DNA of 48,322 bases from a virus, in the IMG/VR virus record IMGVR_UViG_3300040806_000846, positions 1 through 48,322 of that record. One strand, given 5' to 3'. The notes beneath the pieces were generated by a model. It did not search any database. It was not told where the DNA came from and worked only from the letters and a program-made list of their open reading frames with translations. The translations under genes and the position numbers were made by a program. Positions within the stretch are counted from its first letter, which is position 1. Each line of letters begins with the position of its first letter. This document shows positions 1-48,322 of this stretch, piece after piece.

Positions 1-239
1 TCAAGTTGAAGAATAGCATCTCTATACTGATTCTCCAACCATCTCTTAAATTGTATGAATTCAATGTCTCTGTCATCATGAAACACCTCAATCCACACTT
101 TAAAGTGGAATGTGTGTCTATGAGGATAACCTAGAAAACTAACGTCATACTCGTCGCCAGTTGCTAGATTAGGATCTTCTAATGCCGCAGGATACTTATG
201 TATACCTTCTTTACTAAATGTTACCCAAATACTTCTCAT
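1..239 (-). CDS. Conserved phage protein, unknown function (C-terminus cut by window edge)
   Basis: The frame is open from an ATG at 239 down to base 1, so about 79 residues are present and the C-terminus lies outside the window. The N-terminus reads MRSIWVTFSKEGIHKYPAA, followed by an HRHTFHFKVWIEVFHDDRD-type segment rich in His and Asp. From memory this resembles a conserved hypothetical protein of T4-like cyanophages. The ATG overlaps the stop of the upstream gene in an ATGA arrangement, which indicates translational coupling. I recognise no catalytic motif. The gene is real on the basis of coupling and family-like sequence; its function is unknown. Confidence 0.75.
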   Translation of the reverse strand, partial: MRSIWVTFSKEGIHKYPAALEDPNLATGDEYDVSFLGYPHRHTFHFKVWIEVFHDDRDIEFIQFKRWLENQYRDAILQL

Positions 240-427
240 AATTTTTCCTTATCTTTTTTCCACATTGGATGTGATGCTAATCGTGTTATTGCAATTAAAA
301 ATAACAAAAATCCGAGACCACCCATCCAATGTGTGCGAGTTAGGTATTCACCAATATATAAAGTAGTTGATGCACTTAGTGTAAACCAAAACTCGTGTTT
401 TACAATAAAATCCCATAAACTTCTCAT
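236..427 (-). CDS. Small membrane protein, unknown
   Basis: A 63-residue protein with two probable hydrophobic segments: roughly residues 12-27, and 35-51 containing GGLGFLLFLIAITRLA. The C-terminus is Lys-rich (MWKKDKEKL), consistent with a cytoplasmic tail. A good ribosome binding site (AAGGAG) lies about 7 bases before the ATG, and the stop overlaps the next start (ATGA). It belongs to a run of short membrane-protein genes at this end of the window. I cannot assign a function. Confidence 0.65.
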   Translation of the reverse strand: MRSLWDFIVKHEFWFTLSASTTLYIGEYLTRTHWMGGLGFLLFLIAITRLASHPMWKKDKEKL

Positions 428-437
428 ACAATTCTCC

Positions 438-635
438 TTATACTATGTTACTTGCTTGTGGTCCTTTCGCACCTTCAGTAACATCATATGTAACTGCTTG
501 ATCTTCTTGTAAAGACTTATATCCATCACCTGCTATTGCTGTATGATGTGCAAACACATCTTTACTGCCATCGTCTGGTGATATAAATCCAAATCCTTTA
601 CTTGAATCAAACCATTTTACTTTTCCTGTCGCCAT
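438..635 (-). CDS. cspA: Cold-shock protein, CspA family
   Basis: This 65-residue protein is a complete single cold-shock domain. It starts [18 protein letters not shown] and carries the RNP1 motif KGFGFI (residues 13-18) and the RNP2-type motif VFAHH (27-31), the aromatic RNA/ssDNA-binding surface of the family. Family members melt RNA secondary structure and act as antiterminators or RNA chaperones. It is slightly shorter than E. coli CspA (70 residues). It lies 1 base after the stop of a 30-residue coupled gene, so it is probably translated from the same polycistronic message. A role in phage RNA handling is inferred. Confidence 0.95.
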
Positions 636-636
636 T

Positions 637-729
637 CTATTTTCCTCTTTTTGAAGTATTACCTTCGCTATTAAATTCTAAAGGTACTTCCTTCAAAACT
701 ACATGTCCATATGGACTATGTTCTTTCAT
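637..729 (-). CDS. Micro-protein of 30 residues, translationally coupled
   Basis: A short frame runs from the ATG at 729 to a TAG at 637-639. It encodes 30 residues starting [14 protein letters not shown] and ending TSKRGK. Its ATG overlaps the upstream stop codon as TAATG, and its stop lies one base before the cspA start. The position fills the space between two real genes with overlap on one side, so I call it a real gene. There is no recognisable family. Confidence 0.5.
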
Positions 730-1151
730 TATGCTTCTTTGCTCGGATCCCATAACGTTAAATTTTTTGTTTTAAGTCTATTGACTACAAGTTTATACCT
801 GCTTTGTTCTGCTTTCCATTCCTTTAACCACTTATGCCCGTCACGTTCTGCATCAATAAAGATTGCATTAGTGAATGCTAAGGGTAATAATACAGCACAG
901 TGAATAAAGATACTGACTACTGTGTTGTAATTAAAGAACCCTAAGTAATTAGATGCTAAGAAACCAAACCACACACTCCAAATAGTAAACAGCACTAACA
1001 TAAAGTAAGTCTGTAAACTTGGGTCTGGAATATACTTTAATGGATTATATCTAACATCCATCACACGTCTCCAGCCATTCACAAGGCTGAATACAGTTCG
1101 TCTAAATAGACTTGGCTTTTTTAAACTTGGTTCTATCATATCATTCTCCAT
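729..1151 (-). CDS. Membrane protein with two or three TM segments, unknown
   Basis: A 140-residue protein. A basic N-terminal region of about 47 residues is followed by hydrophobic segments around residues 49-70 (YFMLVLFTIWSVWFGFLA) and 76-98. A soluble, charged C-terminal region then runs to DPSKEA, with several Lys and Arg. The start overlaps the end of the upstream 37-residue frame and the stop overlaps the next start (TAATG). It sits in a run of inner-membrane-type proteins. No family is recognised. Confidence 0.7.
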   Translation of the reverse strand: MENDMIEPSLKKPSLFRRTVFSLVNGWRRVMDVRYNPLKYIPDPSLQTYFMLVLFTIWSVWFGFLASNYLGFFNYNTVVSIFIHCAVLLPLAFTNAIFIDAERDGHKWLKEWKAEQSRYKLVVNRLKTKNLTLWDPSKEA

Positions 1152-1254
1152 TCTTTAACCTGACAATTATGTATTCTTTTATTACATGCATTCCATAAGA
1201 TAGCCATGTAACTACTACTAAACTCCAAAACATTAAAACTAACATGTCTATCAT
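1141..1254 (-). CDS. 37-residue single-pass membrane peptide
   Basis: A short frame from the ATG at 1254 to the TGA at 1141-1143. It starts MIDMLVLMFWSLVVVTWLSY, a single hydrophobic helix, followed by a basic tail ending VRLKNGE. It overlaps the upstream gene's stop (ATGA) and runs 11 bases into the next gene. The double overlap and the transmembrane composition support a real micro-protein. Function unknown. Confidence 0.5.
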   Translation of the reverse strand: MIDMLVLMFWSLVVVTWLSYGMHVIKEYIIVRLKNGE

Positions 1255-1412
1255 TCATGGTCCTTCTCAATAGGATTATCATAATAGTCATGTGTTCCTG
1301 CTTTGTATCTTGCTTTCTTTTCGCTAACTAACACGTTACTCATGTAAGCAAAATAGCCTGCACCAATAAGAAAAACAATACCTACAATAAAATTAAGTAC
1401 GTCCTCAATCAT
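1251..1412 (-). CDS. Small single-pass membrane protein
   Basis: I choose the ATG at 1412 (MIEDVLNFIVGIVFLIGAG), which overlaps the stop of the preceding 43-residue gene by 8 bases. An in-frame TTG 27 bases further upstream is less convincing because it would lie deep inside that gene. The 53-residue product has one N-terminal transmembrane helix (about residues 6-24) and a charged tail ending NPIEKDHE. It is probably a phage inner-membrane protein of unknown function. Confidence 0.6.
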   Translation of the reverse strand: MIEDVLNFIVGIVFLIGAGYFAYMSNVLVSEKKARYKAGTHDYYDNPIEKDHE

Positions 1413-1536
1413 CGTAGTAGTCTCCTTCTTCCATAGCAATCAGTTTGTCTCTGAATTCTGTCACTAGATCAATAAGACCACTAATTTCTGTTTGGTCTTC
1501 TTTTGTATCTATTTCTACTTCTAATTTAATTTTCAT
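1405..1536 (-). CDS. Acidic 43-residue protein, first gene after an early promoter
   Basis: The frame runs from the ATG at 1536 to the TGA at 1405-1407 and encodes 43 residues, starting MKIKLEVEIDTKEDQ and ending EEGDYYDD. It is highly charged and acidic. It is the first gene downstream of the sigma70-type promoter at 1549-1577. The leader would be only about 6 bases and no ribosome binding site is visible. It is coupled to the next gene through the overlap ATGATTGA. No family is recognised. Confidence 0.55.
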   Translation of the reverse strand: MKIKLEVEIDTKEDQTEISGLIDLVTEFRDKLIAMEEGDYYDD

Positions 1537-1548
1537 ATTTAATATACT

Positions 1549-1577
1549 ATTTTATATAAAATAGCACCATTTGTCAA
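1549..1577 (-). promoter_or_regulatory. Sigma70-type (early) promoter
   Basis: On the minus strand, TTGACA (1577-1572) is followed by a 17-base spacer and TAAAAT (1554-1549). The -35 box is preceded by GG, as at most other early promoters here. It would drive the small-protein operon 1536 to 1. It overlaps the end of the gene at 1574-1828. Confidence 0.75.
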
Positions 1578-1828
1578 CCTTTTTTTCTGGCAAAGTATTT
1601 CCATATGCCATATAAACTTAAACTGAACCAAAATATTTCTATTACCATACTTGCTAAATTAAAACTATAAACTAAACTTACAGTAACCAGTATAGCAACA
1701 ATCATGTTGTTAAAACTATACCAAAAACCTTTAGGGTCTATCCTATCAAACTGTAATAATGCATAAGTAGTAATCAATAATGCTACACCTATAAGTCCTA
1801 TTACATCGGATATGCCTACGTCGTTCAT
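1574..1828 (-). CDS. CBU_0592-like small membrane protein
   Basis: This 84-residue protein has three probable hydrophobic segments: around residues 8-25 (VIGLIGVALLITTYALLQ), 38-58, and 60-77. The pattern of a GLIGV helix, then an SFN..VA....SL..S helix and a final IEIFW..LS..G helix resembles the CBU_0592-like family of bacterial membrane proteins. That family has no firm function. The start overlaps the upstream stop by four bases (ATGA). It may be a host-derived gene. Family assignment is by recall, so moderate. Confidence 0.65.
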   Translation of the reverse strand: MNDVGISDVIGLIGVALLITTYALLQFDRIDPKGFWYSFNNMIVAILVTVSLVYSFNLASMVIEIFWFSLSLYGIWKYFARKKG

Positions 1829-2352
1829 TCTATAATTTCATCCTTAGTGTACTTGGTCCAATCGGTGTACACTTTTCTATCCATTAAGTCATGAACCTTG
1901 TGTGTCCATACTCCTGGATTTGTTGCTCTAAAATCTTTGTCGTCTAACTTAATACATGCGTTGTATCCTAATTGACCTATAAATGGTAACTTAACACTAA
2001 TCATTGGTATAAAAGTGTCATACTCTGTCATACCATAATCAAGTATAATTTCATGATACTTAACATCATAATCAAGTGTAACCCATACATCGTTCTTCAA
2101 CAGTTCCATTACCATAAAGTCCCAATCTCTCCAACTTTGATCATCTGGATCTTGGCTTGTGTGCGATGGATTAAAACTTTGATTAGCACCTAGATAGATA
2201 TGAGGACACTTGTTGTTTAATGCCCTTGCTAATATTTCTTTAGGATTCTGTAAGCCAATAACAAACAATGTTCGTTGACCATACATAGGTGTATGCTCTA
2301 CTTCAGTTCCTATAAAGAAGTTAGTATCTTCTGTATAACCTTCTCTATCCAT
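1825..2352 (-). CDS. Conserved phage protein, unknown (downstream of TGT/DpdA-like gene)
   Basis: A 175-residue soluble protein with no signal peptide or membrane helix. It contains an IYLGANQSF stretch (about residues 52-60), a central WRDWDFMVMELL segment and the C-terminal motif NPGVWTHKVHDL then YTDWTKYTKDEIIE. From memory the C-terminal part resembles a conserved hypothetical of T4-like cyanophages. It lies in the same operon as the clamp and the TGT/DpdA-like transglycosylase, so a role in DNA metabolism is possible but unproven. Confidence 0.75.
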   Translation of the reverse strand: MDREGYTEDTNFFIGTEVEHTPMYGQRTLFVIGLQNPKEILARALNNKCPHIYLGANQSFNPSHTSQDPDDQSWRDWDFMVMELLKNDVWVTLDYDVKYHEIILDYGMTEYDTFIPMISVKLPFIGQLGYNACIKLDDKDFRATNPGVWTHKVHDLMDRKVYTDWTKYTKDEIIE

Positions 2353-2541
2353 TTAAAATAACCACTGCAATAATAATACTACAAACACACCTTTAGCAAA
2401 ACCTATAAGGCCCATTGCCCAAGGACATAAATTGTATTTGTGTGCTATATCATTTGTAAAGTCTTTGTGCCAATCTATAAAGTCTAGTGTTAGTATCCAA
2501 CTTTTGTTTGCATAATATTTTATATTATCTACTATACCCAT
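2353..2541 (-). CDS. Small membrane-anchored protein, unknown
   Basis: A 62-residue protein starting MGIVDNIKYYANKSW, with a soluble N-terminal half and one C-terminal hydrophobic helix (LIGFAKGVFVVLLLQWLF). It begins 2 bases after the TGT/DpdA-like gene and abuts the start of the 175-residue gene. The spacing fits a polycistronic operon. Function unknown. Confidence 0.6.
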   Translation of the reverse strand: MGIVDNIKYYANKSWILTLDFIDWHKDFTNDIAHKYNLCPWAMGLIGFAKGVFVVLLLQWLF

Positions 2542-2543
2542 AA

Positions 2544-4106
2544 TTAAAACTCAAAAAATGTATCCATTACTTCTTCGTTATCGCCATCATCTTCTCCAGC
2601 GAAACCTATATGTGTTAAGAACTCTCTATGGTCTGCTACCATACCTCTTGGATTTGGATTACTAGGATCAAATAGATCCTCTGCAAACTTTTGGAAGTAT
2701 AAAATATTAGCAGGAACATACGGAGATACTTCTTGTGCCTTACTGCTTTTCTTAGTAGGCTTTCTCCAGTTCTTGTAATCTAATGTTTCTCTATAACGTT
2801 CTACATCAGCAAGTCTGTTTGCTTCTTGTACTGCGTCAATGTGGTTGAACACACTGTGAGCCATGTAATACAAATAACTCTGTGTGTCCCAACTAGTGCT
2901 GTCTCTTTCTGCTATCATTGGATTGCCTTCAGCATCTAGTTTAGGCTTACCTTCTTTGTCTACTAAAGGTTGACCTTCAGATAGTTTTGCTTTACCATTT
3001 TTATCTAAGTCTCCAGCCTCCATAGGACATAAGTCACCCATTGTAAGTCTTTGCATTACTGGTGAATGTCCAAACGGTGCAGGCATTGTGCTGTTTTTAA
3101 ATGATTGTTGATCAAATGCTCTGTCCATGAAGTAACCAAACTTACCTGGCTCAAAGAAATTGTGTGCATAAGTTTGTCCGTATGCTGTATTCACAAATGG
3201 ACTAGCGGCATCAAAACTTAATGTAATGTTAGGATTGTCATATTTTCTTAACTGTCTTTGTATTGCTGTTAAGAAACATGCCCATTGTAGTTTACCTGTA
3301 CCTAGGAAGTGTATCCAATCTTTGCCTTCTAATAAACCATCTTCACGTAAGTCTAGCAGTCTGTTTAATACACAACTCATATCTTTCATATTGATACCAG
3401 CAAATGCATAGCCTTCTAGTGTTCTATTCTCATCACCATAAGCCTGTGCAACAAAACTTGGGTCACTAAAGTTCTTAACTTGATTGTACCATTCTTTACT
3501 TGTTGCTTCGTCTGTACCACTTAGTACATTTAAGAACTTAGTTGCACCTGGTACTCTGTTTTCCACAAAGTAGTGCAAGTTAAGTAAACTGATATCTAAT
3601 GTATCTTTAAACTCTGTTAGTCCTGTTTTACTGCTTAGTGGTTCAACTGCGGCAAAGGCTGGAATGTCTAATGTCATACTCCAGTCTGCTGTATGCTCTA
3701 ACCAACGTAATATCTTTTCACACATCTTTGTACGAGCAGGATCGTTAGGATCTTTTGCGTTGTCCCAATCCATTTTCATAACGCCTGTAGCAATTTGGAA
3801 ACCACCTGAGTCACCTAGTATTACTTTACATTCGTTTCTATCTCTTTCCTGTATCATTGGCTCGTCTTTATGACTTTTAGCAATGTCTAAGTGAGCATGA
3901 CCGGCTGAATATAATCCATATGGATAATGGAAGTATGTGTCTTTGGCTTTTAGAAAGTCTAAGCCTTCGTTACCATGTTCAAATCCTGCAGGTGTTCTAC
4001 TGTTTGCAGGGTCTTTGTTTAGAATCTTATCTACTTGCTTTACATAGAAACTGCTAATAGCCGGCAAATATACAGCATAGTCTAACTGTCTTTTACCTAA
4101 GTCCAT
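2544..4106 (-). CDS. TGT/DpdA-like transglycosylase with a putative clamp-binding tail
   Basis: A 520-residue protein with the TIM-barrel motifs of queuine tRNA-ribosyltransferase (TGT) and its DNA-acting relative DpdA. DSGGFQ is at residues 99-104, the HFLGTG segment at 266-271 matches the TGT YLMGVG position, and SFDAASPF carries D299, the likely catalytic Asp. The CxCxxC zinc site of bacterial TGT is not visible. A charged insertion near residues 365-400 carries repeated DK.GK.KL motifs. In many phages DpdA-type enzymes exchange guanine in DNA for 7-deazaguanine derivatives; tRNA as substrate is the alternative. The protein ends EVMDTFFEF, almost identical to the end of the polymerase encoded nearby. 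It lies in an operon with the sliding clamp. No preQ0-synthesis gene is in the window. Confidence 0.82.
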   Translation of the reverse strand: MDLGKRQLDYAVYLPAISSFYVKQVDKILNKDPANSRTPAGFEHGNEGLDFLKAKDTYFHYPYGLYSAGHAHLDIAKSHKDEPMIQERDRNECKVILGDSGGFQIATGVMKMDWDNAKDPNDPARTKMCEKILRWLEHTADWSMTLDIPAFAAVEPLSSKTGLTEFKDTLDISLLNLHYFVENRVPGATKFLNVLSGTDEATSKEWYNQVKNFSDPSFVAQAYGDENRTLEGYAFAGINMKDMSCVLNRLLDLREDGLLEGKDWIHFLGTGKLQWACFLTAIQRQLRKYDNPNITLSFDAASPFVNTAYGQTYAHNFFEPGKFGYFMDRAFDQQSFKNSTMPAPFGHSPVMQRLTMGDLCPMEAGDLDKNGKAKLSEGQPLVDKEGKPKLDAEGNPMIAERDSTSWDTQSYLYYMAHSVFNHIDAVQEANRLADVERYRETLDYKNWRKPTKKSSKAQEVSPYVPANILYFQKFAEDLFDPSNPNPRGMVADHREFLTHIGFAGEDDGDNEEVMDTFFEF

Positions 4107-4264
4107 TATGCACTCTCTTTAATAAAATCAAGGTCAGCATCTAACTGTTCTGTGTGTAGTGCAAACTCTAATGGTGTAGCAATGCCTTTGTCCATACATG
4201 CTTTGGCGAATTCGTGTAGTTGCTCTTGCGACATTCTACATAATATTTCTACTAAGTCGTTCAT
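4106..4264 (-). CDS. 52-residue protein between clamp and transglycosylase
   Basis: A short frame from the ATG at 4264 to the TAA at 4106-4108. It starts MNDLVEILCRMSQEQLHEF and ends DLDFIKESA; it is mostly helical and acidic. It begins 1 base after the clamp stop codon, and its own stop overlaps the transglycosylase start as TAATG, so the three genes are translationally linked. No family is recognised. The position suggests a small accessory factor of the replication/modification operon. Confidence 0.65.
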   Translation of the reverse strand: MNDLVEILCRMSQEQLHEFAKACMDKGIATPLEFALHTEQLDADLDFIKESA

Positions 4265-4265
4265 G

Positions 4266-5021
4266 CTATCTCCTTGCTGGAAGTAAATATGTGTAAATAC
4301 CTAAGCCACTATCTACCTTAATTTGTAGCAGTCCTTGGTTGTTGATACTCATTACTAAGTTACTGTTATCTCCTAATCTAAGAATCTTTAACACGATATC
4401 TAAAGGCCAACTCCAGTCATTAGTAATCTCACCATCGACATTGTCGTTGATTAGTACTTTAGTTCTGTCGCTACCGCCATCTCCAATGTGAAAATACAAT
4501 GCACTGCCTTCTGTTTTAGGACTGAAGTTACCCTCAAATGTTCCTAATATGCTGTTAAAATACCCTAAGTCTTTTAAATTCTTTGCAGTAGGTAAAATGT
4601 TTACATCAAACTCAGCACCTTTGAACTTAATATCTTTAAGTTGCTGATTGATTACATCTGCTAACATGAATCTATAATTAGCATCGGTACCTTCTGTGCT
4701 TTTGAATGCTACCTCTACTGGTACATCCTCATCGTTTCTGTTCTGTGTTTGTATTTCAACAGTAGCATCGTCACTGTCAAAGCCTGGAAACTTTAAGTAT
4801 CCATCTAACACACTCATTCTGCTTAGTCCAACAGTTGCTTCTGCAAAGTCGGGTACAGGGTTTACACTTTGTCCTTTAAGAATTACAGTTTTGTCTGCGT
4901 CAACAGTCTCTAACTCTGTAAGTTCAGTAGTGCCTTTAATTTTTACCATTTCAAACACACCAAGACTATGTGTATGTCTTAGTACATCTTTGAAATAATC
5001 TTTAATATAATTGTTCGCCAT
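4266..5021 (-). CDS. 45: Sliding clamp (T4 gp45 family)
   Basis: A 251-residue protein, close to T4 gp45 (228 residues). It has the alternating beta-strand pattern of a processivity clamp, for example KFPGFDSDDATVEIQT and a C-terminal strand LGIYTYLLPARR. Gp45 forms a trimeric ring on DNA that tethers the polymerase, and in T4 it also serves as activator of late transcription with gp33 and gp55. It has its own early promoter (5051-5079) and a CGGAG ribosome binding site. The operon continues into the TGT/DpdA-like gene. The clamp loader ATPase is encoded at 44607-45536. Confidence 0.85.
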   Translation of the reverse strand: MANNYIKDYFKDVLRHTHSLGVFEMVKIKGTTELTELETVDADKTVILKGQSVNPVPDFAEATVGLSRMSVLDGYLKFPGFDSDDATVEIQTQNRNDEDVPVEVAFKSTEGTDANYRFMLADVINQQLKDIKFKGAEFDVNILPTAKNLKDLGYFNSILGTFEGNFSPKTEGSALYFHIGDGGSDRTKVLINDNVDGEITNDWSWPLDIVLKILRLGDNSNLVMSINNQGLLQIKVDSGLGIYTYLLPARR

Positions 5022-5050
5022 TTATTTCTCCGTAGAATATTATTCTGTAT

Positions 5051-5079
5051 ATTGTAGTACACTTATTTAGAAAAGTCAA
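5051..5079 (-). promoter_or_regulatory. Sigma70-type promoter of the clamp operon
   Basis: TTGACT (5079-5074), a 17-base spacer and TACAAT (5056-5051) on the minus strand. The leader then carries CGGAG before the ATG at 5021. Confidence 0.8.
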
Positions 5080-5103
5080 GTAAATTCTCATGTTTTTTTT
5101 CGA

Positions 5104-7791
5104 TTAAAATTCAAAGAAATTATCCATAACCTCATTATCATTTGCTCTAGACAAGTCCCATCCAAGTACGCCTAACACGTTTTGTATCTTTTTATCTAGA
5201 ACTGCACTTTCCATACCTTCATCATCAAAAGGTAATTCTTTAAACCATTGTGGAATCTTTAGTTCGTCTGTTGGATATGCAATACTTGTATAACCCATAG
5301 GATTATTTTTAAGTCTGCATACTACAACTTTTGCACCATCCATAATGCTTAAACTGTATTGATCACTGTTAGCAAACTTAAGGTCATTCCATACTATACT
5401 TGCCTTAACATGCCCAGGAATCATTTTGTTCTCTGTTTCTTCTTTTAGTTTTTCTAATTTGTATAGATTTGTATTACTTTTCATATTAGTTTGCTTTCTA
5501 TACTTCTTGGTGTACATGGTTAAGTTGTTTACCCTTTTAGGCATACCTTTCTTCCATGGTTCTAATTCTTTAAATGTTACTTTGAAGTCTTTTATCTTTT
5601 GTATAACTTCTTTCTCTGGCATACCTTCTAATGCAGAGTCTAGTATCTCTTCAAGGAATTCCTGTACAAACTCAGGAGTATCACTTCGCTTGATATCCAT
5701 ACCCATAATTTTTAGTTTACCACCTTCTGGTTGATAGCCTTCAATGTCTAAACACTTGATAGCATATCTCTTCTTAGTAATAAACAGTCCACTCTTACCA
5801 ACTACTTCTCTACCTGCTTTGATAACACTACCAATCTTAAGTGGTACGTTAAAACTATCCTTCATAAACTGTGGGAATGTATCACTGACTGTATTTGAAA
5901 TGTGATCATACAATGTGATAGCACTTTGCATATCTAGGCTAACATCAGCCGGCAATGACGGAACAGCGGAGAAGTAAACAGAGTCTGTATCTCCGTAGAC
6001 GATAGTCTCTCCGGTATGATCATAGTCTCCTGTAAACATTCTATTTGTTTCTGCTCCCATGTGTTTTGTAATAGCACGACCTGTGAGTGTTGTTGATTGC
6101 CCAATACGTTTGTCGAAGAACCTACAACCAGGATTGAGAATAGCACCATACAAACTGTTAAGGTTGATCTTTTTAACAAGTTGTCGCTTGTCATAAAATG
6201 CTTTTTCTTCTTCTGTTGTAGCATTCTTTTTCTTTGCTTGTAGTTCTTGTCGTTCTGCATACCATCTCTCCAGTAGTCCAGGTACAATACCTTGTACATC
6301 TGTTTTAAATATAGTTCCGTTAGCACTTATGTTCCAAGGTTGACCACTGTGGAATACTAAATTGTATACATCAGCACCAGTAACATCTACACTAGTACCA
6401 TCTTCCATGTCTAGTTTCATAACAGTATCAACATCTTTAGCCATTACCATTTCATATTCATTGCTACCAAACTTGCCTAACCATGAATCAGCAAATGATA
6501 GTTTTTCTAACTTCTGTTTATTTTCTATTTCTTCGTCTGTGAATTCTGGTCTAAGTTGTCCAACAATGGTTTCTGGAGCCATATTCAATGCTCTAAACAC
6601 ACTAGGATATAGACTGTTTATGTCCATTGAACCTATCCATTCATGCATACCTTTCTTAGGGAAAGCCACATAAGCACCAGCGGCCTGTGTGTTTTCTGCT
6701 TTGCTTCTAATTCTATCTGGAACACAGAATCCACGTAGATGTGCTTCGTTGATAATTGCTTGTTCTGTAGTTGCAACTGCTCCCATTGTAGTTGGAAGTA
6801 ATACAGTATTATCATGTGCAATAGTGTTTGCTAAGTCAATGAACTGTAATTTCTTATCCATCTTAGCAATCAACAATACGTCTTGAATATTGTATTCTAA
6901 GAAACGTTCAAAGTCATGATTGTATAGTCTATCTAAACTACCTTCATAAACAACCTTCTTCTCACCGAGTTCCATCTCACCAATAAAGTCTAATCTATAA
7001 CTATGGCGTTCTTCATAGTTGTATTTTCTATACAGTTGCAAATAGTCTAAGTGAACTCTCCCAATGAGATCATAACTTTGTCGTTCACTGCCAAACATTT
7101 CATACTTACGCTCTTTAGGAAACTGTCCAAACAAACACAAACGTCTTGTTTCGCTTTTACCTAATATCTTAATAATCCTATTAGTAGTATAAGGTATGTC
7201 ATAACCTTCACTGTTCCAACCACTTAGTATGTCTGCATCATCTATGAGTGTAAGGAACGTATTAAGCATTTCTGCTTCATCTTTAAATAACATTACTTCA
7301 GGCATACCATTAGCAATGTTTTGTGCTTGTTGCCAGTCTAATGTTTTAGGTGGTACTGCTAAACATACCATAGCATCCATCCAATCTAAGTATACACCTA
7401 TTGCAGTAATAGGCATAAATGCATCTTCAGGCGAACTAAATCCTTTTACAGGATCAAAGTCAACCTCGATGTCAAAAAATGCTGTATGTAGTTTAGGTAT
7501 CTCTGCGTTGAGATAATTCTTTTCTAGTGTTTTATTGATAGGGCGGACGTCTGTTTCAAACATCTTTCCGCTTTTCTTATTGATTGCTACGTTCTTTCTA
7601 AAGTCCTTTAGAGATTTACAACGTACTTCAGTTACAGGATCGCCATAGACACTTCTTGCTTTACCACGTGGGTCAGCATAATAAAAATTGTATTCAGGTT
7701 GTAGAGTGACAATATGTCTCTTACCATCTACTCTTTCGGATACGAGGATCTTGTCCTTCGTGGTGTCATGAAACGCATCAACGTAACTCAT
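5104..7791 (-). CDS. 43: Family B DNA polymerase (T4 gp43 family)
   Basis: An 895-residue replicative polymerase, matching T4 gp43 (898 residues). Exonuclease motif I reads FFDIEVDFD (around residues 105-113). The polymerase motifs are MDINSLYPS (about 389-397), KKINLNSLYGA in the fingers region, and YGDTDSVYF (about 597-605) with the two metal-binding aspartates. Both 3'-5' proofreading and polymerisation should therefore be active. The C-terminus ends EVMDNFFEF, analogous to the clamp-binding tail of RB69 gp43. The gene is uninterrupted by introns or inteins. It lies between dsbA and the clamp operon, about 58 bases after dsbA, with no clear promoter of its own. Confidence 0.97.
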   Translation of the reverse strand: MSYVDAFHDTTKDKILVSERVDGKRHIVTLQPEYNFYYADPRGKARSVYGDPVTEVRCKSLKDFRKNVAINKKSGKMFETDVRPINKTLEKNYLNAEIPKLHTAFFDIEVDFDPVKGFSSPEDAFMPITAIGVYLDWMDAMVCLAVPPKTLDWQQAQNIANGMPEVMLFKDEAEMLNTFLTLIDDADILSGWNSEGYDIPYTTNRIIKILGKSETRRLCLFGQFPKERKYEMFGSERQSYDLIGRVHLDYLQLYRKYNYEERHSYRLDFIGEMELGEKKVVYEGSLDRLYNHDFERFLEYNIQDVLLIAKMDKKLQFIDLANTIAHDNTVLLPTTMGAVATTEQAIINEAHLRGFCVPDRIRSKAENTQAAGAYVAFPKKGMHEWIGSMDINSLYPSVFRALNMAPETIVGQLRPEFTDEEIENKQKLEKLSFADSWLGKFGSNEYEMVMAKDVDTVMKLDMEDGTSVDVTGADVYNLVFHSGQPWNISANGTIFKTDVQGIVPGLLERWYAERQELQAKKKNATTEEEKAFYDKRQLVKKINLNSLYGAILNPGCRFFDKRIGQSTTLTGRAITKHMGAETNRMFTGDYDHTGETIVYGDTDSVYFSAVPSLPADVSLDMQSAITLYDHISNTVSDTFPQFMKDSFNVPLKIGSVIKAGREVVGKSGLFITKKRYAIKCLDIEGYQPEGGKLKIMGMDIKRSDTPEFVQEFLEEILDSALEGMPEKEVIQKIKDFKVTFKELEPWKKGMPKRVNNLTMYTKKYRKQTNMKSNTNLYKLEKLKEETENKMIPGHVKASIVWNDLKFANSDQYSLSIMDGAKVVVCRLKNNPMGYTSIAYPTDELKIPQWFKELPFDDEGMESAVLDKKIQNVLGVLGWDLSRANDNEVMDNFFEF

Positions 7792-7849
7792 GTATATCTA
7801 TCTCCAAGCATCACTTTAGGCTGACGCAATACCAATTATACTTATAAAA

Positions 7850-8113
7850 TTAAAGAGTTTTACCAACTGTTTCTAGAATTGTTTCCAGTTCATCAAAGTT
7901 ATCTCTTTCGTCTGTGAACTTAGCCTTATGAGCAATCTTAATTGCTTTCATTAAAATGCTAGGTTTGAGGTCCATTTCTTCTGCGATTGCTTTCACAGTA
8001 TCTCTGAGCCCTTCGTTAAGTGCATCAAGTTCGTATAATACTTGATCACCTTCTTGTACTAATTTCTTTAGTCTTGCTTTTTCTTCTTCGTTAAAAACTT
8101 TATTAAATGCCAT
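7850..8113 (-). CDS. dsbA: DsbA-like dsDNA-binding protein
   Basis: An 87-residue, largely helical protein, close to T4 DsbA (89 residues). It has a Lys-rich N-terminus (KARLKKLVQEGDQVLYE), a central AIAEEMDLKPSILMKAIKIAHK helix-turn-helix-like stretch and an acidic C-terminus. T4 DsbA binds double-stranded DNA near late promoters and modulates late transcription. Here the gene is driven by a perfect sigma70 promoter (8154-8182) and its leader has an AAGGAA ribosome binding site. It lies just upstream of the polymerase. The family call rests on length, pattern and context. Confidence 0.7.
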   Translation of the reverse strand: MAFNKVFNEEEKARLKKLVQEGDQVLYELDALNEGLRDTVKAIAEEMDLKPSILMKAIKIAHKAKFTDERDNFDELETILETVGKTL

Positions 8114-8153
8114 GTGTTATTCCTTAAGTGTGTATATTTAACCGTTGTAAGCA

Positions 8154-8182
8154 ATTATACATGATTATTTAGGCCGTGTCAA
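8154..8182 (-). promoter_or_regulatory. Consensus sigma70 early promoter of dsbA
   Basis: Perfect TTGACA (8182-8177), 17-base spacer and TATAAT (8159-8154) on the minus strand. A late-type element on the opposite strand starts 3 bases beyond the -35 box. Confidence 0.9.
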
Positions 8183-8184
8183 GT

Positions 8185-8192
8185 GATAAATA
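8185..8192 (+). promoter_or_regulatory. T4-like late promoter element GATAAATA
   Basis: GATAAATA on the plus strand, differing from the T4 late box TATAAATA only in the first base. The predicted start near 8198 gives a 33-base leader with AGGAG before the gene at 8231. Confidence 0.75.
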
Positions 8193-8230
8193 CAACTATA
8201 ACACAGTAACAGAGTTTTGTAGGAGAAACG

Positions 8231-8623
8231 ATGAGCGAAGAAGGTAAAAAAATTAGTCAAGGTAACGTTGAGATTGATGTCGCGAGATACACGGAAATGG
8301 TCTTGAAACTAGATGAGGCTCAAGACAAAATCAGAGAGATGGAAGCACTCTCTAAAGAACTACAGATTGCTACAGCGGCCGCAAAGCCCAAAGAGAAGTT
8401 TTCTTTTGGTGCTTTGTTTAGAGATGAGAATGACATCAATGAGAAAAGTATCATTGGTTTTGCATCTTTTATTATGATGTTAGCATTTGGTATAGTAGAC
8501 CTGGTAACAGGTTTTTGGGGAATGGATTTAAAGATTTCCGATACCATTTATACATCATTTGTTGTGGTTTGTCTAGGTAGTTTTGGTATTGCTGAAGCCG
8601 GAAAAGCATTCGGCAAACAGTAA
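8231..8623 (+). CDS. Late membrane protein with coiled-coil and two TM helices (holin-like?)
   Basis: A 130-residue protein. The first about 55 residues are charged and helical (LKLDEAQDKIREMEALSKEL), then come two probable membrane helices: about residues 78-98 (IGFASFIMMLAFGIVDLVTG) and 107-125. It ends AEAGKAFGKQ. It is expressed from a T4-like late promoter with a strong AGGAG site, so it is a virion or lysis protein. Two TM helices and small size would fit a holin, but the long N-terminal coiled region is atypical, so a structural membrane protein is equally possible. Confidence 0.7.
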   Translation: MSEEGKKISQGNVEIDVARYTEMVLKLDEAQDKIREMEALSKELQIATAAAKPKEKFSFGALFRDENDINEKSIIGFASFIMMLAFGIVDLVTGFWGMDLKISDTIYTSFVVVCLGSFGIAEAGKAFGKQ

Positions 8624-8648
8624 AAACCAGATAAGTATAAGTTAAAGT

Positions 8649-8665
8649 AAGGGCCATGAGCCCTT
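8649..8665 (+). other. Intergenic stem-loop without U-run
   Basis: AAGGGC, a 5-base loop and GCCCTT form a 6 bp hairpin between the genes at 8231 and 8681. It is not followed by a T-run, so it may be an attenuator, RNA-processing site or 3'-end protector rather than an intrinsic terminator. Confidence 0.5.
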
Positions 8666-8680
8666 GCATATGGATATTAT

Positions 8681-8989
8681 ATGTTTACTAAACATTTTGT
8701 AAGAATAGTTACCAGAGAAGAGCTCGAGGACAATGATGTAATCGAGTACTTTGATATAGTACAAGAAGTAGTTGCAACCAAACTACTAATTGCTTACGAC
8801 GATGGTAAAGAGAAGGTAGGCATTGACGTAATATCTTACACAGATGAAGATGATCAAGGTGCTTTATATATTTACGAGATTGTTTTAGACGAAGAGATTA
8901 CCCCAGAAGAGGGTGATGAAATTGCAGAAGAATTATTTGATTTATTTGATGAGATGCAATTTAGTTTTGAAGCATCCGTAGAAATATAA
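8681..8989 (+). CDS. Acidic small protein, unknown
   Basis: A 102-residue, strongly acidic protein. The N-terminus (MFTKHFVRIVTREELEDND) is mixed in charge. The C-terminal third has runs of Asp and Glu (EITPEEGDEIAEELFDLFDE), reminiscent of DNA-mimic-like composition, though that is only a composition remark. The start has only a weak ribosome binding site. The stop codon is immediately followed by the ATG of the 2OG oxygenase gene, so the two are cotranscribed. No family recognised. Confidence 0.7.
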   Translation: MFTKHFVRIVTREELEDNDVIEYFDIVQEVVATKLLIAYDDGKEKVGIDVISYTDEDDQGALYIYEIVLDEEITPEEGDEIAEELFDLFDEMQFSFEASVEI

Positions 8990-9781
8990 ATGGCTAGAGA
9001 CAAAAACGGAATACCTTTCCACCCATCTGAGTACAATCCAGATTTCCCACGTATCAAATGTAAAGTATGCGGACTAATGAATAGTTGCACACACTTACCT
9101 ATGGATGCCAAACCTTGGTATCCAAGACTACCAATACTACTTGAAGGTGGTATGGTAGAAAGTATAGATGATTTTGTATTACATCATTGGACAGAGTATG
9201 CTCTCAAAGGTATACGTGATGCTAAAATAACTAATCACAAACTAGTAATAGAAAACTTTATACACCCAGAACTACTTGTAAACTTAATAGATAGTTGGCC
9301 TAAAGACATGTACGAAATAGAAGTGCAAGGCAGACTACAACAAGACATAGACTTTGATCCTGTGTATCAAATGCTATTTGATTTAGTTTTTGATAATGAA
9401 TATGTGCGTTGTGCTATAGCAGATAAGTTTGAGTTAGAACACGAATATAAAACCAGTATGTGGCTATGGCAAGACACAGAAAAGTTTCGTGTAAACGATG
9501 TACACGTTGACTACAAAGACTTTGATATTACATTTGGGTTGTACTTGCCACAAGATACTACACTAGAACAGTATGGTACACAATTTTGGAAGCCTAAAGA
9601 GCACCAAACAGATTTAGACAAAAGTTTAATAAGACAAGATTGCAATCTCATAGATCAGTTACCTTTCAACGCAGGACTTGTTTACTTTATGCCGCGTTCT
9701 ATACATGCTTGGCATAGCAGTCCTATACTAAACACACAGATGGAAAGAAATCATGCTTACGGATATTACAAATCAATTTAA
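8990..9781 (+). CDS. 2OG-Fe(II) oxygenase with N-terminal Cys/His cluster
   Basis: A 263-residue protein. C24, C27, C33 and H35 (CKVCGLMNSCTH) near the N-terminus look like a small metal-binding knuckle. The C-terminal half is a 2-oxoglutarate/Fe(II) dioxygenase core: HVD with H172 and D174, a distal His in IHAWHSS (about H242) and an Arg (R253) that could bind 2-oxoglutarate. Such enzymes hydroxylate proteins, nucleobases or small molecules, and T4-like marine phages often carry several. The substrate is unknown. It overlaps the next oxygenase gene by 29 bases. Confidence 0.82.
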   Translation: MARDKNGIPFHPSEYNPDFPRIKCKVCGLMNSCTHLPMDAKPWYPRLPILLEGGMVESIDDFVLHHWTEYALKGIRDAKITNHKLVIENFIHPELLVNLIDSWPKDMYEIEVQGRLQQDIDFDPVYQMLFDLVFDNEYVRCAIADKFELEHEYKTSMWLWQDTEKFRVNDVHVDYKDFDITFGLYLPQDTTLEQYGTQFWKPKEHQTDLDKSLIRQDCNLIDQLPFNAGLVYFMPRSIHAWHSSPILNTQMERNHAYGYYKSI

Positions 9782-10451
9782 TCATATGATAAGCCAAGTT
9801 GAGAATAGTGAAGTTCTCAATGATCCTTGGCCCCATATGTTTGTACCTGAGATAATTAAAACAGATGACTATAGAAAGTTTACAGAGTTTGATACTGCTG
9901 AAGGCTTGATTCAAGATTTATTAGAGTTAGAAGTCAGTAATAGAATAGAGTATGCTTTAGATATGGATAATGAATCCCAAGCAGATATTAGATACTTTAA
10001 TAAAATGGCAAATAAGTTCTTTCATGTAGTTGCTGATAAGTTTGGTTTATCATTTGAGGGACAGGAAGTATTACCTACTACAAGATTTTGGAAAGACTCT
10101 AATGAATTGCTAATAGATGATATACACACCGATGCTTTCAAAGACACAATCTTTACACTTAGTTGCTTAATATATTTGCCTAAAGATATAAGCCAAGTAG
10201 CATATGGTACCAAACTATATGAATACATAGGTGACAATATAGCAGAACATACAATACAAGATCCTGGCACAAGTGGACCGCATATAGTTAAAAAGGATTG
10301 TGAGGAGCATTTTAAATGTGTTATAACCTTACCATTTAGACCAAACTGTATGTTTATTGCACCGAATTTTGATGGTACATGGCATCAAGCACCTACAAAT
10401 ATTGCTGAGGGAGACTTTAGAAATAGTTTAATGTTGAGGTGGAAGGTTTAA
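9753..10451 (+). CDS. 2OG-Fe(II) oxygenase, tandem paralogue
   Basis: A 232-residue protein with the same core as its upstream neighbour: HTD (H125, D127), YGTKLYEY corresponding to YGTQFWKP upstream, distal H211 in GTWHQAP and R223 in FRNSLMLRW. It lacks the N-terminal Cys cluster. The start at 9753 has GGAAAG upstream; an internal ATG at 9786 is the alternative and would abolish the overlap. Its 3' end overlaps the convergent fibre gene by 4 bases. It probably arose by duplication followed by strong divergence. Confidence 0.82.
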   Translation: MLTDITNQFNHMISQVENSEVLNDPWPHMFVPEIIKTDDYRKFTEFDTAEGLIQDLLELEVSNRIEYALDMDNESQADIRYFNKMANKFFHVVADKFGLSFEGQEVLPTTRFWKDSNELLIDDIHTDAFKDTIFTLSCLIYLPKDISQVAYGTKLYEYIGDNIAEHTIQDPGTSGPHIVKKDCEEHFKCVITLPFRPNCMFIAPNFDGTWHQAPTNIAEGDFRNSLMLRWKV

Positions 10452-11896
10452 CTAGCAACGGCTCTATCGGACATTCTACGCCAGTTACTACCATCAAAGA
10501 ATACTACAGTTGCACCACCATTTTCGTTTGTACATAGTGCTAAGTCACCTGCACTAACACCACTAGGTAATGTTGAAACTAGATAACTAGGTAGTTGCGG
10601 TAAGCCTGAGTCTTTAAATATAAACCCTGTGTCGCTGTATGTAAGGTTCGCTGATGCTACATTACCAAAGTCACTTGTAAGTGTTGTACTACCTGATATA
10701 GTACCGTAGTCTGTTAGTTGCCCAAACGATAATGCAGTAACTTTTTCTACATTAGTTGTACTTGAACTAGCACCTGCCCAACTAATAACACCAGTTGAAC
10801 TATTATAACTAAGTTCGTTACCAGCAGTTGAGTCATCAGTTACACTGATTGCCGCTCTAGCTCTTGGGTTAGTGTAGTATAAGTTAGTTGAGCCTTCGCT
10901 AATGCTGTCGCTATTAGCACCTGTTACAGTTGCGTTGCTTACGTCTAACGTGCTGTTTGCAGTAAGAGTAAGTGTAGCACCACTAATTGTTTTGCTACCT
11001 GTGATAATTTCATTGCCTGTAATGTGTACAGCACTATCACTTGCGGCTATTTGCACATCAATTCTGTCAGCAATAGCGGCCGTTGTAGCAAATGTACTAT
11101 CGTCATCTGCCCAAGTTTCACCAGTAGTCATATAAGCCGCATCAACAAAGTCGCCTACATCTAAGTCTGCATCTCTGCTGATTGTTAGTGTACCAGCACT
11201 ATCATCGTATGTAGATGTAATACCATTACCACCTTGAATAAGAGCATTTACTCTATCATCTACACGTTCGTCTGTGTAATACTTATTGGAACCTTCGCTT
11301 ACACTTGATGTACTGAGACCTGTTATAGTTGCTCCTGTAACGTTTAGTGTTGCACTAGCAGTTAAAGTATTAGCAGTTACACTATTAGGTCCACCGTTCG
11401 GTTGCACATTACCTGTTACATCACCTGTTAAGTTACCAATAAAGGCACCAGCATTAAGTACTTCATCACCTAATGTCCATTCACCTTCTGACTCGTCCCA
11501 TAGGAATGTTACGTTGGTTTCATCTCCTCTTTCAACTTCTAAACCAGCATCAACAATATTATCAGCACCACTAAAGTTACTGTTTAATACAATGATGTTA
11601 TCTTCTACGTTAAGAGTTTGAGTGTTAAGAGTAGTTGTTGTACCACTGACAATTAAATTACCTGAAACTTCTAAATCAGCCGCACTGATTGAACCACCTT
11701 GAACGGTTAAGTTTGACCATGTAATTGATCCTTCTGACCCACCAGCAAGTTTAAGAGCACTATTTGACTTATCAAACCACAAGTCACCTACTGCCGCACC
11801 GCTTGGAGTCGATGTTCCACCAAAGATTTTACCACCACGTTTACCAAACATAAATTCGGTATTGGATGTACCTTTGGCATTCATAAAGACTGCCAT
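10448..11896 (-). CDS. Fibre-like virion protein
   Basis: A 482-residue, Thr/Ser/Asn/Gly-rich protein typical of phage tail or head fibres. It contains the motifs SGNLIVSGTTTTLN, NLTGDVTGNV, and two copies of an SEGS.(L)YYT..R.(R/D) motif (SEGSNKYYTDERVDDRV and SEGSTNLYYTNPRARAAI) that are widespread in T4-like marine phage structural proteins. The N-terminus (KGTSNTEFMFGKRGG) is related to those of the proteins at 25320-28376 and 45880-end. A late element lies about 70 bases upstream, with a structured leader between. Length and composition suggest an elongated trimeric fibre, but location on the virion is unknown. Confidence 0.85.
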   Translation of the reverse strand: MAVFMNAKGTSNTEFMFGKRGGKIFGGTSTPSGAAVGDLWFDKSNSALKLAGGSEGSITWSNLTVQGGSISAADLEVSGNLIVSGTTTTLNTQTLNVEDNIIVLNSNFSGADNIVDAGLEVERGDETNVTFLWDESEGEWTLGDEVLNAGAFIGNLTGDVTGNVQPNGGPNSVTANTLTASATLNVTGATITGLSTSSVSEGSNKYYTDERVDDRVNALIQGGNGITSTYDDSAGTLTISRDADLDVGDFVDAAYMTTGETWADDDSTFATTAAIADRIDVQIAASDSAVHITGNEIITGSKTISGATLTLTANSTLDVSNATVTGANSDSISEGSTNLYYTNPRARAAISVTDDSTAGNELSYNSSTGVISWAGASSSTTNVEKVTALSFGQLTDYGTISGSTTLTSDFGNVASANLTYSDTGFIFKDSGLPQLPSYLVSTLPSGVSAGDLALCTNENGGATVVFFDGSNWRRMSDRAVAS

Positions 11897-11914
11897 ATGT
11901 AATATACTCCGATT

Positions 11915-11930
11915 CAGTATTTAAATACTG
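11915..11930. repeat. Perfect 16 bp palindrome in fibre gene leader
   Basis: CAGTATTTAAATACTG reads the same on both strands. It lies between the late element and the start codon of the fibre gene. Confidence 0.85.
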
Positions 11931-11931
11931 T

Positions 11932-11948
11932 CTAGTCTTACAGACTAG
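11932..11948 (-). other. Leader stem-loop upstream of fibre gene
   Basis: CTAGTC, a 5-base loop and GACTAG form a 6 bp hairpin in the 5' leader of the fibre gene transcript, just before the 16 bp palindrome. Confidence 0.7.
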
Positions 11949-11963
11949 TTCTAAGTTATATTA

Positions 11964-12680
11964 CTATTTATCTTCTTTGTCTATACTGACTCTGTTTAAG
12001 AAGGTCTCTTTACACTTGCTAAACTTAGATACGTCATGTGCCTTTACATAACCACTAAATGTAACAGTATTCCCCACTTTAAGAGTGTCTCTGATAGTAT
12101 TATCACGGAATAAGTCATAGAAAAACTTGATAATATTGTTATCTTCTGTGAGAATTGCAACCAATAAACTGTTAGTTCTACGCATTTCTCTGACGTGCTT
12201 TACAGTACCTACAAAGTCTCCACGAGTTTTAAGAGTACCAACATAGTCAGAAACTTTACGCAAAGAACGTTCTTCATCGCTCCATACATCATGCTTTTGG
12301 TTGTTGCGAAACACATTAGGTAGACTTGGAATAATAGGAATCCTATTGTCTCCGCCTTTAACATTAAGATCTTCTGCTCGGATAATCTCAGTAATCTTCT
12401 CTTCGTATTCGCTAAGATTACGTTCCATTGCTTTAAAGATCAACCCTTCAAAGTATTCAATGATTTCATCAGCAGTTGTGTAGTCCTCGTCAAAGACTTC
12501 AATATCTTTAGCATTAGGTTGCTTCTTAGCAACACCCATTAGGTAACTAAAGTTAGTCATGTGACGAATAGGATGTTCCTTATCAGTCTCATGCCTTTTA
12601 ACATAGCCGCCAACATAACGATCAACTGCAACTGCCATTGCAATCAATTCACGTGCGGTAAAAGTCATTTTATCGCTCAT
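11964..12680 (-). CDS. Unknown early protein with OB-fold-like C-terminus
   Basis: A 238-residue protein. The N-terminal two thirds are helical and charged. The last about 80 residues (from GDFVGTVKHVREM to VTFSGYVKAHDVSKF) have the alternating strand pattern and a GTVK...F.GYVK spacing resembling an OB-fold nucleic-acid-binding domain. This is a pattern judgement, not a family match. It is the last gene of the early operon starting at 14029 and overlaps the HAD hydrolase gene by 11 bases. A role in DNA or RNA binding is inferred only. Confidence 0.65.
   Translation of the reverse strand: MSDKMTFTARELIAMAVAVDRYVGGYVKRHETDKEHPIRHMTNFSYLMGVAKKQPNAKDIEVFDEDYTTADEIIEYFEGLIFKAMERNLSEYEEKITEIIRAEDLNVKGGDNRIPIIPSLPNVFRNNQKHDVWSDEERSLRKVSDYVGTLKTRGDFVGTVKHVREMRRTNSLLVAILTEDNNIIKFFYDLFRDNTIRDTLKVGNTVTFSGYVKAHDVSKFSKCKETFLNRVSIDKEDK
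11965..11972 (-). promoter_or_regulatory. T4-like late promoter element GATAAATA
   Basis: GATAAATA on the minus strand, overlapping the end of the gene at 11964-12680 and about 70 bases upstream of the fibre gene start at 11896. Confidence 0.7.
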
Positions 12681-13290
12681 ACTTTACAGTTCCTTTATCC
12701 TCTGCAATAACGTGTTGATAGATATCTTCCCAATTTTTAGCAACATATCCATCTACTTTTTTGTGCATGTTATGTCCATGCTCCATTAGTATGCCTTTGA
12801 ATCCTTGCTTACTACCAGCAAGTAAGTTATCAGGCTTGTCTTCAATCCACCAAGCACCTGCGTACTTTTTAATTTTTGATAGTGCTTCAAGATCCTCATC
12901 TTTGTCTGCACCAGTGTCTAGACAAATTATTTTTTCAAATGCTTCGCCCATTAGTTTCTTAAGGTTTCTAGTCCTTAGTTCTTTAGCATAAGGATCTAAA
13001 CTTAAACTGGTTAGAGCAACAAACTTATACTGATGCTTTTCGTGTAATACTTTTACATAGTATTGTGCATCTCTAAGCGGAGGAAGAAAACCAATTGCGG
13101 CACTCTCATTAAATTGCTTAACCAATTTACTACCAGCCTCATAAGTCATACCATACCTTTCACCAATGTTATACTTAAACTGATAACCTTCAACTAATTG
13201 GTGACCATGATGTTCCATCCAAACTGAGAAACCTTCTTCCCAGTCTAATACAACACCATCAATGTCAGTTATGATATACTTTCTTGGCAT
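12670..13290 (-). CDS. HAD-superfamily hydrolase
   Basis: A 206-residue protein with the HAD signature near the N-terminus, TDIDGVVLDW (nucleophile D8, general acid D10), a LTSLS segment supplying the motif II Ser/Thr (about residues 93-97), and an acidic motif WIEDKPDN (about 148-155) for Mg2+. The size and the DGVVLDW form resemble 5'(3')-deoxyribonucleotidase-like phosphatases, so nucleotide dephosphorylation is plausible. It is within the early operon 14029-11964, with short overlaps on both sides. Confidence 0.8.
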   Translation of the reverse strand: MPRKYIITDIDGVVLDWEEGFSVWMEHHGHQLVEGYQFKYNIGERYGMTYEAGSKLVKQFNESAAIGFLPPLRDAQYYVKVLHEKHQYKFVALTSLSLDPYAKELRTRNLKKLMGEAFEKIICLDTGADKDEDLEALSKIKKYAGAWWIEDKPDNLLAGSKQGFKGILMEHGHNMHKKVDGYVAKNWEDIYQHVIAEDKGTVKYER

Positions 13291-13613
13291 TAGTCTAACC
13301 TCTGACTTGCATACAGTTTGACTTCTGGCAAGTAACGTTCTACTGTTTCAACGTATGCTTCACAGCCTGCCATTTTTGCACTCATGTCTTGAGTGTAATT
13401 ACCACTTGGATTCCAAATTTGGTATCCTCCAGTGTAACTTTTCTTAAAGCCTTGAGCAATAAAACTCTTACCTAATTTAGTGTTGCCTTTGATACCTGCT
13501 GATACCCATGCAAAGCCACAGTTGAACGGAGCCTCTCCGTTAGTGTCAATGTAATTTTTAGTTGCAATCTCGGCATTGCGAGTTGCTAGTTGATGAATTT
13601 CTGCTGTCAACAT
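13290..13613 (-). CDS. Conserved phage protein, unknown
   Basis: A 107-residue soluble protein with an N-terminal helix (MLTAEIHQLATRNAEIATKN) followed by a Gly- and aromatic-rich central part (FNCGFAWVSAGIKGNTK, GGYQIWNPSGNY). It overlaps the preceding stop as TAATG and its own stop overlaps the start of the HAD gene by one base. No domain is recognised. Confidence 0.7.
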   Translation of the reverse strand: MLTAEIHQLATRNAEIATKNYIDTNGEAPFNCGFAWVSAGIKGNTKLGKSFIAQGFKKSYTGGYQIWNPSGNYTQDMSAKMAGCEAYVETVERYLPEVKLYASQRLD

Positions 13614-14029
13614 TATACTGCCTCCTTAATTTTTGCAAGACGCTCGTCACGATAATCAAGAGCACCTTCGCCTAAATAAATGTTACCATCTTCTGCTCTG
13701 TAAAGAGTGTCCAATGATGCTGAATCGTCTTTCTGTCTTTGAAGAATAGAGAACTCAGCCTGCTCCAAAGTAATACCACCGATTTGAACAAAGTCCAACA
13801 GCATGTCTGGAAAAGGAATTGCTCCGTTTGACTTCCATACAGTAAGTCCATTTACCTGAGCAGTATCTTCAAACTTCTCTTCAATACTCTTTGAGAAGTT
13901 GTTACCTTTCTGTGATGTGAAAAGAACATCGCCTGTGAACGTCTTGTTCTCATTGTTTATAGATGCTAAACCAAAACGTTGTTTACGAACTGTTTCACCT
14001 GCAATTTTTACTTCGTTATCTAATATCAT
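13613..14029 (-). CDS. Early protein, unknown
   Basis: A 138-residue soluble protein, first gene of an operon driven by the promoter at 14061-14089. The leader has a strong AGGTAGGA ribosome binding site. The sequence has beta-rich N-terminal and helical C-terminal parts (SILQRQKDDSASLDTLYRAE, ERLAKIKEAV). No family is recognised. Confidence 0.7.
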   Translation of the reverse strand: MILDNEVKIAGETVRKQRFGLASINNENKTFTGDVLFTSQKGNNFSKSIEEKFEDTAQVNGLTVWKSNGAIPFPDMLLDFVQIGGITLEQAEFSILQRQKDDSASLDTLYRAEDGNIYLGEGALDYRDERLAKIKEAV

Positions 14030-14060
14030 AAGTCCTACCTTTTGTTTAAATTATGTACAT

Positions 14061-14089
14061 ATTATAGCAAAATACGGTGGTCAGGTCAA
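14061..14089 (-). promoter_or_regulatory. Sigma70-type early promoter
   Basis: TTGACC (14089-14084), 17-base spacer, TATAAT (14066-14061) on the minus strand, with AGG before the -35 box and TGTACATA after the -10 box, as at 21841-21869. Confidence 0.88.
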
Positions 14090-14138
14090 CCTTTTTAACC
14101 AAAAAAAGTGGTAAATTTTAGGACTGTAAGTGCTTGAT

Positions 14139-14795
14139 TTACTTAGATTTTAAGTTTCTATTACTTCTAGCCACGTGTTTTAGCATGTTCTTTGTGGCTA
14201 TTTTGTAGTATTTGAGCATAACATCGTCATGCTGGATGGGATTTATTACCATTTCAGGTACTAAAAATGGCTGTTCTTTGAATGCTGTATCTACCATTAA
14301 GAATGCCGCATCATTTACTGATATCATATTTGGTGTATTATCTTCCTTTGATAGGTTCAACAATGGAGTATCAATAAATCCAAAACTAATGCATTGTATC
14401 CTGCAACTGTTATTTACTTTATAGTTAAAACTGTTAAGTATACAATACTCTGCTAATGCTCTTTTATCTTTAACATAGTCAGGTTCATCACCAATGATTG
14501 GACCTAAGTACCCACTGATGCTACCAGTGTTCATTATTACTTTGTCGGTGTCTGACCATTCGTTATACAATCTATCTAGTATTCTATTTTGTATACCTGG
14601 GTAATATGCATTGTTGAATACAATGTCTGGATCAAATTCTAATATATCAGCAATTACTTTTTCGCCATTGTCTTCTGCAATGTTCCAACCATTCCTCTTA
14701 CTATAACCTCTTACGGTACAGTCCATGGTTAAGTCAACAATAGCATCTATTTCTTGACCTAGTCCACTAGAGTGTCCGGTAATTGCTATTTTCAT
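14139..14795 (-). CDS. Short-chain dehydrogenase/reductase (SDR)
   Basis: A 218-residue Rossmann-fold oxidoreductase. The nucleotide-binding TGHSSGLG is at residues 6-13, an NNAYYPG segment at about 61-67 replaces NNAG, and the active site has Ser in NTGSISG (about 90-95) with Y107 and K111 in YVKDK. Substrate unknown. It overlaps its upstream neighbour by 4 bases (ATGA). A second, unrelated-looking SDR is at 18954-19748. It is the last gene of the operon that begins at 16895. Confidence 0.82.
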   Translation of the reverse strand: MKIAITGHSSGLGQEIDAIVDLTMDCTVRGYSKRNGWNIAEDNGEKVIADILEFDPDIVFNNAYYPGIQNRILDRLYNEWSDTDKVIMNTGSISGYLGPIIGDEPDYVKDKRALAEYCILNSFNYKVNNSCRIQCISFGFIDTPLLNLSKEDNTPNMISVNDAAFLMVDTAFKEQPFLVPEMVINPIQHDDVMLKYYKIATKNMLKHVARSNRNLKSK

Positions 14796-15118
14796 TTGAA
14801 ATGTTTATCTAATATATTAGATACTTCTCCACCTACTGTGGATTCTACTTTGTTTACATCAACTACGATAGTTATCTGCTTTACGTTAGTAAAGGCTTGG
14901 ATCAAAGCGGCCCATGTCTTATTTGGTGCTGTTGGCAAAGGATGTTTGAGTTCGCTATGATCCATCTTAGCCTGTGTGCCGTCTACAAAATCTATCAGTA
15001 TGTTATCTATCATTTCTACAGGAACTTCACTGGGGAAGACTTCCTTGAGTAATGACTCAAACTTTTTATTTTTGCTGTGTTTTGCAACCAACAAAATTTT
15101 AACGTCGTGTTTCGACAC
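14792..15118 (-). CDS. Conserved phage protein, GTG start
   Basis: A 108-residue protein that starts with GTG at 15118, supported by an AGGAG site 5-6 bases upstream. It begins MSKHDVKILLVAKHSKNKKF and contains ITIVVDVNKVESTVGGEV near the C-terminus. Alternating strands and helices suggest a small alpha/beta fold. It couples to the SDR gene by an ATGA overlap. Function unknown. Confidence 0.7.
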   Translation of the reverse strand: MSKHDVKILLVAKHSKNKKFESLLKEVFPSEVPVEMIDNILIDFVDGTQAKMDHSELKHPLPTAPNKTWAALIQAFTNVKQITIVVDVNKVESTVGGEVSNILDKHFK

Positions 15119-15153
15119 CCTTTCTCCTACCGAGTTAAATGTTTAAAGTAATA

Positions 15154-15771
15154 CTAGACTACTTTTTTAGGTCTGCCAGGACCTTTCTTTGGTGCCAAGT
15201 CAGGAGCAATTGAATATGCTTCTGCTTTCTTGGCTTCTGCATCTGCCATTATGGCTTTTGCATCTTCTTCTAACAATTCTGCTTGAGTTAAAAGATTTTT
15301 AGCAACTGCATCTTTGTCTTCACCTTCCGGTACAGACTCACCTAACATATCAGCAGTAGTAGTTGTTGATTCTAATACCTGCGGATCTGTTTCAGTTTTT
15401 AGTGCAGGGTTACTACCATTTTCAATCTGCTTTAGTTCTTTGTTTACATCTTCTAATGCTACTGATTGGTTCGGTAAAGGAGTAAGTGTTACCATGTTGA
15501 CTGGAACTTTAGTAAGTTTCTGTCTATTATGTAATGCTTCTAACATGTTTTCACCATCGCTAAGTCTACGTCTAAATAGAACTTCGCTAATGTTGTTAGA
15601 CTCTTGTCCTTCATGACTGTCAACTACTGACATAACATCGTCATGTAATTGTCCTTCAAGGCTACTGCTAATGCAAATCAATGCATTTGACGGCTCTTCT
15701 GGTAGTTCTCTAAAAACTACTACGCATGGTTTTTCACCATATAAGCCAACGTGTTTTAATAATTGTGCCAT
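15154..15771 (-). CDS. Conserved phage protein with AT-hook-like C-terminus
   Basis: I choose the internal ATG at 15771 (MAQLLKHVGLYGEKPCVVVF) because GGAG lies 7 bases upstream; a TTG 36 bases earlier would overlap the upstream gene. The 205-residue product has a compact N-terminal domain. A long helical, Ala/Glu/Lys-rich region (about residues 150-190) leads to the end KKGPGRPKKVV, whose GRP core flanked by Lys is an AT-hook DNA minor-groove motif. The N-terminal part resembles a T4-like cyanophage conserved hypothetical (recall). Possible DNA-associated protein. Confidence 0.75.
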   Translation of the reverse strand: MAQLLKHVGLYGEKPCVVVFRELPEEPSNALICISSSLEGQLHDDVMSVVDSHEGQESNNISEVLFRRRLSDGENMLEALHNRQKLTKVPVNMVTLTPLPNQSVALEDVNKELKQIENGSNPALKTETDPQVLESTTTTADMLGESVPEGEDKDAVAKNLLTQAELLEEDAKAIMADAEAKKAEAYSIAPDLAPKKGPGRPKKVV

Positions 15772-15772
15772 A

Positions 15773-16081
15773 CTATTCTCCTGCAGTTTCCTCAGGTGCT
15801 TCTTCACCTTTGCTTTCTGCGTTTGCTTCTTGTTGAGCTTTTACAATACTCAAAAAGTTAAACAATTTATTATATAGGTTACCAACAAATGCTAGTTCGT
15901 TACCTCTGAATGCACCTCTACTAGATGCTAAATCGATAATTTGTGCGATTCGGTCTAAGTCTACTAATGAAATACTTTCTGGTTGTTCACCTGTAAATTC
16001 AGTTTCGCCAGCACCGGTATCAACTGCGTTATCAACAACTGCTTCTTCTGTAGTTGCTTCAACTTTATCTTTCTTTGCCAT
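15773..16081 (-). CDS. Conserved small acidic phage protein
   Basis: The ATG at 16081 (MAKKDKVEATTEEAVVDN) has GGAG 7 bases upstream; a start 99 bases further up would overlap the phosphatase gene and lacks support. The 102-residue product has an acidic disordered N-terminus, then a conserved-looking helical core (ISLVDLDRIAQIIDLASSRG, then FRGNELAFVGNLYNKL) and an acidic tail ending EETAGE. It matches in outline a short conserved protein of T4-like cyanophages. Function unknown. Confidence 0.75.
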   Translation of the reverse strand: MAKKDKVEATTEEAVVDNAVDTGAGETEFTGEQPESISLVDLDRIAQIIDLASSRGAFRGNELAFVGNLYNKLFNFLSIVKAQQEANAESKGEEAPEETAGE

Positions 16082-16115
16082 TTTATTTCTCCATTTATTT
16101 AAAATGTTACTGATA

Positions 16116-16123
16116 TATTTATT
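16116..16123 (-). promoter_or_regulatory. Possible late promoter element AATAAATA
   Basis: AATAAATA on the minus strand, 35 bases before the start at 16081 in an intergenic gap. It resembles the late element but has A in the first position, so support is weaker. Confidence 0.4.
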
Positions 16124-16154
16124 GGGTTTTAATTTACCCACGTCTGAAAAAAGG

Positions 16155-16895
16155 CTAGTTTTTGAATGTTGTGGTGTCAATTACTGCTCCTAAAGGGTCT
16201 AAGATAACACCTGATACAAATCCACCTTTACCAGCACCAGTGTCTGTGAACACTACTTCGCCACCTAGGTCATTGGTTCTAAACACAATTTCGTTTATGT
16301 TAGAATCAAATTGAGGTATTGGTTCAAACGGACTTCTATCATGACCAACTATAACCTTGTGATCTTTTGGAATAAGATCAGTCCATCCGTATACTCTGTG
16401 AGGATAGTTCATGCCATTGCGTTCTATAAATCCTGCTTCTCTATCTACTTGCCCATACAAGAATGTAGACTTAACATTGCCACTTTCTGTATCACCAGTC
16501 CAAAAGTCACCATGTACACCACCGTGTGCCATTACAGTATTATGTACTCTAAAGAATGAAACCATTTTGCTGTAGACATTGTTAAACATCTCACCTGCTT
16601 GTTTGTTTTCTTTAAGTAAATTTACAGTAATGTGCATACCATGTGATATGGTTATGTCGTTACCTTTTAAGAATCTAGCAACTTTGTTATCGTGGTTGCC
16701 TTCAATGAAAACGGTATCAGTAGTTTCTGCTAACTTGTTTGCAAGTTCAATAGTTGCTAAAGGCTCTGGTCCATAGTCTACCAAGTCACCCACAAACACC
16801 AAACGTAGGTCTGCCGCCGTAGCAAAATCTACTGCCTGTTGCATCATTGTGACTTCGTTATGAACGTCACCTACTACTAGAAATCCGTTACTCAT
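16155..16895 (-). CDS. Calcineurin-like metallophosphatase (PPP type)
   Basis: A 246-residue enzyme with the metallophosphoesterase signature in order: GDVHN (residues 9-13), GDLVDYGP (about 36-43), GNHDN (about 66-70), and later metal-binding His residues in VMAHGGVHGD and IVGHDRS. The form is that of lambda/PrpE-type Ser/Thr phosphatases or diadenosine tetraphosphatases. It is the first gene after the promoter at 16903-16930. The ATG lies 7 bases after the -10 box with no ribosome binding site, so a leaderless or near-leaderless mRNA is predicted. Confidence 0.88.
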   Translation of the reverse strand: MSNGFLVVGDVHNEVTMMQQAVDFATAADLRLVFVGDLVDYGPEPLATIELANKLAETTDTVFIEGNHDNKVARFLKGNDITISHGMHITVNLLKENKQAGEMFNNVYSKMVSFFRVHNTVMAHGGVHGDFWTGDTESGNVKSTFLYGQVDREAGFIERNGMNYPHRVYGWTDLIPKDHKVIVGHDRSPFEPIPQFDSNINEIVFRTNDLGGEVVFTDTGAGKGGFVSGVILDPLGAVIDTTTFKN

Positions 16896-16902
16896 ACTGT
16901 AT

Positions 16903-16930
16903 ATTATAGCAAAATGTGTTGCTAAGTCAA
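16903..16930 (-). promoter_or_regulatory. Sigma70-type early promoter (leaderless arrangement)
   Basis: TTGACT (16930-16925), 16-base spacer, TATAAT (16908-16903) on the minus strand. The start ATG at 16895 is only 7 bases beyond the -10 box. Confidence 0.82.
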
Positions 16931-16938
16931 CCTAATAT

Positions 16939-17106
16939 TTATGCTATCTTCTTTAGTTTTTTCAATAACTTAGTGTTTTTCTTTTTGAACTTTTTTTGCA
17001 TCTTCTTGCCCATGGGACATTTTAGACACTTACCGCACTTGGTACCTATTAGATGATATCGATCAACGTCACTCTCTTTTACAGCATGACATATACACTT
17101 ATACAT
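16939..17106 (-). CDS. Bfd-like [2Fe-2S] mini-ferredoxin with Lys-rich tail
   Basis: A 55-residue frame from the ATG at 17106 to the TAA at 16939-16941. It starts MYKCICHAVKESDVDRYH and continues GTKCGKCLKCPMG. The C4-x-C6 and C24-x2-C27 spacing and the flanking MYxCxCxAV and CGKCL match bacterioferritin-associated ferredoxin (BFD-type [2Fe-2S] domain). The stretch between the two Cys pairs is about 14 residues shorter than in Bfd. The last 22 residues are dominated by Lys (KKMQKKFKKK). Bfd donates electrons to release iron from bacterioferritin. It overlaps the upstream gene by 8 bases. Confidence 0.72.
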   Translation of the reverse strand: MYKCICHAVKESDVDRYHLIGTKCGKCLKCPMGKKMQKKFKKKNTKLLKKLKKIA

Positions 17107-17629
17107 TTACAATATCCTTTACTGCTTCACGTATGTCCATGTGTCTATAATTAGGAAGTTCATTTATGTAATTATATATTCGTTTTGGTTGTTGCTTAGG
17201 ATCAGCATCTTTAAGTTCTTCAAGAGTTATATCAATACCCTTGTTATATTCTTTTAGTTCAAGAATAATAGTATCTATGCTGTTTAGATATTCATTTACT
17301 TCTATGATTTTATCTACATTATTTACAACAATGTCTACTGGTTCTGTTTCCCAATCTTCTACTATGTCAATTTCTTGTTCACTTGCAATTAAATCTAGTA
17401 TATGATCTATTCTATCTCTAGTCAAATAATACGCAATGTTGTTTGATATGTTTTCTATTGCCCAAGTCTTATTATGTGGTAGTTTAACTTTAACAATACA
17501 ATTACTATCTACAGCATGTATATTTTCATACATATTCTTTTCTATATTATGTTTTTCTGCTAGTTTTTCTGTAGCATATGAAGAACCACATCGGTATGCT
17601 GATAATACAATTATATTAGTACTGTTCAA
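17099..17629 (-). CDS. Sulfotransferase-like P-loop protein (tentative)
   Basis: A 176-residue protein with a TTG start at 17629, supported by GAAGG upstream and because no ATG precedes the conserved N-terminus. NIIVLSAYRCGSSYATEKLAEK (about residues 5-25) resembles the PAPS-binding strand-loop-helix of sulfotransferases (usually PRSGSS/T). A later NIAYYLTRDRIDHILDLI fits the second region (LxRDxxxxxxS). The protein is shorter than typical sulfotransferases (about 250+), so it may be minimal or have lost activity. The gene overlaps the amidinotransferase gene by 14 bases. Confidence 0.5.
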   Translation of the reverse strand: MNSTNIIVLSAYRCGSSYATEKLAEKHNIEKNMYENIHAVDSNCIVKVKLPHNKTWAIENISNNIAYYLTRDRIDHILDLIASEQEIDIVEDWETEPVDIVVNNVDKIIEVNEYLNSIDTIILELKEYNKGIDITLEELKDADPKQQPKRIYNYINELPNYRHMDIREAVKDIVNV

Positions 17630-18683
17630 GTTTGCCTTCTCTGACTAAGTCTTGGCTCACACAATGTGGACCACCTGCTAGAGTTCTCATATGGCGCATT
17701 TGGACAGGAACTGGTGTTATGCCATTCTGTTCCATTGCTTTCATTAGTGGTATCTCATCACTTGGTACTAATACATGCTGTGGATCTATGCTGAGTACGT
17801 TCATACCAATCCAACTACTTGCTGGAGCATAATCTTCTAAACATGGTTGCCCTACACACATTTCTTCTGTGTACCAAATCTTATCCCAATCTTTGTATAT
17901 AGCAGGCACCTTATCTTTATCAACCCTACTAGCATTTAAAACTACTAGTCCAGGTCTCAGTGGCATAATGGTACTGTCGACATGTGCCCAACTGTATAAG
18001 TCATGCATCATGTGTACCTTAAAGTCGGGGCCTAGTGCGTTCTGTAACCACTTAGCACCCATTTCATTACCAGTATTGGATATAAGATATAGTATATCGT
18101 AACCCATGCGTATGAGGTTAGCAGGGTCTAATATAGGCTCATTGTTGTTTACACTTGGGTCTCTGCCTGGTTGTATTTTAAATAAATCATCTTGTAAACG
18201 TGGCTTAGGCATCTGTAACCAATTAGCACCACCCATCATCTTCTCTTGGAATAGGTCTCTGAATAGAAAGGTTTCATGATACCTTGCTCTCAAACTCATA
18301 GCACCTTCTATGATTTTGTCACCTATCACAGTAACACTATCACGTGGGCAGTATGCTTCGTATTGGTCTGTGTCCCATAAGCCGTTGCTAACGTTTGCTG
18401 TAAAGTCTACAGCATTTAGGTTAGGCCTATGTACCTTTACACCGAAATCGTTGCTTAGAACGTTGCACAATGCGTCTAAATCCTCTTCTGCTTCATGATA
18501 TACATGCTCTGGGTATCTACCCTTAGGCATTTGTGCATACTGTTCAGCACTTAGATTAGCATAGTTGGTTGCATGGTGCGAAAGGTCGCCGTTTGGAATA
18601 TTGGCGTCTACGGCCGTTCCTATAATTACTTCTTTGAGAGTGTCCCATTCATTACAGGACCATAGATTAGTATTTGGTTTCAT
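17616..18683 (-). CDS. Glycine amidinotransferase (AGAT/GATM) family protein
   Basis: A 355-residue protein aligned by eye with human GATM over its catalytic half. EPILDPANLIRMG contains D186 (GATM CFDAADFIRAG), WAHVDSTIMPLRPG contains H234 and D236 (GATM HIDATFNIIGPG), and AGGPHC contains nucleophile C341 (GATM GGGFHC). All catalytic residues are present. The family transfers an amidino group from arginine to glycine or to amino-sugars. The ATG at 18683 is preferred over the preceding TTG. Neighbours are an SDR, a sulfotransferase-like protein and a Bfd-like ferredoxin. The acceptor in the infected cell is unknown. Confidence 0.88.
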   Translation of the reverse strand: MKPNTNLWSCNEWDTLKEVIIGTAVDANIPNGDLSHHATNYANLSAEQYAQMPKGRYPEHVYHEAEEDLDALCNVLSNDFGVKVHRPNLNAVDFTANVSNGLWDTDQYEAYCPRDSVTVIGDKIIEGAMSLRARYHETFLFRDLFQEKMMGGANWLQMPKPRLQDDLFKIQPGRDPSVNNNEPILDPANLIRMGYDILYLISNTGNEMGAKWLQNALGPDFKVHMMHDLYSWAHVDSTIMPLRPGLVVLNASRVDKDKVPAIYKDWDKIWYTEEMCVGQPCLEDYAPASSWIGMNVLSIDPQHVLVPSDEIPLMKAMEQNGITPVPVQMRHMRTLAGGPHCVSQDLVREGKLEQY

Positions 18684-18957
18684 CAACGATATTTACCGAA
18701 TGGATTGCAGGTGCTGGTTCCGAAACTGGCTCGCAGTACTGCTGGGCATTCATAATATCGCTTGAACTTTCTAGATACAAAATCCAACCTTGTAAGTGTT
18801 TAACTACACAAAAAGATCCTGTTGCGTTATCTTCTAACCATTCAACAAGTGAATATTGATCTGTGTAATATTTGTTAGAAATCATGTTGACCATTTTTTC
18901 TGTGCCTTTTAACAACACAAATTCATCTTCAGTAAGTCTATTAAATTTTTTAATCAT
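18667..18957 (-). CDS. Small soluble protein, unknown
   Basis: The ATG at 18957 overlaps the SDR stop codon (ATGA), so I prefer it to the TTG two codons earlier; GGAG lies about 10 bases upstream. The 96-residue product starts MIKKFNRLTEDEFVLLKG and includes SFCVVKHLQGWILYLE, a mixed alpha/beta pattern. It overlaps the amidinotransferase start by 17 bases. No family recognised. Confidence 0.65.
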   Translation of the reverse strand: MIKKFNRLTEDEFVLLKGTEKMVNMISNKYYTDQYSLVEWLEDNATGSFCVVKHLQGWILYLESSSDIMNAQQYCEPVSEPAPAIHSVNIVDETKY

Positions 18958-19748
18958 TTCCAATGCTCCGTTGTTTTAGTTACACCACCGTCAGAAGTAA
19001 TAGTTTCTCCAACAGTAAATGCACCTGCTCTCGAACATAAAAATATTACAAGACCAGATATGTCTTCAAGTGTACCAATCCTACCTCTTGGATTGGCTTC
19101 TTCGACCATGCTATAATTAAATCCTATTGCTGGTCCAAGTAAATCACTTGGGTATGGTCCTGGTGCAATAGCATTTACTAAAATGTTTTCTTTAACAAGT
19201 CTACCTGCAAGACTTCTTGTTAAATGATGTACTGCGGCTTTAGATGTACTGTATGCGTATGTATCGTTTCCTGGATTTACTAGTCCAGCAACTGACCCAA
19301 TGTTTACAACTCTCGATGGGTCACTTGATGTTGCATTTGTTGTTAGTAACTTTTTAAACTTTTGTGTTAAAAAGAATACACTCTTAACATTAAGATCTAA
19401 TACTTTATCCCAATTAGATTCTGAGAAAGAATCAAAGTCTTCGCCGTTTGCCAAGCCGGCATTGTTTACTAGAATGTCTATACCATTCTCTCTAGCACAT
19501 ACTTCTTTGTACAATACATCTATCCCATCCTGTGTGCTTAAATCACATGGAATAGCATAAACATCTGCATTGTATTTTTCTAACAGTTCGCTTTGTGTTT
19601 TTTGTAGGGTTGAGCCATGTCTAGCAGTAATGTATACCTTAGCACCATTCATTGCTAAACCAGTTGCAATCATTCTACCAATGCCTTTAGAGCCACCAGT
19701 AACAACTGCAACCTTTCCTTCTACACTAAACAATTCATTTATGTTCAT
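18954..19748 (-). CDS. Short-chain dehydrogenase/reductase, classical
   Basis: A 264-residue classical SDR. TGGSKGIG is at residues 17-24, NNAG at 95-98, catalytic Ser at 152 in NIGSVAG, and Y166/K170 in YSTSK. The C-terminal ITSDGGVT motif is also typical (FabG/gluconate 5-dehydrogenase-like). The ATG at 19748 overlaps the upstream 49-residue frame (ATGA); a TTG 24 bases earlier is less likely. It is upstream of the amidinotransferase in the same operon, so a shared small-molecule or glycan pathway is plausible. Confidence 0.88.
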   Translation of the reverse strand: MNINELFSVEGKVAVVTGGSKGIGRMIATGLAMNGAKVYITARHGSTLQKTQSELLEKYNADVYAIPCDLSTQDGIDVLYKEVCARENGIDILVNNAGLANGEDFDSFSESNWDKVLDLNVKSVFFLTQKFKKLLTTNATSSDPSRVVNIGSVAGLVNPGNDTYAYSTSKAAVHHLTRSLAGRLVKENILVNAIAPGPYPSDLLGPAIGFNYSMVEEANPRGRIGTLEDISGLVIFLCSRAGAFTVGETITSDGGVTKTTEHWK

Positions 19749-19894
19749 ATGTGATATAAAATCCAATTGCAAATAATTAAGAATGCAACAAAGCCTATAC
19801 AGATAATTGCAAACTTAAATATGTATTCTAAAATTGTAGGCATAAATCTAAAAAATAGATACGCCAATGCAATAAAACCAATTACTTCTAACAT
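19745..19894 (-). CDS. 49-residue hydrophobic membrane peptide
   Basis: A frame from the ATG at 19894 to the TGA at 19745-19747. It begins MLEVIGFIALAYLFFRF and ends IICNWILYHI, almost entirely hydrophobic with two possible membrane segments. Its start overlaps the stop of the VWA gene as TAATG and its stop overlaps the SDR start as ATGA. Coupling on both sides supports a real gene. Function unknown. Confidence 0.6.
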   Translation of the reverse strand: MLEVIGFIALAYLFFRFMPTILEYIFKFAIICIGFVAFLIICNWILYHI

Positions 19895-21219
19895 TACTTC
19901 TCTCTTTCGTATGGTACAGTTATACCGAAAGGTGCTACTGGTTTCTCACCACCATAACCTCCGCCGTGTACAATAAACAAAGTGTCACAGTATGATTCAT
20001 CGCCCCAACTGGACCATGGATAACCATCTGTGAACATAATAAACTTCTTAGGTTGGATACCATTTTCTTTCATGTAATCCCAACATACATCAAACTCAGT
20101 TCCACCACCGCCCATAACTTCGTAGTCCATAAACTCATCCATATTATTAGCAGTAAACTCTTGTGGATTATGTACTTCGGTGTCAAAACAGAACAAGTGT
20201 ATTTTAAAATCTGTGTACTGATCCATACAACCTTTTATTTCACTGAGAATATCTCGGCTCATATCATCTGTCATAGAACCTGATGTGTCCATAGCAATAG
20301 CAACATCAATTGTTTGCTCACGATCTAAGCCTGGCATCCAAATACCCTCACCAATACCTTTACGTGAAGGAGTATTAAAGTTGTAATCACTTCTGATTAC
20401 ACTTTGAATTTGTTGTGGTAATATTTCTCTCCAACTAAGTTGAGGATTTACTAGATCGTTTACAAGTCGTTTAACACCACTTGGCAAGTTACCAGCACCG
20501 GCACTCTTTGCCGCTTGGATAGTTGCGTTCTTAAATGCTTCTTTTATAGCACGTTTTTCATCAGCAGTATATTTTGCTGGACCTTTACCTTTGCCTTCTG
20601 CGTTACCTTCTTGACCATTGGCATTAGTACCTGCACCCTCATCATCACCATCTTCCATATCTAAGTGTACATCAAGTGTAGATACATTTATAACACGACC
20701 TTCTTCTTCAGCCTGTTGGAATAATTCTGCGTACACTTCTTCTGAAGTATAACCACGATATTTGTAATCATGACATATTTCAACAAGTGTAATCTTCTCA
20801 CCAACGTTACCTTCAATAAGGTCTCCGTTTACAATGTAGTCATTTGCAATGTTCCACAGCATAGGATCACGTTCACCTCGTCTACCAAAGTGATCGTATA
20901 CACAATGCTCTACCTCATGACCCCAAAGGAATACAAGGTTGCCCATTGACAATGCAGAAACAAAATCTCTGTTATAGTAAAAATATTTGCCATCAGTTGC
21001 GGCAGTTGGGCACCAGTCAGTTGCGTCTTTCATCTCTAGACGACAAGCCAAGTTACCATAGAAAGGACAATTAAGAAGCATGGAAATCCTAGCAGAAATC
21101 AATCTATCTTCAATTTCTTTCTTGCTAAGAGTAGTTTCTGGAATAGTATCCAAAGCCTTATGAGCAGTTGCTTTAGGGTCGCTACTGATCTTTGGTTGTT
21201 TTACTTCTAGTGTGTCCAT
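19894..21219 (-). CDS. VWA-domain putative metallopeptidase (partner of MoxR ATPase)
   Basis: A 441-residue two-domain protein. The N-terminal region has a zinc-peptidase-like HEVEH motif at residues 101-105 followed by NIANDY. An acidic Gly/Asn-rich linker (about 186-215) leads to a C-terminal VWA-like domain with the MIDAS motif DTSGSM at 311-316, GGGGTEFD for the MIDAS Thr, and FTDGYP. This matches the family with a putative metallopeptidase plus a VWA-like domain. Such VWA proteins commonly work with MoxR-type AAA+ ATPases, and one is encoded at 22705-23799. Promoter at 21244-21271 and a GTAGGAG ribosome binding site. Heads a six- or seven-gene operon. Confidence 0.85.
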   Translation of the reverse strand: MDTLEVKQPKISSDPKATAHKALDTIPETTLSKKEIEDRLISARISMLLNCPFYGNLACRLEMKDATDWCPTAATDGKYFYYNRDFVSALSMGNLVFLWGHEVEHCVYDHFGRRGERDPMLWNIANDYIVNGDLIEGNVGEKITLVEICHDYKYRGYTSEEVYAELFQQAEEEGRVINVSTLDVHLDMEDGDDEGAGTNANGQEGNAEGKGKGPAKYTADEKRAIKEAFKNATIQAAKSAGAGNLPSGVKRLVNDLVNPQLSWREILPQQIQSVIRSDYNFNTPSRKGIGEGIWMPGLDREQTIDVAIAMDTSGSMTDDMSRDILSEIKGCMDQYTDFKIHLFCFDTEVHNPQEFTANNMDEFMDYEVMGGGGTEFDVCWDYMKENGIQPKKFIMFTDGYPWSSWGDESYCDTLFIVHGGGYGGEKPVAPFGITVPYEREK

Positions 21220-21243
21220 CTATTTCTCCTACCTAATGTATAT

Positions 21244-21271
21244 ATTATACTTATTACAGCGACAAAGTCAA
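21244..21271 (-). promoter_or_regulatory. Sigma70-type early promoter of the VWA/amidinotransferase operon
   Basis: TTGACT (21271-21266), 16-base spacer, TATAAT (21249-21244) on the minus strand, with GG before the -35 box. Confidence 0.85.
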
Positions 21272-21278
21272 CCAAAAG

Positions 21279-21806
21279 TTAAGCGGCTTGATCCGCCTCC
21301 TGAACTTCTTTTTTCAGTTGAGCATCTTTTTGATCAAACCAACCATTGGCAGTCTTATACTGACACTTATAGTCTGACCTACCCTGCTCAGGTAAAGGAA
21401 TCCACTGCTCAGCCTTGCCAATGATAGCACGGTTCCAGTGGCTATATTCAGGATTGGGAGTGTGATGGGTACGACATAACCAACGGTCCATCTTCCAATA
21501 AAACTCTATTGGGCATTCCCATGGTTCGCAAATAGGACCTTTGCCGTCGCCATTTTTACCAAGGTCACGTATCTCCCAATCCAGGATATATTCTTCAGAA
21601 GCCTCATTTGAGTATTCAATCAATTTGGTTAAGGTAGGGATACCGTCTTGAGCAATCTTGTTGATCTGCCCGGGAGTTAAGTCCGTTACAAAATAAGTAC
21701 TACCACCCTTGTACTTCCAATGAGCCTCACTTACACCATGCTCATAACCATCATCATGAGCGGCATAGTTCTCTCTGTACTGGGTTTGTATTACTAATGT
21801 TTGCAT
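21279..21806 (-). CDS. Conserved phage protein between MoxR and VWA genes
   Basis: A 175-residue soluble protein. The start (MQTLVIQTQYRENYAAHDDG) with WKYKGGSTYFV resembles a conserved domain I recall from many phage and bacterial hypotheticals (TQxxENY...WKFKGGS). The C-terminus is helical and charged. It has its own promoter (21841-21869) and a GTAGGAG site. It sits between the AAA+ ATPase and its presumed VWA partner, so it could be an adaptor, but nothing shows this directly. Confidence 0.75.
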   Translation of the reverse strand: MQTLVIQTQYRENYAAHDDGYEHGVSEAHWKYKGGSTYFVTDLTPGQINKIAQDGIPTLTKLIEYSNEASEEYILDWEIRDLGKNGDGKGPICEPWECPIEFYWKMDRWLCRTHHTPNPEYSHWNRAIIGKAEQWIPLPEQGRSDYKCQYKTANGWFDQKDAQLKKEVQEADQAA

Positions 21807-21840
21807 AAAATCTCCTACCTTTTTATTAAACTATGTACAT

Positions 21841-21869
21841 AGTATACTAAATTTGGTGGGTTTGGTCAA
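21841..21869 (-). promoter_or_regulatory. Sigma70-type early promoter
   Basis: TTGACC (21869-21864), 17-base spacer, TATACT (21846-21841) on the minus strand; AGG precedes the -35 box and a TGTACATA follows the -10 box. Confidence 0.82.
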
Positions 21870-21907
21870 CCTTTTTTCCACTTTTTCTGGTAAAAAGTTG
21901 GTGTTTT

Positions 21908-21915
21908 TATAAATA
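21908..21915 (+). promoter_or_regulatory. T4 late promoter consensus TATAAATA, leaderless arrangement
   Basis: Exact TATAAATA on the plus strand with 5 bases before the ATG at 21921. In T4 the box spans about -13 to -6, so +1 would be the A of the ATG. No ribosome binding site is present. Confidence 0.8.
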
Positions 21916-21920
21916 TTTGC

Positions 21921-22607
21921 ATGAAATTAGTGGTTTGTGGGGATAGTTTTGCTAGTTTAAATGCACATTGGCCTGCAGAATCGCAGTGGCCTATGATAAT
22001 GGGTGAAGTATTAGGTTGTGAGGCTGTAACACTAGGCAGAGGTGCTGGGTGTAATATGTATATCCATGCTCAAGTAAAGTATGCTATAGAGGAGTTACAT
22101 GCTACACACATCATGGTTTGGGCCACTAGTCCTAATAGATACATGTTTCCAGATACCACAATTGAAGAAACAGAATTTGCGGCAAACACTATTGAATCTC
22201 ATATAAACACAGATGAATCAAACTATGTTTATGAGAATTACATACCAAAATATCTCAGCCATCATGCTGTAGAGCATCACATAGATCTAAGATCAGACAG
22301 ACACAAATCTGCATATGATAATTTTTTACTATATCTAACAGACGAGCAATTAGATTTAAGTCGCAGTAAAATGATAATAGGTGACATAGCAAGAATGTGT
22401 GATTACCATAAAGTAAAAACTTTAATAAATTTATCAAATATGGATCATTGGAAAACTACCGAATGGCTAGAAATATCAAATGAATATGTTCAACCTTTAT
22501 ACACAATAGATGTAGATATGGGACCAGGACATGATCATAGTCCTAACCACATTGATCTAAATTGTCATCGTACTCTAGGTGAATACCTAGCCAACCTATA
22601 CAAATAA
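21921..22607 (+). CDS. SGNH/GDSL-type hydrolase-like late protein
   Basis: A 228-residue protein starting MKLVVCGDSFASLN, with the block I GDSF (nucleophile S9). Near the C-terminus SPNHIDLNCHRTLGEYL provides the Asp and His expected in block V of SGNH hydrolases. Family members cleave esters on lipids or glycans. A lone gene on the plus strand, it follows a perfect late promoter and ends just before the terminator of the opposing moxR gene. Late timing suggests a virion-associated or surface-modifying enzyme. Substrate unknown. Confidence 0.75.
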   Translation: MKLVVCGDSFASLNAHWPAESQWPMIMGEVLGCEAVTLGRGAGCNMYIHAQVKYAIEELHATHIMVWATSPNRYMFPDTTIEETEFAANTIESHINTDESNYVYENYIPKYLSHHAVEHHIDLRSDRHKSAYDNFLLYLTDEQLDLSRSKMIIGDIARMCDYHKVKTLINLSNMDHWKTTEWLEISNEYVQPLYTIDVDMGPGHDHSPNHIDLNCHRTLGEYLANLYK

Positions 22608-22612
22608 AATCC

Positions 22613-22640
22613 AAAAAAAACCCCTCTCCGAAGAGAGGGG
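22613..22640 (-). terminator. Rho-independent terminator of the moxR transcript
   Basis: An 8 bp stem (CCCCTCTC with GAGAGGGG) closes a UUCG-type tetraloop on the minus strand and is followed by eight Ts in the minus direction. Confidence 0.92.
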
Positions 22641-22704
22641 GAAACCTGTTACTGATAGGTTGTAGGAGTAACGATGTAGGACAGTAACAGATTTAAACTT
22701 ATAA

Positions 22705-23799
22705 TTATTTCCCTGGGAATAAGTACTTCCAGTAACGATCTTTAAACTCTTTCTTGCCTTGTAGTTTACGAGGCTTAATGTCAATGTCATGATCGCTTAG
22801 TACTGTTTTAGCACTAAAGATTACTAACTCAGGCTCAAAGTTTGCCATGATAAAGTCAAAGAAATAATCAACACCTTTATCAAAGTCTTTCTCATCACCT
22901 TTGTTATATAACTCTGCTAGTTCATAGCATAGTCCAATAGCGAATGAATACTGAGCAGACTTTTCTTTGATCTCTAACTTCTTAACGTTACCATTAAGTA
23001 CATCTTCTGGGTTAGGTAGTTTAGAAGCATACTTCCTATGCTCACAAAACTTAATAGCCATACCCTCACCAATAGCACCGGCAATTTCTGCCTTCTGCTC
23101 ATAGTCTGAAGCAGTATCAAAGCCTTCAGTGTTAAGGATTTCACTTACAAAACTCCAAGAACGAGGAGTAGCAAATGCCTGTGAACTTGTCTTAGGATCA
23201 AAGTCAAACAAATCTGCCTTTGCATAAGTCAAGTAACCAATTACATCATGGTGTACTTTGTGATCCGTTGCCCAAATACTCCAGTCTTCAAAGTTCACAT
23301 CCATATTGATATGGCGGAATCTGTTTGCAAGGGGGGAAGGCATACGGAATGTAACACCTCTGTCAGTTTCTTTGTTACCTGCGGCAACAATTACTACATT
23401 GCTAGGCAATGAATACTGACCAATTTTGTTGTTGAGAACTAACTGATAAGCCGCCGCCTGTACTGAAGGAGGTGCTGAGTTAAGTTCGTCCATAAACAAT
23501 ACAATAGTATCGTATTGTGAAGCAAGGTGCTCAGTTGGCAAGTCTGCCGCTGGTGCCCACTCCATAGTGTTTGTTTCTGGATTCCTAAAAGGATATCCTC
23601 GCAAATCAGTTGGCTCCATAAGAGCAAGACGCATATCAATCATGTATGCGTTACCTAACTCACCCGAGTCAACAATCTGCTGAATAAGATCTGATTTACC
23701 AATGCCCGGAGAACCCCATAAAAATATAGGACGTTTAGCCTTCATTGCACGAAGTACAATCGGCTTAGTCTCGGACGGTCTTACTTGTAAAGTTTCCAT
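22705..23799 (-). CDS. MoxR-like AAA+ ATPase
   Basis: A 364-residue AAA+ ATPase. Walker A GSPGIGKS is at residues 29-36, Walker B LFMDELN at 101-107, a sensor-I-type AAGN follows (VIVAAGNKETDRG), and an arginine-rich ANRFRH segment supplies the likely Arg finger. MoxR ATPases partner with VWA proteins as chaperone-like machines (RavA-ViaA, NorQ-NorD). The VWA metallopeptidase two genes downstream is the natural partner. It has its own promoter (23843-23871), a GTAGGAG site and a strong terminator, so it can be made independently of the VWA gene. Confidence 0.9.
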   Translation of the reverse strand: METLQVRPSETKPIVLRAMKAKRPIFLWGSPGIGKSDLIQQIVDSGELGNAYMIDMRLALMEPTDLRGYPFRNPETNTMEWAPAADLPTEHLASQYDTIVLFMDELNSAPPSVQAAAYQLVLNNKIGQYSLPSNVVIVAAGNKETDRGVTFRMPSPLANRFRHINMDVNFEDWSIWATDHKVHHDVIGYLTYAKADLFDFDPKTSSQAFATPRSWSFVSEILNTEGFDTASDYEQKAEIAGAIGEGMAIKFCEHRKYASKLPNPEDVLNGNVKKLEIKEKSAQYSFAIGLCYELAELYNKGDEKDFDKGVDYFFDFIMANFEPELVIFSAKTVLSDHDIDIKPRKLQGKKEFKDRYWKYLFPGK

Positions 23800-23842
23800 A
23801 TAATTACTCCTACGTAATGTGTTATTCTCAAACTATGCATAT

Positions 23843-23871
23843 ATAATACTAAATTTGGGGTCAAAGGTCAA
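23843..23871 (-). promoter_or_regulatory. Sigma70-type early promoter of moxR-like gene
   Basis: TTGACC (23871-23866), 17-base spacer, TATTAT (23848-23843) on the minus strand; AGG precedes the -35 box. It overlaps the end of the upstream gene. Confidence 0.8.
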
Positions 23872-24187
23872 CCTTTTTATCCACTAATTTTACAAAAATT
23901 TGCTGTAAATCAGCCTCTAACCACTTAAAATTGTCTACATCCATGTTCATATTCATGTGATGTGATACTTTTGTAATGAATTTTGTGTATTCAAATATTT
24001 TTTCCCATTGTGTATCACAGTATGATACTTTGGTAGCAAGATCCTCTAAATTTAACTGCTCCATATCATCTTCATTAAAGTCTGGTGGTACATACAATTT
24101 CCATTGCATATCTGTAGGCTCAGGACTTTTTAACTTTCCAGAGAATATATCAACTACGTTATCTTTTGGTGTCTTTTTATCTACCAT
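23861..24187 (-). CDS. Small early protein, probably leaderless mRNA
   Basis: A 108-residue soluble protein starting MVDKKTPKDNVVDIFSG. It has an acidic middle (PPDFNEDDMEQLNLEDL) and a Met/Asn/Asp-rich stretch (HHMNMNMDVDN), ending KLVDKKVDL. Its ATG is 6 bases after a TATCAT -10 box with TTGACA 17 bases upstream, so +1 should be the A of the ATG and no leader exists. It precedes the MoxR ATPase gene. No family recognised. Confidence 0.7.
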   Translation of the reverse strand: MVDKKTPKDNVVDIFSGKLKSPEPTDMQWKLYVPPDFNEDDMEQLNLEDLATKVSYCDTQWEKIFEYTKFITKVSHHMNMNMDVDNFKWLEADLQQIFVKLVDKKVDL

Positions 24188-24193
24188 ACAAGT

Positions 24194-24222
24194 ATGATAG
24201 CAAATTTGATCTAGGATGTCAA
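24194..24222 (-). promoter_or_regulatory. Sigma70-type promoter, leaderless arrangement
   Basis: TTGACA (24222-24217), 17-base spacer, TATCAT (24199-24194) on the minus strand, then 6 bases and the ATG at 24187. No ribosome binding site. Confidence 0.82.
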
Positions 24223-25260
24223 CCTTAAATCCGGTCTATTTTTTAAAAGTGTTTCTTCTGTGTAGTCTACTAGTAGATCTATATCATCAATAGTATTTAC
24301 ATTTTCAATCATTTGTTGCATATTGTTTATAAACAAATTGTAGTTATGTTCAACGTCCTGCTTAATATTATCTTTATAGTCTAGTATGTTTGTATGCCAA
24401 TGTTTGATATTTTTTACAATAGCATTCATTCTCAATATTGGATCTGTAATATCATCGTACTGCTCTACAAAGTAATCTTCAAATGTTCTATAGCCTAAGT
24501 TCTTTAGTTTTTGTAATGAGCCTGGTTCTCCTACATGTATAAAAGGTAAGCAGTTCATTATAGGCTTCCATGTTTTTTCTGTTAAGAAAGGCATTGTGTT
24601 TTGTATTTCACAAAACCAAGTTTCTACTGTAACGTTAAACAAAGTATTTTCAGCATCAGACCTAGCAAGAATACAGCCAAATATATAATCATCATGATGA
24701 TTACCGTTAGAGTATATACCTAATGTAGGTTCCTTGCTAACTTCATTTACCCAAGTGTAGAATTCATCGTGTTCTAAATTAGGTAACAGTAGTCTACACG
24801 AGTCTTGTACTTCTTTTGAGAAAGCAGGATAACTGTATTCACAATTATCTAACAAACCTTCTTTGTATAGATTATAAATTAAAACTGTGCGATTAAATTT
24901 GTGTGGTTTTCCTGTGTGGCATAAAAATTTTGTTGCGTTGTGGTTCCAACTCTTATTATGATCTGAGTTGTATCGGTACACTTGGTATGGTAGAAGATCA
25001 AAATGTGTTACAAAGTTATAGTCCTGTATCCAATCCTCATATTTATAATCGTCTTGTACAAACCAAATTTTGTTTATGTGTTCTGTTTCTCTAAACAATT
25101 TTTTATACAATGGTATCTTATTTCTGTCAATGGGTTCTTGCCAACTTTGAAATACCAGTGTTTGTCCTTTATATTGGTTTGTTTTTGTAAACATCACTAT
25201 GTCGTTTACACGTTGAGCATTGATAAATGTTGTGTCAACGTTTATGTGTAAGTAATCCAT
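24211..25260 (-). CDS. Glycosyltransferase-like late protein
   Basis: A 349-residue soluble protein. The C-terminal region contains PFLTEKTWKPIMNCLPFIHV, then LQKLKNLGYRTFEDYFVEQYDD (about residues 225-275). This TEKxxKPI...PFI..G.......L...G(Y/F).TF arrangement is typical of GT-B-type sugar transferases such as exostosin- or fucosyltransferase-like proteins of viruses. It starts directly after the terminator of the fibre gene, with a late-like GCTAAATA box 5 bases before the ATG. Late timing next to fibre genes suggests glycosylation of virion or cell-surface components. The family call is moderate. Confidence 0.6.
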   Translation of the reverse strand: MDYLHINVDTTFINAQRVNDIVMFTKTNQYKGQTLVFQSWQEPIDRNKIPLYKKLFRETEHINKIWFVQDDYKYEDWIQDYNFVTHFDLLPYQVYRYNSDHNKSWNHNATKFLCHTGKPHKFNRTVLIYNLYKEGLLDNCEYSYPAFSKEVQDSCRLLLPNLEHDEFYTWVNEVSKEPTLGIYSNGNHHDDYIFGCILARSDAENTLFNVTVETWFCEIQNTMPFLTEKTWKPIMNCLPFIHVGEPGSLQKLKNLGYRTFEDYFVEQYDDITDPILRMNAIVKNIKHWHTNILDYKDNIKQDVEHNYNLFINNMQQMIENVNTIDDIDLLVDYTEETLLKNRPDLRLTS

Positions 25261-25265
25261 AGCAA

Positions 25266-25273
25266 TATTTAGC
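25266..25273 (-). promoter_or_regulatory. Probable late promoter GCTAAATA, leaderless arrangement
   Basis: GCTAAATA on the minus strand, 5 bases before the ATG at 25260 and immediately after an intrinsic terminator. The gene must be transcribed from this gap or by read-through. Confidence 0.55.
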
Positions 25274-25274
25274 C

Positions 25275-25303
25275 AAAAAAAAGCAGGCCGGAGCCTGCTT
25301 TTT
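25275..25303. terminator. Bidirectional rho-independent terminator
   Basis: An 8 bp stem (AAGCAGGC with GCCTGCTT, 4-base loop) has eight As on its left side and five Ts on its right. In the minus direction it terminates the fibre gene at 25320-28376 with a U8 run. Confidence 0.92.
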
Positions 25304-25319
25304 CGTTACCATTCTAAGA

Positions 25320-28300
25320 TTAAGTTAAGAACTGATATTCAACTGTTGCTGTTACGGCTCCAGCAGTTGGAGTACTTGCTGTACTACCATCTGACTGTTT
25401 AAATGATGCTGTTACTGTCGCACCACCTGTTATAGCCTCTGCACCTAAATCAACAATATAAACACCTGTTACAGTTGGATCGTTTTGAGCCACTGCCATC
25501 AAGTCGTTTGTACCGTCGTTTACAACTATGCCATCTACAGAACCACCACTAAAGCCTGTTGAGACTTTTAATGTTAGTTTAGAACCAATGTAAGTTCTTC
25601 CTGATGTGTTTGGCATTGTACCAATTACAAAAGAACTATCACTGCTATTCGCTGTAAATGTTGCTCTTAATACAGTATCATCAACTGCCGCAACCTTAGT
25701 ATCAACATACGCCTTAACGGATTCAGAAGTTGCAACTGTTGTTGCACTTGCTGTAGCCATTGTGTCGTCGTCAATAAAGTTTGCAATAGTAATTGAACCG
25801 TCACTTAAATCAACAAACTGTACTGTACCACTTGAAGTGATATCTTTTGCGTGTACATCTGCATCAGATAAGTTTAAATCACCTGTTGCGTCTGCTGTTT
25901 CAACTGTAGTTGCAAATCTAAATGAGTCGGATGCTTCGTCCCAGCCCATAAATGCGTTGTCGCCTGTTGAGCCTCTTTCCATCAATATACCAATGTCATT
26001 AGCATTAGCACCTGATAAGCCTGAGTTCAATTCAAACAATGTATCTTCAACTGTTGTGTTAGTTGAACTTAGTGTAGTTGTAGTACCGTTTACAGTTAAG
26101 TTACCACCAATAACAGCATCGCTTGATGTTGTTAAAGTTGCGGCACTAACGTCACCTGCTGTAACAAAGTTACCTGCAGTTACGTTTCCACTTGCTGTAA
26201 TAGTTGTTGCACCACTCATAGCACCACTAGTAATTGTAGCAGTACCATCTGTTAAACTACCACCAGTTACTGCACCAGTCATAGTAGCAGTTGCACCACT
26301 AATATTACCTGTTACATCACCTGTTACATCACCAGTTAAGTCACCTGAGAAACCACCTGCTGTAACTGTACCAGTGAACCCACCAGTAGTAGCACCACTT
26401 AAAGCACCACTGCTGAATGTTGCAGTTCCGTCAGTTAAACTACCACCTGTTACGGCGCCAGATGCAGATATAGATGTAACACTTGGGTTAGCATCTAGGT
26501 TTAAAGTAACTGTATCAGTTGCACTAACAACTGAAGTAATATTAGTACCACCAGCAACTGTTAAAGTGTCACCACCATCAATTGTTTGAGTGTTACTACC
26601 ATCTGATAATGTGAATGAAGTAGAGATAGCCGCAGTAGATACTGCTGTAACTCTACCTTTTGCATCAACTGTTAGTACTGGTATTGCTGTTGAGCTACCT
26701 ACTGTACCTGCACTAACACCACTATTTGCTAGTGTAGTAGATATAGTTGCTGTATCACCAGCACTTGTAAACGTTGCACTACCTGTTGCATCACCTGATA
26801 AAGCAACTGTAACTGCACTTGATAATGCGTCTGCATCATCGGCTGTACCTGTTAAGTTACCTGTTACATTACCTGTTACATCACCAACTAAGTCTGCTGT
26901 TACTGTATCAAATGATACGTTGGCAGTTGTTGCTACATCCTGTCCAATTGCTACTGAACCAGAAGTAATAGTTACGCCTGTTCCACCAGTAATGTGTGCT
27001 CTAACTTCTGCCGCACTAGGACCTGTGTAACTAATTACACCTGTTGAGTTATCATATGATAATGAACCATCACCGCCGTTATCAGTAACACTGATGTTAC
27101 CTCTTGCTCTTGCGGCTGTGAAGTATAAGTTAGTACCTTCTGATAAGTCAGATGTACTGTGGTTAGCAATACTACTTACTGTACCAGTTACGTCACCTGT
27201 TAAATCACCTTCAAATGAAGTTGCTTTTACATTTTCTGAACCAAAGTCCCACTCATCACCAACTGATGTGTAAAGAATTTGTTTAATTACGCCGTTTGCA
27301 TTTGCTTCAAAACCAACATCGGTATCTGCACCGTTGCTGTTTACTCTGAAGATTGCATCAGCAGTTTCTACTGTAGTTGAATTTACAGTTGTTTGTGTTC
27401 CTTGTACTGTTAAGTTACCTGTGATTGTGGCATCACCCGCAATACTAATTGCACTAGACGTAATATCGTCCGAGTTCAATGTTCCAGTAACTGTTAAATC
27501 ATTTCCGATTGTTACATCATTTGGAAGGCCGATTTGTACTTGGTTGTTTGTAACCGCAGTTTCGATTTCATTAGCAGTTCCTACGAATGCTAATGTGTCT
27601 GTTCCAACTGTTACAGTATCAGTAGCACTTCCATCACCAATTGTTAGTATGGAACTTGTAGCCGCTGTAGAAACACTAGTAACTCTACCCTTAGCATCTA
27701 CAGTAATTACTGGAATAGCACTTGAACTACCATATGAACCAGCACTAACGCCTGAAGCGGCTAGTGTAGTTGAGATAGTTGCTGTGTCTCCAGCACTTGT
27801 AAATGTTGCGGAACCAGTAGCATCACCTGAAAGTGCAACTGTAACTGCACTTGACAATGCATCAGCGTCATCCGCCGTACCTGTTAAGTTACCTGTTACG
27901 TTACCAGTGATAGTACTGGAGGCATTGATAGTTGTAAAACTACCAGCCGCCGCTGAGTTGGCACCAATAACTGCTCCATCGATAGCACCGCCATCAATGT
28001 CCACAGCATTACTTGCCTGAGTTGCTATGTTACCTAAACCAAGAGATGTTCTACCTGCTGATGCGTCTGCGTCTGCAAGTAGGCCTAATCCAAATGCTGT
28101 AATATCAGCGGTAGTAAATTGGTTGGCTCCGTTCGAGTAAATGATCTTGTCTTGGGCTACACTTGTTAAACCAGTACCACCATAGGCTACGCCTATTGCT
28201 GTACCGTTCCATGTACCCGCTTCAACAGTTGCAAATTCAATGTTTTCTAATGAAGACCCTGAATCTTTAACTTGGAATTTTCCGTTTGACTTGTCGTATA

Positions 28301-28376
28301 CGAAAAATCCACCACCTTTACCTAATTGAACATCGGAGGCAACACCTTTAATACCAAAGTTTTTTATGTTCGCCAT
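25320..28376 (-). CDS. Large repetitive fibre-like virion protein
   Basis: A 1018-residue Thr/Gly/Ser/Ala-rich protein of the phage fibre type. The N-terminus (NFGIKGVASDVQLGKGGGF) is shared with the protein at 45880-end. Internal motifs include GNLTVQGTQTTVNS, FEGDLTGDVTG and SEGTNLYFTAARARGNISV, found in many T4-like marine virion proteins. A block of about 85 residues is duplicated (about 155-240 and 500-582). The final about 110 residues (from RATFTANSS to VEYQFLT) look like a compact distal beta domain. It has a late promoter at 28441-28448 with a structured leader, and a terminator right after the gene. Confidence 0.88.
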   Translation of the reverse strand: MANIKNFGIKGVASDVQLGKGGGFFVYDKSNGKFQVKDSGSSLENIEFATVEAGTWNGTAIGVAYGGTGLTSVAQDKIIYSNGANQFTTADITAFGLGLLADADASAGRTSLGLGNIATQASNAVDIDGGAIDGAVIGANSAAAGSFTTINASSTITGNVTGNLTGTADDADALSSAVTVALSGDATGSATFTSAGDTATISTTLAASGVSAGSYGSSSAIPVITVDAKGRVTSVSTAATSSILTIGDGSATDTVTVGTDTLAFVGTANEIETAVTNNQVQIGLPNDVTIGNDLTVTGTLNSDDITSSAISIAGDATITGNLTVQGTQTTVNSTTVETADAIFRVNSNGADTDVGFEANANGVIKQILYTSVGDEWDFGSENVKATSFEGDLTGDVTGTVSSIANHSTSDLSEGTNLYFTAARARGNISVTDNGGDGSLSYDNSTGVISYTGPSAAEVRAHITGGTGVTITSGSVAIGQDVATTANVSFDTVTADLVGDVTGNVTGNLTGTADDADALSSAVTVALSGDATGSATFTSAGDTATISTTLANSGVSAGTVGSSTAIPVLTVDAKGRVTAVSTAAISTSFTLSDGSNTQTIDGGDTLTVAGGTNITSVVSATDTVTLNLDANPSVTSISASGAVTGGSLTDGTATFSSGALSGATTGGFTGTVTAGGFSGDLTGDVTGDVTGNISGATATMTGAVTGGSLTDGTATITSGAMSGATTITASGNVTAGNFVTAGDVSAATLTTSSDAVIGGNLTVNGTTTTLSSTNTTVEDTLFELNSGLSGANANDIGILMERGSTGDNAFMGWDEASDSFRFATTVETADATGDLNLSDADVHAKDITSSGTVQFVDLSDGSITIANFIDDDTMATASATTVATSESVKAYVDTKVAAVDDTVLRATFTANSSDSSFVIGTMPNTSGRTYIGSKLTLKVSTGFSGGSVDGIVVNDGTNDLMAVAQNDPTVTGVYIVDLGAEAITGGATVTASFKQSDGSTASTPTAGAVTATVEYQFLT
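26629..26876. repeat. Intragenic direct repeat, copy 2
   Basis: About 250 bases imperfectly repeated 1032 bases away at 27661-27908, in frame (344 codons apart). Both encode the GNLTGTADDADALSS and GRVT.VSTAA block of the fibre protein. Confidence 0.75.
27661..27908. repeat. Intragenic direct repeat, copy 1
   Basis: Partner of 26629-26876; nearer the N-terminus of the encoded protein. Synonymous differences are frequent while the protein block is nearly identical, which points to selection or an old duplication. Confidence 0.75.
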
Positions 28377-28399
28377 TTGTTACTCCTATAGGATTATAT

Positions 28400-28411
28400 T
28401 TCATGCATGAA
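28400..28411. repeat. Perfect 12 bp palindrome in fibre gene leader
   Basis: TTCATGCATGAA in the 5' leader of the fibre gene, adjacent to a stem-loop; the same order as in the leader at 11915-11948. Confidence 0.75.
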
Positions 28412-28413
28412 TT

Positions 28414-28431
28414 CAGACTATGATAAGTCTG
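28414..28431 (-). other. Leader stem-loop upstream of fibre gene
   Basis: CAGACT, 6-base loop, AGTCTG: a 6 bp hairpin between the late promoter and the start codon of the gene at 25320-28376. Confidence 0.7.
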
Positions 28432-28440
28432 GTTCAAGTA

Positions 28441-28448
28441 TATTTATC
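28441..28448 (-). promoter_or_regulatory. T4-like late promoter element GATAAATA
   Basis: GATAAATA on the minus strand in the gap between two virion genes; drives the fibre gene starting at 28376. Confidence 0.78.
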
Positions 28449-28460
28449 TTTAATAAGAAA

Positions 28461-30497
28461 TTAGACGTAAGTTACAGTTAGTGTAAATGCACCAATAGTA
28501 GCACTTCTATGGCTAATACGAGCTCTTAAGGCCAAGTCTGAGGTTTGTGTTGAAGGATAAAGATAGTTAGGTTGTGCTGAATACACACCTGTTGATTCTA
28601 AGTCACTTGCGTCTTCATCCATGTACGCATTTAAGTCACTTGCTGTACCAACTTCTATAGTAGGAGCAGTACCACCTGAGTAGTTAGTTAAGGCTGTTGT
28701 TACTTCAACAGCAACTTCTATAATTCTACATCCTGGTGATATATTATCTAAGTTGATAGTTTCTATTCCACCAAAACCACCTCCCGGAGCACTAAATGAG
28801 TAACTCATTGTTTGTGCATCTGTGTTAGCACTATCCTGATTACCTACTTCTACCCAACCGCTACCGTCGTATATAAATAGTCCCCATTCGCTATCACCTG
28901 CGTTCACAACATAAGCCATGTCTCCGCCTTGTGCTGTTAGACTATTTCTTGCACTGATATCATTTACAACTGTTACACCACCACTTCTAACACCGTGTTC
29001 AATGTAAAGTCCTAATGGGAATTGACCATTGTGTACACTATAGATATCTAAATCTGCTGTGGGTGTGCCTACTTGATCTTCCAAGTCAATTGGACCACCA
29101 TCAGTTCTAATTAGTTTTAAGAAGTTACCTGTAGTTGCTGTAGATGATAAAGGTAATCCTGTAACACTACTTGGACCAAACATATTGACATTACCTTGAG
29201 CATCACCTGATACATTGTATAATGTCATTGCGTTTCCGTTTGATTCAGTTAGTCTTATCTCACCACTACCTAAAACACTTACTGATAAGTTAGCAATATT
29301 TCCTGCTTCAATGGCATTTTTAATATCAGTTGCATCAGCAATACCAGAACCATATGAACCACTACCACTTGCATCGCTGTTTACAGTTATAAGAACATTA
29401 CCATCACCTGTGTCAATATTACCACTAAATGGTATGTAACCACCTAATAAACCGTAATTATATGTATCAGTTGCACTTGTAAGTGTGCCTGGTTCTGCAA
29501 CTAAACTTGCACTTACAGATGTATTTGCTGTATGGTTATTAAAATCTTGTGCTGTAACAGTAGTATTACCACCAGTGAATGTTACATTAGAACCATTTAC
29601 TTCTAATATGCTGTTAGCATTAGCCACAGCACTTGCATTACCACTTACTACGTCACTTGATACTGCATCTTTGATCTTTAAGAATATAACTTTACCTGTC
29701 TCAGTTGCAGTTAAATCACCATCTGTATCGGCATATATGTAGTCACCTATGTTACCAGGTAGACTAGGATTGAAATCTATTATTCTATTTTGAGGCATGA
29801 CCATAAATTGATTTGGCCCTGGCCCTGCTACACTCACAACACCAATTGTTCTTGCCATTGTACTTGCATTTGCTTTCTCATATGATCCGGCTTCTGTTAC
29901 TACAATAACATCACCACGAGCAAAACCATGTGCTGTTTTTTCTAATCTAAAGTTCTCAGCAGGATTCATGTATTCAAATCTACTTGTAACATTAGGGAAG
30001 AAGTCTGAACTAACAACACTTGCTGGAAGTGGATCTAGTAAAGGCTTACCTGCTTCGTTTAATGTAAATAAGATTGCTGTACCTGGTACACTGAATATTG
30101 GTGAACCAGTTGCACTTCTAAATGTATTGTATCTTAACACATCTTCTATAATACATGTTACACTAGTAGTAGACTTTGAACTAACACTTACTATCTGCAT
30201 ACATCTACCATCCTGAGAACCAGCAAGCCAATCGCCTACTGATACATCTAGTCCATTGTATTCTCTAGAGTCTCTGGATTTATGTGAACCGTGGTTTTGT
30301 GCTGTAACTGTAAACGTTACTGAGTATTGATAAAACTTAGGACTGCTTGAGGACTGCCACCATGGGTCACCCTCTCCATCGTTGTGTGGCCAATATGATT
30401 CACCTGTGGCACTGGTAACTGAACATTGTAAAACCTTTGCTGGTTTGTAAATGTCTAACGTACTTGTTGCACTTTTATTATATATTGACTCAGCCAT
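28461..30497 (-). CDS. Virion structural protein (baseplate/fibre type)
   Basis: A 678-residue late protein. The N-terminal third is folded-looking with aromatic and Cys residues (SYWPHNDGEGDPWW, HGSHKSRDSREYNG). The middle is Ser/Thr/Asn-rich and beta-like. A segment near residue 530 (VVNDISARNSLTAQGGDMAYV, then GSGWVEVG) is of the type seen in phage head-fibre and tail proteins, where it forms a beta module. It starts 3 bases after the stop of the 1095-residue fibre gene, so the two are cotranscribed from 33818-33825. Exact virion location unknown. Confidence 0.8.
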   Translation of the reverse strand: MAESIYNKSATSTLDIYKPAKVLQCSVTSATGESYWPHNDGEGDPWWQSSSSPKFYQYSVTFTVTAQNHGSHKSRDSREYNGLDVSVGDWLAGSQDGRCMQIVSVSSKSTTSVTCIIEDVLRYNTFRSATGSPIFSVPGTAILFTLNEAGKPLLDPLPASVVSSDFFPNVTSRFEYMNPAENFRLEKTAHGFARGDVIVVTEAGSYEKANASTMARTIGVVSVAGPGPNQFMVMPQNRIIDFNPSLPGNIGDYIYADTDGDLTATETGKVIFLKIKDAVSSDVVSGNASAVANANSILEVNGSNVTFTGGNTTVTAQDFNNHTANTSVSASLVAEPGTLTSATDTYNYGLLGGYIPFSGNIDTGDGNVLITVNSDASGSGSYGSGIADATDIKNAIEAGNIANLSVSVLGSGEIRLTESNGNAMTLYNVSGDAQGNVNMFGPSSVTGLPLSSTATTGNFLKLIRTDGGPIDLEDQVGTPTADLDIYSVHNGQFPLGLYIEHGVRSGGVTVVNDISARNSLTAQGGDMAYVVNAGDSEWGLFIYDGSGWVEVGNQDSANTDAQTMSYSFSAPGGGFGGIETINLDNISPGCRIIEVAVEVTTALTNYSGGTAPTIEVGTASDLNAYMDEDASDLESTGVYSAQPNYLYPSTQTSDLALRARISHRSATIGAFTLTVTYV

Positions 30498-30500
30498 CTA

Positions 30501-33500
30501 TTACGATCCCATTGTAAAGTATATCCAAGCATGTGAAGATTGTCCAAAGGAACTACTTGCACCTACTTCTGATCTAGTCAAACTCATTGTGATATTAGCA
30601 GTTCCAAAATTACCGTGAGGATCACTTGAACCATCTAGTTTCAATGTTGTGTTCACTGTATTTTGAGTCATATGCTTGATGTTGTATTCACTTGTTGACT
30701 GACTATAACCATATGCCATAATTGCTGTTGGAGGGAAATTATAATTTCCACCAAAGTCAACAACTATTTCACAACTGTTTGAAGCACTATTATTTACTGT
30801 AACGTTACCTATGTTTGTACTAATATTGGAAATACCACCTGTACCTACACTTGTATCAATTGCTCCACCACTGGTATAATTTAATTTGAAATACTCTACA
30901 CTGGCACCACCGCCACCACCTCCGCCTCCGGAGATAGCCTGGGTTGTAACACCTGTAATACGACCTTGTTGGTCGACTGTTATTCTTGCTGATTGTGTAC
31001 CACTACCATAAGTACCTGGAGTAACTGATGTATCTGCTAAGTTTAATGTAGCATCACCAGTTGTGGCACCACCTGTTAAACCTGTTCCTGCTGTAACGGC
31101 TGTGATATCTCCACCACCGCCAACACTACCTAGTATTGTTGTTAAGTCAACATTACTATTACTACCACTAATAGTAATAACATTACCTGCTAAGTTTAAT
31201 GTTTGATCGGAGCCACCTAATATACTTGTTAAGTCAACATTACCTGATTGTCCTGTTAAACTTATTACATTACCCGATATAGTTAAATCTTGATTGTCGC
31301 TTTCGCTTGTTAAGTATGAACTTAAATCTGGTGGTGTAAATGTATAAACACCTGTACTATTATTGTATGCTAAACTACCACCGCCACTTGCACTTGCTGT
31401 CGAAACACTAAAGTCTGTAAGTTGTACCCCATCTGCTCCATCACTACCTGCTGGACCTTGTGGGCCTGTTGGACCTTGTATATTACCAACATCTTGTGTT
31501 GAAGTATTTGAATAGTTAAGAACTAAATTACCACCTACTAAACTAGTGCTTGTTATACCAACACCAGCATTACCTTGTGGACCTGTTGTTCCGTCTGCAC
31601 CCAGTACATTACCAGCATCTAAAGTTGTGCTGTCATTTAATGTTATTACCAAGTTGCCTGAACCGTTTACTGTTGCTGAACTTACACCAGCATTACCATC
31701 ACCTTGTGGTCCTACATTACCCTGTGGTCCTTGTGGCCCTGTTGGTCCAGTTGCACCAGTATCACCTTGTGGTCCCTGAGCACCTGTTTGTCCTACTACA
31801 CTACTAAGGTCAATGTTAGCACTATCTAGTGTTAAGTAAGTATTGCCACTTAATGCTAGACTAGGCTTACCTGTTAAGTCACTGTAAGTACCAGTAAATG
31901 CTACTGTACTTAATTCTGTATTGCTGTTTGCTAATGCATTGGCTACTTCTGCCAAACTGTCTAAGTTTACATTAGCACCGCCTATAATTCTTGTTTCTAA
32001 ATTGTCAACGTATGCCTGCATATTTGTATTGGCAGTTGCTATATCAGAGTCTGTTGCATAATTATTTGTACTTAAATATGAAGCAACATTACTGTCGCCA
32101 TAATTGCCTGCTACGTTTCCTAATGCTGATGTTAAGTCTACTGTTGAAGCATTTCCTGAAATACTTATAAGGTTGCCATTTATAGCAATTGATTGTGCAT
32201 CAGTATCTGCAGATGCTAATACTGTAGTTAAATCAACTGTGCTACCACTACCACTAATAGTAATTATGTTACCTGATAAACTTAATGTTTGATCACTATC
32301 ATCTAATAGTGTACTTAGGTCTACTGAATTTCCACCACTTATACTTAGGTTGCTATTTGCACTATCCCAAGTTAAACTTTGTGTAGTTGCTTGTACGTTT
32401 GCAGGAGTAAATGTAAATGCACCTGCATTGTCATATGCTAAACTGCCATTACCACTTGGTGTTGCAGTTGTAACACTAAAATCTGTTAGGGCAACATTGC
32501 TGTTACCACCACTTGCAGATACGTTTCCGTATTCAAATTTGCTATTGGCCGCATTCCAAAGTAATGCTTGTCCGTTTGCTATGCCACTAATATTACCTAT
32601 GTCGCTTAGATCTGCAACACTACTACCACTGATATTTGCCGCGGCTTCACCTGTTGCTGTAATAACAACTTTGTCTGATTCGCCTACAGTAACATCAATA
32701 CCAGCACCACCTTCGAATGTGATAGTGTCTAAAGTGCCATCTGCTACTACACTATTACTACCATCTGTGAGTCTACCAAAAGCAAATGCTTGTGGCACAA
32801 CTGAATCAATAGTAATTGTTTCTGCGTTTACATCTGATGTAATAACTACGTTAGCACCTGCTCTAAGGTCTACTTTAGTACTGTTAAATGGTGTTGAACC
32901 ATTTGTTACAGTAATATTGCTTATAAGTCCTGATGTATTTGCAACATCTACATTGGCTATTAAGGCATCTATTTCTGTTGAACTATAAGTATTTGCCGCC
33001 AACATATAGTTTGCCGCTGGGTGTGAGCCTAAGTTAGTTGCATTAGTGGCCAAGTCTGCTTCACCTCTAAAGTATGTAGCAAACACTTGACTATATTTGT
33101 TTGAACTGTTACCTAAATTGTATAGGTTTGTTATAGCAGGAGCATGGTCTGATACGGAAGTTATTGCTGTTGCCACATGAGCATTAAAAGTAAGATTGTC
33201 TACTTTACCAGTAATGTCTGTGTTGTTTACAAAAGTTAGTTGTCCGTTGCCATCTGTTGCTAGTATTTGATGTGCATTACCGTCTGTTGTAGGAAATGCT
33301 AATCCACCTGCTATTGAGAAATTTGTTGTTACAAGATTGCTTGAGGTTATAACTCCGTCTGCAATTGATACATTATTGTTTGCACCTAATATTGAAAGTG
33401 TAGTACCATCAAATTGTAAGTTATTATTACCAGATATGACGTTGCCGCCATCGTTTACAACAACTACTGTATTAGAGTTGCCATCCGCAATAGATGTGTT

Positions 33501-33788
33501 GCCTACTCCTACAACTGCGTCAATTGTTAAAACGTTATCATTTAAACTTAATGTTACGTTACTACCTGAGTCTAATTTGTAAAACTCTAAATATTGACTA
33601 TCATTTTGTTTGTAAAGTCCAACACCTGTACTACCAATGTTTCTACCTAATCCTGTTACAGATGCGTTTGCACTAATGGCAGATGTTTCGTTTTTAAATG
33701 TTCCAGTTGCAGAATCGTAAACCAAGACCTGATTGTCTTGAATATTACTAAGATCAAAAATTGCGTTGTCGTTTGAGCTAATTGCCAT
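30501..33788 (-). CDS. Giant fibre-like protein with collagen-like segments
   Basis: A 1095-residue virion protein with three Gly-X-Y segments, the longest at about residues 664-700 (GAQGPQGDTGATGPTGPQGP onward) and others near 750 and 770-785, implying trimeric collagen-like stalks. About five copies of a repeat of the form QTL.L.GN.ITISG..S.VDLTT.L flank them. The final about 110 residues (YFKLNYTSGG to YFTMGS) look like a globular tip. It carries a late promoter (33818-33825) and probably forms a long fibre. Receptor binding is inferred from architecture only. Confidence 0.87.
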   Translation of the reverse strand: MAISSNDNAIFDLSNIQDNQVLVYDSATGTFKNETSAISANASVTGLGRNIGSTGVGLYKQNDSQYLEFYKLDSGSNVTLSLNDNVLTIDAVVGVGNTSIADGNSNTVVVVNDGGNVISGNNNLQFDGTTLSILGANNNVSIADGVITSSNLVTTNFSIAGGLAFPTTDGNAHQILATDGNGQLTFVNNTDITGKVDNLTFNAHVATAITSVSDHAPAITNLYNLGNSSNKYSQVFATYFRGEADLATNATNLGSHPAANYMLAANTYSSTEIDALIANVDVANTSGLISNITVTNGSTPFNSTKVDLRAGANVVITSDVNAETITIDSVVPQAFAFGRLTDGSNSVVADGTLDTITFEGGAGIDVTVGESDKVVITATGEAAANISGSSVADLSDIGNISGIANGQALLWNAANSKFEYGNVSASGGNSNVALTDFSVTTATPSGNGSLAYDNAGAFTFTPANVQATTQSLTWDSANSNLSISGGNSVDLSTLLDDSDQTLSLSGNIITISGSGSTVDLTTVLASADTDAQSIAINGNLISISGNASTVDLTSALGNVAGNYGDSNVASYLSTNNYATDSDIATANTNMQAYVDNLETRIIGGANVNLDSLAEVANALANSNTELSTVAFTGTYSDLTGKPSLALSGNTYLTLDSANIDLSSVVGQTGAQGPQGDTGATGPTGPQGPQGNVGPQGDGNAGVSSATVNGSGNLVITLNDSTTLDAGNVLGADGTTGPQGNAGVGITSTSLVGGNLVLNYSNTSTQDVGNIQGPTGPQGPAGSDGADGVQLTDFSVSTASASGGGSLAYNNSTGVYTFTPPDLSSYLTSESDNQDLTISGNVISLTGQSGNVDLTSILGGSDQTLNLAGNVITISGSNSNVDLTTILGSVGGGGDITAVTAGTGLTGGATTGDATLNLADTSVTPGTYGSGTQSARITVDQQGRITGVTTQAISGGGGGGGGASVEYFKLNYTSGGAIDTSVGTGGISNISTNIGNVTVNNSASNSCEIVVDFGGNYNFPPTAIMAYGYSQSTSEYNIKHMTQNTVNTTLKLDGSSDPHGNFGTANITMSLTRSEVGASSSFGQSSHAWIYFTMGS

Positions 33789-33817
33789 ATGATTAAATCC
33801 TGCGTTCTATATAGCAG

Positions 33818-33825
33818 TATTTATC
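33818..33825 (-). promoter_or_regulatory. T4-like late promoter element GATAAATA
   Basis: GATAAATA on the minus strand, 29 bases before the ATG at 33788; predicted leader of about 24 bases. Confidence 0.78.
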
Positions 33826-33845
33826 ACTTTTCTCAATTTTAGGCG

Positions 33846-34259
33846 TTAAGCGGAAAGTCTAATGTAGTTGAGGGCACCGTAATCGCTATCATATGTAGTC
33901 CCATCACCTAGGTAACTACGATCCATCTTTACTCTTAAGTAAGTAAAGTTACCTGTTACATTGTATGCTTCTACACCATCTTTACCGGCTGTACCTGTTG
34001 CAGGAAATTGTTTGTAACCACCACTTGCGGCACTTACACCACCAAATACTTGTACGTTAAACCAATCTGCTTCAGTAGGGTCTAGAGATAATGTACCTTC
34101 AAAGTAAATTCTGCCTTTGAAAGCATTATAAGATATTGATATAGTATGTAATCCATCGCTGTAACCGTAGTAACTGTCGCCTTCTACTTTATCTGTAGTA
34201 AGGTTCATATTACTTCCAGTTCCGCTTTGTACTAATACACTTTTTCTGTTTATAGGCAT
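33846..34259 (-). CDS. Conserved small virion-type protein
   Basis: A 137-residue beta-rich protein starting MPINRKSVLVQSGTGSN, with GYSDGLHTISISYNAFKGRI, FEGTLSLDPTEADWFNV and the C-terminal RVKMDRSYLGDGTTYDSDYG. I recall a closely similar conserved protein in T4-like cyanophages next to structural genes. A late box lies 5 bases before the ATG and there is no ribosome binding site, so a leaderless late mRNA is predicted. Function unknown, likely virion. Confidence 0.75.
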   Translation of the reverse strand: MPINRKSVLVQSGTGSNMNLTTDKVEGDSYYGYSDGLHTISISYNAFKGRIYFEGTLSLDPTEADWFNVQVFGGVSAASGGYKQFPATGTAGKDGVEAYNVTGNFTYLRVKMDRSYLGDGTTYDSDYGALNYIRLSA

Positions 34260-34264
34260 ACTAC

Positions 34265-34272
34265 TATTTATC
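34265..34272 (-). promoter_or_regulatory. T4-like late promoter GATAAATA, leaderless arrangement
   Basis: GATAAATA on the minus strand, then 5 bases (GTAGT) and the ATG at 34259. No ribosome binding site in the upstream sequence. Confidence 0.72.
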
Positions 34273-34276
34273 TATT

Positions 34277-34924
34277 TTATCTAATTACCAGACAAGATGT
34301 TTTAAACAAAGTAACACCTGGGTGTTTTAGTTTAATAAACAATTCTAAGTCTTCTAATTCTTTTTCTTGCATGTATATAAATCTAGTTCTACGCACAGAT
34401 CCATATACTTTATATTCTTCCAATACGTTTTTTGCTGTGTCTATTGCTTTATGTACTTCTTCTAGTCTTTTAGCATAGTTACTAAAGCCACCACTTCCAT
34501 AACTATAAGGTAAAAAGAAATGTACTTTAGTGTCATAATCTTTAAACCACTTTTGTTGTCTAATTTCGTATTCCTGATATCTAGTAGTTTGATTTACTTT
34601 TGTTTGTAGCATTTTAATGTGTGCTTTTGAGACAGGACCACTAATAGATACAACTTGATCGGCAAAAAAATGTAAAAACTCGTCTAGTAATTGTTTAGAA
34701 TCTAAATATACTATCCTACTAAATGCTGATCTGATACTAGCATGTTTTGTATGATCAGGATAAAACCAATCAAGTATCTCTGACCAACGTTGACTATCAT
34801 AAAATATAATATTATTTACAAGTTTTACTTTGTATGGATACTTAGAATAATATACTTTATCTGAAGGAGTCAGTTGTGGGTAATCCTTTTTATTCAGCAG
34901 TTGTAATTTGTATGCCGTCGTCAT
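34277..34924 (-). CDS. Unknown protein overlapping clpA-like gene
   Basis: I choose the ATG at 34924 (MTTAYKLQLLNKKDYPQLT); a TTG two codons earlier is the alternative. The 215-residue product is rich in Lys, Tyr and Phe (DKVYYSKYPYKVKLVN; YSYGSGGFSNYAKRL), helical in the second half and has no recognised domain. It overlaps the 3' end of the ClpA-like gene by about 35 bases, so it is translationally linked to it. Confidence 0.7.
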   Translation of the reverse strand: MTTAYKLQLLNKKDYPQLTPSDKVYYSKYPYKVKLVNNIIFYDSQRWSEILDWFYPDHTKHASIRSAFSRIVYLDSKQLLDEFLHFFADQVVSISGPVSKAHIKMLQTKVNQTTRYQEYEIRQQKWFKDYDTKVHFFLPYSYGSGGFSNYAKRLEEVHKAIDTAKNVLEEYKVYGSVRRTRFIYMQEKELEDLELFIKLKHPGVTLFKTSCLVIR

Positions 34925-37070
34925 ACTCAATCCTTAATTTGGTATCTTTTAAATCTTCAAAAAGCATTTTCTTACTTAATGGTTTTTTAAGTTCACTCTC
35001 AAATAATCTTTTAAGAGGTCTTGCACCCATATTAGGGTTGTATCCTTCTTCAACAAAATATTTTACAGCACTAGCCATTACTTTAACTTTAATGCCTTTT
35101 ACTTTTGTTTGCACATTAAGTTCTTCTTCAAGACGTTTAACAATTTTCTTAATAACATCTGTGCCTAACTTATTAAATTTAATTGTGGCATCTATCCTGT
35201 TCCTAAACTCTGGAGTAAAGAAAGTGTTTACTGCTTTGATGTCTGTGTTCTTTTTCTTTTGATCTCCAAAACCAATCTTAAGTTTTTCTGCATCAGCGGC
35301 ACCTAAGTTACTGGTCATTAGCAGTACAACATTTGTAAAGTCTACAGTTTTACCTGTACTACCTGTAAGTCTACCATCGTCCATAACTTGCAGTAACACT
35401 TGTAATACTTCTGGTGCGGCTTTCTCTACTTCATCTAGTAGCAACACACAATTAGGATACTGTTCCACTTCAGCAAGTAGTTGTCCTTGTCCTAGTTTAC
35501 CTTCAGCATGTCCAACATAACCAGGAGGAGCACCAATCAATTTACTCACACTATGACGTTCTTGGTATTCACTCATATCAAAACGTATAAGTTTGCTTTC
35601 TAGTTCTTGTGCTAATTGTTTTGCTGTTTCAGTTTTACCTGTACCAGTTGGTCCTACTAATAGGAAACTGCCGATTGGCTTATTAGGTTCCCTTAGTCCT
35701 GCTTTAGCAACAAAGATCGCTTCTACTATTTGATCTACAGCATCATCCTGTCCAAATACTTTTGTTTTAATTCGCTTGTCTAAACTTTTGTATCCTTCAG
35801 TACTGTCGATATCAATAACATCTTTACCTATGTTACTCATCTTACTAATAACATTCAACACGTCGTCGATAACTACTTCTTCTCTGCCTGCTAGTTTAAC
35901 AGTTGCACCACTGGCGTCAATAATATCAACTGCTTTGTCAGGGAAGTATTTATTTTTAATATATCTGTCTGCCAAATCAACACTTTTTTCTAGCAGTTCA
36001 TCTGCATACTTTACACTATGAAACTCTTCAAAGTATGGTTTTAATCCTATAATAATTTTTGTAGTATCTTCAACATTAGTAGGTTCAATATCTACACGTT
36101 GAAATCTACGCATTAGAGCTCTATCTTTTTCAAAGTGTGTGCTATATTCATCACTAGTTGTAGCACCCATAGTAAGTAGTTTACCTCTGCCTAGTATAGG
36201 CTTTAACAAGTTAGCAACGTCTACACTACTACCTCCAGCACTACCGGCACCCATTATCATGTGTATCTCATCAATAAACATAATAACATCTTTTCTCTCT
36301 TCTAGGCTCTCTAGGACTATTTTAATACGTTCCTCAAAGTCTCCTCTATACCTAGTACCAGCAAGTAAGGCACCAATATCTAGGCTATAAACTGTTTTAT
36401 CTTTAAGAGCATTGGGTACTTGACCCTCCACTATTTTCAATGCAAGTCCTTCTGCAATGGCTGTTTTACCTGTGCCAGGTTCACCAATTAGTATCGGATT
36501 ATTTTTCTTACGCCTTGCTAGAATATGTACAATATCATTTACTTCTTCAGATCTACCTATTAGTGGATCTATTTCACTTTCTGCGGCTTTCTTATTTAAG
36601 TCAATTAAAAATTCTTCTGCTTCTTTCATACCAGTTTGTGATACACGTTTGGTTAAGCCTTCTACTACCGACAGTCTATCAATACCATTTAATTCACAAA
36701 TATATTTTGCCATAGCATCGTCTTCGGATAGTATGCTTACAAATAAGTCTGGTGTGTTTATTTGATCTCTGGCACTAAAGATAACCTGTGCAAATGCACG
36801 TTGCATTACACGTTCTACACTTGTAGTTTTCTTGGGTCTACCCTCATACGGATTCTCTCCTATGAGATTATTTTGCTCTGGATCTTGCAAATAATTTTTT
36901 AAATCTTCTTTGGCTGTTGGCCAATCACATTCTATTGTTTCTAAAAGATCTACAACGTCCTCATCTTCTAATAAGCAATACATTAAATGCTCTAGTGTAA
37001 CGTACTCGTGTTTCTGTTCTGATGCTAAGTTTATAGCACCAGTTATAATGTTATCTATTTCGTTTGCCAT
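34890..37070 (-). CDS. clpA: ClpA-like AAA+ unfoldase
   Basis: A 726-residue Clp/Hsp100 protein: N domain (EYVTLEHLMYCLLED at 22-36), first AAA+ module with Walker A GEPGTGKT (196-203) and Walker B MFIDEIH (264-270), and second module with Walker A GPTGTGKT (473-480) and Walker B LLLDEVE (543-549). It lacks the long middle coiled coil of ClpB, so it is ClpA-type. An IGF tripeptide at 599-601 sits where ClpA has its ClpP-docking IGL loop, so docking to a host ClpP is plausible; no clpP is in the window. It follows a DnaJ-like gene by 8 bases. Confidence 0.92.
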   Translation of the reverse strand: MANEIDNIITGAINLASEQKHEYVTLEHLMYCLLEDEDVVDLLETIECDWPTAKEDLKNYLQDPEQNNLIGENPYEGRPKKTTSVERVMQRAFAQVIFSARDQINTPDLFVSILSEDDAMAKYICELNGIDRLSVVEGLTKRVSQTGMKEAEEFLIDLNKKAAESEIDPLIGRSEEVNDIVHILARRKKNNPILIGEPGTGKTAIAEGLALKIVEGQVPNALKDKTVYSLDIGALLAGTRYRGDFEERIKIVLESLEERKDVIMFIDEIHMIMGAGSAGGSSVDVANLLKPILGRGKLLTMGATTSDEYSTHFEKDRALMRRFQRVDIEPTNVEDTTKIIIGLKPYFEEFHSVKYADELLEKSVDLADRYIKNKYFPDKAVDIIDASGATVKLAGREEVVIDDVLNVISKMSNIGKDVIDIDSTEGYKSLDKRIKTKVFGQDDAVDQIVEAIFVAKAGLREPNKPIGSFLLVGPTGTGKTETAKQLAQELESKLIRFDMSEYQERHSVSKLIGAPPGYVGHAEGKLGQGQLLAEVEQYPNCVLLLDEVEKAAPEVLQVLLQVMDDGRLTGSTGKTVDFTNVVLLMTSNLGAADAEKLKIGFGDQKKKNTDIKAVNTFFTPEFRNRIDATIKFNKLGTDVIKKIVKRLEEELNVQTKVKGIKVKVMASAVKYFVEEGYNPNMGARPLKRLFESELKKPLSKKMLFEDLKDTKLRIEYDDGIQITTAE

Positions 37071-37075
37071 ACTAC

Positions 37076-37083
37076 TATTTACA
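37076..37083 (-). promoter_or_regulatory. Possible late element TGTAAATA before clpA-like gene
   Basis: TGTAAATA on the minus strand, then GTAGT and ATG, the same junction sequence as at 34259-34272. It contains the stop codon of the DnaJ-like gene, so chance similarity is possible. Confidence 0.35.
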
Positions 37084-37873
37084 ATTCCTTGTCTTTAAAT
37101 TGCTCTAATTTTCGTAACTGTTCTTCAGTTAAATTAGGTGCTGTTACTTCTACTAGTACAAATAAATTTCCATATGTACCAGCACGTTTTGGATTAGGCA
37201 TACCCTTGCCACCGAGTCTTAACCTACTTCCAGGTTGTGTATGTTTAGGTACCTTAACTTCAAGTTGTTTACCATCAACATGCATAAATCTCACACTAGT
37301 TCCAAGCATTGCCTCAAAGTAATCTACTTGAATTCTAACTATTAAATCTCTACCTACAACATTCCAATTATTATCTCTGTTATGTACATGTACTCTACAA
37401 ATTAAATCTCCAGGTGGCAAGTTATCATAGTTCATAGGGCCTTTACCATGCATAATAAATTTAGTACCTGTCTCAGTACCAGCCGGTATAATAAGTTTGA
37501 ACTGTCCTAGTTCTGTTCTTATAATTTGTTCTGTGCCTGTATAGGCTTGCTCTAATTCAATGTGTATATCTACAACTGCATCTGGGTTTCTTGCTTGTCG
37601 CCTATGCCCAAATATGTCTCCAAATATATCACCAAACGGATTACCACCTTGTTGGAATGGATTACCACCCATGTTAGCAAATGGATCTGGATTATCGTAT
37701 TGGTGTTTCTTTTGAGGATCACTTAGTGTTTCATATGCTTCTTGTATCTTTTTAAATTGTTCAGGGTCACCTCCCTTGTCAGGGTGATGCTTACTTGCAA
37801 GTTTGCGATATGCTTTCTTAACTTCATTTGGTGTAGATGCGTGATTCACACCTAATGTTTCATAGTAATCCAT
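37079..37873 (-). CDS. DnaJ/CbpA-type co-chaperone
   Basis: Start at ATG 37873 ([10 protein letters not shown]): the ATG six bases earlier directly abuts the -10 box and would precede the transcription start. The 264-residue product has a J domain with HPD at 30-32, a Gly/Phe-rich linker (about 68-92) and two C-terminal substrate-binding domains. It lacks the CxxCxGxG zinc-finger region, so it is class B (CbpA/DnaJ2-like). It should recruit host DnaK. Promoter at 37880-37908, with a leaderless mRNA predicted. The operon continues into the ClpA-like unfoldase, forming a protein-quality module. Confidence 0.92.
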
Positions 37874-37879
37874 AGTCAT

Positions 37880-37908
37880 ATTATAAAGGTTTTATTTGTT
37901 AAAGTCAA
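37880..37908 (-). promoter_or_regulatory. Sigma70 promoter of dnaJ-like/clpA-like operon, leaderless arrangement
   Basis: TTGACT (37908-37903), 17-base spacer, TATAAT (37885-37880) on the minus strand. Six bases later is the ATG at 37873, the predicted +1. Confidence 0.88.
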
Positions 37909-37933
37909 GAAAAAAGGGCATCGAAATGCCCCT
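37909..37933 (-). terminator. Rho-independent terminator after acyl carrier protein gene
   Basis: On the minus strand, GGGCAT, UUCG loop and ATGCCC form a 6 bp stem followed by six Ts. It directly abuts the -35 box of the next promoter. Confidence 0.92.
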
Positions 37934-37953
37934 TAAATTTGTTTGTTTTAAAA

Positions 37954-38187
37954 CTATATTCTATCTTTGATTAGATCAACTAAAGCATTGATGGATTCAA
38001 GGTCTTCAACCTCACCATCATCGATTTCAATATCAAACTCTTCTTCTATTTCCATTACAATTTCCACAGCACTTAGGCTATCACCGCCTAGGTCGTGTAT
38101 AATGTGAGCGTCTAACTCTATATCTGTTTTGCTATCTATATCTAGATTTTCTTTAATAATTTTAATTACTGCTTCTTCTACGTTCAT
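37954..38187 (-). CDS. acpP: Acyl carrier protein
   Basis: A 77-residue acidic protein of full ACP length. LGGDSLSAVEIV contains S37, the phosphopantetheine attachment site, in the DSL motif, followed by the acidic recognition helix (MEIEEEFDIEID). ACPs carry acyl chains for fatty-acid or polyketide synthesis after modification by host AcpS. It shares one base with the upstream spanin-like lipoprotein gene and ends a late operon. No acyltransferase or synthase is nearby, so it may serve host enzymes or be titrated against them. Confidence 0.92.
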   Translation of the reverse strand: MNVEEAVIKIIKENLDIDSKTDIELDAHIIHDLGGDSLSAVEIVMEIEEEFDIEIDDGEVEDLESINALVDLIKDRI

Positions 38188-38900
38188 TAGTCTTTACTTC
38201 CTGGCAATCCTGGTATTAGTTTATTTAAATTAAATCCACTTGTTTCTGGTTTGCCTTCTTGTTTTGGATTATCATTATCCGCTTTTGCGGCTTCTAAGTC
38301 ATTTGATTGACGTTCTTTATTTTCGTCTAACCAACCGTCTTTACCTTTTGGTTTAGTTGCTTCTCTATAATACATGATAATTTCTTGTTGTTGTGCAATA
38401 TATCTTTTAATCTCTTGTAGGTTAGTGCTTAATGCTTGATAACCTCCTGGAGTAACTGCAAACACGGCAAAGTCTCCATCAAGTAGTTTTTCTACTTCAT
38501 AGATCTTTTCCTCTAAGTTACCACATACTTGTATAACTTCACCATTAGCATCTTTAAGTTGTTCAAGTTCAATTCTATTACCTTCGGCATCCTTTACGAC
38601 CTTACGTCTTTCTTTACCGTTTTCATCAGTATACTTTTCGTATTGGAATCGTTCATAAGTGTATAGTTTGGTTTTCTTATCAATACCTGTTGCAGGTCTG
38701 CATGGTGTATTAGATATCACTTTCCATTCTACATCTTGTAAATCAATTTCTGGTGGTAAGGGTGGGGCATAGATTTCAACCTCTACTGTTTCAGTTATTA
38801 CTTTAACTGGTGGCAGTGGTTGATAACCGCCAGTAGTTGAACATGCACCTAATACAAGTGCCATACTTACTACTGCTATGTTTCTAATTGTCTTGTTCAT
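38187..38900 (-). CDS. Lipoprotein, probable outer-membrane spanin (o-spanin)
   Basis: A 237-residue secreted lipoprotein. The basic N-terminus and hydrophobic core end in the lipobox LVLGAC, with C20 as the lipidation site. A Pro-rich segment follows (PPLPPEIDLQDVEWKV), and then a helical region (GGYQALSTNLQEIKRYIAQ, continuing QQEIIMYYREA) resembling phage Rz1-like lipoproteins. It overlaps the upstream i-spanin-like gene by 17 bases, the usual layout of spanin pairs. It would link to the inner-membrane partner and fuse the envelope in the last lysis step. Larger than most Rz1 proteins. Confidence 0.75.
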   Translation of the reverse strand: MNKTIRNIAVVSMALVLGACSTTGGYQPLPPVKVITETVEVEIYAPPLPPEIDLQDVEWKVISNTPCRPATGIDKKTKLYTYERFQYEKYTDENGKERRKVVKDAEGNRIELEQLKDANGEVIQVCGNLEEKIYEVEKLLDGDFAVFAVTPGGYQALSTNLQEIKRYIAQQQEIIMYYREATKPKGKDGWLDENKERQSNDLEAAKADNDNPKQEGKPETSGFNLNKLIPGLPGSKD

Positions 38901-39312
38901 TTAATTTTGCTGTCTCTCTACTTAACTCTTCTATGCCTTCAAACTCCAATTTTGTGGCTTTATTTGCTCTTGGCTCCATGAGCCCTGGTTTGTTTCTGGC
39001 AAGTTTAGTGATATCATGATTATTAAATATTCTCAATGCTTCAGTCTTTTGACGTTCTGCTTCATTAAACTTTAAAGTTAAGTCTTGTGTAAGTTCTATT
39101 TGTCTTTGCATTCCTGCTTCTAAACTTCTAATAGTGTTTTCGTTCTGCTGAGCCGCAGTTTGGAGTGCAACATTTTGAGCAACATATTGTTCGATTTGCA
39201 TCGCTTGTTTCTCAATAGTATCGTTTAAGTTACCTACTATAAACTTGTGGGCTCCAAAAGCCAATGCTCCAACCACAAGCATATAAGGTAATGATTTTAT
39301 CATTCCTAACAT
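38884..39312 (-). CDS. Probable inner-membrane spanin (Rz-like i-spanin)
   Basis: A 142-residue protein with one N-terminal membrane helix (about residues 9-26, LPYMLVVGALAFGAHKFI) and a long coiled coil (about 30-92; EKQAMQIEQYVAQNVALQ and following). A basic-acidic C-terminal segment contains HDITKLARNKPG, a form common in Rz-type spanins. It overlaps the lipoprotein gene downstream. It is expressed in the late operon from 40657-40664. No endolysin is seen in this window. Confidence 0.78.
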   Translation of the reverse strand: MLGMIKSLPYMLVVGALAFGAHKFIVGNLNDTIEKQAMQIEQYVAQNVALQTAAQQNENTIRSLEAGMQRQIELTQDLTLKFNEAERQKTEALRIFNNHDITKLARNKPGLMEPRANKATKLEFEGIEELSRETAKLNEQDN

Positions 39313-40064
39313 GGTTTTGCTACTAATATCCTGTCTGTTTTTGGATTATGAAAAACAATGTTTCTGTTTATAGGCACAATGTTTAATTCACCTCTCATAG
39401 ACTCTAGTGTTTTAATTAAGTGTCTATCAAAGTCATAATCAATTGCTAAGTCATTAAGTCCTGCTTCTTCTAGTGTGGGTTTACCTTCACCAAAGCCAAC
39501 AAACTCTAACTTAATATTGTTCTTGGTGTCCATTAAATTTAACACATTTTCTTCAAAGGAACATTTAGTTACGTTGGAATCATTACAAATAAATTCTACT
39601 ATTGCTTGTTCCTTTTCTGTTTTTAATCTCATGTCATAATCCTCTTTTGTTTCATATGATTCAGATGACATTCTTACATATTCTGTAAGTTGAGGATCTG
39701 CTAATGAAAATTCGTTATCGCTTAATAATGGTTTTGCTTTCCAGTCTAATTCACCGGAAATGTTTTTTACATCTTTACATATTGCTTGTAGGTCTTCTAT
39801 CATAGATTCATTTCTATCTACTTCTATAAACACCATGTATTTGTTTTCTGGAGTTGGGTTTGGTGTAACTTCTACATCTCTGAAATCAAATGTACTCTTT
39901 TCTAAAAAGTTTGCTAAGTCATCACCTACACTTTTTTCTTCTACATAAAAACCAAATACAGCAACGTCTTCTTTCTCACCAGTCTTTGGTTCAAATTCAT
40001 CAATGCTGATCTTGTCTAATACAACACCTTTAAGGTCTTCGTGTTTGAGGTTTTCGTTTATCAT
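39306..40064 (-). CDS. Conserved late phage protein, unknown
   Basis: A 252-residue acidic soluble protein (MINENLKHEDLKGVVLDKIS to FHNPKTDRILVAKPC). It has an alternating strand/helix pattern, including KYMVFIEVDRNESMIEDLQ, a central ESYETKEDYDMRLKTE stretch and a basic end. It lies between the 190-residue gene and the spanin genes in a late operon, and overlaps i-spanin by 7 bases. Probably structural or morphogenetic by context; not recognised. Confidence 0.72.
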   Translation of the reverse strand: MINENLKHEDLKGVVLDKISIDEFEPKTGEKEDVAVFGFYVEEKSVGDDLANFLEKSTFDFRDVEVTPNPTPENKYMVFIEVDRNESMIEDLQAICKDVKNISGELDWKAKPLLSDNEFSLADPQLTEYVRMSSESYETKEDYDMRLKTEKEQAIVEFICNDSNVTKCSFEENVLNLMDTKNNIKLEFVGFGEGKPTLEEAGLNDLAIDYDFDRHLIKTLESMRGELNIVPINRNIVFHNPKTDRILVAKPC

Positions 40065-40636
40065 TATAATCCCATTCCAGGTTCTTGTTGACCAGCACCA
40101 CCAGGCACTGCCATTGGATCAGCAATGTCAACTGGAGTATCTAAACTTTGATCCATACCGTCTTGAATAGATTCCATATCAACATATGAATCTTCAGCGG
40201 CTTCAATTTGTTCTAAACTAAATTCGTCAACAAAACGTCTTGGCATTTTGATTTCAACTAACCAAATATCATGCTGTTCTGTTTTAGCAACACGTCTTGG
40301 TACGTTTTGTCTTACTCTGACTTCGGTGTCTTCTACACTTTTAATCTTTCTTGGTTTTAGTAACTTGTCTTTTTTGAAACTTACTTCACAGCCATTCTTT
40401 CTAAGCCTTAATATCGCTTCTGGATCAGGCATATCTTCATGTGGATACATTAGTGTAACTTCAATAAAGTATCTGCCTAACTTAGGTCCTGCAACTACTT
40501 CACCTTTATTCCAGTTCTTATATGCATACATATCAAATTGATCTAGTACACCTTCGAACTCTAAGAGCATATCCAACAAAGTATTTGTATCGGATATCTT
40601 TCTAATGTTATCGTTTATAATTTTAACTGTTTGCAT
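40064..40636 (-). CDS. Conserved late phage protein, unknown
   Basis: A 190-residue protein, first gene of the late operon. The N-terminal half contains DQFDMYAYKNWNKGEVV, GPKLGRYFIEVTLMYPHEDM and PDPEAILRLRKNGCEV; the last about 45 residues are Pro/Gly/Asp-rich and probably disordered (ending QQEPGMGL). The folded part resembles, by recall, a conserved protein in several marine T4-like phages. The next gene overlaps its end by one base. Confidence 0.72.
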   Translation of the reverse strand: MQTVKIINDNIRKISDTNTLLDMLLEFEGVLDQFDMYAYKNWNKGEVVAGPKLGRYFIEVTLMYPHEDMPDPEAILRLRKNGCEVSFKKDKLLKPRKIKSVEDTEVRVRQNVPRRVAKTEQHDIWLVEIKMPRRFVDEFSLEQIEAAEDSYVDMESIQDGMDQSLDTPVDIADPMAVPGGAGQQEPGMGL

Positions 40637-40656
40637 ATCAAGTTCCTATTTACAAG

Positions 40657-40664
40657 TATTTATC
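40657..40664 (-). promoter_or_regulatory. T4-like late promoter element GATAAATA
   Basis: GATAAATA on the minus strand, 20 bases before the ATG at 40636. It drives the operon ending with spanins and acyl carrier protein. Confidence 0.78.
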
Positions 40665-40812
40665 ATTTGATAAACTAATCTTTTAATTTACTTGATCAGC
40701 AAACTAAGTAATATAGTATGATATCAAATCATTACAATCTAAACTTTTCACAACATTACAGACGCAATGCCCTGTACCATAAGGGTAGGGTTTCTGATGA
40801 CAGGAGTACAAC

Positions 40813-41559
40813 ATGTCCAGGAAAAAACGTAAAGAACGCGAATTTAGAACAAGATTTAAGGAGAACAACCATTTGAAAATAATTAAAGGTGGTCAAGTCG
40901 AGACCATAACTAGACAACAAACAGTAAACATAGTTCCTCGTAACTTCAAACAAGATGATTTATTAGCGGCATTAGAGAACACTAATTTAAACATAGTGTT
41001 TACAACAGGCCCAGCAGGAACGGGTAAAACCTTATTAAGTACCTTGTACGCACTTAGAGAATTCAAAAACAAAACATACTCAAAAATTGTAATTACAAGA
41101 CCTGCCGTTTCGGTAGATGAGCAACATGGATTCTTACCAGGTACACTAGTTGAAAAAATGGCACCATGGACGAGACCAATATTTGATGTATTTGAACAAT
41201 ACTATCATCCTAAAGAGATTGAATATCTAGTAGAAAATAATACTGTTGAAGTAGCACCATTGGCATATATGAGAGGTAGAACTTTCAAAGAAAGTATAAT
41301 TATTGCTGACGAAATGCAAAATGCTACACAAGAGCAAATGAAAATGCTACTTACTAGAATAGGTGATGGTTCTAAATTGATAGTAACAGGTGACTTAGCC
41401 CAGCATGACAGAGGCTATGAAACTAATGGATTAAAAGTATTCCTAGAGAAATTAAAGGCTTTTAATAGTAGTAGAATTGATTTAGTTGAATTTGACAGCA
41501 GTCAAATTGAAAGACATCCTGCTGTTAGTGAAGTACTTAAGATTTGGAAACAATCTTAA
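40813..41559 (+). CDS. phoH: PhoH-like ATPase
   Basis: A 248-residue P-loop ATPase. Walker A GPAGTGKT is at 66-73, Walker B IIIADEMQ at 162-169, and the intervening ITRPAVSVDEQHGFLPG and YMRGRTFKES motifs are diagnostic of PhoH. PhoH is common in marine phages; its role in infection is not settled. The N-terminus is basic (MSRKKRKEREFRTRFK), suggesting RNA or DNA binding. It has an AGGAG ribosome binding site. The 170-base gap upstream holds no clear promoter on this strand: TTGATC at 40692 with TAGTAT at 40714 is a weak candidate. Convergent overlap of 23 bases with the next gene. Confidence 0.95.
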   Translation: MSRKKRKEREFRTRFKENNHLKIIKGGQVETITRQQTVNIVPRNFKQDDLLAALENTNLNIVFTTGPAGTGKTLLSTLYALREFKNKTYSKIVITRPAVSVDEQHGFLPGTLVEKMAPWTRPIFDVFEQYYHPKEIEYLVENNTVEVAPLAYMRGRTFKESIIIADEMQNATQEQMKMLLTRIGDGSKLIVTGDLAQHDRGYETNGLKVFLEKLKAFNSSRIDLVEFDSSQIERHPAVSEVLKIWKQS

Positions 41560-41755
41560 TTAGTTTTTCATAAACTAAATTACATAGTGGACCGAATTGA
41601 TCGTCTTCAATATCGTGAAGTTCTCTCATTCGGTCTACTGCACTCTGCACTGATCTTAAAGGGTCAGCACTACCCTGCTCAATATGTTTCCACACAAACC
41701 CATTCTTTCTAAACTCAGGTTCCTTGAGAATGTTTTCTGCTAATTGCTCAATCAT
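41537..41755 (-). CDS. Small soluble protein, unknown
   Basis: A 72-residue helical protein (MIEQLAENILKEPEFRKNGF to KLIKIVSKS). It overlaps the upstream methyltransferase-like gene by 8 bases and runs 23 bases into the convergent phoH gene. No domain recognised; the coupling and charge pattern support a real gene. Confidence 0.6.
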   Translation of the reverse strand: MIEQLAENILKEPEFRKNGFVWKHIEQGSADPLRSVQSAVDRMRELHDIEDDQFGPLCNLVYEKLIKIVSKS

Positions 41756-42302
41756 GTTTAGTTGCTACACAAATATAATATTCTGGTAGCAAGTCATCAT
41801 AATCATCAAATGCAAAGTGTGGATCAATACCTTCATTAGTCTGTATATATTTTGCAACCGGACATTTTAAATCTATAACTGCATCTTTAATGCTTTTTAC
41901 ATTATAATCAACCGTGATTAGTTTACCTTTATCATTTAGTGCATTATATAAATTAGCAAAGCCTTTATTTAATCTTGTTTGATATACGTCAGCAGGCATA
42001 CTAGGAACAAAGTTAGGCAAACTGCAATACATCACATCAAAAAACTTTTCTTCTAAATCATATGTACTTAACACATTGTATTCTATTAAGTTTTCACAGT
42101 CATTGTAATTATTTCTATCTGCTTGGAATATGGTTTGATTCCAGTCTTCAATAACATGTACTTCTCTTACTTTATCTTTCAAGTATTTGTATAGTGAACC
42201 ATCACCTCTACCAAACTCTGCTAGACCAACTTTTGCGTCTTTGTTATTAGTTAGTAGTTCAAGTAAAATATCTTCGTAGTTATCAAGTATGTTGTTCGAC
42301 AT
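41748..42302 (-). CDS. SAM-dependent methyltransferase-like protein
   Basis: The ATG at 42302 (MSNNILDNYEDILLELLTNN) lies inside the end of the upstream gene with AGAGAG nearby; a TTG start 54 bases earlier is less likely. The 184-residue product has a Rossmann-like motif I (KVGLAEFGRGDGSLYKYL), an acidic end of strand 2 (VHVIEDW) and a strand 4 segment (FFDVMYCSLPNFV), consistent with a class I methyltransferase. The typical NPP/DPPY motif is not seen, so substrate class is unclear. Confidence 0.6.
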   Translation of the reverse strand: MSNNILDNYEDILLELLTNNKDAKVGLAEFGRGDGSLYKYLKDKVREVHVIEDWNQTIFQADRNNYNDCENLIEYNVLSTYDLEEKFFDVMYCSLPNFVPSMPADVYQTRLNKGFANLYNALNDKGKLITVDYNVKSIKDAVIDLKCPVAKYIQTNEGIDPHFAFDDYDDLLPEYYICVATKHD

Positions 42303-43344
42303 AGTCTTTTGCTCTCTGTAATGTTGTTTCAAAAATCCATCTAAAGTCGTCTGCATCTAGTTCCACAGGATGACTGTTATAGTTTGCATTTGCTATTGCT
42401 GTTTCTACAAATAGATCACTATGCTTAGGCAAGTATCTTTGATATAGTTCCCAATCCTCAATGTAAAATTCAAATATTTCTAATAGTTTTACGGTGTCTA
42501 TGTGTCTGTATGCATCGTTACGTTTACGCAAACTTGCTTCTATAATAGCAGGAGCAAACAGACAATTTAGTTCACCATGTTTTAATCCTGTTCTAGGACC
42601 TATACTAAAACTTACATTATGAATATGTCCTAATGCACAATCCATTGCTTTACTACCCAGGAAGCCTACTTTAGCAAATGTTTCTCTGAGTTCAGCAGTA
42701 ACTTCAGTTGTGGGTAAATGTTCCATTGCAAGTTTAATGCCATGCAAACCGGCACCTTCCGCAATAGGGTGTTCAATTGTACTAGCCGCACCTTCTAAAC
42801 AGTGTGTAAGGGCGTCTACGGCTATTATAAGGCCCGTTCTATCGGGTAGTGTATCAGTTAGTGTACCGTCTAATATGAGTACATCAGGTCTACACTTTTC
42901 ATCATACACTGGCTTTTTGTTACCTGGTCCTCTGACAATCATAAGTCCTTTAGTTATTTCAGCACCACTGTATGTTGTAGGTACTGCTATAAAGAATGGC
43001 CTTACACCTGCTAAACTATTAAATATAATTCCTTTACCTAAGTCAACAATACTGCCTCCTCCCATAGCAAACACACAATCAGCATCACTGTGAGCAAACT
43101 CTTTGTATGCTTCTAGTATTTGATCGTTAGTTGGTTCTGTTAGATCACCGTATTGCTCACCCCACATAGTAACTGTATAACCAGCATTTTCTAATATTGA
43201 CTGTATACCACGTTCTCTGGCGGCAGGTGTACTTACAACAAATACATGTTCTAATTCATAATAGTGTCTTAGGTCTTTAATATGTTTATTAAGACCATCC
43301 ATTTCTAGTATGACATCTATGTTTTGTTCGTAAAATCTTGACAT
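42283..43344 (-). CDS. Iron-type (group III) alcohol dehydrogenase
   Basis: A 353-residue enzyme of the Fe-ADH/glycerol-dehydrogenase-like superfamily. The NAD-binding GGGSIVDLGKG (about 95-105) is followed by the metal-binding D177 and H181 in DALTHCLE, and further candidate His ligands in LGHIHN (about 239-243) and LKHGELN (256). All expected ligands appear present. It reduces or oxidises a carbonyl or alcohol. Similar enzymes occur in surface polysaccharide and phosphonate pathways. It is linked to the methyltransferase-like gene by a 20-base overlap. Confidence 0.88.
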   Translation of the reverse strand: MSRFYEQNIDVILEMDGLNKHIKDLRHYYELEHVFVVSTPAARERGIQSILENAGYTVTMWGEQYGDLTEPTNDQILEAYKEFAHSDADCVFAMGGGSIVDLGKGIIFNSLAGVRPFFIAVPTTYSGAEITKGLMIVRGPGNKKPVYDEKCRPDVLILDGTLTDTLPDRTGLIIAVDALTHCLEGAASTIEHPIAEGAGLHGIKLAMEHLPTTEVTAELRETFAKVGFLGSKAMDCALGHIHNVSFSIGPRTGLKHGELNCLFAPAIIEASLRKRNDAYRHIDTVKLLEIFEFYIEDWELYQRYLPKHSDLFVETAIANANYNSHPVELDADDFRWIFETTLQRAKDYVEQHT

Positions 43345-43387
43345 TTATCTAATTCAACCTGGTAGTTATGTATGTATTTAAGTTATG

Positions 43388-43395
43388 TATTTATA
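43388..43395 (-). promoter_or_regulatory. T4-type late promoter consensus TATAAATA
   Basis: Exact TATAAATA on the minus strand in the divergent gap, about 44 bases before the ATG at 43344. It would place the Fe-ADH/methyltransferase operon under late control. Confidence 0.65.
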
Positions 43396-43414
43396 TAACT
43401 CGGAGAGTCTTGGC

Positions 43415-43422
43415 CTTAAATA
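43415..43422 (+). promoter_or_regulatory. Possible late promoter element CTTAAATA
   Basis: CTTAAATA on the plus strand, 36 bases before the ATG at 43459. It keeps the TAAATA core but has T rather than A before it, so it is a weak candidate. Confidence 0.35.
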
Positions 43423-43458
43423 TTTGTTGGTTATAGAAAACCATTGGGAGAATATTGT

Positions 43459-43707
43459 ATGGATATTATAAGTAAAATTGGCGCCTGGGCGTCAGCACTT
43501 ACACATACAGGTTTATCAGTACTTGCACTAGGAGTTGTACTCGAAGTATTATTCTCAGGTAACGGAATTCCGTTTTGGCCTGATGTAAGTATAGTAGATA
43601 ATATTATGGGTATCCTTAAGGGACTTTCCGCAGAAGGATTGCTAGGTCTCGTAGGTGCTTTTGTTTTATACCACTTGTTCAATAGGCCAATGCCTAAAGT
43701 CAAGTAA
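43459..43707 (+). CDS. Small membrane protein with two TM segments
   Basis: An 82-residue protein; the ATG at 43459 has GGGAG 8 bases upstream and is preferred to the TTG five codons earlier. Hydrophobic segments are at about 10-32 (ASALTHTGLSVLALGVVLEV) and 57-75 (GLLGLVGAFVLYHLF), separated by a soluble loop containing NGIPFWPD; the tail is basic (RPMPKVK). A monocistronic unit between a divergent promoter region and a terminator. Holin or virion membrane peptide are both possible; not recognised. Confidence 0.7.
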   Translation: MDIISKIGAWASALTHTGLSVLALGVVLEVLFSGNGIPFWPDVSIVDNIMGILKGLSAEGLLGLVGAFVLYHLFNRPMPKVK

Positions 43708-43724
43708 AATTATAAGACTTTGGA

Positions 43725-43749
43725 AGAGGGACTTTATGTCCCTTTTCTT
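43725..43749 (+). terminator. Rho-independent terminator between convergent genes
   Basis: AGGGAC (43727-43732), 5-base loop, GTCCCT (43738-43743), then a T-rich run on the plus strand. It overlaps the last codons of the convergent minus-strand gene. Confidence 0.82.
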
Positions 43750-44363
43750 TTGACTTGAAAAGCAAACATGTAATCCTCACGTTCTGCTTCTGGGTTTGAC
43801 CAGTTAGTATTCAAATATGTTTCCATTTCATATTTGTTTTGTTTAACAAACAAGTCTACCATTCTTTTCACAGGACCTTTGTCATAATCAGGTCCACATA
43901 TAATAGTACCATCGGTACTTGCCCAATCCCATAGTTCTAATGTTTTACTAATTACTGTTTCTGTAGTATTAGGTGCTTGTTCTAGTTTATAAGGCAATAG
44001 TGTATAAATTAAATCATACTCTCTATTACCGTCCAAGGCTTCCATATCTACATCAAGTGGACTGGTATTATGATAGTTTATGTTTGTATAACCACTTAGG
44101 TCTTGTTTTGTTTTTTGATATTGTTGTGCCGCTAATGGGTGTTGTTCAAATATATCATGCAAGTGTATTGGATTCTCACTTATCCTTCTAACTAATGCAG
44201 TAGTCTTAGCAGTCGTTTTCATGAACTCATTAAGTATCATGTTACGTTTTGTTTGCTTTACATAGTTTAATAATACACAAGCAATATCTTTGTTGCTGTG
44301 ACCGGGTATTTCATTATCGATTTCGAGAGCCCTGTCGAGTTGACTTTCGGGAATGAGCTTCAT
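43734..44363 (-). CDS. Unknown protein, methyltransferase-like C-terminal half
   Basis: A 209-residue protein. The N-terminal half is helical (RALEIDNEIPGHSNKDIACV). The second half has the strand pattern YDLIYTLLPYKL, then ELWDWASTDGTIICGPDYD, then KYEMETYLNTNWS, which resembles the later strands of a class I SAM methyltransferase, but a clear glycine-rich motif I is missing. It lies downstream of the clamp loader gene, where T4 encodes gp62, yet it does not look like gp62. Confidence 0.6.
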   Translation of the reverse strand: MKLIPESQLDRALEIDNEIPGHSNKDIACVLLNYVKQTKRNMILNEFMKTTAKTTALVRRISENPIHLHDIFEQHPLAAQQYQKTKQDLSGYTNINYHNTSPLDVDMEALDGNREYDLIYTLLPYKLEQAPNTTETVISKTLELWDWASTDGTIICGPDYDKGPVKRMVDLFVKQNKYEMETYLNTNWSNPEAEREDYMFAFQVKRKGT

Positions 44364-44614
44364 TAGTAAACCTTTATTATTCTATAATCAAATGGCTCAA
44401 CAGTTCTGATTTCAAAGAACTTGTTTTGCATGTCTTTACCAACTATATGTGTAGGGGTCTTCTTACTAATTGCTTTGAGTTTGTAATGCTTAGGAACACG
44501 TTTGATAGTTTTAACACCATCTTCTTGTATCATTGTTTCAGAATGAAACCATACGGTTAGGTCGTATTCTTCATATATTAGTGTGTACCACCATTTTTTA
44601 ATTTCTTTAAGCAT
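44363..44614 (-). CDS. Conserved small phage protein downstream of clamp loader
   Basis: The ATG at 44614 (MLKEIKKWWYTLIYEEYDLT) lies inside the last codons of gp44; a TTG start one codon earlier is possible. The 83-residue protein is beta-rich and basic, with VWFHSETMIQEDGVKTIKRV and a C-terminus EPFDYRIIKVY. By recall it resembles a short conserved protein of T4-like cyanophages. Function unknown; it is linked to the clamp-loader operon. Confidence 0.7.
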   Translation of the reverse strand: MLKEIKKWWYTLIYEEYDLTVWFHSETMIQEDGVKTIKRVPKHYKLKAISKKTPTHIVGKDMQNKFFEIRTVEPFDYRIIKVY

Positions 44615-45536
44615 CAATACTATTTAGTTGAAGTGCAACTAAAGTAGCAGATAAGTTGATTTCTGGATCTGCTACAGTAACACTTTTACTAATACCGTCC
44701 CTAATAATTAAGATTGCTTGATCTTGTTGTTGTTCTGTGCTACCCCAAAGTTCTAAGTTTCTGTACATAAATTTGTATATGTCATCATACTCTTCGGGTC
44801 TTGCTTGGCTAACAATCAAATTCCTGGCTTCTTTATACTTGCTGGCTTTAAACAGATCTACTGCTGATAGCATCCAGTCACTACTAGATTGGTCACCTTC
44901 TTGTGGCTTTTGTAAAACATTATCGATTACATTTTGTTGTACTAAGTTTATGCATTTACGCAAATCAGGATATGTAGCCTGGCTATAAGAATCTAATGTA
45001 TCTAAATCTATTTGTACACCTTCTTCAATACAGATAGTTGCTATCCTGGCAATAAACTCTTTGATGTCTAGTTTCTCAATATGAAAGCCTTGACATCTGC
45101 TGTGCAATGCAGGAATAATACGTTGCGGGTAGTTACAAGTTAGTATGAATCTACAACTAGTGTGATATGTTTCCATCACACCACGAAGTGCCGCTTGACC
45201 ATTAGGCGTAATATAATCAGCCTCATCCAGCAATACATACTTCATGTCTCCAAATGGCATTGTGCTACTGAAGTTTGTGATCTTACTCCTGATAGTATCA
45301 ACACTATTTTCATTACTAGCATTTATTTCTAGTATGTCCATGCTGTCAATATCTAATTCAGAGAGAAGAACCTTTGCTAAAGTAGTCTTACCTGTGCCAG
45401 GTGCTCCACTGAAAAGTAAATGTGGTAATGCCCCTTCTTGGACCCAACCACTAACTTGCCCACGTTGTTTATCATCGCGGAATACATAGTCACCGATGTT
45501 ATTCGGCCTGTACTTTTCTACCCATAATTCTTTCAT
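44607..45536 (-). CDS. 44: Clamp loader ATPase (T4 gp44 family)
   Basis: A 309-residue AAA+ clamp loader large subunit (T4 gp44 has 319). N-terminal LWVEKYRP is the clamp-loader signature, Walker A GAPGTGKT is at 44-51, Walker B LLDEAD at 102-107, and the SRC motif (HSRCQGF) at 146-148 supplies the trans Arg finger. It opens the gp45 ring and loads it on primer-template DNA. It is 40 kb from the clamp gene in this window, unlike the contiguous 45-44-62 order of T4, and no gp62 is recognised nearby. Confidence 0.95.
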   Translation of the reverse strand: MKELWVEKYRPNNIGDYVFRDDKQRGQVSGWVQEGALPHLLFSGAPGTGKTTLAKVLLSELDIDSMDILEINASNENSVDTIRSKITNFSSTMPFGDMKYVLLDEADYITPNGQAALRGVMETYHTSCRFILTCNYPQRIIPALHSRCQGFHIEKLDIKEFIARIATICIEEGVQIDLDTLDSYSQATYPDLRKCINLVQQNVIDNVLQKPQEGDQSSSDWMLSAVDLFKASKYKEARNLIVSQARPEEYDDIYKFMYRNLELWGSTEQQQDQAILIIRDGISKSVTVADPEINLSATLVALQLNSIDA

Positions 45537-45543
45537 AAAATTC

Positions 45544-45774
45544 CTATACGTTGTTTGGCAAAATACTTATTGCAGTAACGTCATTATATTCGCCATTCGT
45601 GGAAAATGTTCTAGTAATAACAGTTTTCTTCACACCATTATCAATGTTTTCAAATGTAGTGAACTCTTGTGCAATTAAGCCTTCTCGAGGTTGTTCAAAA
45701 ATCATGTCATTAGCATAGTCACTGATGACTCTTGCTGACTTTTTGAATTCCGCTTTTGTGTTAAATGTTGTCAT
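45544..45774 (-). CDS. Conserved small phage protein, early
   Basis: The ATG at 45774 (MTTFNTKAEFKKSARVISDY) has GGAG 8 bases upstream; a longer frame from upstream would begin within the promoter leader. The 76-residue product contains ANDMIFEQPREGLIAQEF and KKTVITRTFSTNGEYNDVT. It is the first gene of the operon carrying gp44, from the perfect promoter at 45799-45827. Possibly a T4-like cyanophage conserved hypothetical; function unknown. Confidence 0.72.
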   Translation of the reverse strand: MTTFNTKAEFKKSARVISDYANDMIFEQPREGLIAQEFTTFENIDNGVKKTVITRTFSTNGEYNDVTAISILPNNV

Positions 45775-45798
45775 GTAATTTCTCCATAATAAGTGTGT

Positions 45799-45827
45799 AT
45801 TATAATACATCTACTTACACATGTCAA
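45799..45827 (-). promoter_or_regulatory. Consensus sigma70 early promoter of the clamp-loader operon
   Basis: Perfect TTGACA (45827-45822), 17-base spacer and TATAAT (45804-45799) on the minus strand, followed by a leader with GGAG. A late element faces the other way 12 bases beyond. Confidence 0.92.
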
Positions 45828-45838
45828 GTCTTTTATTT

Positions 45839-45846
45839 GATAAATA
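45839..45846 (+). promoter_or_regulatory. T4-like late promoter element GATAAATA
   Basis: GATAAATA on the plus strand. The predicted start near 45852 gives a leader of about 28 bases with GTAGGAG before the TTG start at 45880. Confidence 0.8.
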
Positions 45847-45879
45847 ACATTAAATAAAATTCGATTGTAGGAGATCAAA

Positions 45880-48322
45880 TTGGCTAATACATATAATTAC
45901 GGTCAAAAGGGTGTTTCAACCGACTTACAATTTGGTAAAAGAGGACCACGTCTAGTAGCAAATGCATCAACAAGTGCATTACAAGTTACCACAGATGACG
46001 GTAATACATTATCAAACTTAAGAATCGCTAATGCTACAGTTTCCACTGATGCAGTTACCAAGGCTCAATTAGATGCCAGTGTTGCTAACGTTGGAAGTAA
46101 TGCATTTAATATTACATTAGGCAATATTGATGCAGATGGTGATGGTGATTGGTTTATCACTCCTGACCAAGGTGAATACGACGGAAATTCATCTGTAACT
46201 AGATCCGGTGCCGTCGCTTTAAGTAATTCCACATCAGTGGCAGAGTCAATTGATACTCTTAACGAAACAATGTGGAATATACAAAACAACACATACGTTA
46301 GAGATGTAAGTTTTACAACTAACGTATCTGAAGGTGGTAACCCATTAAGTGTAACACTAACTATAAATGCTACAGGTAATGCAAATAGATACACTATTGA
46401 TTGGGGTGACGGAGACACTACTACTGCAACATCAGATAGTACTCCAAGTCATACATACACCGATAATACAAACTCACCTTTTGATGTACAAGTAACAGCA
46501 TTTAATAACAGTGGTGCAGGTGCAGGTTCAACTGCAACTCACACAGAAACTGACTTTATTACATTGTATACTGCAACACCAGTTGCAGACTTTGACTTGT
46601 ACTCAGCAAGTTCAGGTGGTAGTGCTTTAACAGGAAACAACAGATACATGATTGCAGGCAACGTTGTATACTTAGAAAATACAACAACTAACTCAAGTTC
46701 AGCAACATGTACATATGAAATCAATTGGGGTGACGGTAGTGCTAATACTTCAGTTAGTTCAGGTGGTGCTGGTGACGTAGGTCAAGCAAGAACAAGTCAT
46801 ACTTACTCAGCAAGTAGTAGCAGTAGCATGTACACAATTACAATGCAACAGACTGCTCACAGTACAGCATCTCCAAGTGAAGTAGGTAGTACAACTACTG
46901 ATTCATTTAAAGTGTACGCAACAACTCCAAGTGTACCACAAGGACTTAGTAGTAAGACTATTAGTTTTGGTGAAAGCAGTTCGGGAACCAGTCCATATCT
47001 TGCATCAGGCTTTATTGATAACAGTACTGATGATAGTGGTACAGCAGGACAAAGTGTTTCCAGAATTACAAACAATAGTGCAGGAACATATACTGACAGT
47101 TCCATAATCAGTACATACGCCTACAATGCCGAAGCAGGTGACCTTGGTGTAAATTTAAATGGAACATTATTAGACAACACATCATTTAGTAGTGGTGATG
47201 ACTCAGGTACATATGGTAACTTAGTTATTACAGCAGATGATGATTATCAATTTTTAACAGCATCAGGTAGCAGTACTTCTTTTAGTAGCAGTACAAACTA
47301 CCCAGGTGCATATGAAGGCTTTAAAGCAAGAGCACGTTTTACAACTGCTGATTTACCAGTTGGTACAAACAGCATGTATTTAAGTCATAGTGCAACAGGT
47401 AATACTAACATTGTTAGTTTTGTAAAAGATGACTTAACATCAGCACCAACAGTAAGCATGACAGGTGCAACTATAACAGAGAATTCACCAGGAACATTAA
47501 AGTATGTTTCGGGTATTCCTTACTATACTAACAATGCAACACTAGACTTAACAGGTGTTAGTGTTTATAATTGGATAGGACAAACTTATAGAAATACTAG
47601 CCAACCATTCGAAGTAACAAATGGTACTAACCAAGAAGGAACATCGGGTTCTGCTATTGGTACTCAGAACTATACTTACGCACAAATTGATGGTTCAAGT
47701 ACATTCTTAAGTGGCGGTATTCCAATTGCTAACACAGGTAAAGACAGTGGTAATGCTTATTCAATAGGTACAATCTCAGTTAGTGTAAACGGTGGCGGTA
47801 CTGGTATAGAACAACTTAAAGCAAGATTGTATAATGTAAATGGCTCAAGTAATTATGAAGAACTAAGTGGCAAATACATTCAAGCATGGAACAGCACATC
47901 AGGTATAGACGAAGAGAACATACCAGTAAGCGACAGTTTAGGTGCTGGCTTTGACGATGACGGATTAAGAATTACAGGTTTTGGTAGTGGCGACACACCA
48001 GCATTTGATAATAGTGTAAACAACTATACTGCAAATGCATGGACTGGTGCAGAAACTATAGCAGGCACAGTAGAAGCAGTAAACAGATTTGGTACAATAA
48101 AACATTTTGATACTGATCTAAGTGGTTCAGCATACTTCCCAACAGGACCTAATCTAAATTCAGGTAGAAGTGGAGCTCAGTACTTTACTTTTGCATTTAG
48201 AAGAACAACAATGGCAAACTTTGATATCACATTAAGTGGTACTATAAGCGGTTTATTTATTGCCGCACCTGGCACAGACATTGATGATGCGTCAGGGTTA
48301 AATGGTTGGTTAGATGCAGGTA
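45880..48322 (+). CDS. PKD-domain virion protein, TTG start, truncated by window end
   Basis: The frame is open without a stop for 814 codons to the window edge. I place the start at the TTG at 45880 because GTAGGAG lies 6 bases upstream and the N-terminus (NYGQKGVSTDLQFGKRG) matches that of the fibre protein at 25320-28376. At least two PKD-like Ig modules are seen: one with YTIDWGDGDTTTA then SHTYTDN (residues about 170-205) and one with YEINWGDGSANT then SHTYSAS (about 289-315). The rest is Ser/Thr/Asn-rich beta sequence. The visible end (FTFAFRRTTMANFDITLSG) resembles large cyanophage structural proteins. Virion appendage, adhesion role inferred. Confidence 0.88.
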   Translation, partial: MANTYNYGQKGVSTDLQFGKRGPRLVANASTSALQVTTDDGNTLSNLRIANATVSTDAVTKAQLDASVANVGSNAFNITLGNIDADGDGDWFITPDQGEYDGNSSVTRSGAVALSNSTSVAESIDTLNETMWNIQNNTYVRDVSFTTNVSEGGNPLSVTLTINATGNANRYTIDWGDGDTTTATSDSTPSHTYTDNTNSPFDVQVTAFNNSGAGAGSTATHTETDFITLYTATPVADFDLYSASSGGSALTGNNRYMIAGNVVYLENTTTNSSSATCTYEINWGDGSANTSVSSGGAGDVGQARTSHTYSASSSSSMYTITMQQTAHSTASPSEVGSTTTDSFKVYATTPSVPQGLSSKTISFGESSSGTSPYLASGFIDNSTDDSGTAGQSVSRITNNSAGTYTDSSIISTYAYNAEAGDLGVNLNGTLLDNTSFSSGDDSGTYGNLVITADDDYQFLTASGSSTSFSSSTNYPGAYEGFKARARFTTADLPVGTNSMYLSHSATGNTNIVSFVKDDLTSAPTVSMTGATITENSPGTLKYVSGIPYYTNNATLDLTGVSVYNWIGQTYRNTSQPFEVTNGTNQEGTSGSAIGTQNYTYAQIDGSSTFLSGGIPIANTGKDSGNAYSIGTISVSVNGGGTGIEQLKARLYNVNGSSNYEELSGKYIQAWNSTSGIDEENIPVSDSLGAGFDDDGLRITGFGSGDTPAFDNSVNNYTANAWTGAETIAGTVEAVNRFGTIKHFDTDLSGSAYFPTGPNLNSGRSGAQYFTFAFRRTTMANFDITLSGTISGLFIAAPGTDIDDASGLNGWLDAG

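Follow-up and report, generated by a model that had tools for sequence, protein, structure and literature searches.

The DNA analysed here (the window; 48,322 nucleotides, positions 1 to 48,322 of virus record IMGVR_UViG_3300040806_000846) carries on its minus strand the genes for a DNA polymerase of family B (895 aa, 5104..7791) that is related to gp43 of RB69/T4, a PCNA-fold sliding clamp (251 aa, 4266..5021; PHROG 12062) and a TGT-fold, DpdA-type transglycosylase (520 aa, 2544..4106), as well as an RFC-type, gp44-like clamp-loader subunit (44607..45536; phmmer with T4 gp44, E = 5e-26). The transglycosylase, placed two genes downstream of the clamp in the first-pass annotation, is actually the next gene after it, with a gap at 4107-4265. 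The clamp had no match among PDB sequences, so that a fold comparison was needed; in Foldseek searches with a clamp-enzyme fusion model, all matches listed were PCNA (best E = 1.9e-10, probability 1.00, TMt 0.72). Although PCNA-like in fold, the clamp had no detectable sequence relation to T4 gp45 (hhalign E = 0.088, probability 0.7%).

Sequence comparisons of the enzyme with Pfam, NCBIfam, PHROGs and PDB returned nothing usable, and the canonical tRNA TGT models of Pfam and NCBIfam gave no relevant match with any member of its family. Its AF2 model (pLDDT 87.7, pTM 0.88) displayed a TIM barrel of the TGT type, the top three PDB matches obtained with Foldseek being tRNA-guanine transglycosylases (best E = 7e-4, probability 1.00, TMq 0.40). 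The motif DSGGFQ (residues 99-104; 3795..3812, minus strand), typical of TGT/DpdA active sites, agreed with the pattern DSGG[FY]Q, and D99, S100, G101, G102 and Q104 were invariant among 31 diverse homologues, as were D147 and D299. The last of these lies in a second motif, SFDAAS (residues 297-302; 3201..3218, minus strand), where S297 and S302 were also invariant; this motif gave weak alignments to the D[SA]S motifs present in 9g DpdA and nt-1 DpdA2, and Asp299 is the probable nucleophile. The CxCxxC...H zinc site was absent from the alignment of the 31 homologues; a single Cys (C360) was invariant, and the usual zinc site is thus not visible in this family.

The initial description of a TGT/DpdA-like enzyme was supported by this fold together with the deazaguanine-synthesis genes linked to it in relatives. 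Genes folE and queE were located downstream in the contigs of seven relatives and in phage PA5oct (folE, queD, and queE), the window ending before the corresponding region, and a Vibrio homologue was adjoined by queF, yhhQ, queC, and folE. A TGT fold would also suit an enzyme that modifies tRNA, or a decoy, with an incidental link to the clamp, and phages might also raise queuosine in tRNA, as discussed in PMC6884629. We regard this as quite improbable, given the lack of any Pfam TGT match, the single invariant Cys with no usual zinc site visible, and the position of the gene next to that of the clamp; moreover, phage DpdA families modify DNA (PMC6884629) and PA5oct has been listed with a system for deazaguanine synthesis and incorporation (PMC7824862). 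We infer that DNA rather than tRNA is the substrate, and likewise the identity of the base.

The enzyme ORF ends in ...GEDDGDNEEVMDTFFEF and the polymerase ORF in ...SRANDNEVMDNFFEF, confirming exactly the tails that had been read initially, EVMDTFFEF for the enzyme (residues 512-520, a putative clamp box; 2547..2573, minus strand) and EVMDNFFEF for the polymerase (5107..5133, minus strand). A variable acidic linker of low pLDDT precedes the enzyme tail (residues 503-511; 2574..2600, minus strand). When a profile trained solely on polymerase tails was applied to the 94 ORFs of the window, the enzyme ranked first (16.1 bits) and the polymerase second (16.0 bits), the next ORF reaching 8.7 bits; in the complete relative PA5oct enzyme and polymerase again occupied ranks 1 and 2 of 520. 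Terminal tails of the FF[DEK][FL] type were carried only by these two proteins in further contigs of the window's clade. Across the loci, scores of at least 8 bits were reached by 66% of 105 distinct enzyme C-termini vs. 1.4% of 3,077 other ORFs, and by 4.7% of shuffled enzyme tails (Mann-Whitney P = 2e-49 for enzymes vs. other ORFs, a value that is indicative only since the rows are related). The match between enzyme and polymerase tails exceeds chance. No convincing second family of putative clamp clients appeared in the loci, the top-scoring other ORFs being scattered. The FFEF codons (pS 0.83, pN 0.02, as compared to a pN of 0.29 in the linker) indicated strong purifying selection.

A box of the form hydrophobic-x-x-[LF]-F-[DESG] was found after the core, at one place, in about 70 of 74 non-redundant enzyme homologues; it was weak or missing in a few of them (L042, L112, and L177, and the MW variants L037, L040, and L041). 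In the window's clade the box ends the protein; elsewhere it is internal, mostly some 25-40 residues from the C-terminus, and relatives with as little as about 43% identity keep it at the same internal place. A pairing of FFEF with the last residues of the sister clade (EDIMRADFDGE) was dropped in favour of the box TFGSLFET, located 28 residues from the end, which is the part that aligns. From these alignments, the box is considered an old feature of the enzyme family, the proteins of the window's clade ending right after it. The identity of 8 out of 9 tail residues between enzyme and polymerase in the window phage would be in line with a recent copy from the polymerase gene by recombination. 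Such an origin is hardly credible and was rejected: synonymous codons differ between both tails, which argues against a recent DNA copy, and the homologous box stands internally at the same place in the relatives just mentioned.

Boxes of the homologues resembled the polymerase tail of the same phage, and their subtype tracked that polymerase: FF-type enzymes were paired with 14 of 15 FF-type polymerases vs. 2 of 59 other polymerases. In Vibrio phage 2.275.O the enzyme displayed NNNDLFGW and the polymerase NNTDLFDW, whereas L063 presented NDFF and SDFF, respectively. Box labels came from an automatic finder, 14 of them having been corrected by eye before a tree-aware test of subtypes, in which 4 of 4 independent pairs were concordant (P = 0.125, from four pairs only). 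Wherever a contig covered the clamp region, a PCNA-type clamp was encoded near the enzyme homologues that carry the box; homologues retaining the tail in phages devoid of such a clamp would have spoken against clamp binding.

In the AF2 model of the enzyme alone, the tail was disordered (pLDDT around 30) in an otherwise confident structure, with values below 50 from residue 504 on; the enzyme thus combines a disordered C-terminal motif with a match to the cognate polymerase tail. The clamp was then supplied in cis as an in-frame clamp-to-enzyme read-through, standing in for the docking of a peptide on the trimer. Exactly nine residues, those of the tail (512-520), gained order (pLDDT of at least 50, and around 72 for the last five) and formed a short helix plus a bridge, the linker remaining below 50; this gain comes from a single model of the fusion, with its read-through linker (pTM 0.62, and lower values for the other models). 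Binding of the tail to another partner or to the enzyme itself, for instance as a dimer contact, with its likeness to the polymerase reflecting convergence on a generic aromatic-acidic motif, is improbable in our judgement. Short motifs are easily mimicked and TGTs act as dimers (cited in PMC6884629), but the tail was disordered alone in a confident model and ordered with the clamp, its subtype followed the polymerase in distant lineages, and few other ORFs matched. The enzyme tail very likely constitutes a sliding-clamp-binding motif, a reading based on its conservation, its disorder, its likeness to the phage's own polymerase tail across lineages and the higher model confidence with the clamp. 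Of the proposal in the first-pass annotation that the shared tail reflects convergent or transferred clamp binding, the clamp-binding part stood on these same grounds, whereas a recent transfer was contradicted by the codons and the old internal box.

The mechanism that we propose starts with a TGT-fold enzyme that would replace guanine in the phage's DNA by a 7-deazaguanine base. The flexible box at its C-terminus, [hydrophobic]-x-x-[LF]-F-[DE], would plug into the ligand pocket of the phage PCNA-type clamp, the site expected to take the polymerase C-terminal tail, and this tether would hold the enzyme on newly replicated double-stranded DNA, with modification taking place behind the fork. 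The predicted physical binding of enzyme and clamp derives from sequences and models, and base exchange would be coupled to replication; taken as a whole, clamp-tethered exchange of guanine for 7-deazaguanine behind the fork seems likely to us. A DNA-modifying enzyme held on the PCNA ring by a short motif, the PIP box, is known in DNMT1, which differs in being a eukaryotic cytosine methyltransferase and in carrying Gln at the position of Glu in the window motif. By the consensus given in PMC11139829, boxes of the FF type match the hydrophobic-x-x-aromatic-aromatic half of a PIP box.

In T4, the tails of gp43, gp55, and gp33 are interchangeable clamp-binding epitopes (PMC2988020). T4 and RB69 tails (...SLDFLFG in T4 gp43, ...SLDFLYEAND in T4 gp55, and ...SLFDMFDF in RB69 gp43) are likewise C-terminal, follow hydrophobic-x-x-[LM]-[FY]-[GDE] and bind the ring used by the polymerase; their T4 carriers are a polymerase and transcription factors, in contrast with the base-exchange enzyme of the window. 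The T4 alpha-glucosyltransferase is a phage DNA modifier that binds gp45 (Sommer 2004, with pull-down confirmation in PMC13216743), as predicted here for the transglycosylase with its own clamp. The former is an unrelated glucosyltransferase acting on hydroxymethylcytosine, which decorates the base whereas the window enzyme would exchange it, and its C-terminus (...FKEQFDIITK) showed no obvious box. With this precedent for clamp-bound DNA modification, what is new is the extension to base-exchange enzymes and the apparent recurrence with two clamp types.

The box might also bind the clamp as a general DNA anchor or allosteric activator, for instance at a late promoter or on a parked clamp, with no coupling to replication, which we consider possible but rather unlikely. 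In T4, gp45 has a role in late transcription in addition to replication (PMC2988020), and the share of glucosylation contributed in vivo by the alpha-glucosyltransferase is not chiefly determined by its binding to gp45 (PMC13216743). Against this, no late-transcription factor with an enzyme/polymerase-type tail was seen, and the gp55-like protein of PA5oct (70756-71625) lacked the box; the coupling to gp45-dependent late transcription suggested in the first-pass annotation thus found no support.

Replication-coupled exchange on a clamp tether can be compared with other phage DpdAs. DpdA of 9g/CAjan, from a family already studied by experiment, and DpdA2 of Vibrio phage nt-1 have been linked to 7-deazaguanine in phage DNA (PMC6884629). 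The window family gave no significant hhalign profile comparison with 9g DpdA or nt-1 DpdA2, and a weak local match to the latter appeared around H-x-LG-x-G and SYDSS (hmmsearch E = 0.003, single target). Like the window enzyme, 9g DpdA is TGT-like, its gene adjoins the clamp gene and it presents a clamp-type C-terminus: 64 of 68 proteins of the 9g family end in [LF][FY], and the ending Q-x(1-3)-[LF][FY] occurred in 53 of 68 vs. 1 of 1,544 other ORFs. The motif of the 9g relatives is of the bacterial beta-clamp type, whereas that of the window enzyme is a gp43/PIP-like box, the 9g family having its beta-clamp-type end independently. In E. coli, 9g DpdA modifies plasmids even though the phage clamp is absent (PMC6884629), so that the clamp may be helpful without necessarily being indispensable. 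No box was visible in nt-1 DpdA2, and modification affects only about 0.1% of G in that phage (PMC6884629); DpdAs of mycobacteriophage, Arthrobacter, and Cellulophaga had no visible clamp motif at their C-termini, and the DNA of Mycobacterium phage Rosebush is heavily modified nonetheless (PMC6884629).

On balance we lean towards clamp tethering as a general feature of several phage deazaguanine transglycosylases, present in at least two lineages without detectable similarity in sequence, each motif fitting its own clamp type, with replication-coupled exchange. If true, the clamp box would offer a simple, testable answer to the questions of how DpdA-type enzymes select DNA over tRNA and at which point of the replication cycle they exchange bases: the enzyme would act on newly made duplex behind the fork, ahead of the host nucleases. 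The box would also provide a short experimental handle, by tail deletion or swap, and a sequence rule to spot further clamp clients among phages whose modification systems are uncharacterised.

Two pairings of motif and clamp were observed, the gp43/PIP-like box with PCNA-type clamps and the Q-x-x-[LF]F C-terminus with 9g-type clamps.

In the window, the genes for polymerase, clamp and transglycosylase followed one another in that order, all on the minus strand. The family-B DNA polymerase (5104-7791, -) was related to RB69/T4 gp43, and a gp44-like clamp loader was encoded at 44607-45536. No informative sequence match was found for the clamp (4266-5021, -); the PDB matches listed for its structure model were all PCNA (best E 1.9e-10, prob 1.00). 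The transglycosylase (2544-4106, -; 520 residues) directly adjoined the clamp gene and did not lie two genes downstream of it, as the first-pass annotation had stated. Since Pfam, NCBIfam and PDB sequence searches with this enzyme gave no match, it was identified by motifs and fold. The motifs DSGG[FY]Q and S[FYC]D[ASC][AS]S were invariant or almost so in 31 homologues (30-92% identity), and its AlphaFold model was confident (mean pLDDT 87.7, pTM 0.88), with tRNA-guanine transglycosylases as best PDB matches at a moderate TM-score (0.40) and no canonical zinc site visible. The enzyme is likely a DNA-modifying protein of the DpdA type.

The C-terminal tails were as first reported, NEVMDNFFEF in the polymerase and EEVMDTFFEF in the enzyme. 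When the final 70 residues of each ORF were scored with a profile trained on polymerase tails only, enzyme and polymerase occupied ranks 1 and 2 among the 94 ORFs of the window, and likewise among the 520 ORFs of the complete genome of Pseudomonas phage PA5oct. Over all loci, scores of at least 8 bits were reached by 66% of 105 distinct enzyme C-termini vs. 1.4% of 3,077 other ORFs, by 4.7% of shuffled enzyme tails and by none of 97 clamps. Within the clade of the window, pS was 0.83 and pN 0.02 over the final four codons of the enzyme, and pN was 0.29 in the preceding linker. Judged from these comparisons, the sharing of the tail is beyond chance. On the whole of the evidence, the enzyme tail is very probably a clamp-binding one.

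In the enzyme modelled alone, residues 504-520 all had pLDDT <50. The clamp frame of the window runs in frame into the enzyme, and therefore read-through translation, with stops read as Gly, gives a clamp-linker-enzyme fusion. In the model of this fusion (a single one, pTM 0.62), only residues 503-511 of the enzyme tail remained below 50, whereas residues 512-520, exactly EVMDTFFEF, reached pLDDT ≥50 (mean of the last five, 72) and formed a short helix and a bridge. Such a gain of order would be the appearance expected from docking of a PIP-like peptide, and constitutes indirect, model-based evidence.

Close relatives (77-92% identity) had enzymes ending in FFEF, FFDF, FFEGF or LFNL and polymerases ending in FFEF, FFDF, FFEL or FFKF. 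In distant relatives the putative clamp-binding box was internal, about 25-40 residues from the end, at the same position after the conserved core (e.g., TFGSLFET, FNSLFDV in PA5oct, and NTFGSLFSF), and it often closely resembled the polymerase tail of the same phage: NTFGSLFSF was common to both proteins at locus L165, and enzyme and polymerase carried NNNDLFGW and NNTDLFDW in Vibrio phage 2.275.O, and SNDFF and DSDFF at locus L063. Covariation of the two tails, which the first-pass annotation had proposed as a check, appeared in the raw counts, with an FF-type enzyme in 14 of 15 phages with an FF-type polymerase vs. 2 of 59 others (74 non-redundant phages, 14 box labels being fixed by eye); the tree-aware comparison left four independent pairs, which agreed without exception (p 0.125), and is suggestive. 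The enzyme tail is an old feature and appears to track the polymerase. Recent copying between the two genes is disfavoured, because the codons of both tails differ synonymously within one phage. The PA5oct polymerase gene (L099:5605-10831) is interrupted by a Hef-like homing endonuclease gene, and the N-terminal part of the polymerase ends in an intein-like sequence.

Genes for deazaguanine synthesis were seen in relatives only, because the window contig stops short of that region. FolE and queE lay downstream of the enzyme homologue in contigs of seven relatives; PA5oct, listed among phages with a deazaguanine synthesis/incorporation system (Iyer and colleagues, PMC7824862), had folE, queD and queE, with the homologue near them; and that of Vibrio phage 2.275.O lay next to queF, yhhQ, queC and folE. 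A 175-residue protein of the window (1825-2352, -), without Pfam or PHROG match, had an apparent homologue in another contig (G013, 60058-60573), placed to the corresponding side of the enzyme gene.

The C-termini of T4 gp43, gp55 and gp33 bind gp45 and are interchangeable (PMC2988020); T4 gp43 (SLDFLFG), gp55 (SLDFLYEAND) and RB69 gp43 (SLFDMFDF) show the same pattern as the window tails. T4 alpha-glucosyltransferase also binds gp45 (Sommer 2004; PMC13216743), and the general idea of a phage enzyme that modifies DNA while bound to the clamp thus has a precedent; a limited literature search found no link between DpdA and a clamp. Since the DpdA of phage 9g needs no phage clamp to modify plasmids in E. 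coli (PMC6884629), tethering may serve to make the reaction more efficient and not be a requirement. We lean towards an enzyme acting coupled to replication. The proposed coupling to late transcription found no support, the gp55-like protein of PA5oct lacking the box, and is highly improbable.

A second enzyme family, of the 9g type, showed no significant sequence relation to that of the window. In phage 9g, whose DpdA puts deazaguanine into DNA (PMC6884629), polymerase, clamp, DpdA, folE, queD, gat-queC and queE were clustered. An [LF][FY] end, followed by at most one residue, occurred in 64 of 68 distinct C-termini of 9g-family DpdAs vs. 13 of 1,544 other ORFs, and Q-x(1-3)-[LF][FY] near the end in 53 of 68 vs. 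1 of 1,544 at the same loci. Typical ends (IQELF, DQIGLF, DQMGLF) fit, or nearly so, the beta-clamp motif Q-aliphatic-x-[LM]-[FL] (PMC11139829); we found no prior description of such an end on these enzymes. In 9g (L188:3007-3960) and its relatives (L196-L275) the DpdA with this end (QELF, QIGLF) was encoded beside the clamp gene; in almost all loci of the family, a gene homologous to the 9g clamp, assigned from record annotation, was nearby. The DpdAs of Dinoroseobacter phage R5C and Streptococcus phage Dp-1 ended in AQVSLF and RQRRLF, respectively. Given the lack of significant relation between both families, two enzyme lineages appear, on their sequences, to carry each a motif cognate to its own clamp. 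The homologue in Sinorhizobium phage Phosso (L100:9989-11638), near a DnaE-like polymerase, ends in KIVEGLF, possibly a switch to the beta-type motif.

The beta-clamp-type end was absent from the mycobacteriophage, Arthrobacter and Cellulophaga DpdAs examined, and no clamp box was visible in DpdA2 of the T4-like Vibrio phage nt-1 (L285:9913-11307). Modified G amounts to ~0.1% in nt-1, ~27-32% in 9g and CAjan, and 28% in mycobacteriophage Rosebush (PMC6884629); the last value, from a group whose examined DpdAs have no box, precludes a simple rule relating box and modification level.

Elsewhere in the window, a protein weakly matching arginine deiminase/amidinotransferase (17616-18686, -; Pfam ADI, E 2e-5) was encoded close to a short-chain dehydrogenase (18954-19772), and a VWA-like metallopeptidase (DUF2201; 19894-23799, -) had a MoxR-like AAA ATPase nearby. 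An iron-containing alcohol dehydrogenase-like protein (42283-43344, -; E 9e-18), an unusual phage cargo, and a cold-shock domain protein (438-635, -; E 3e-28) were also present.
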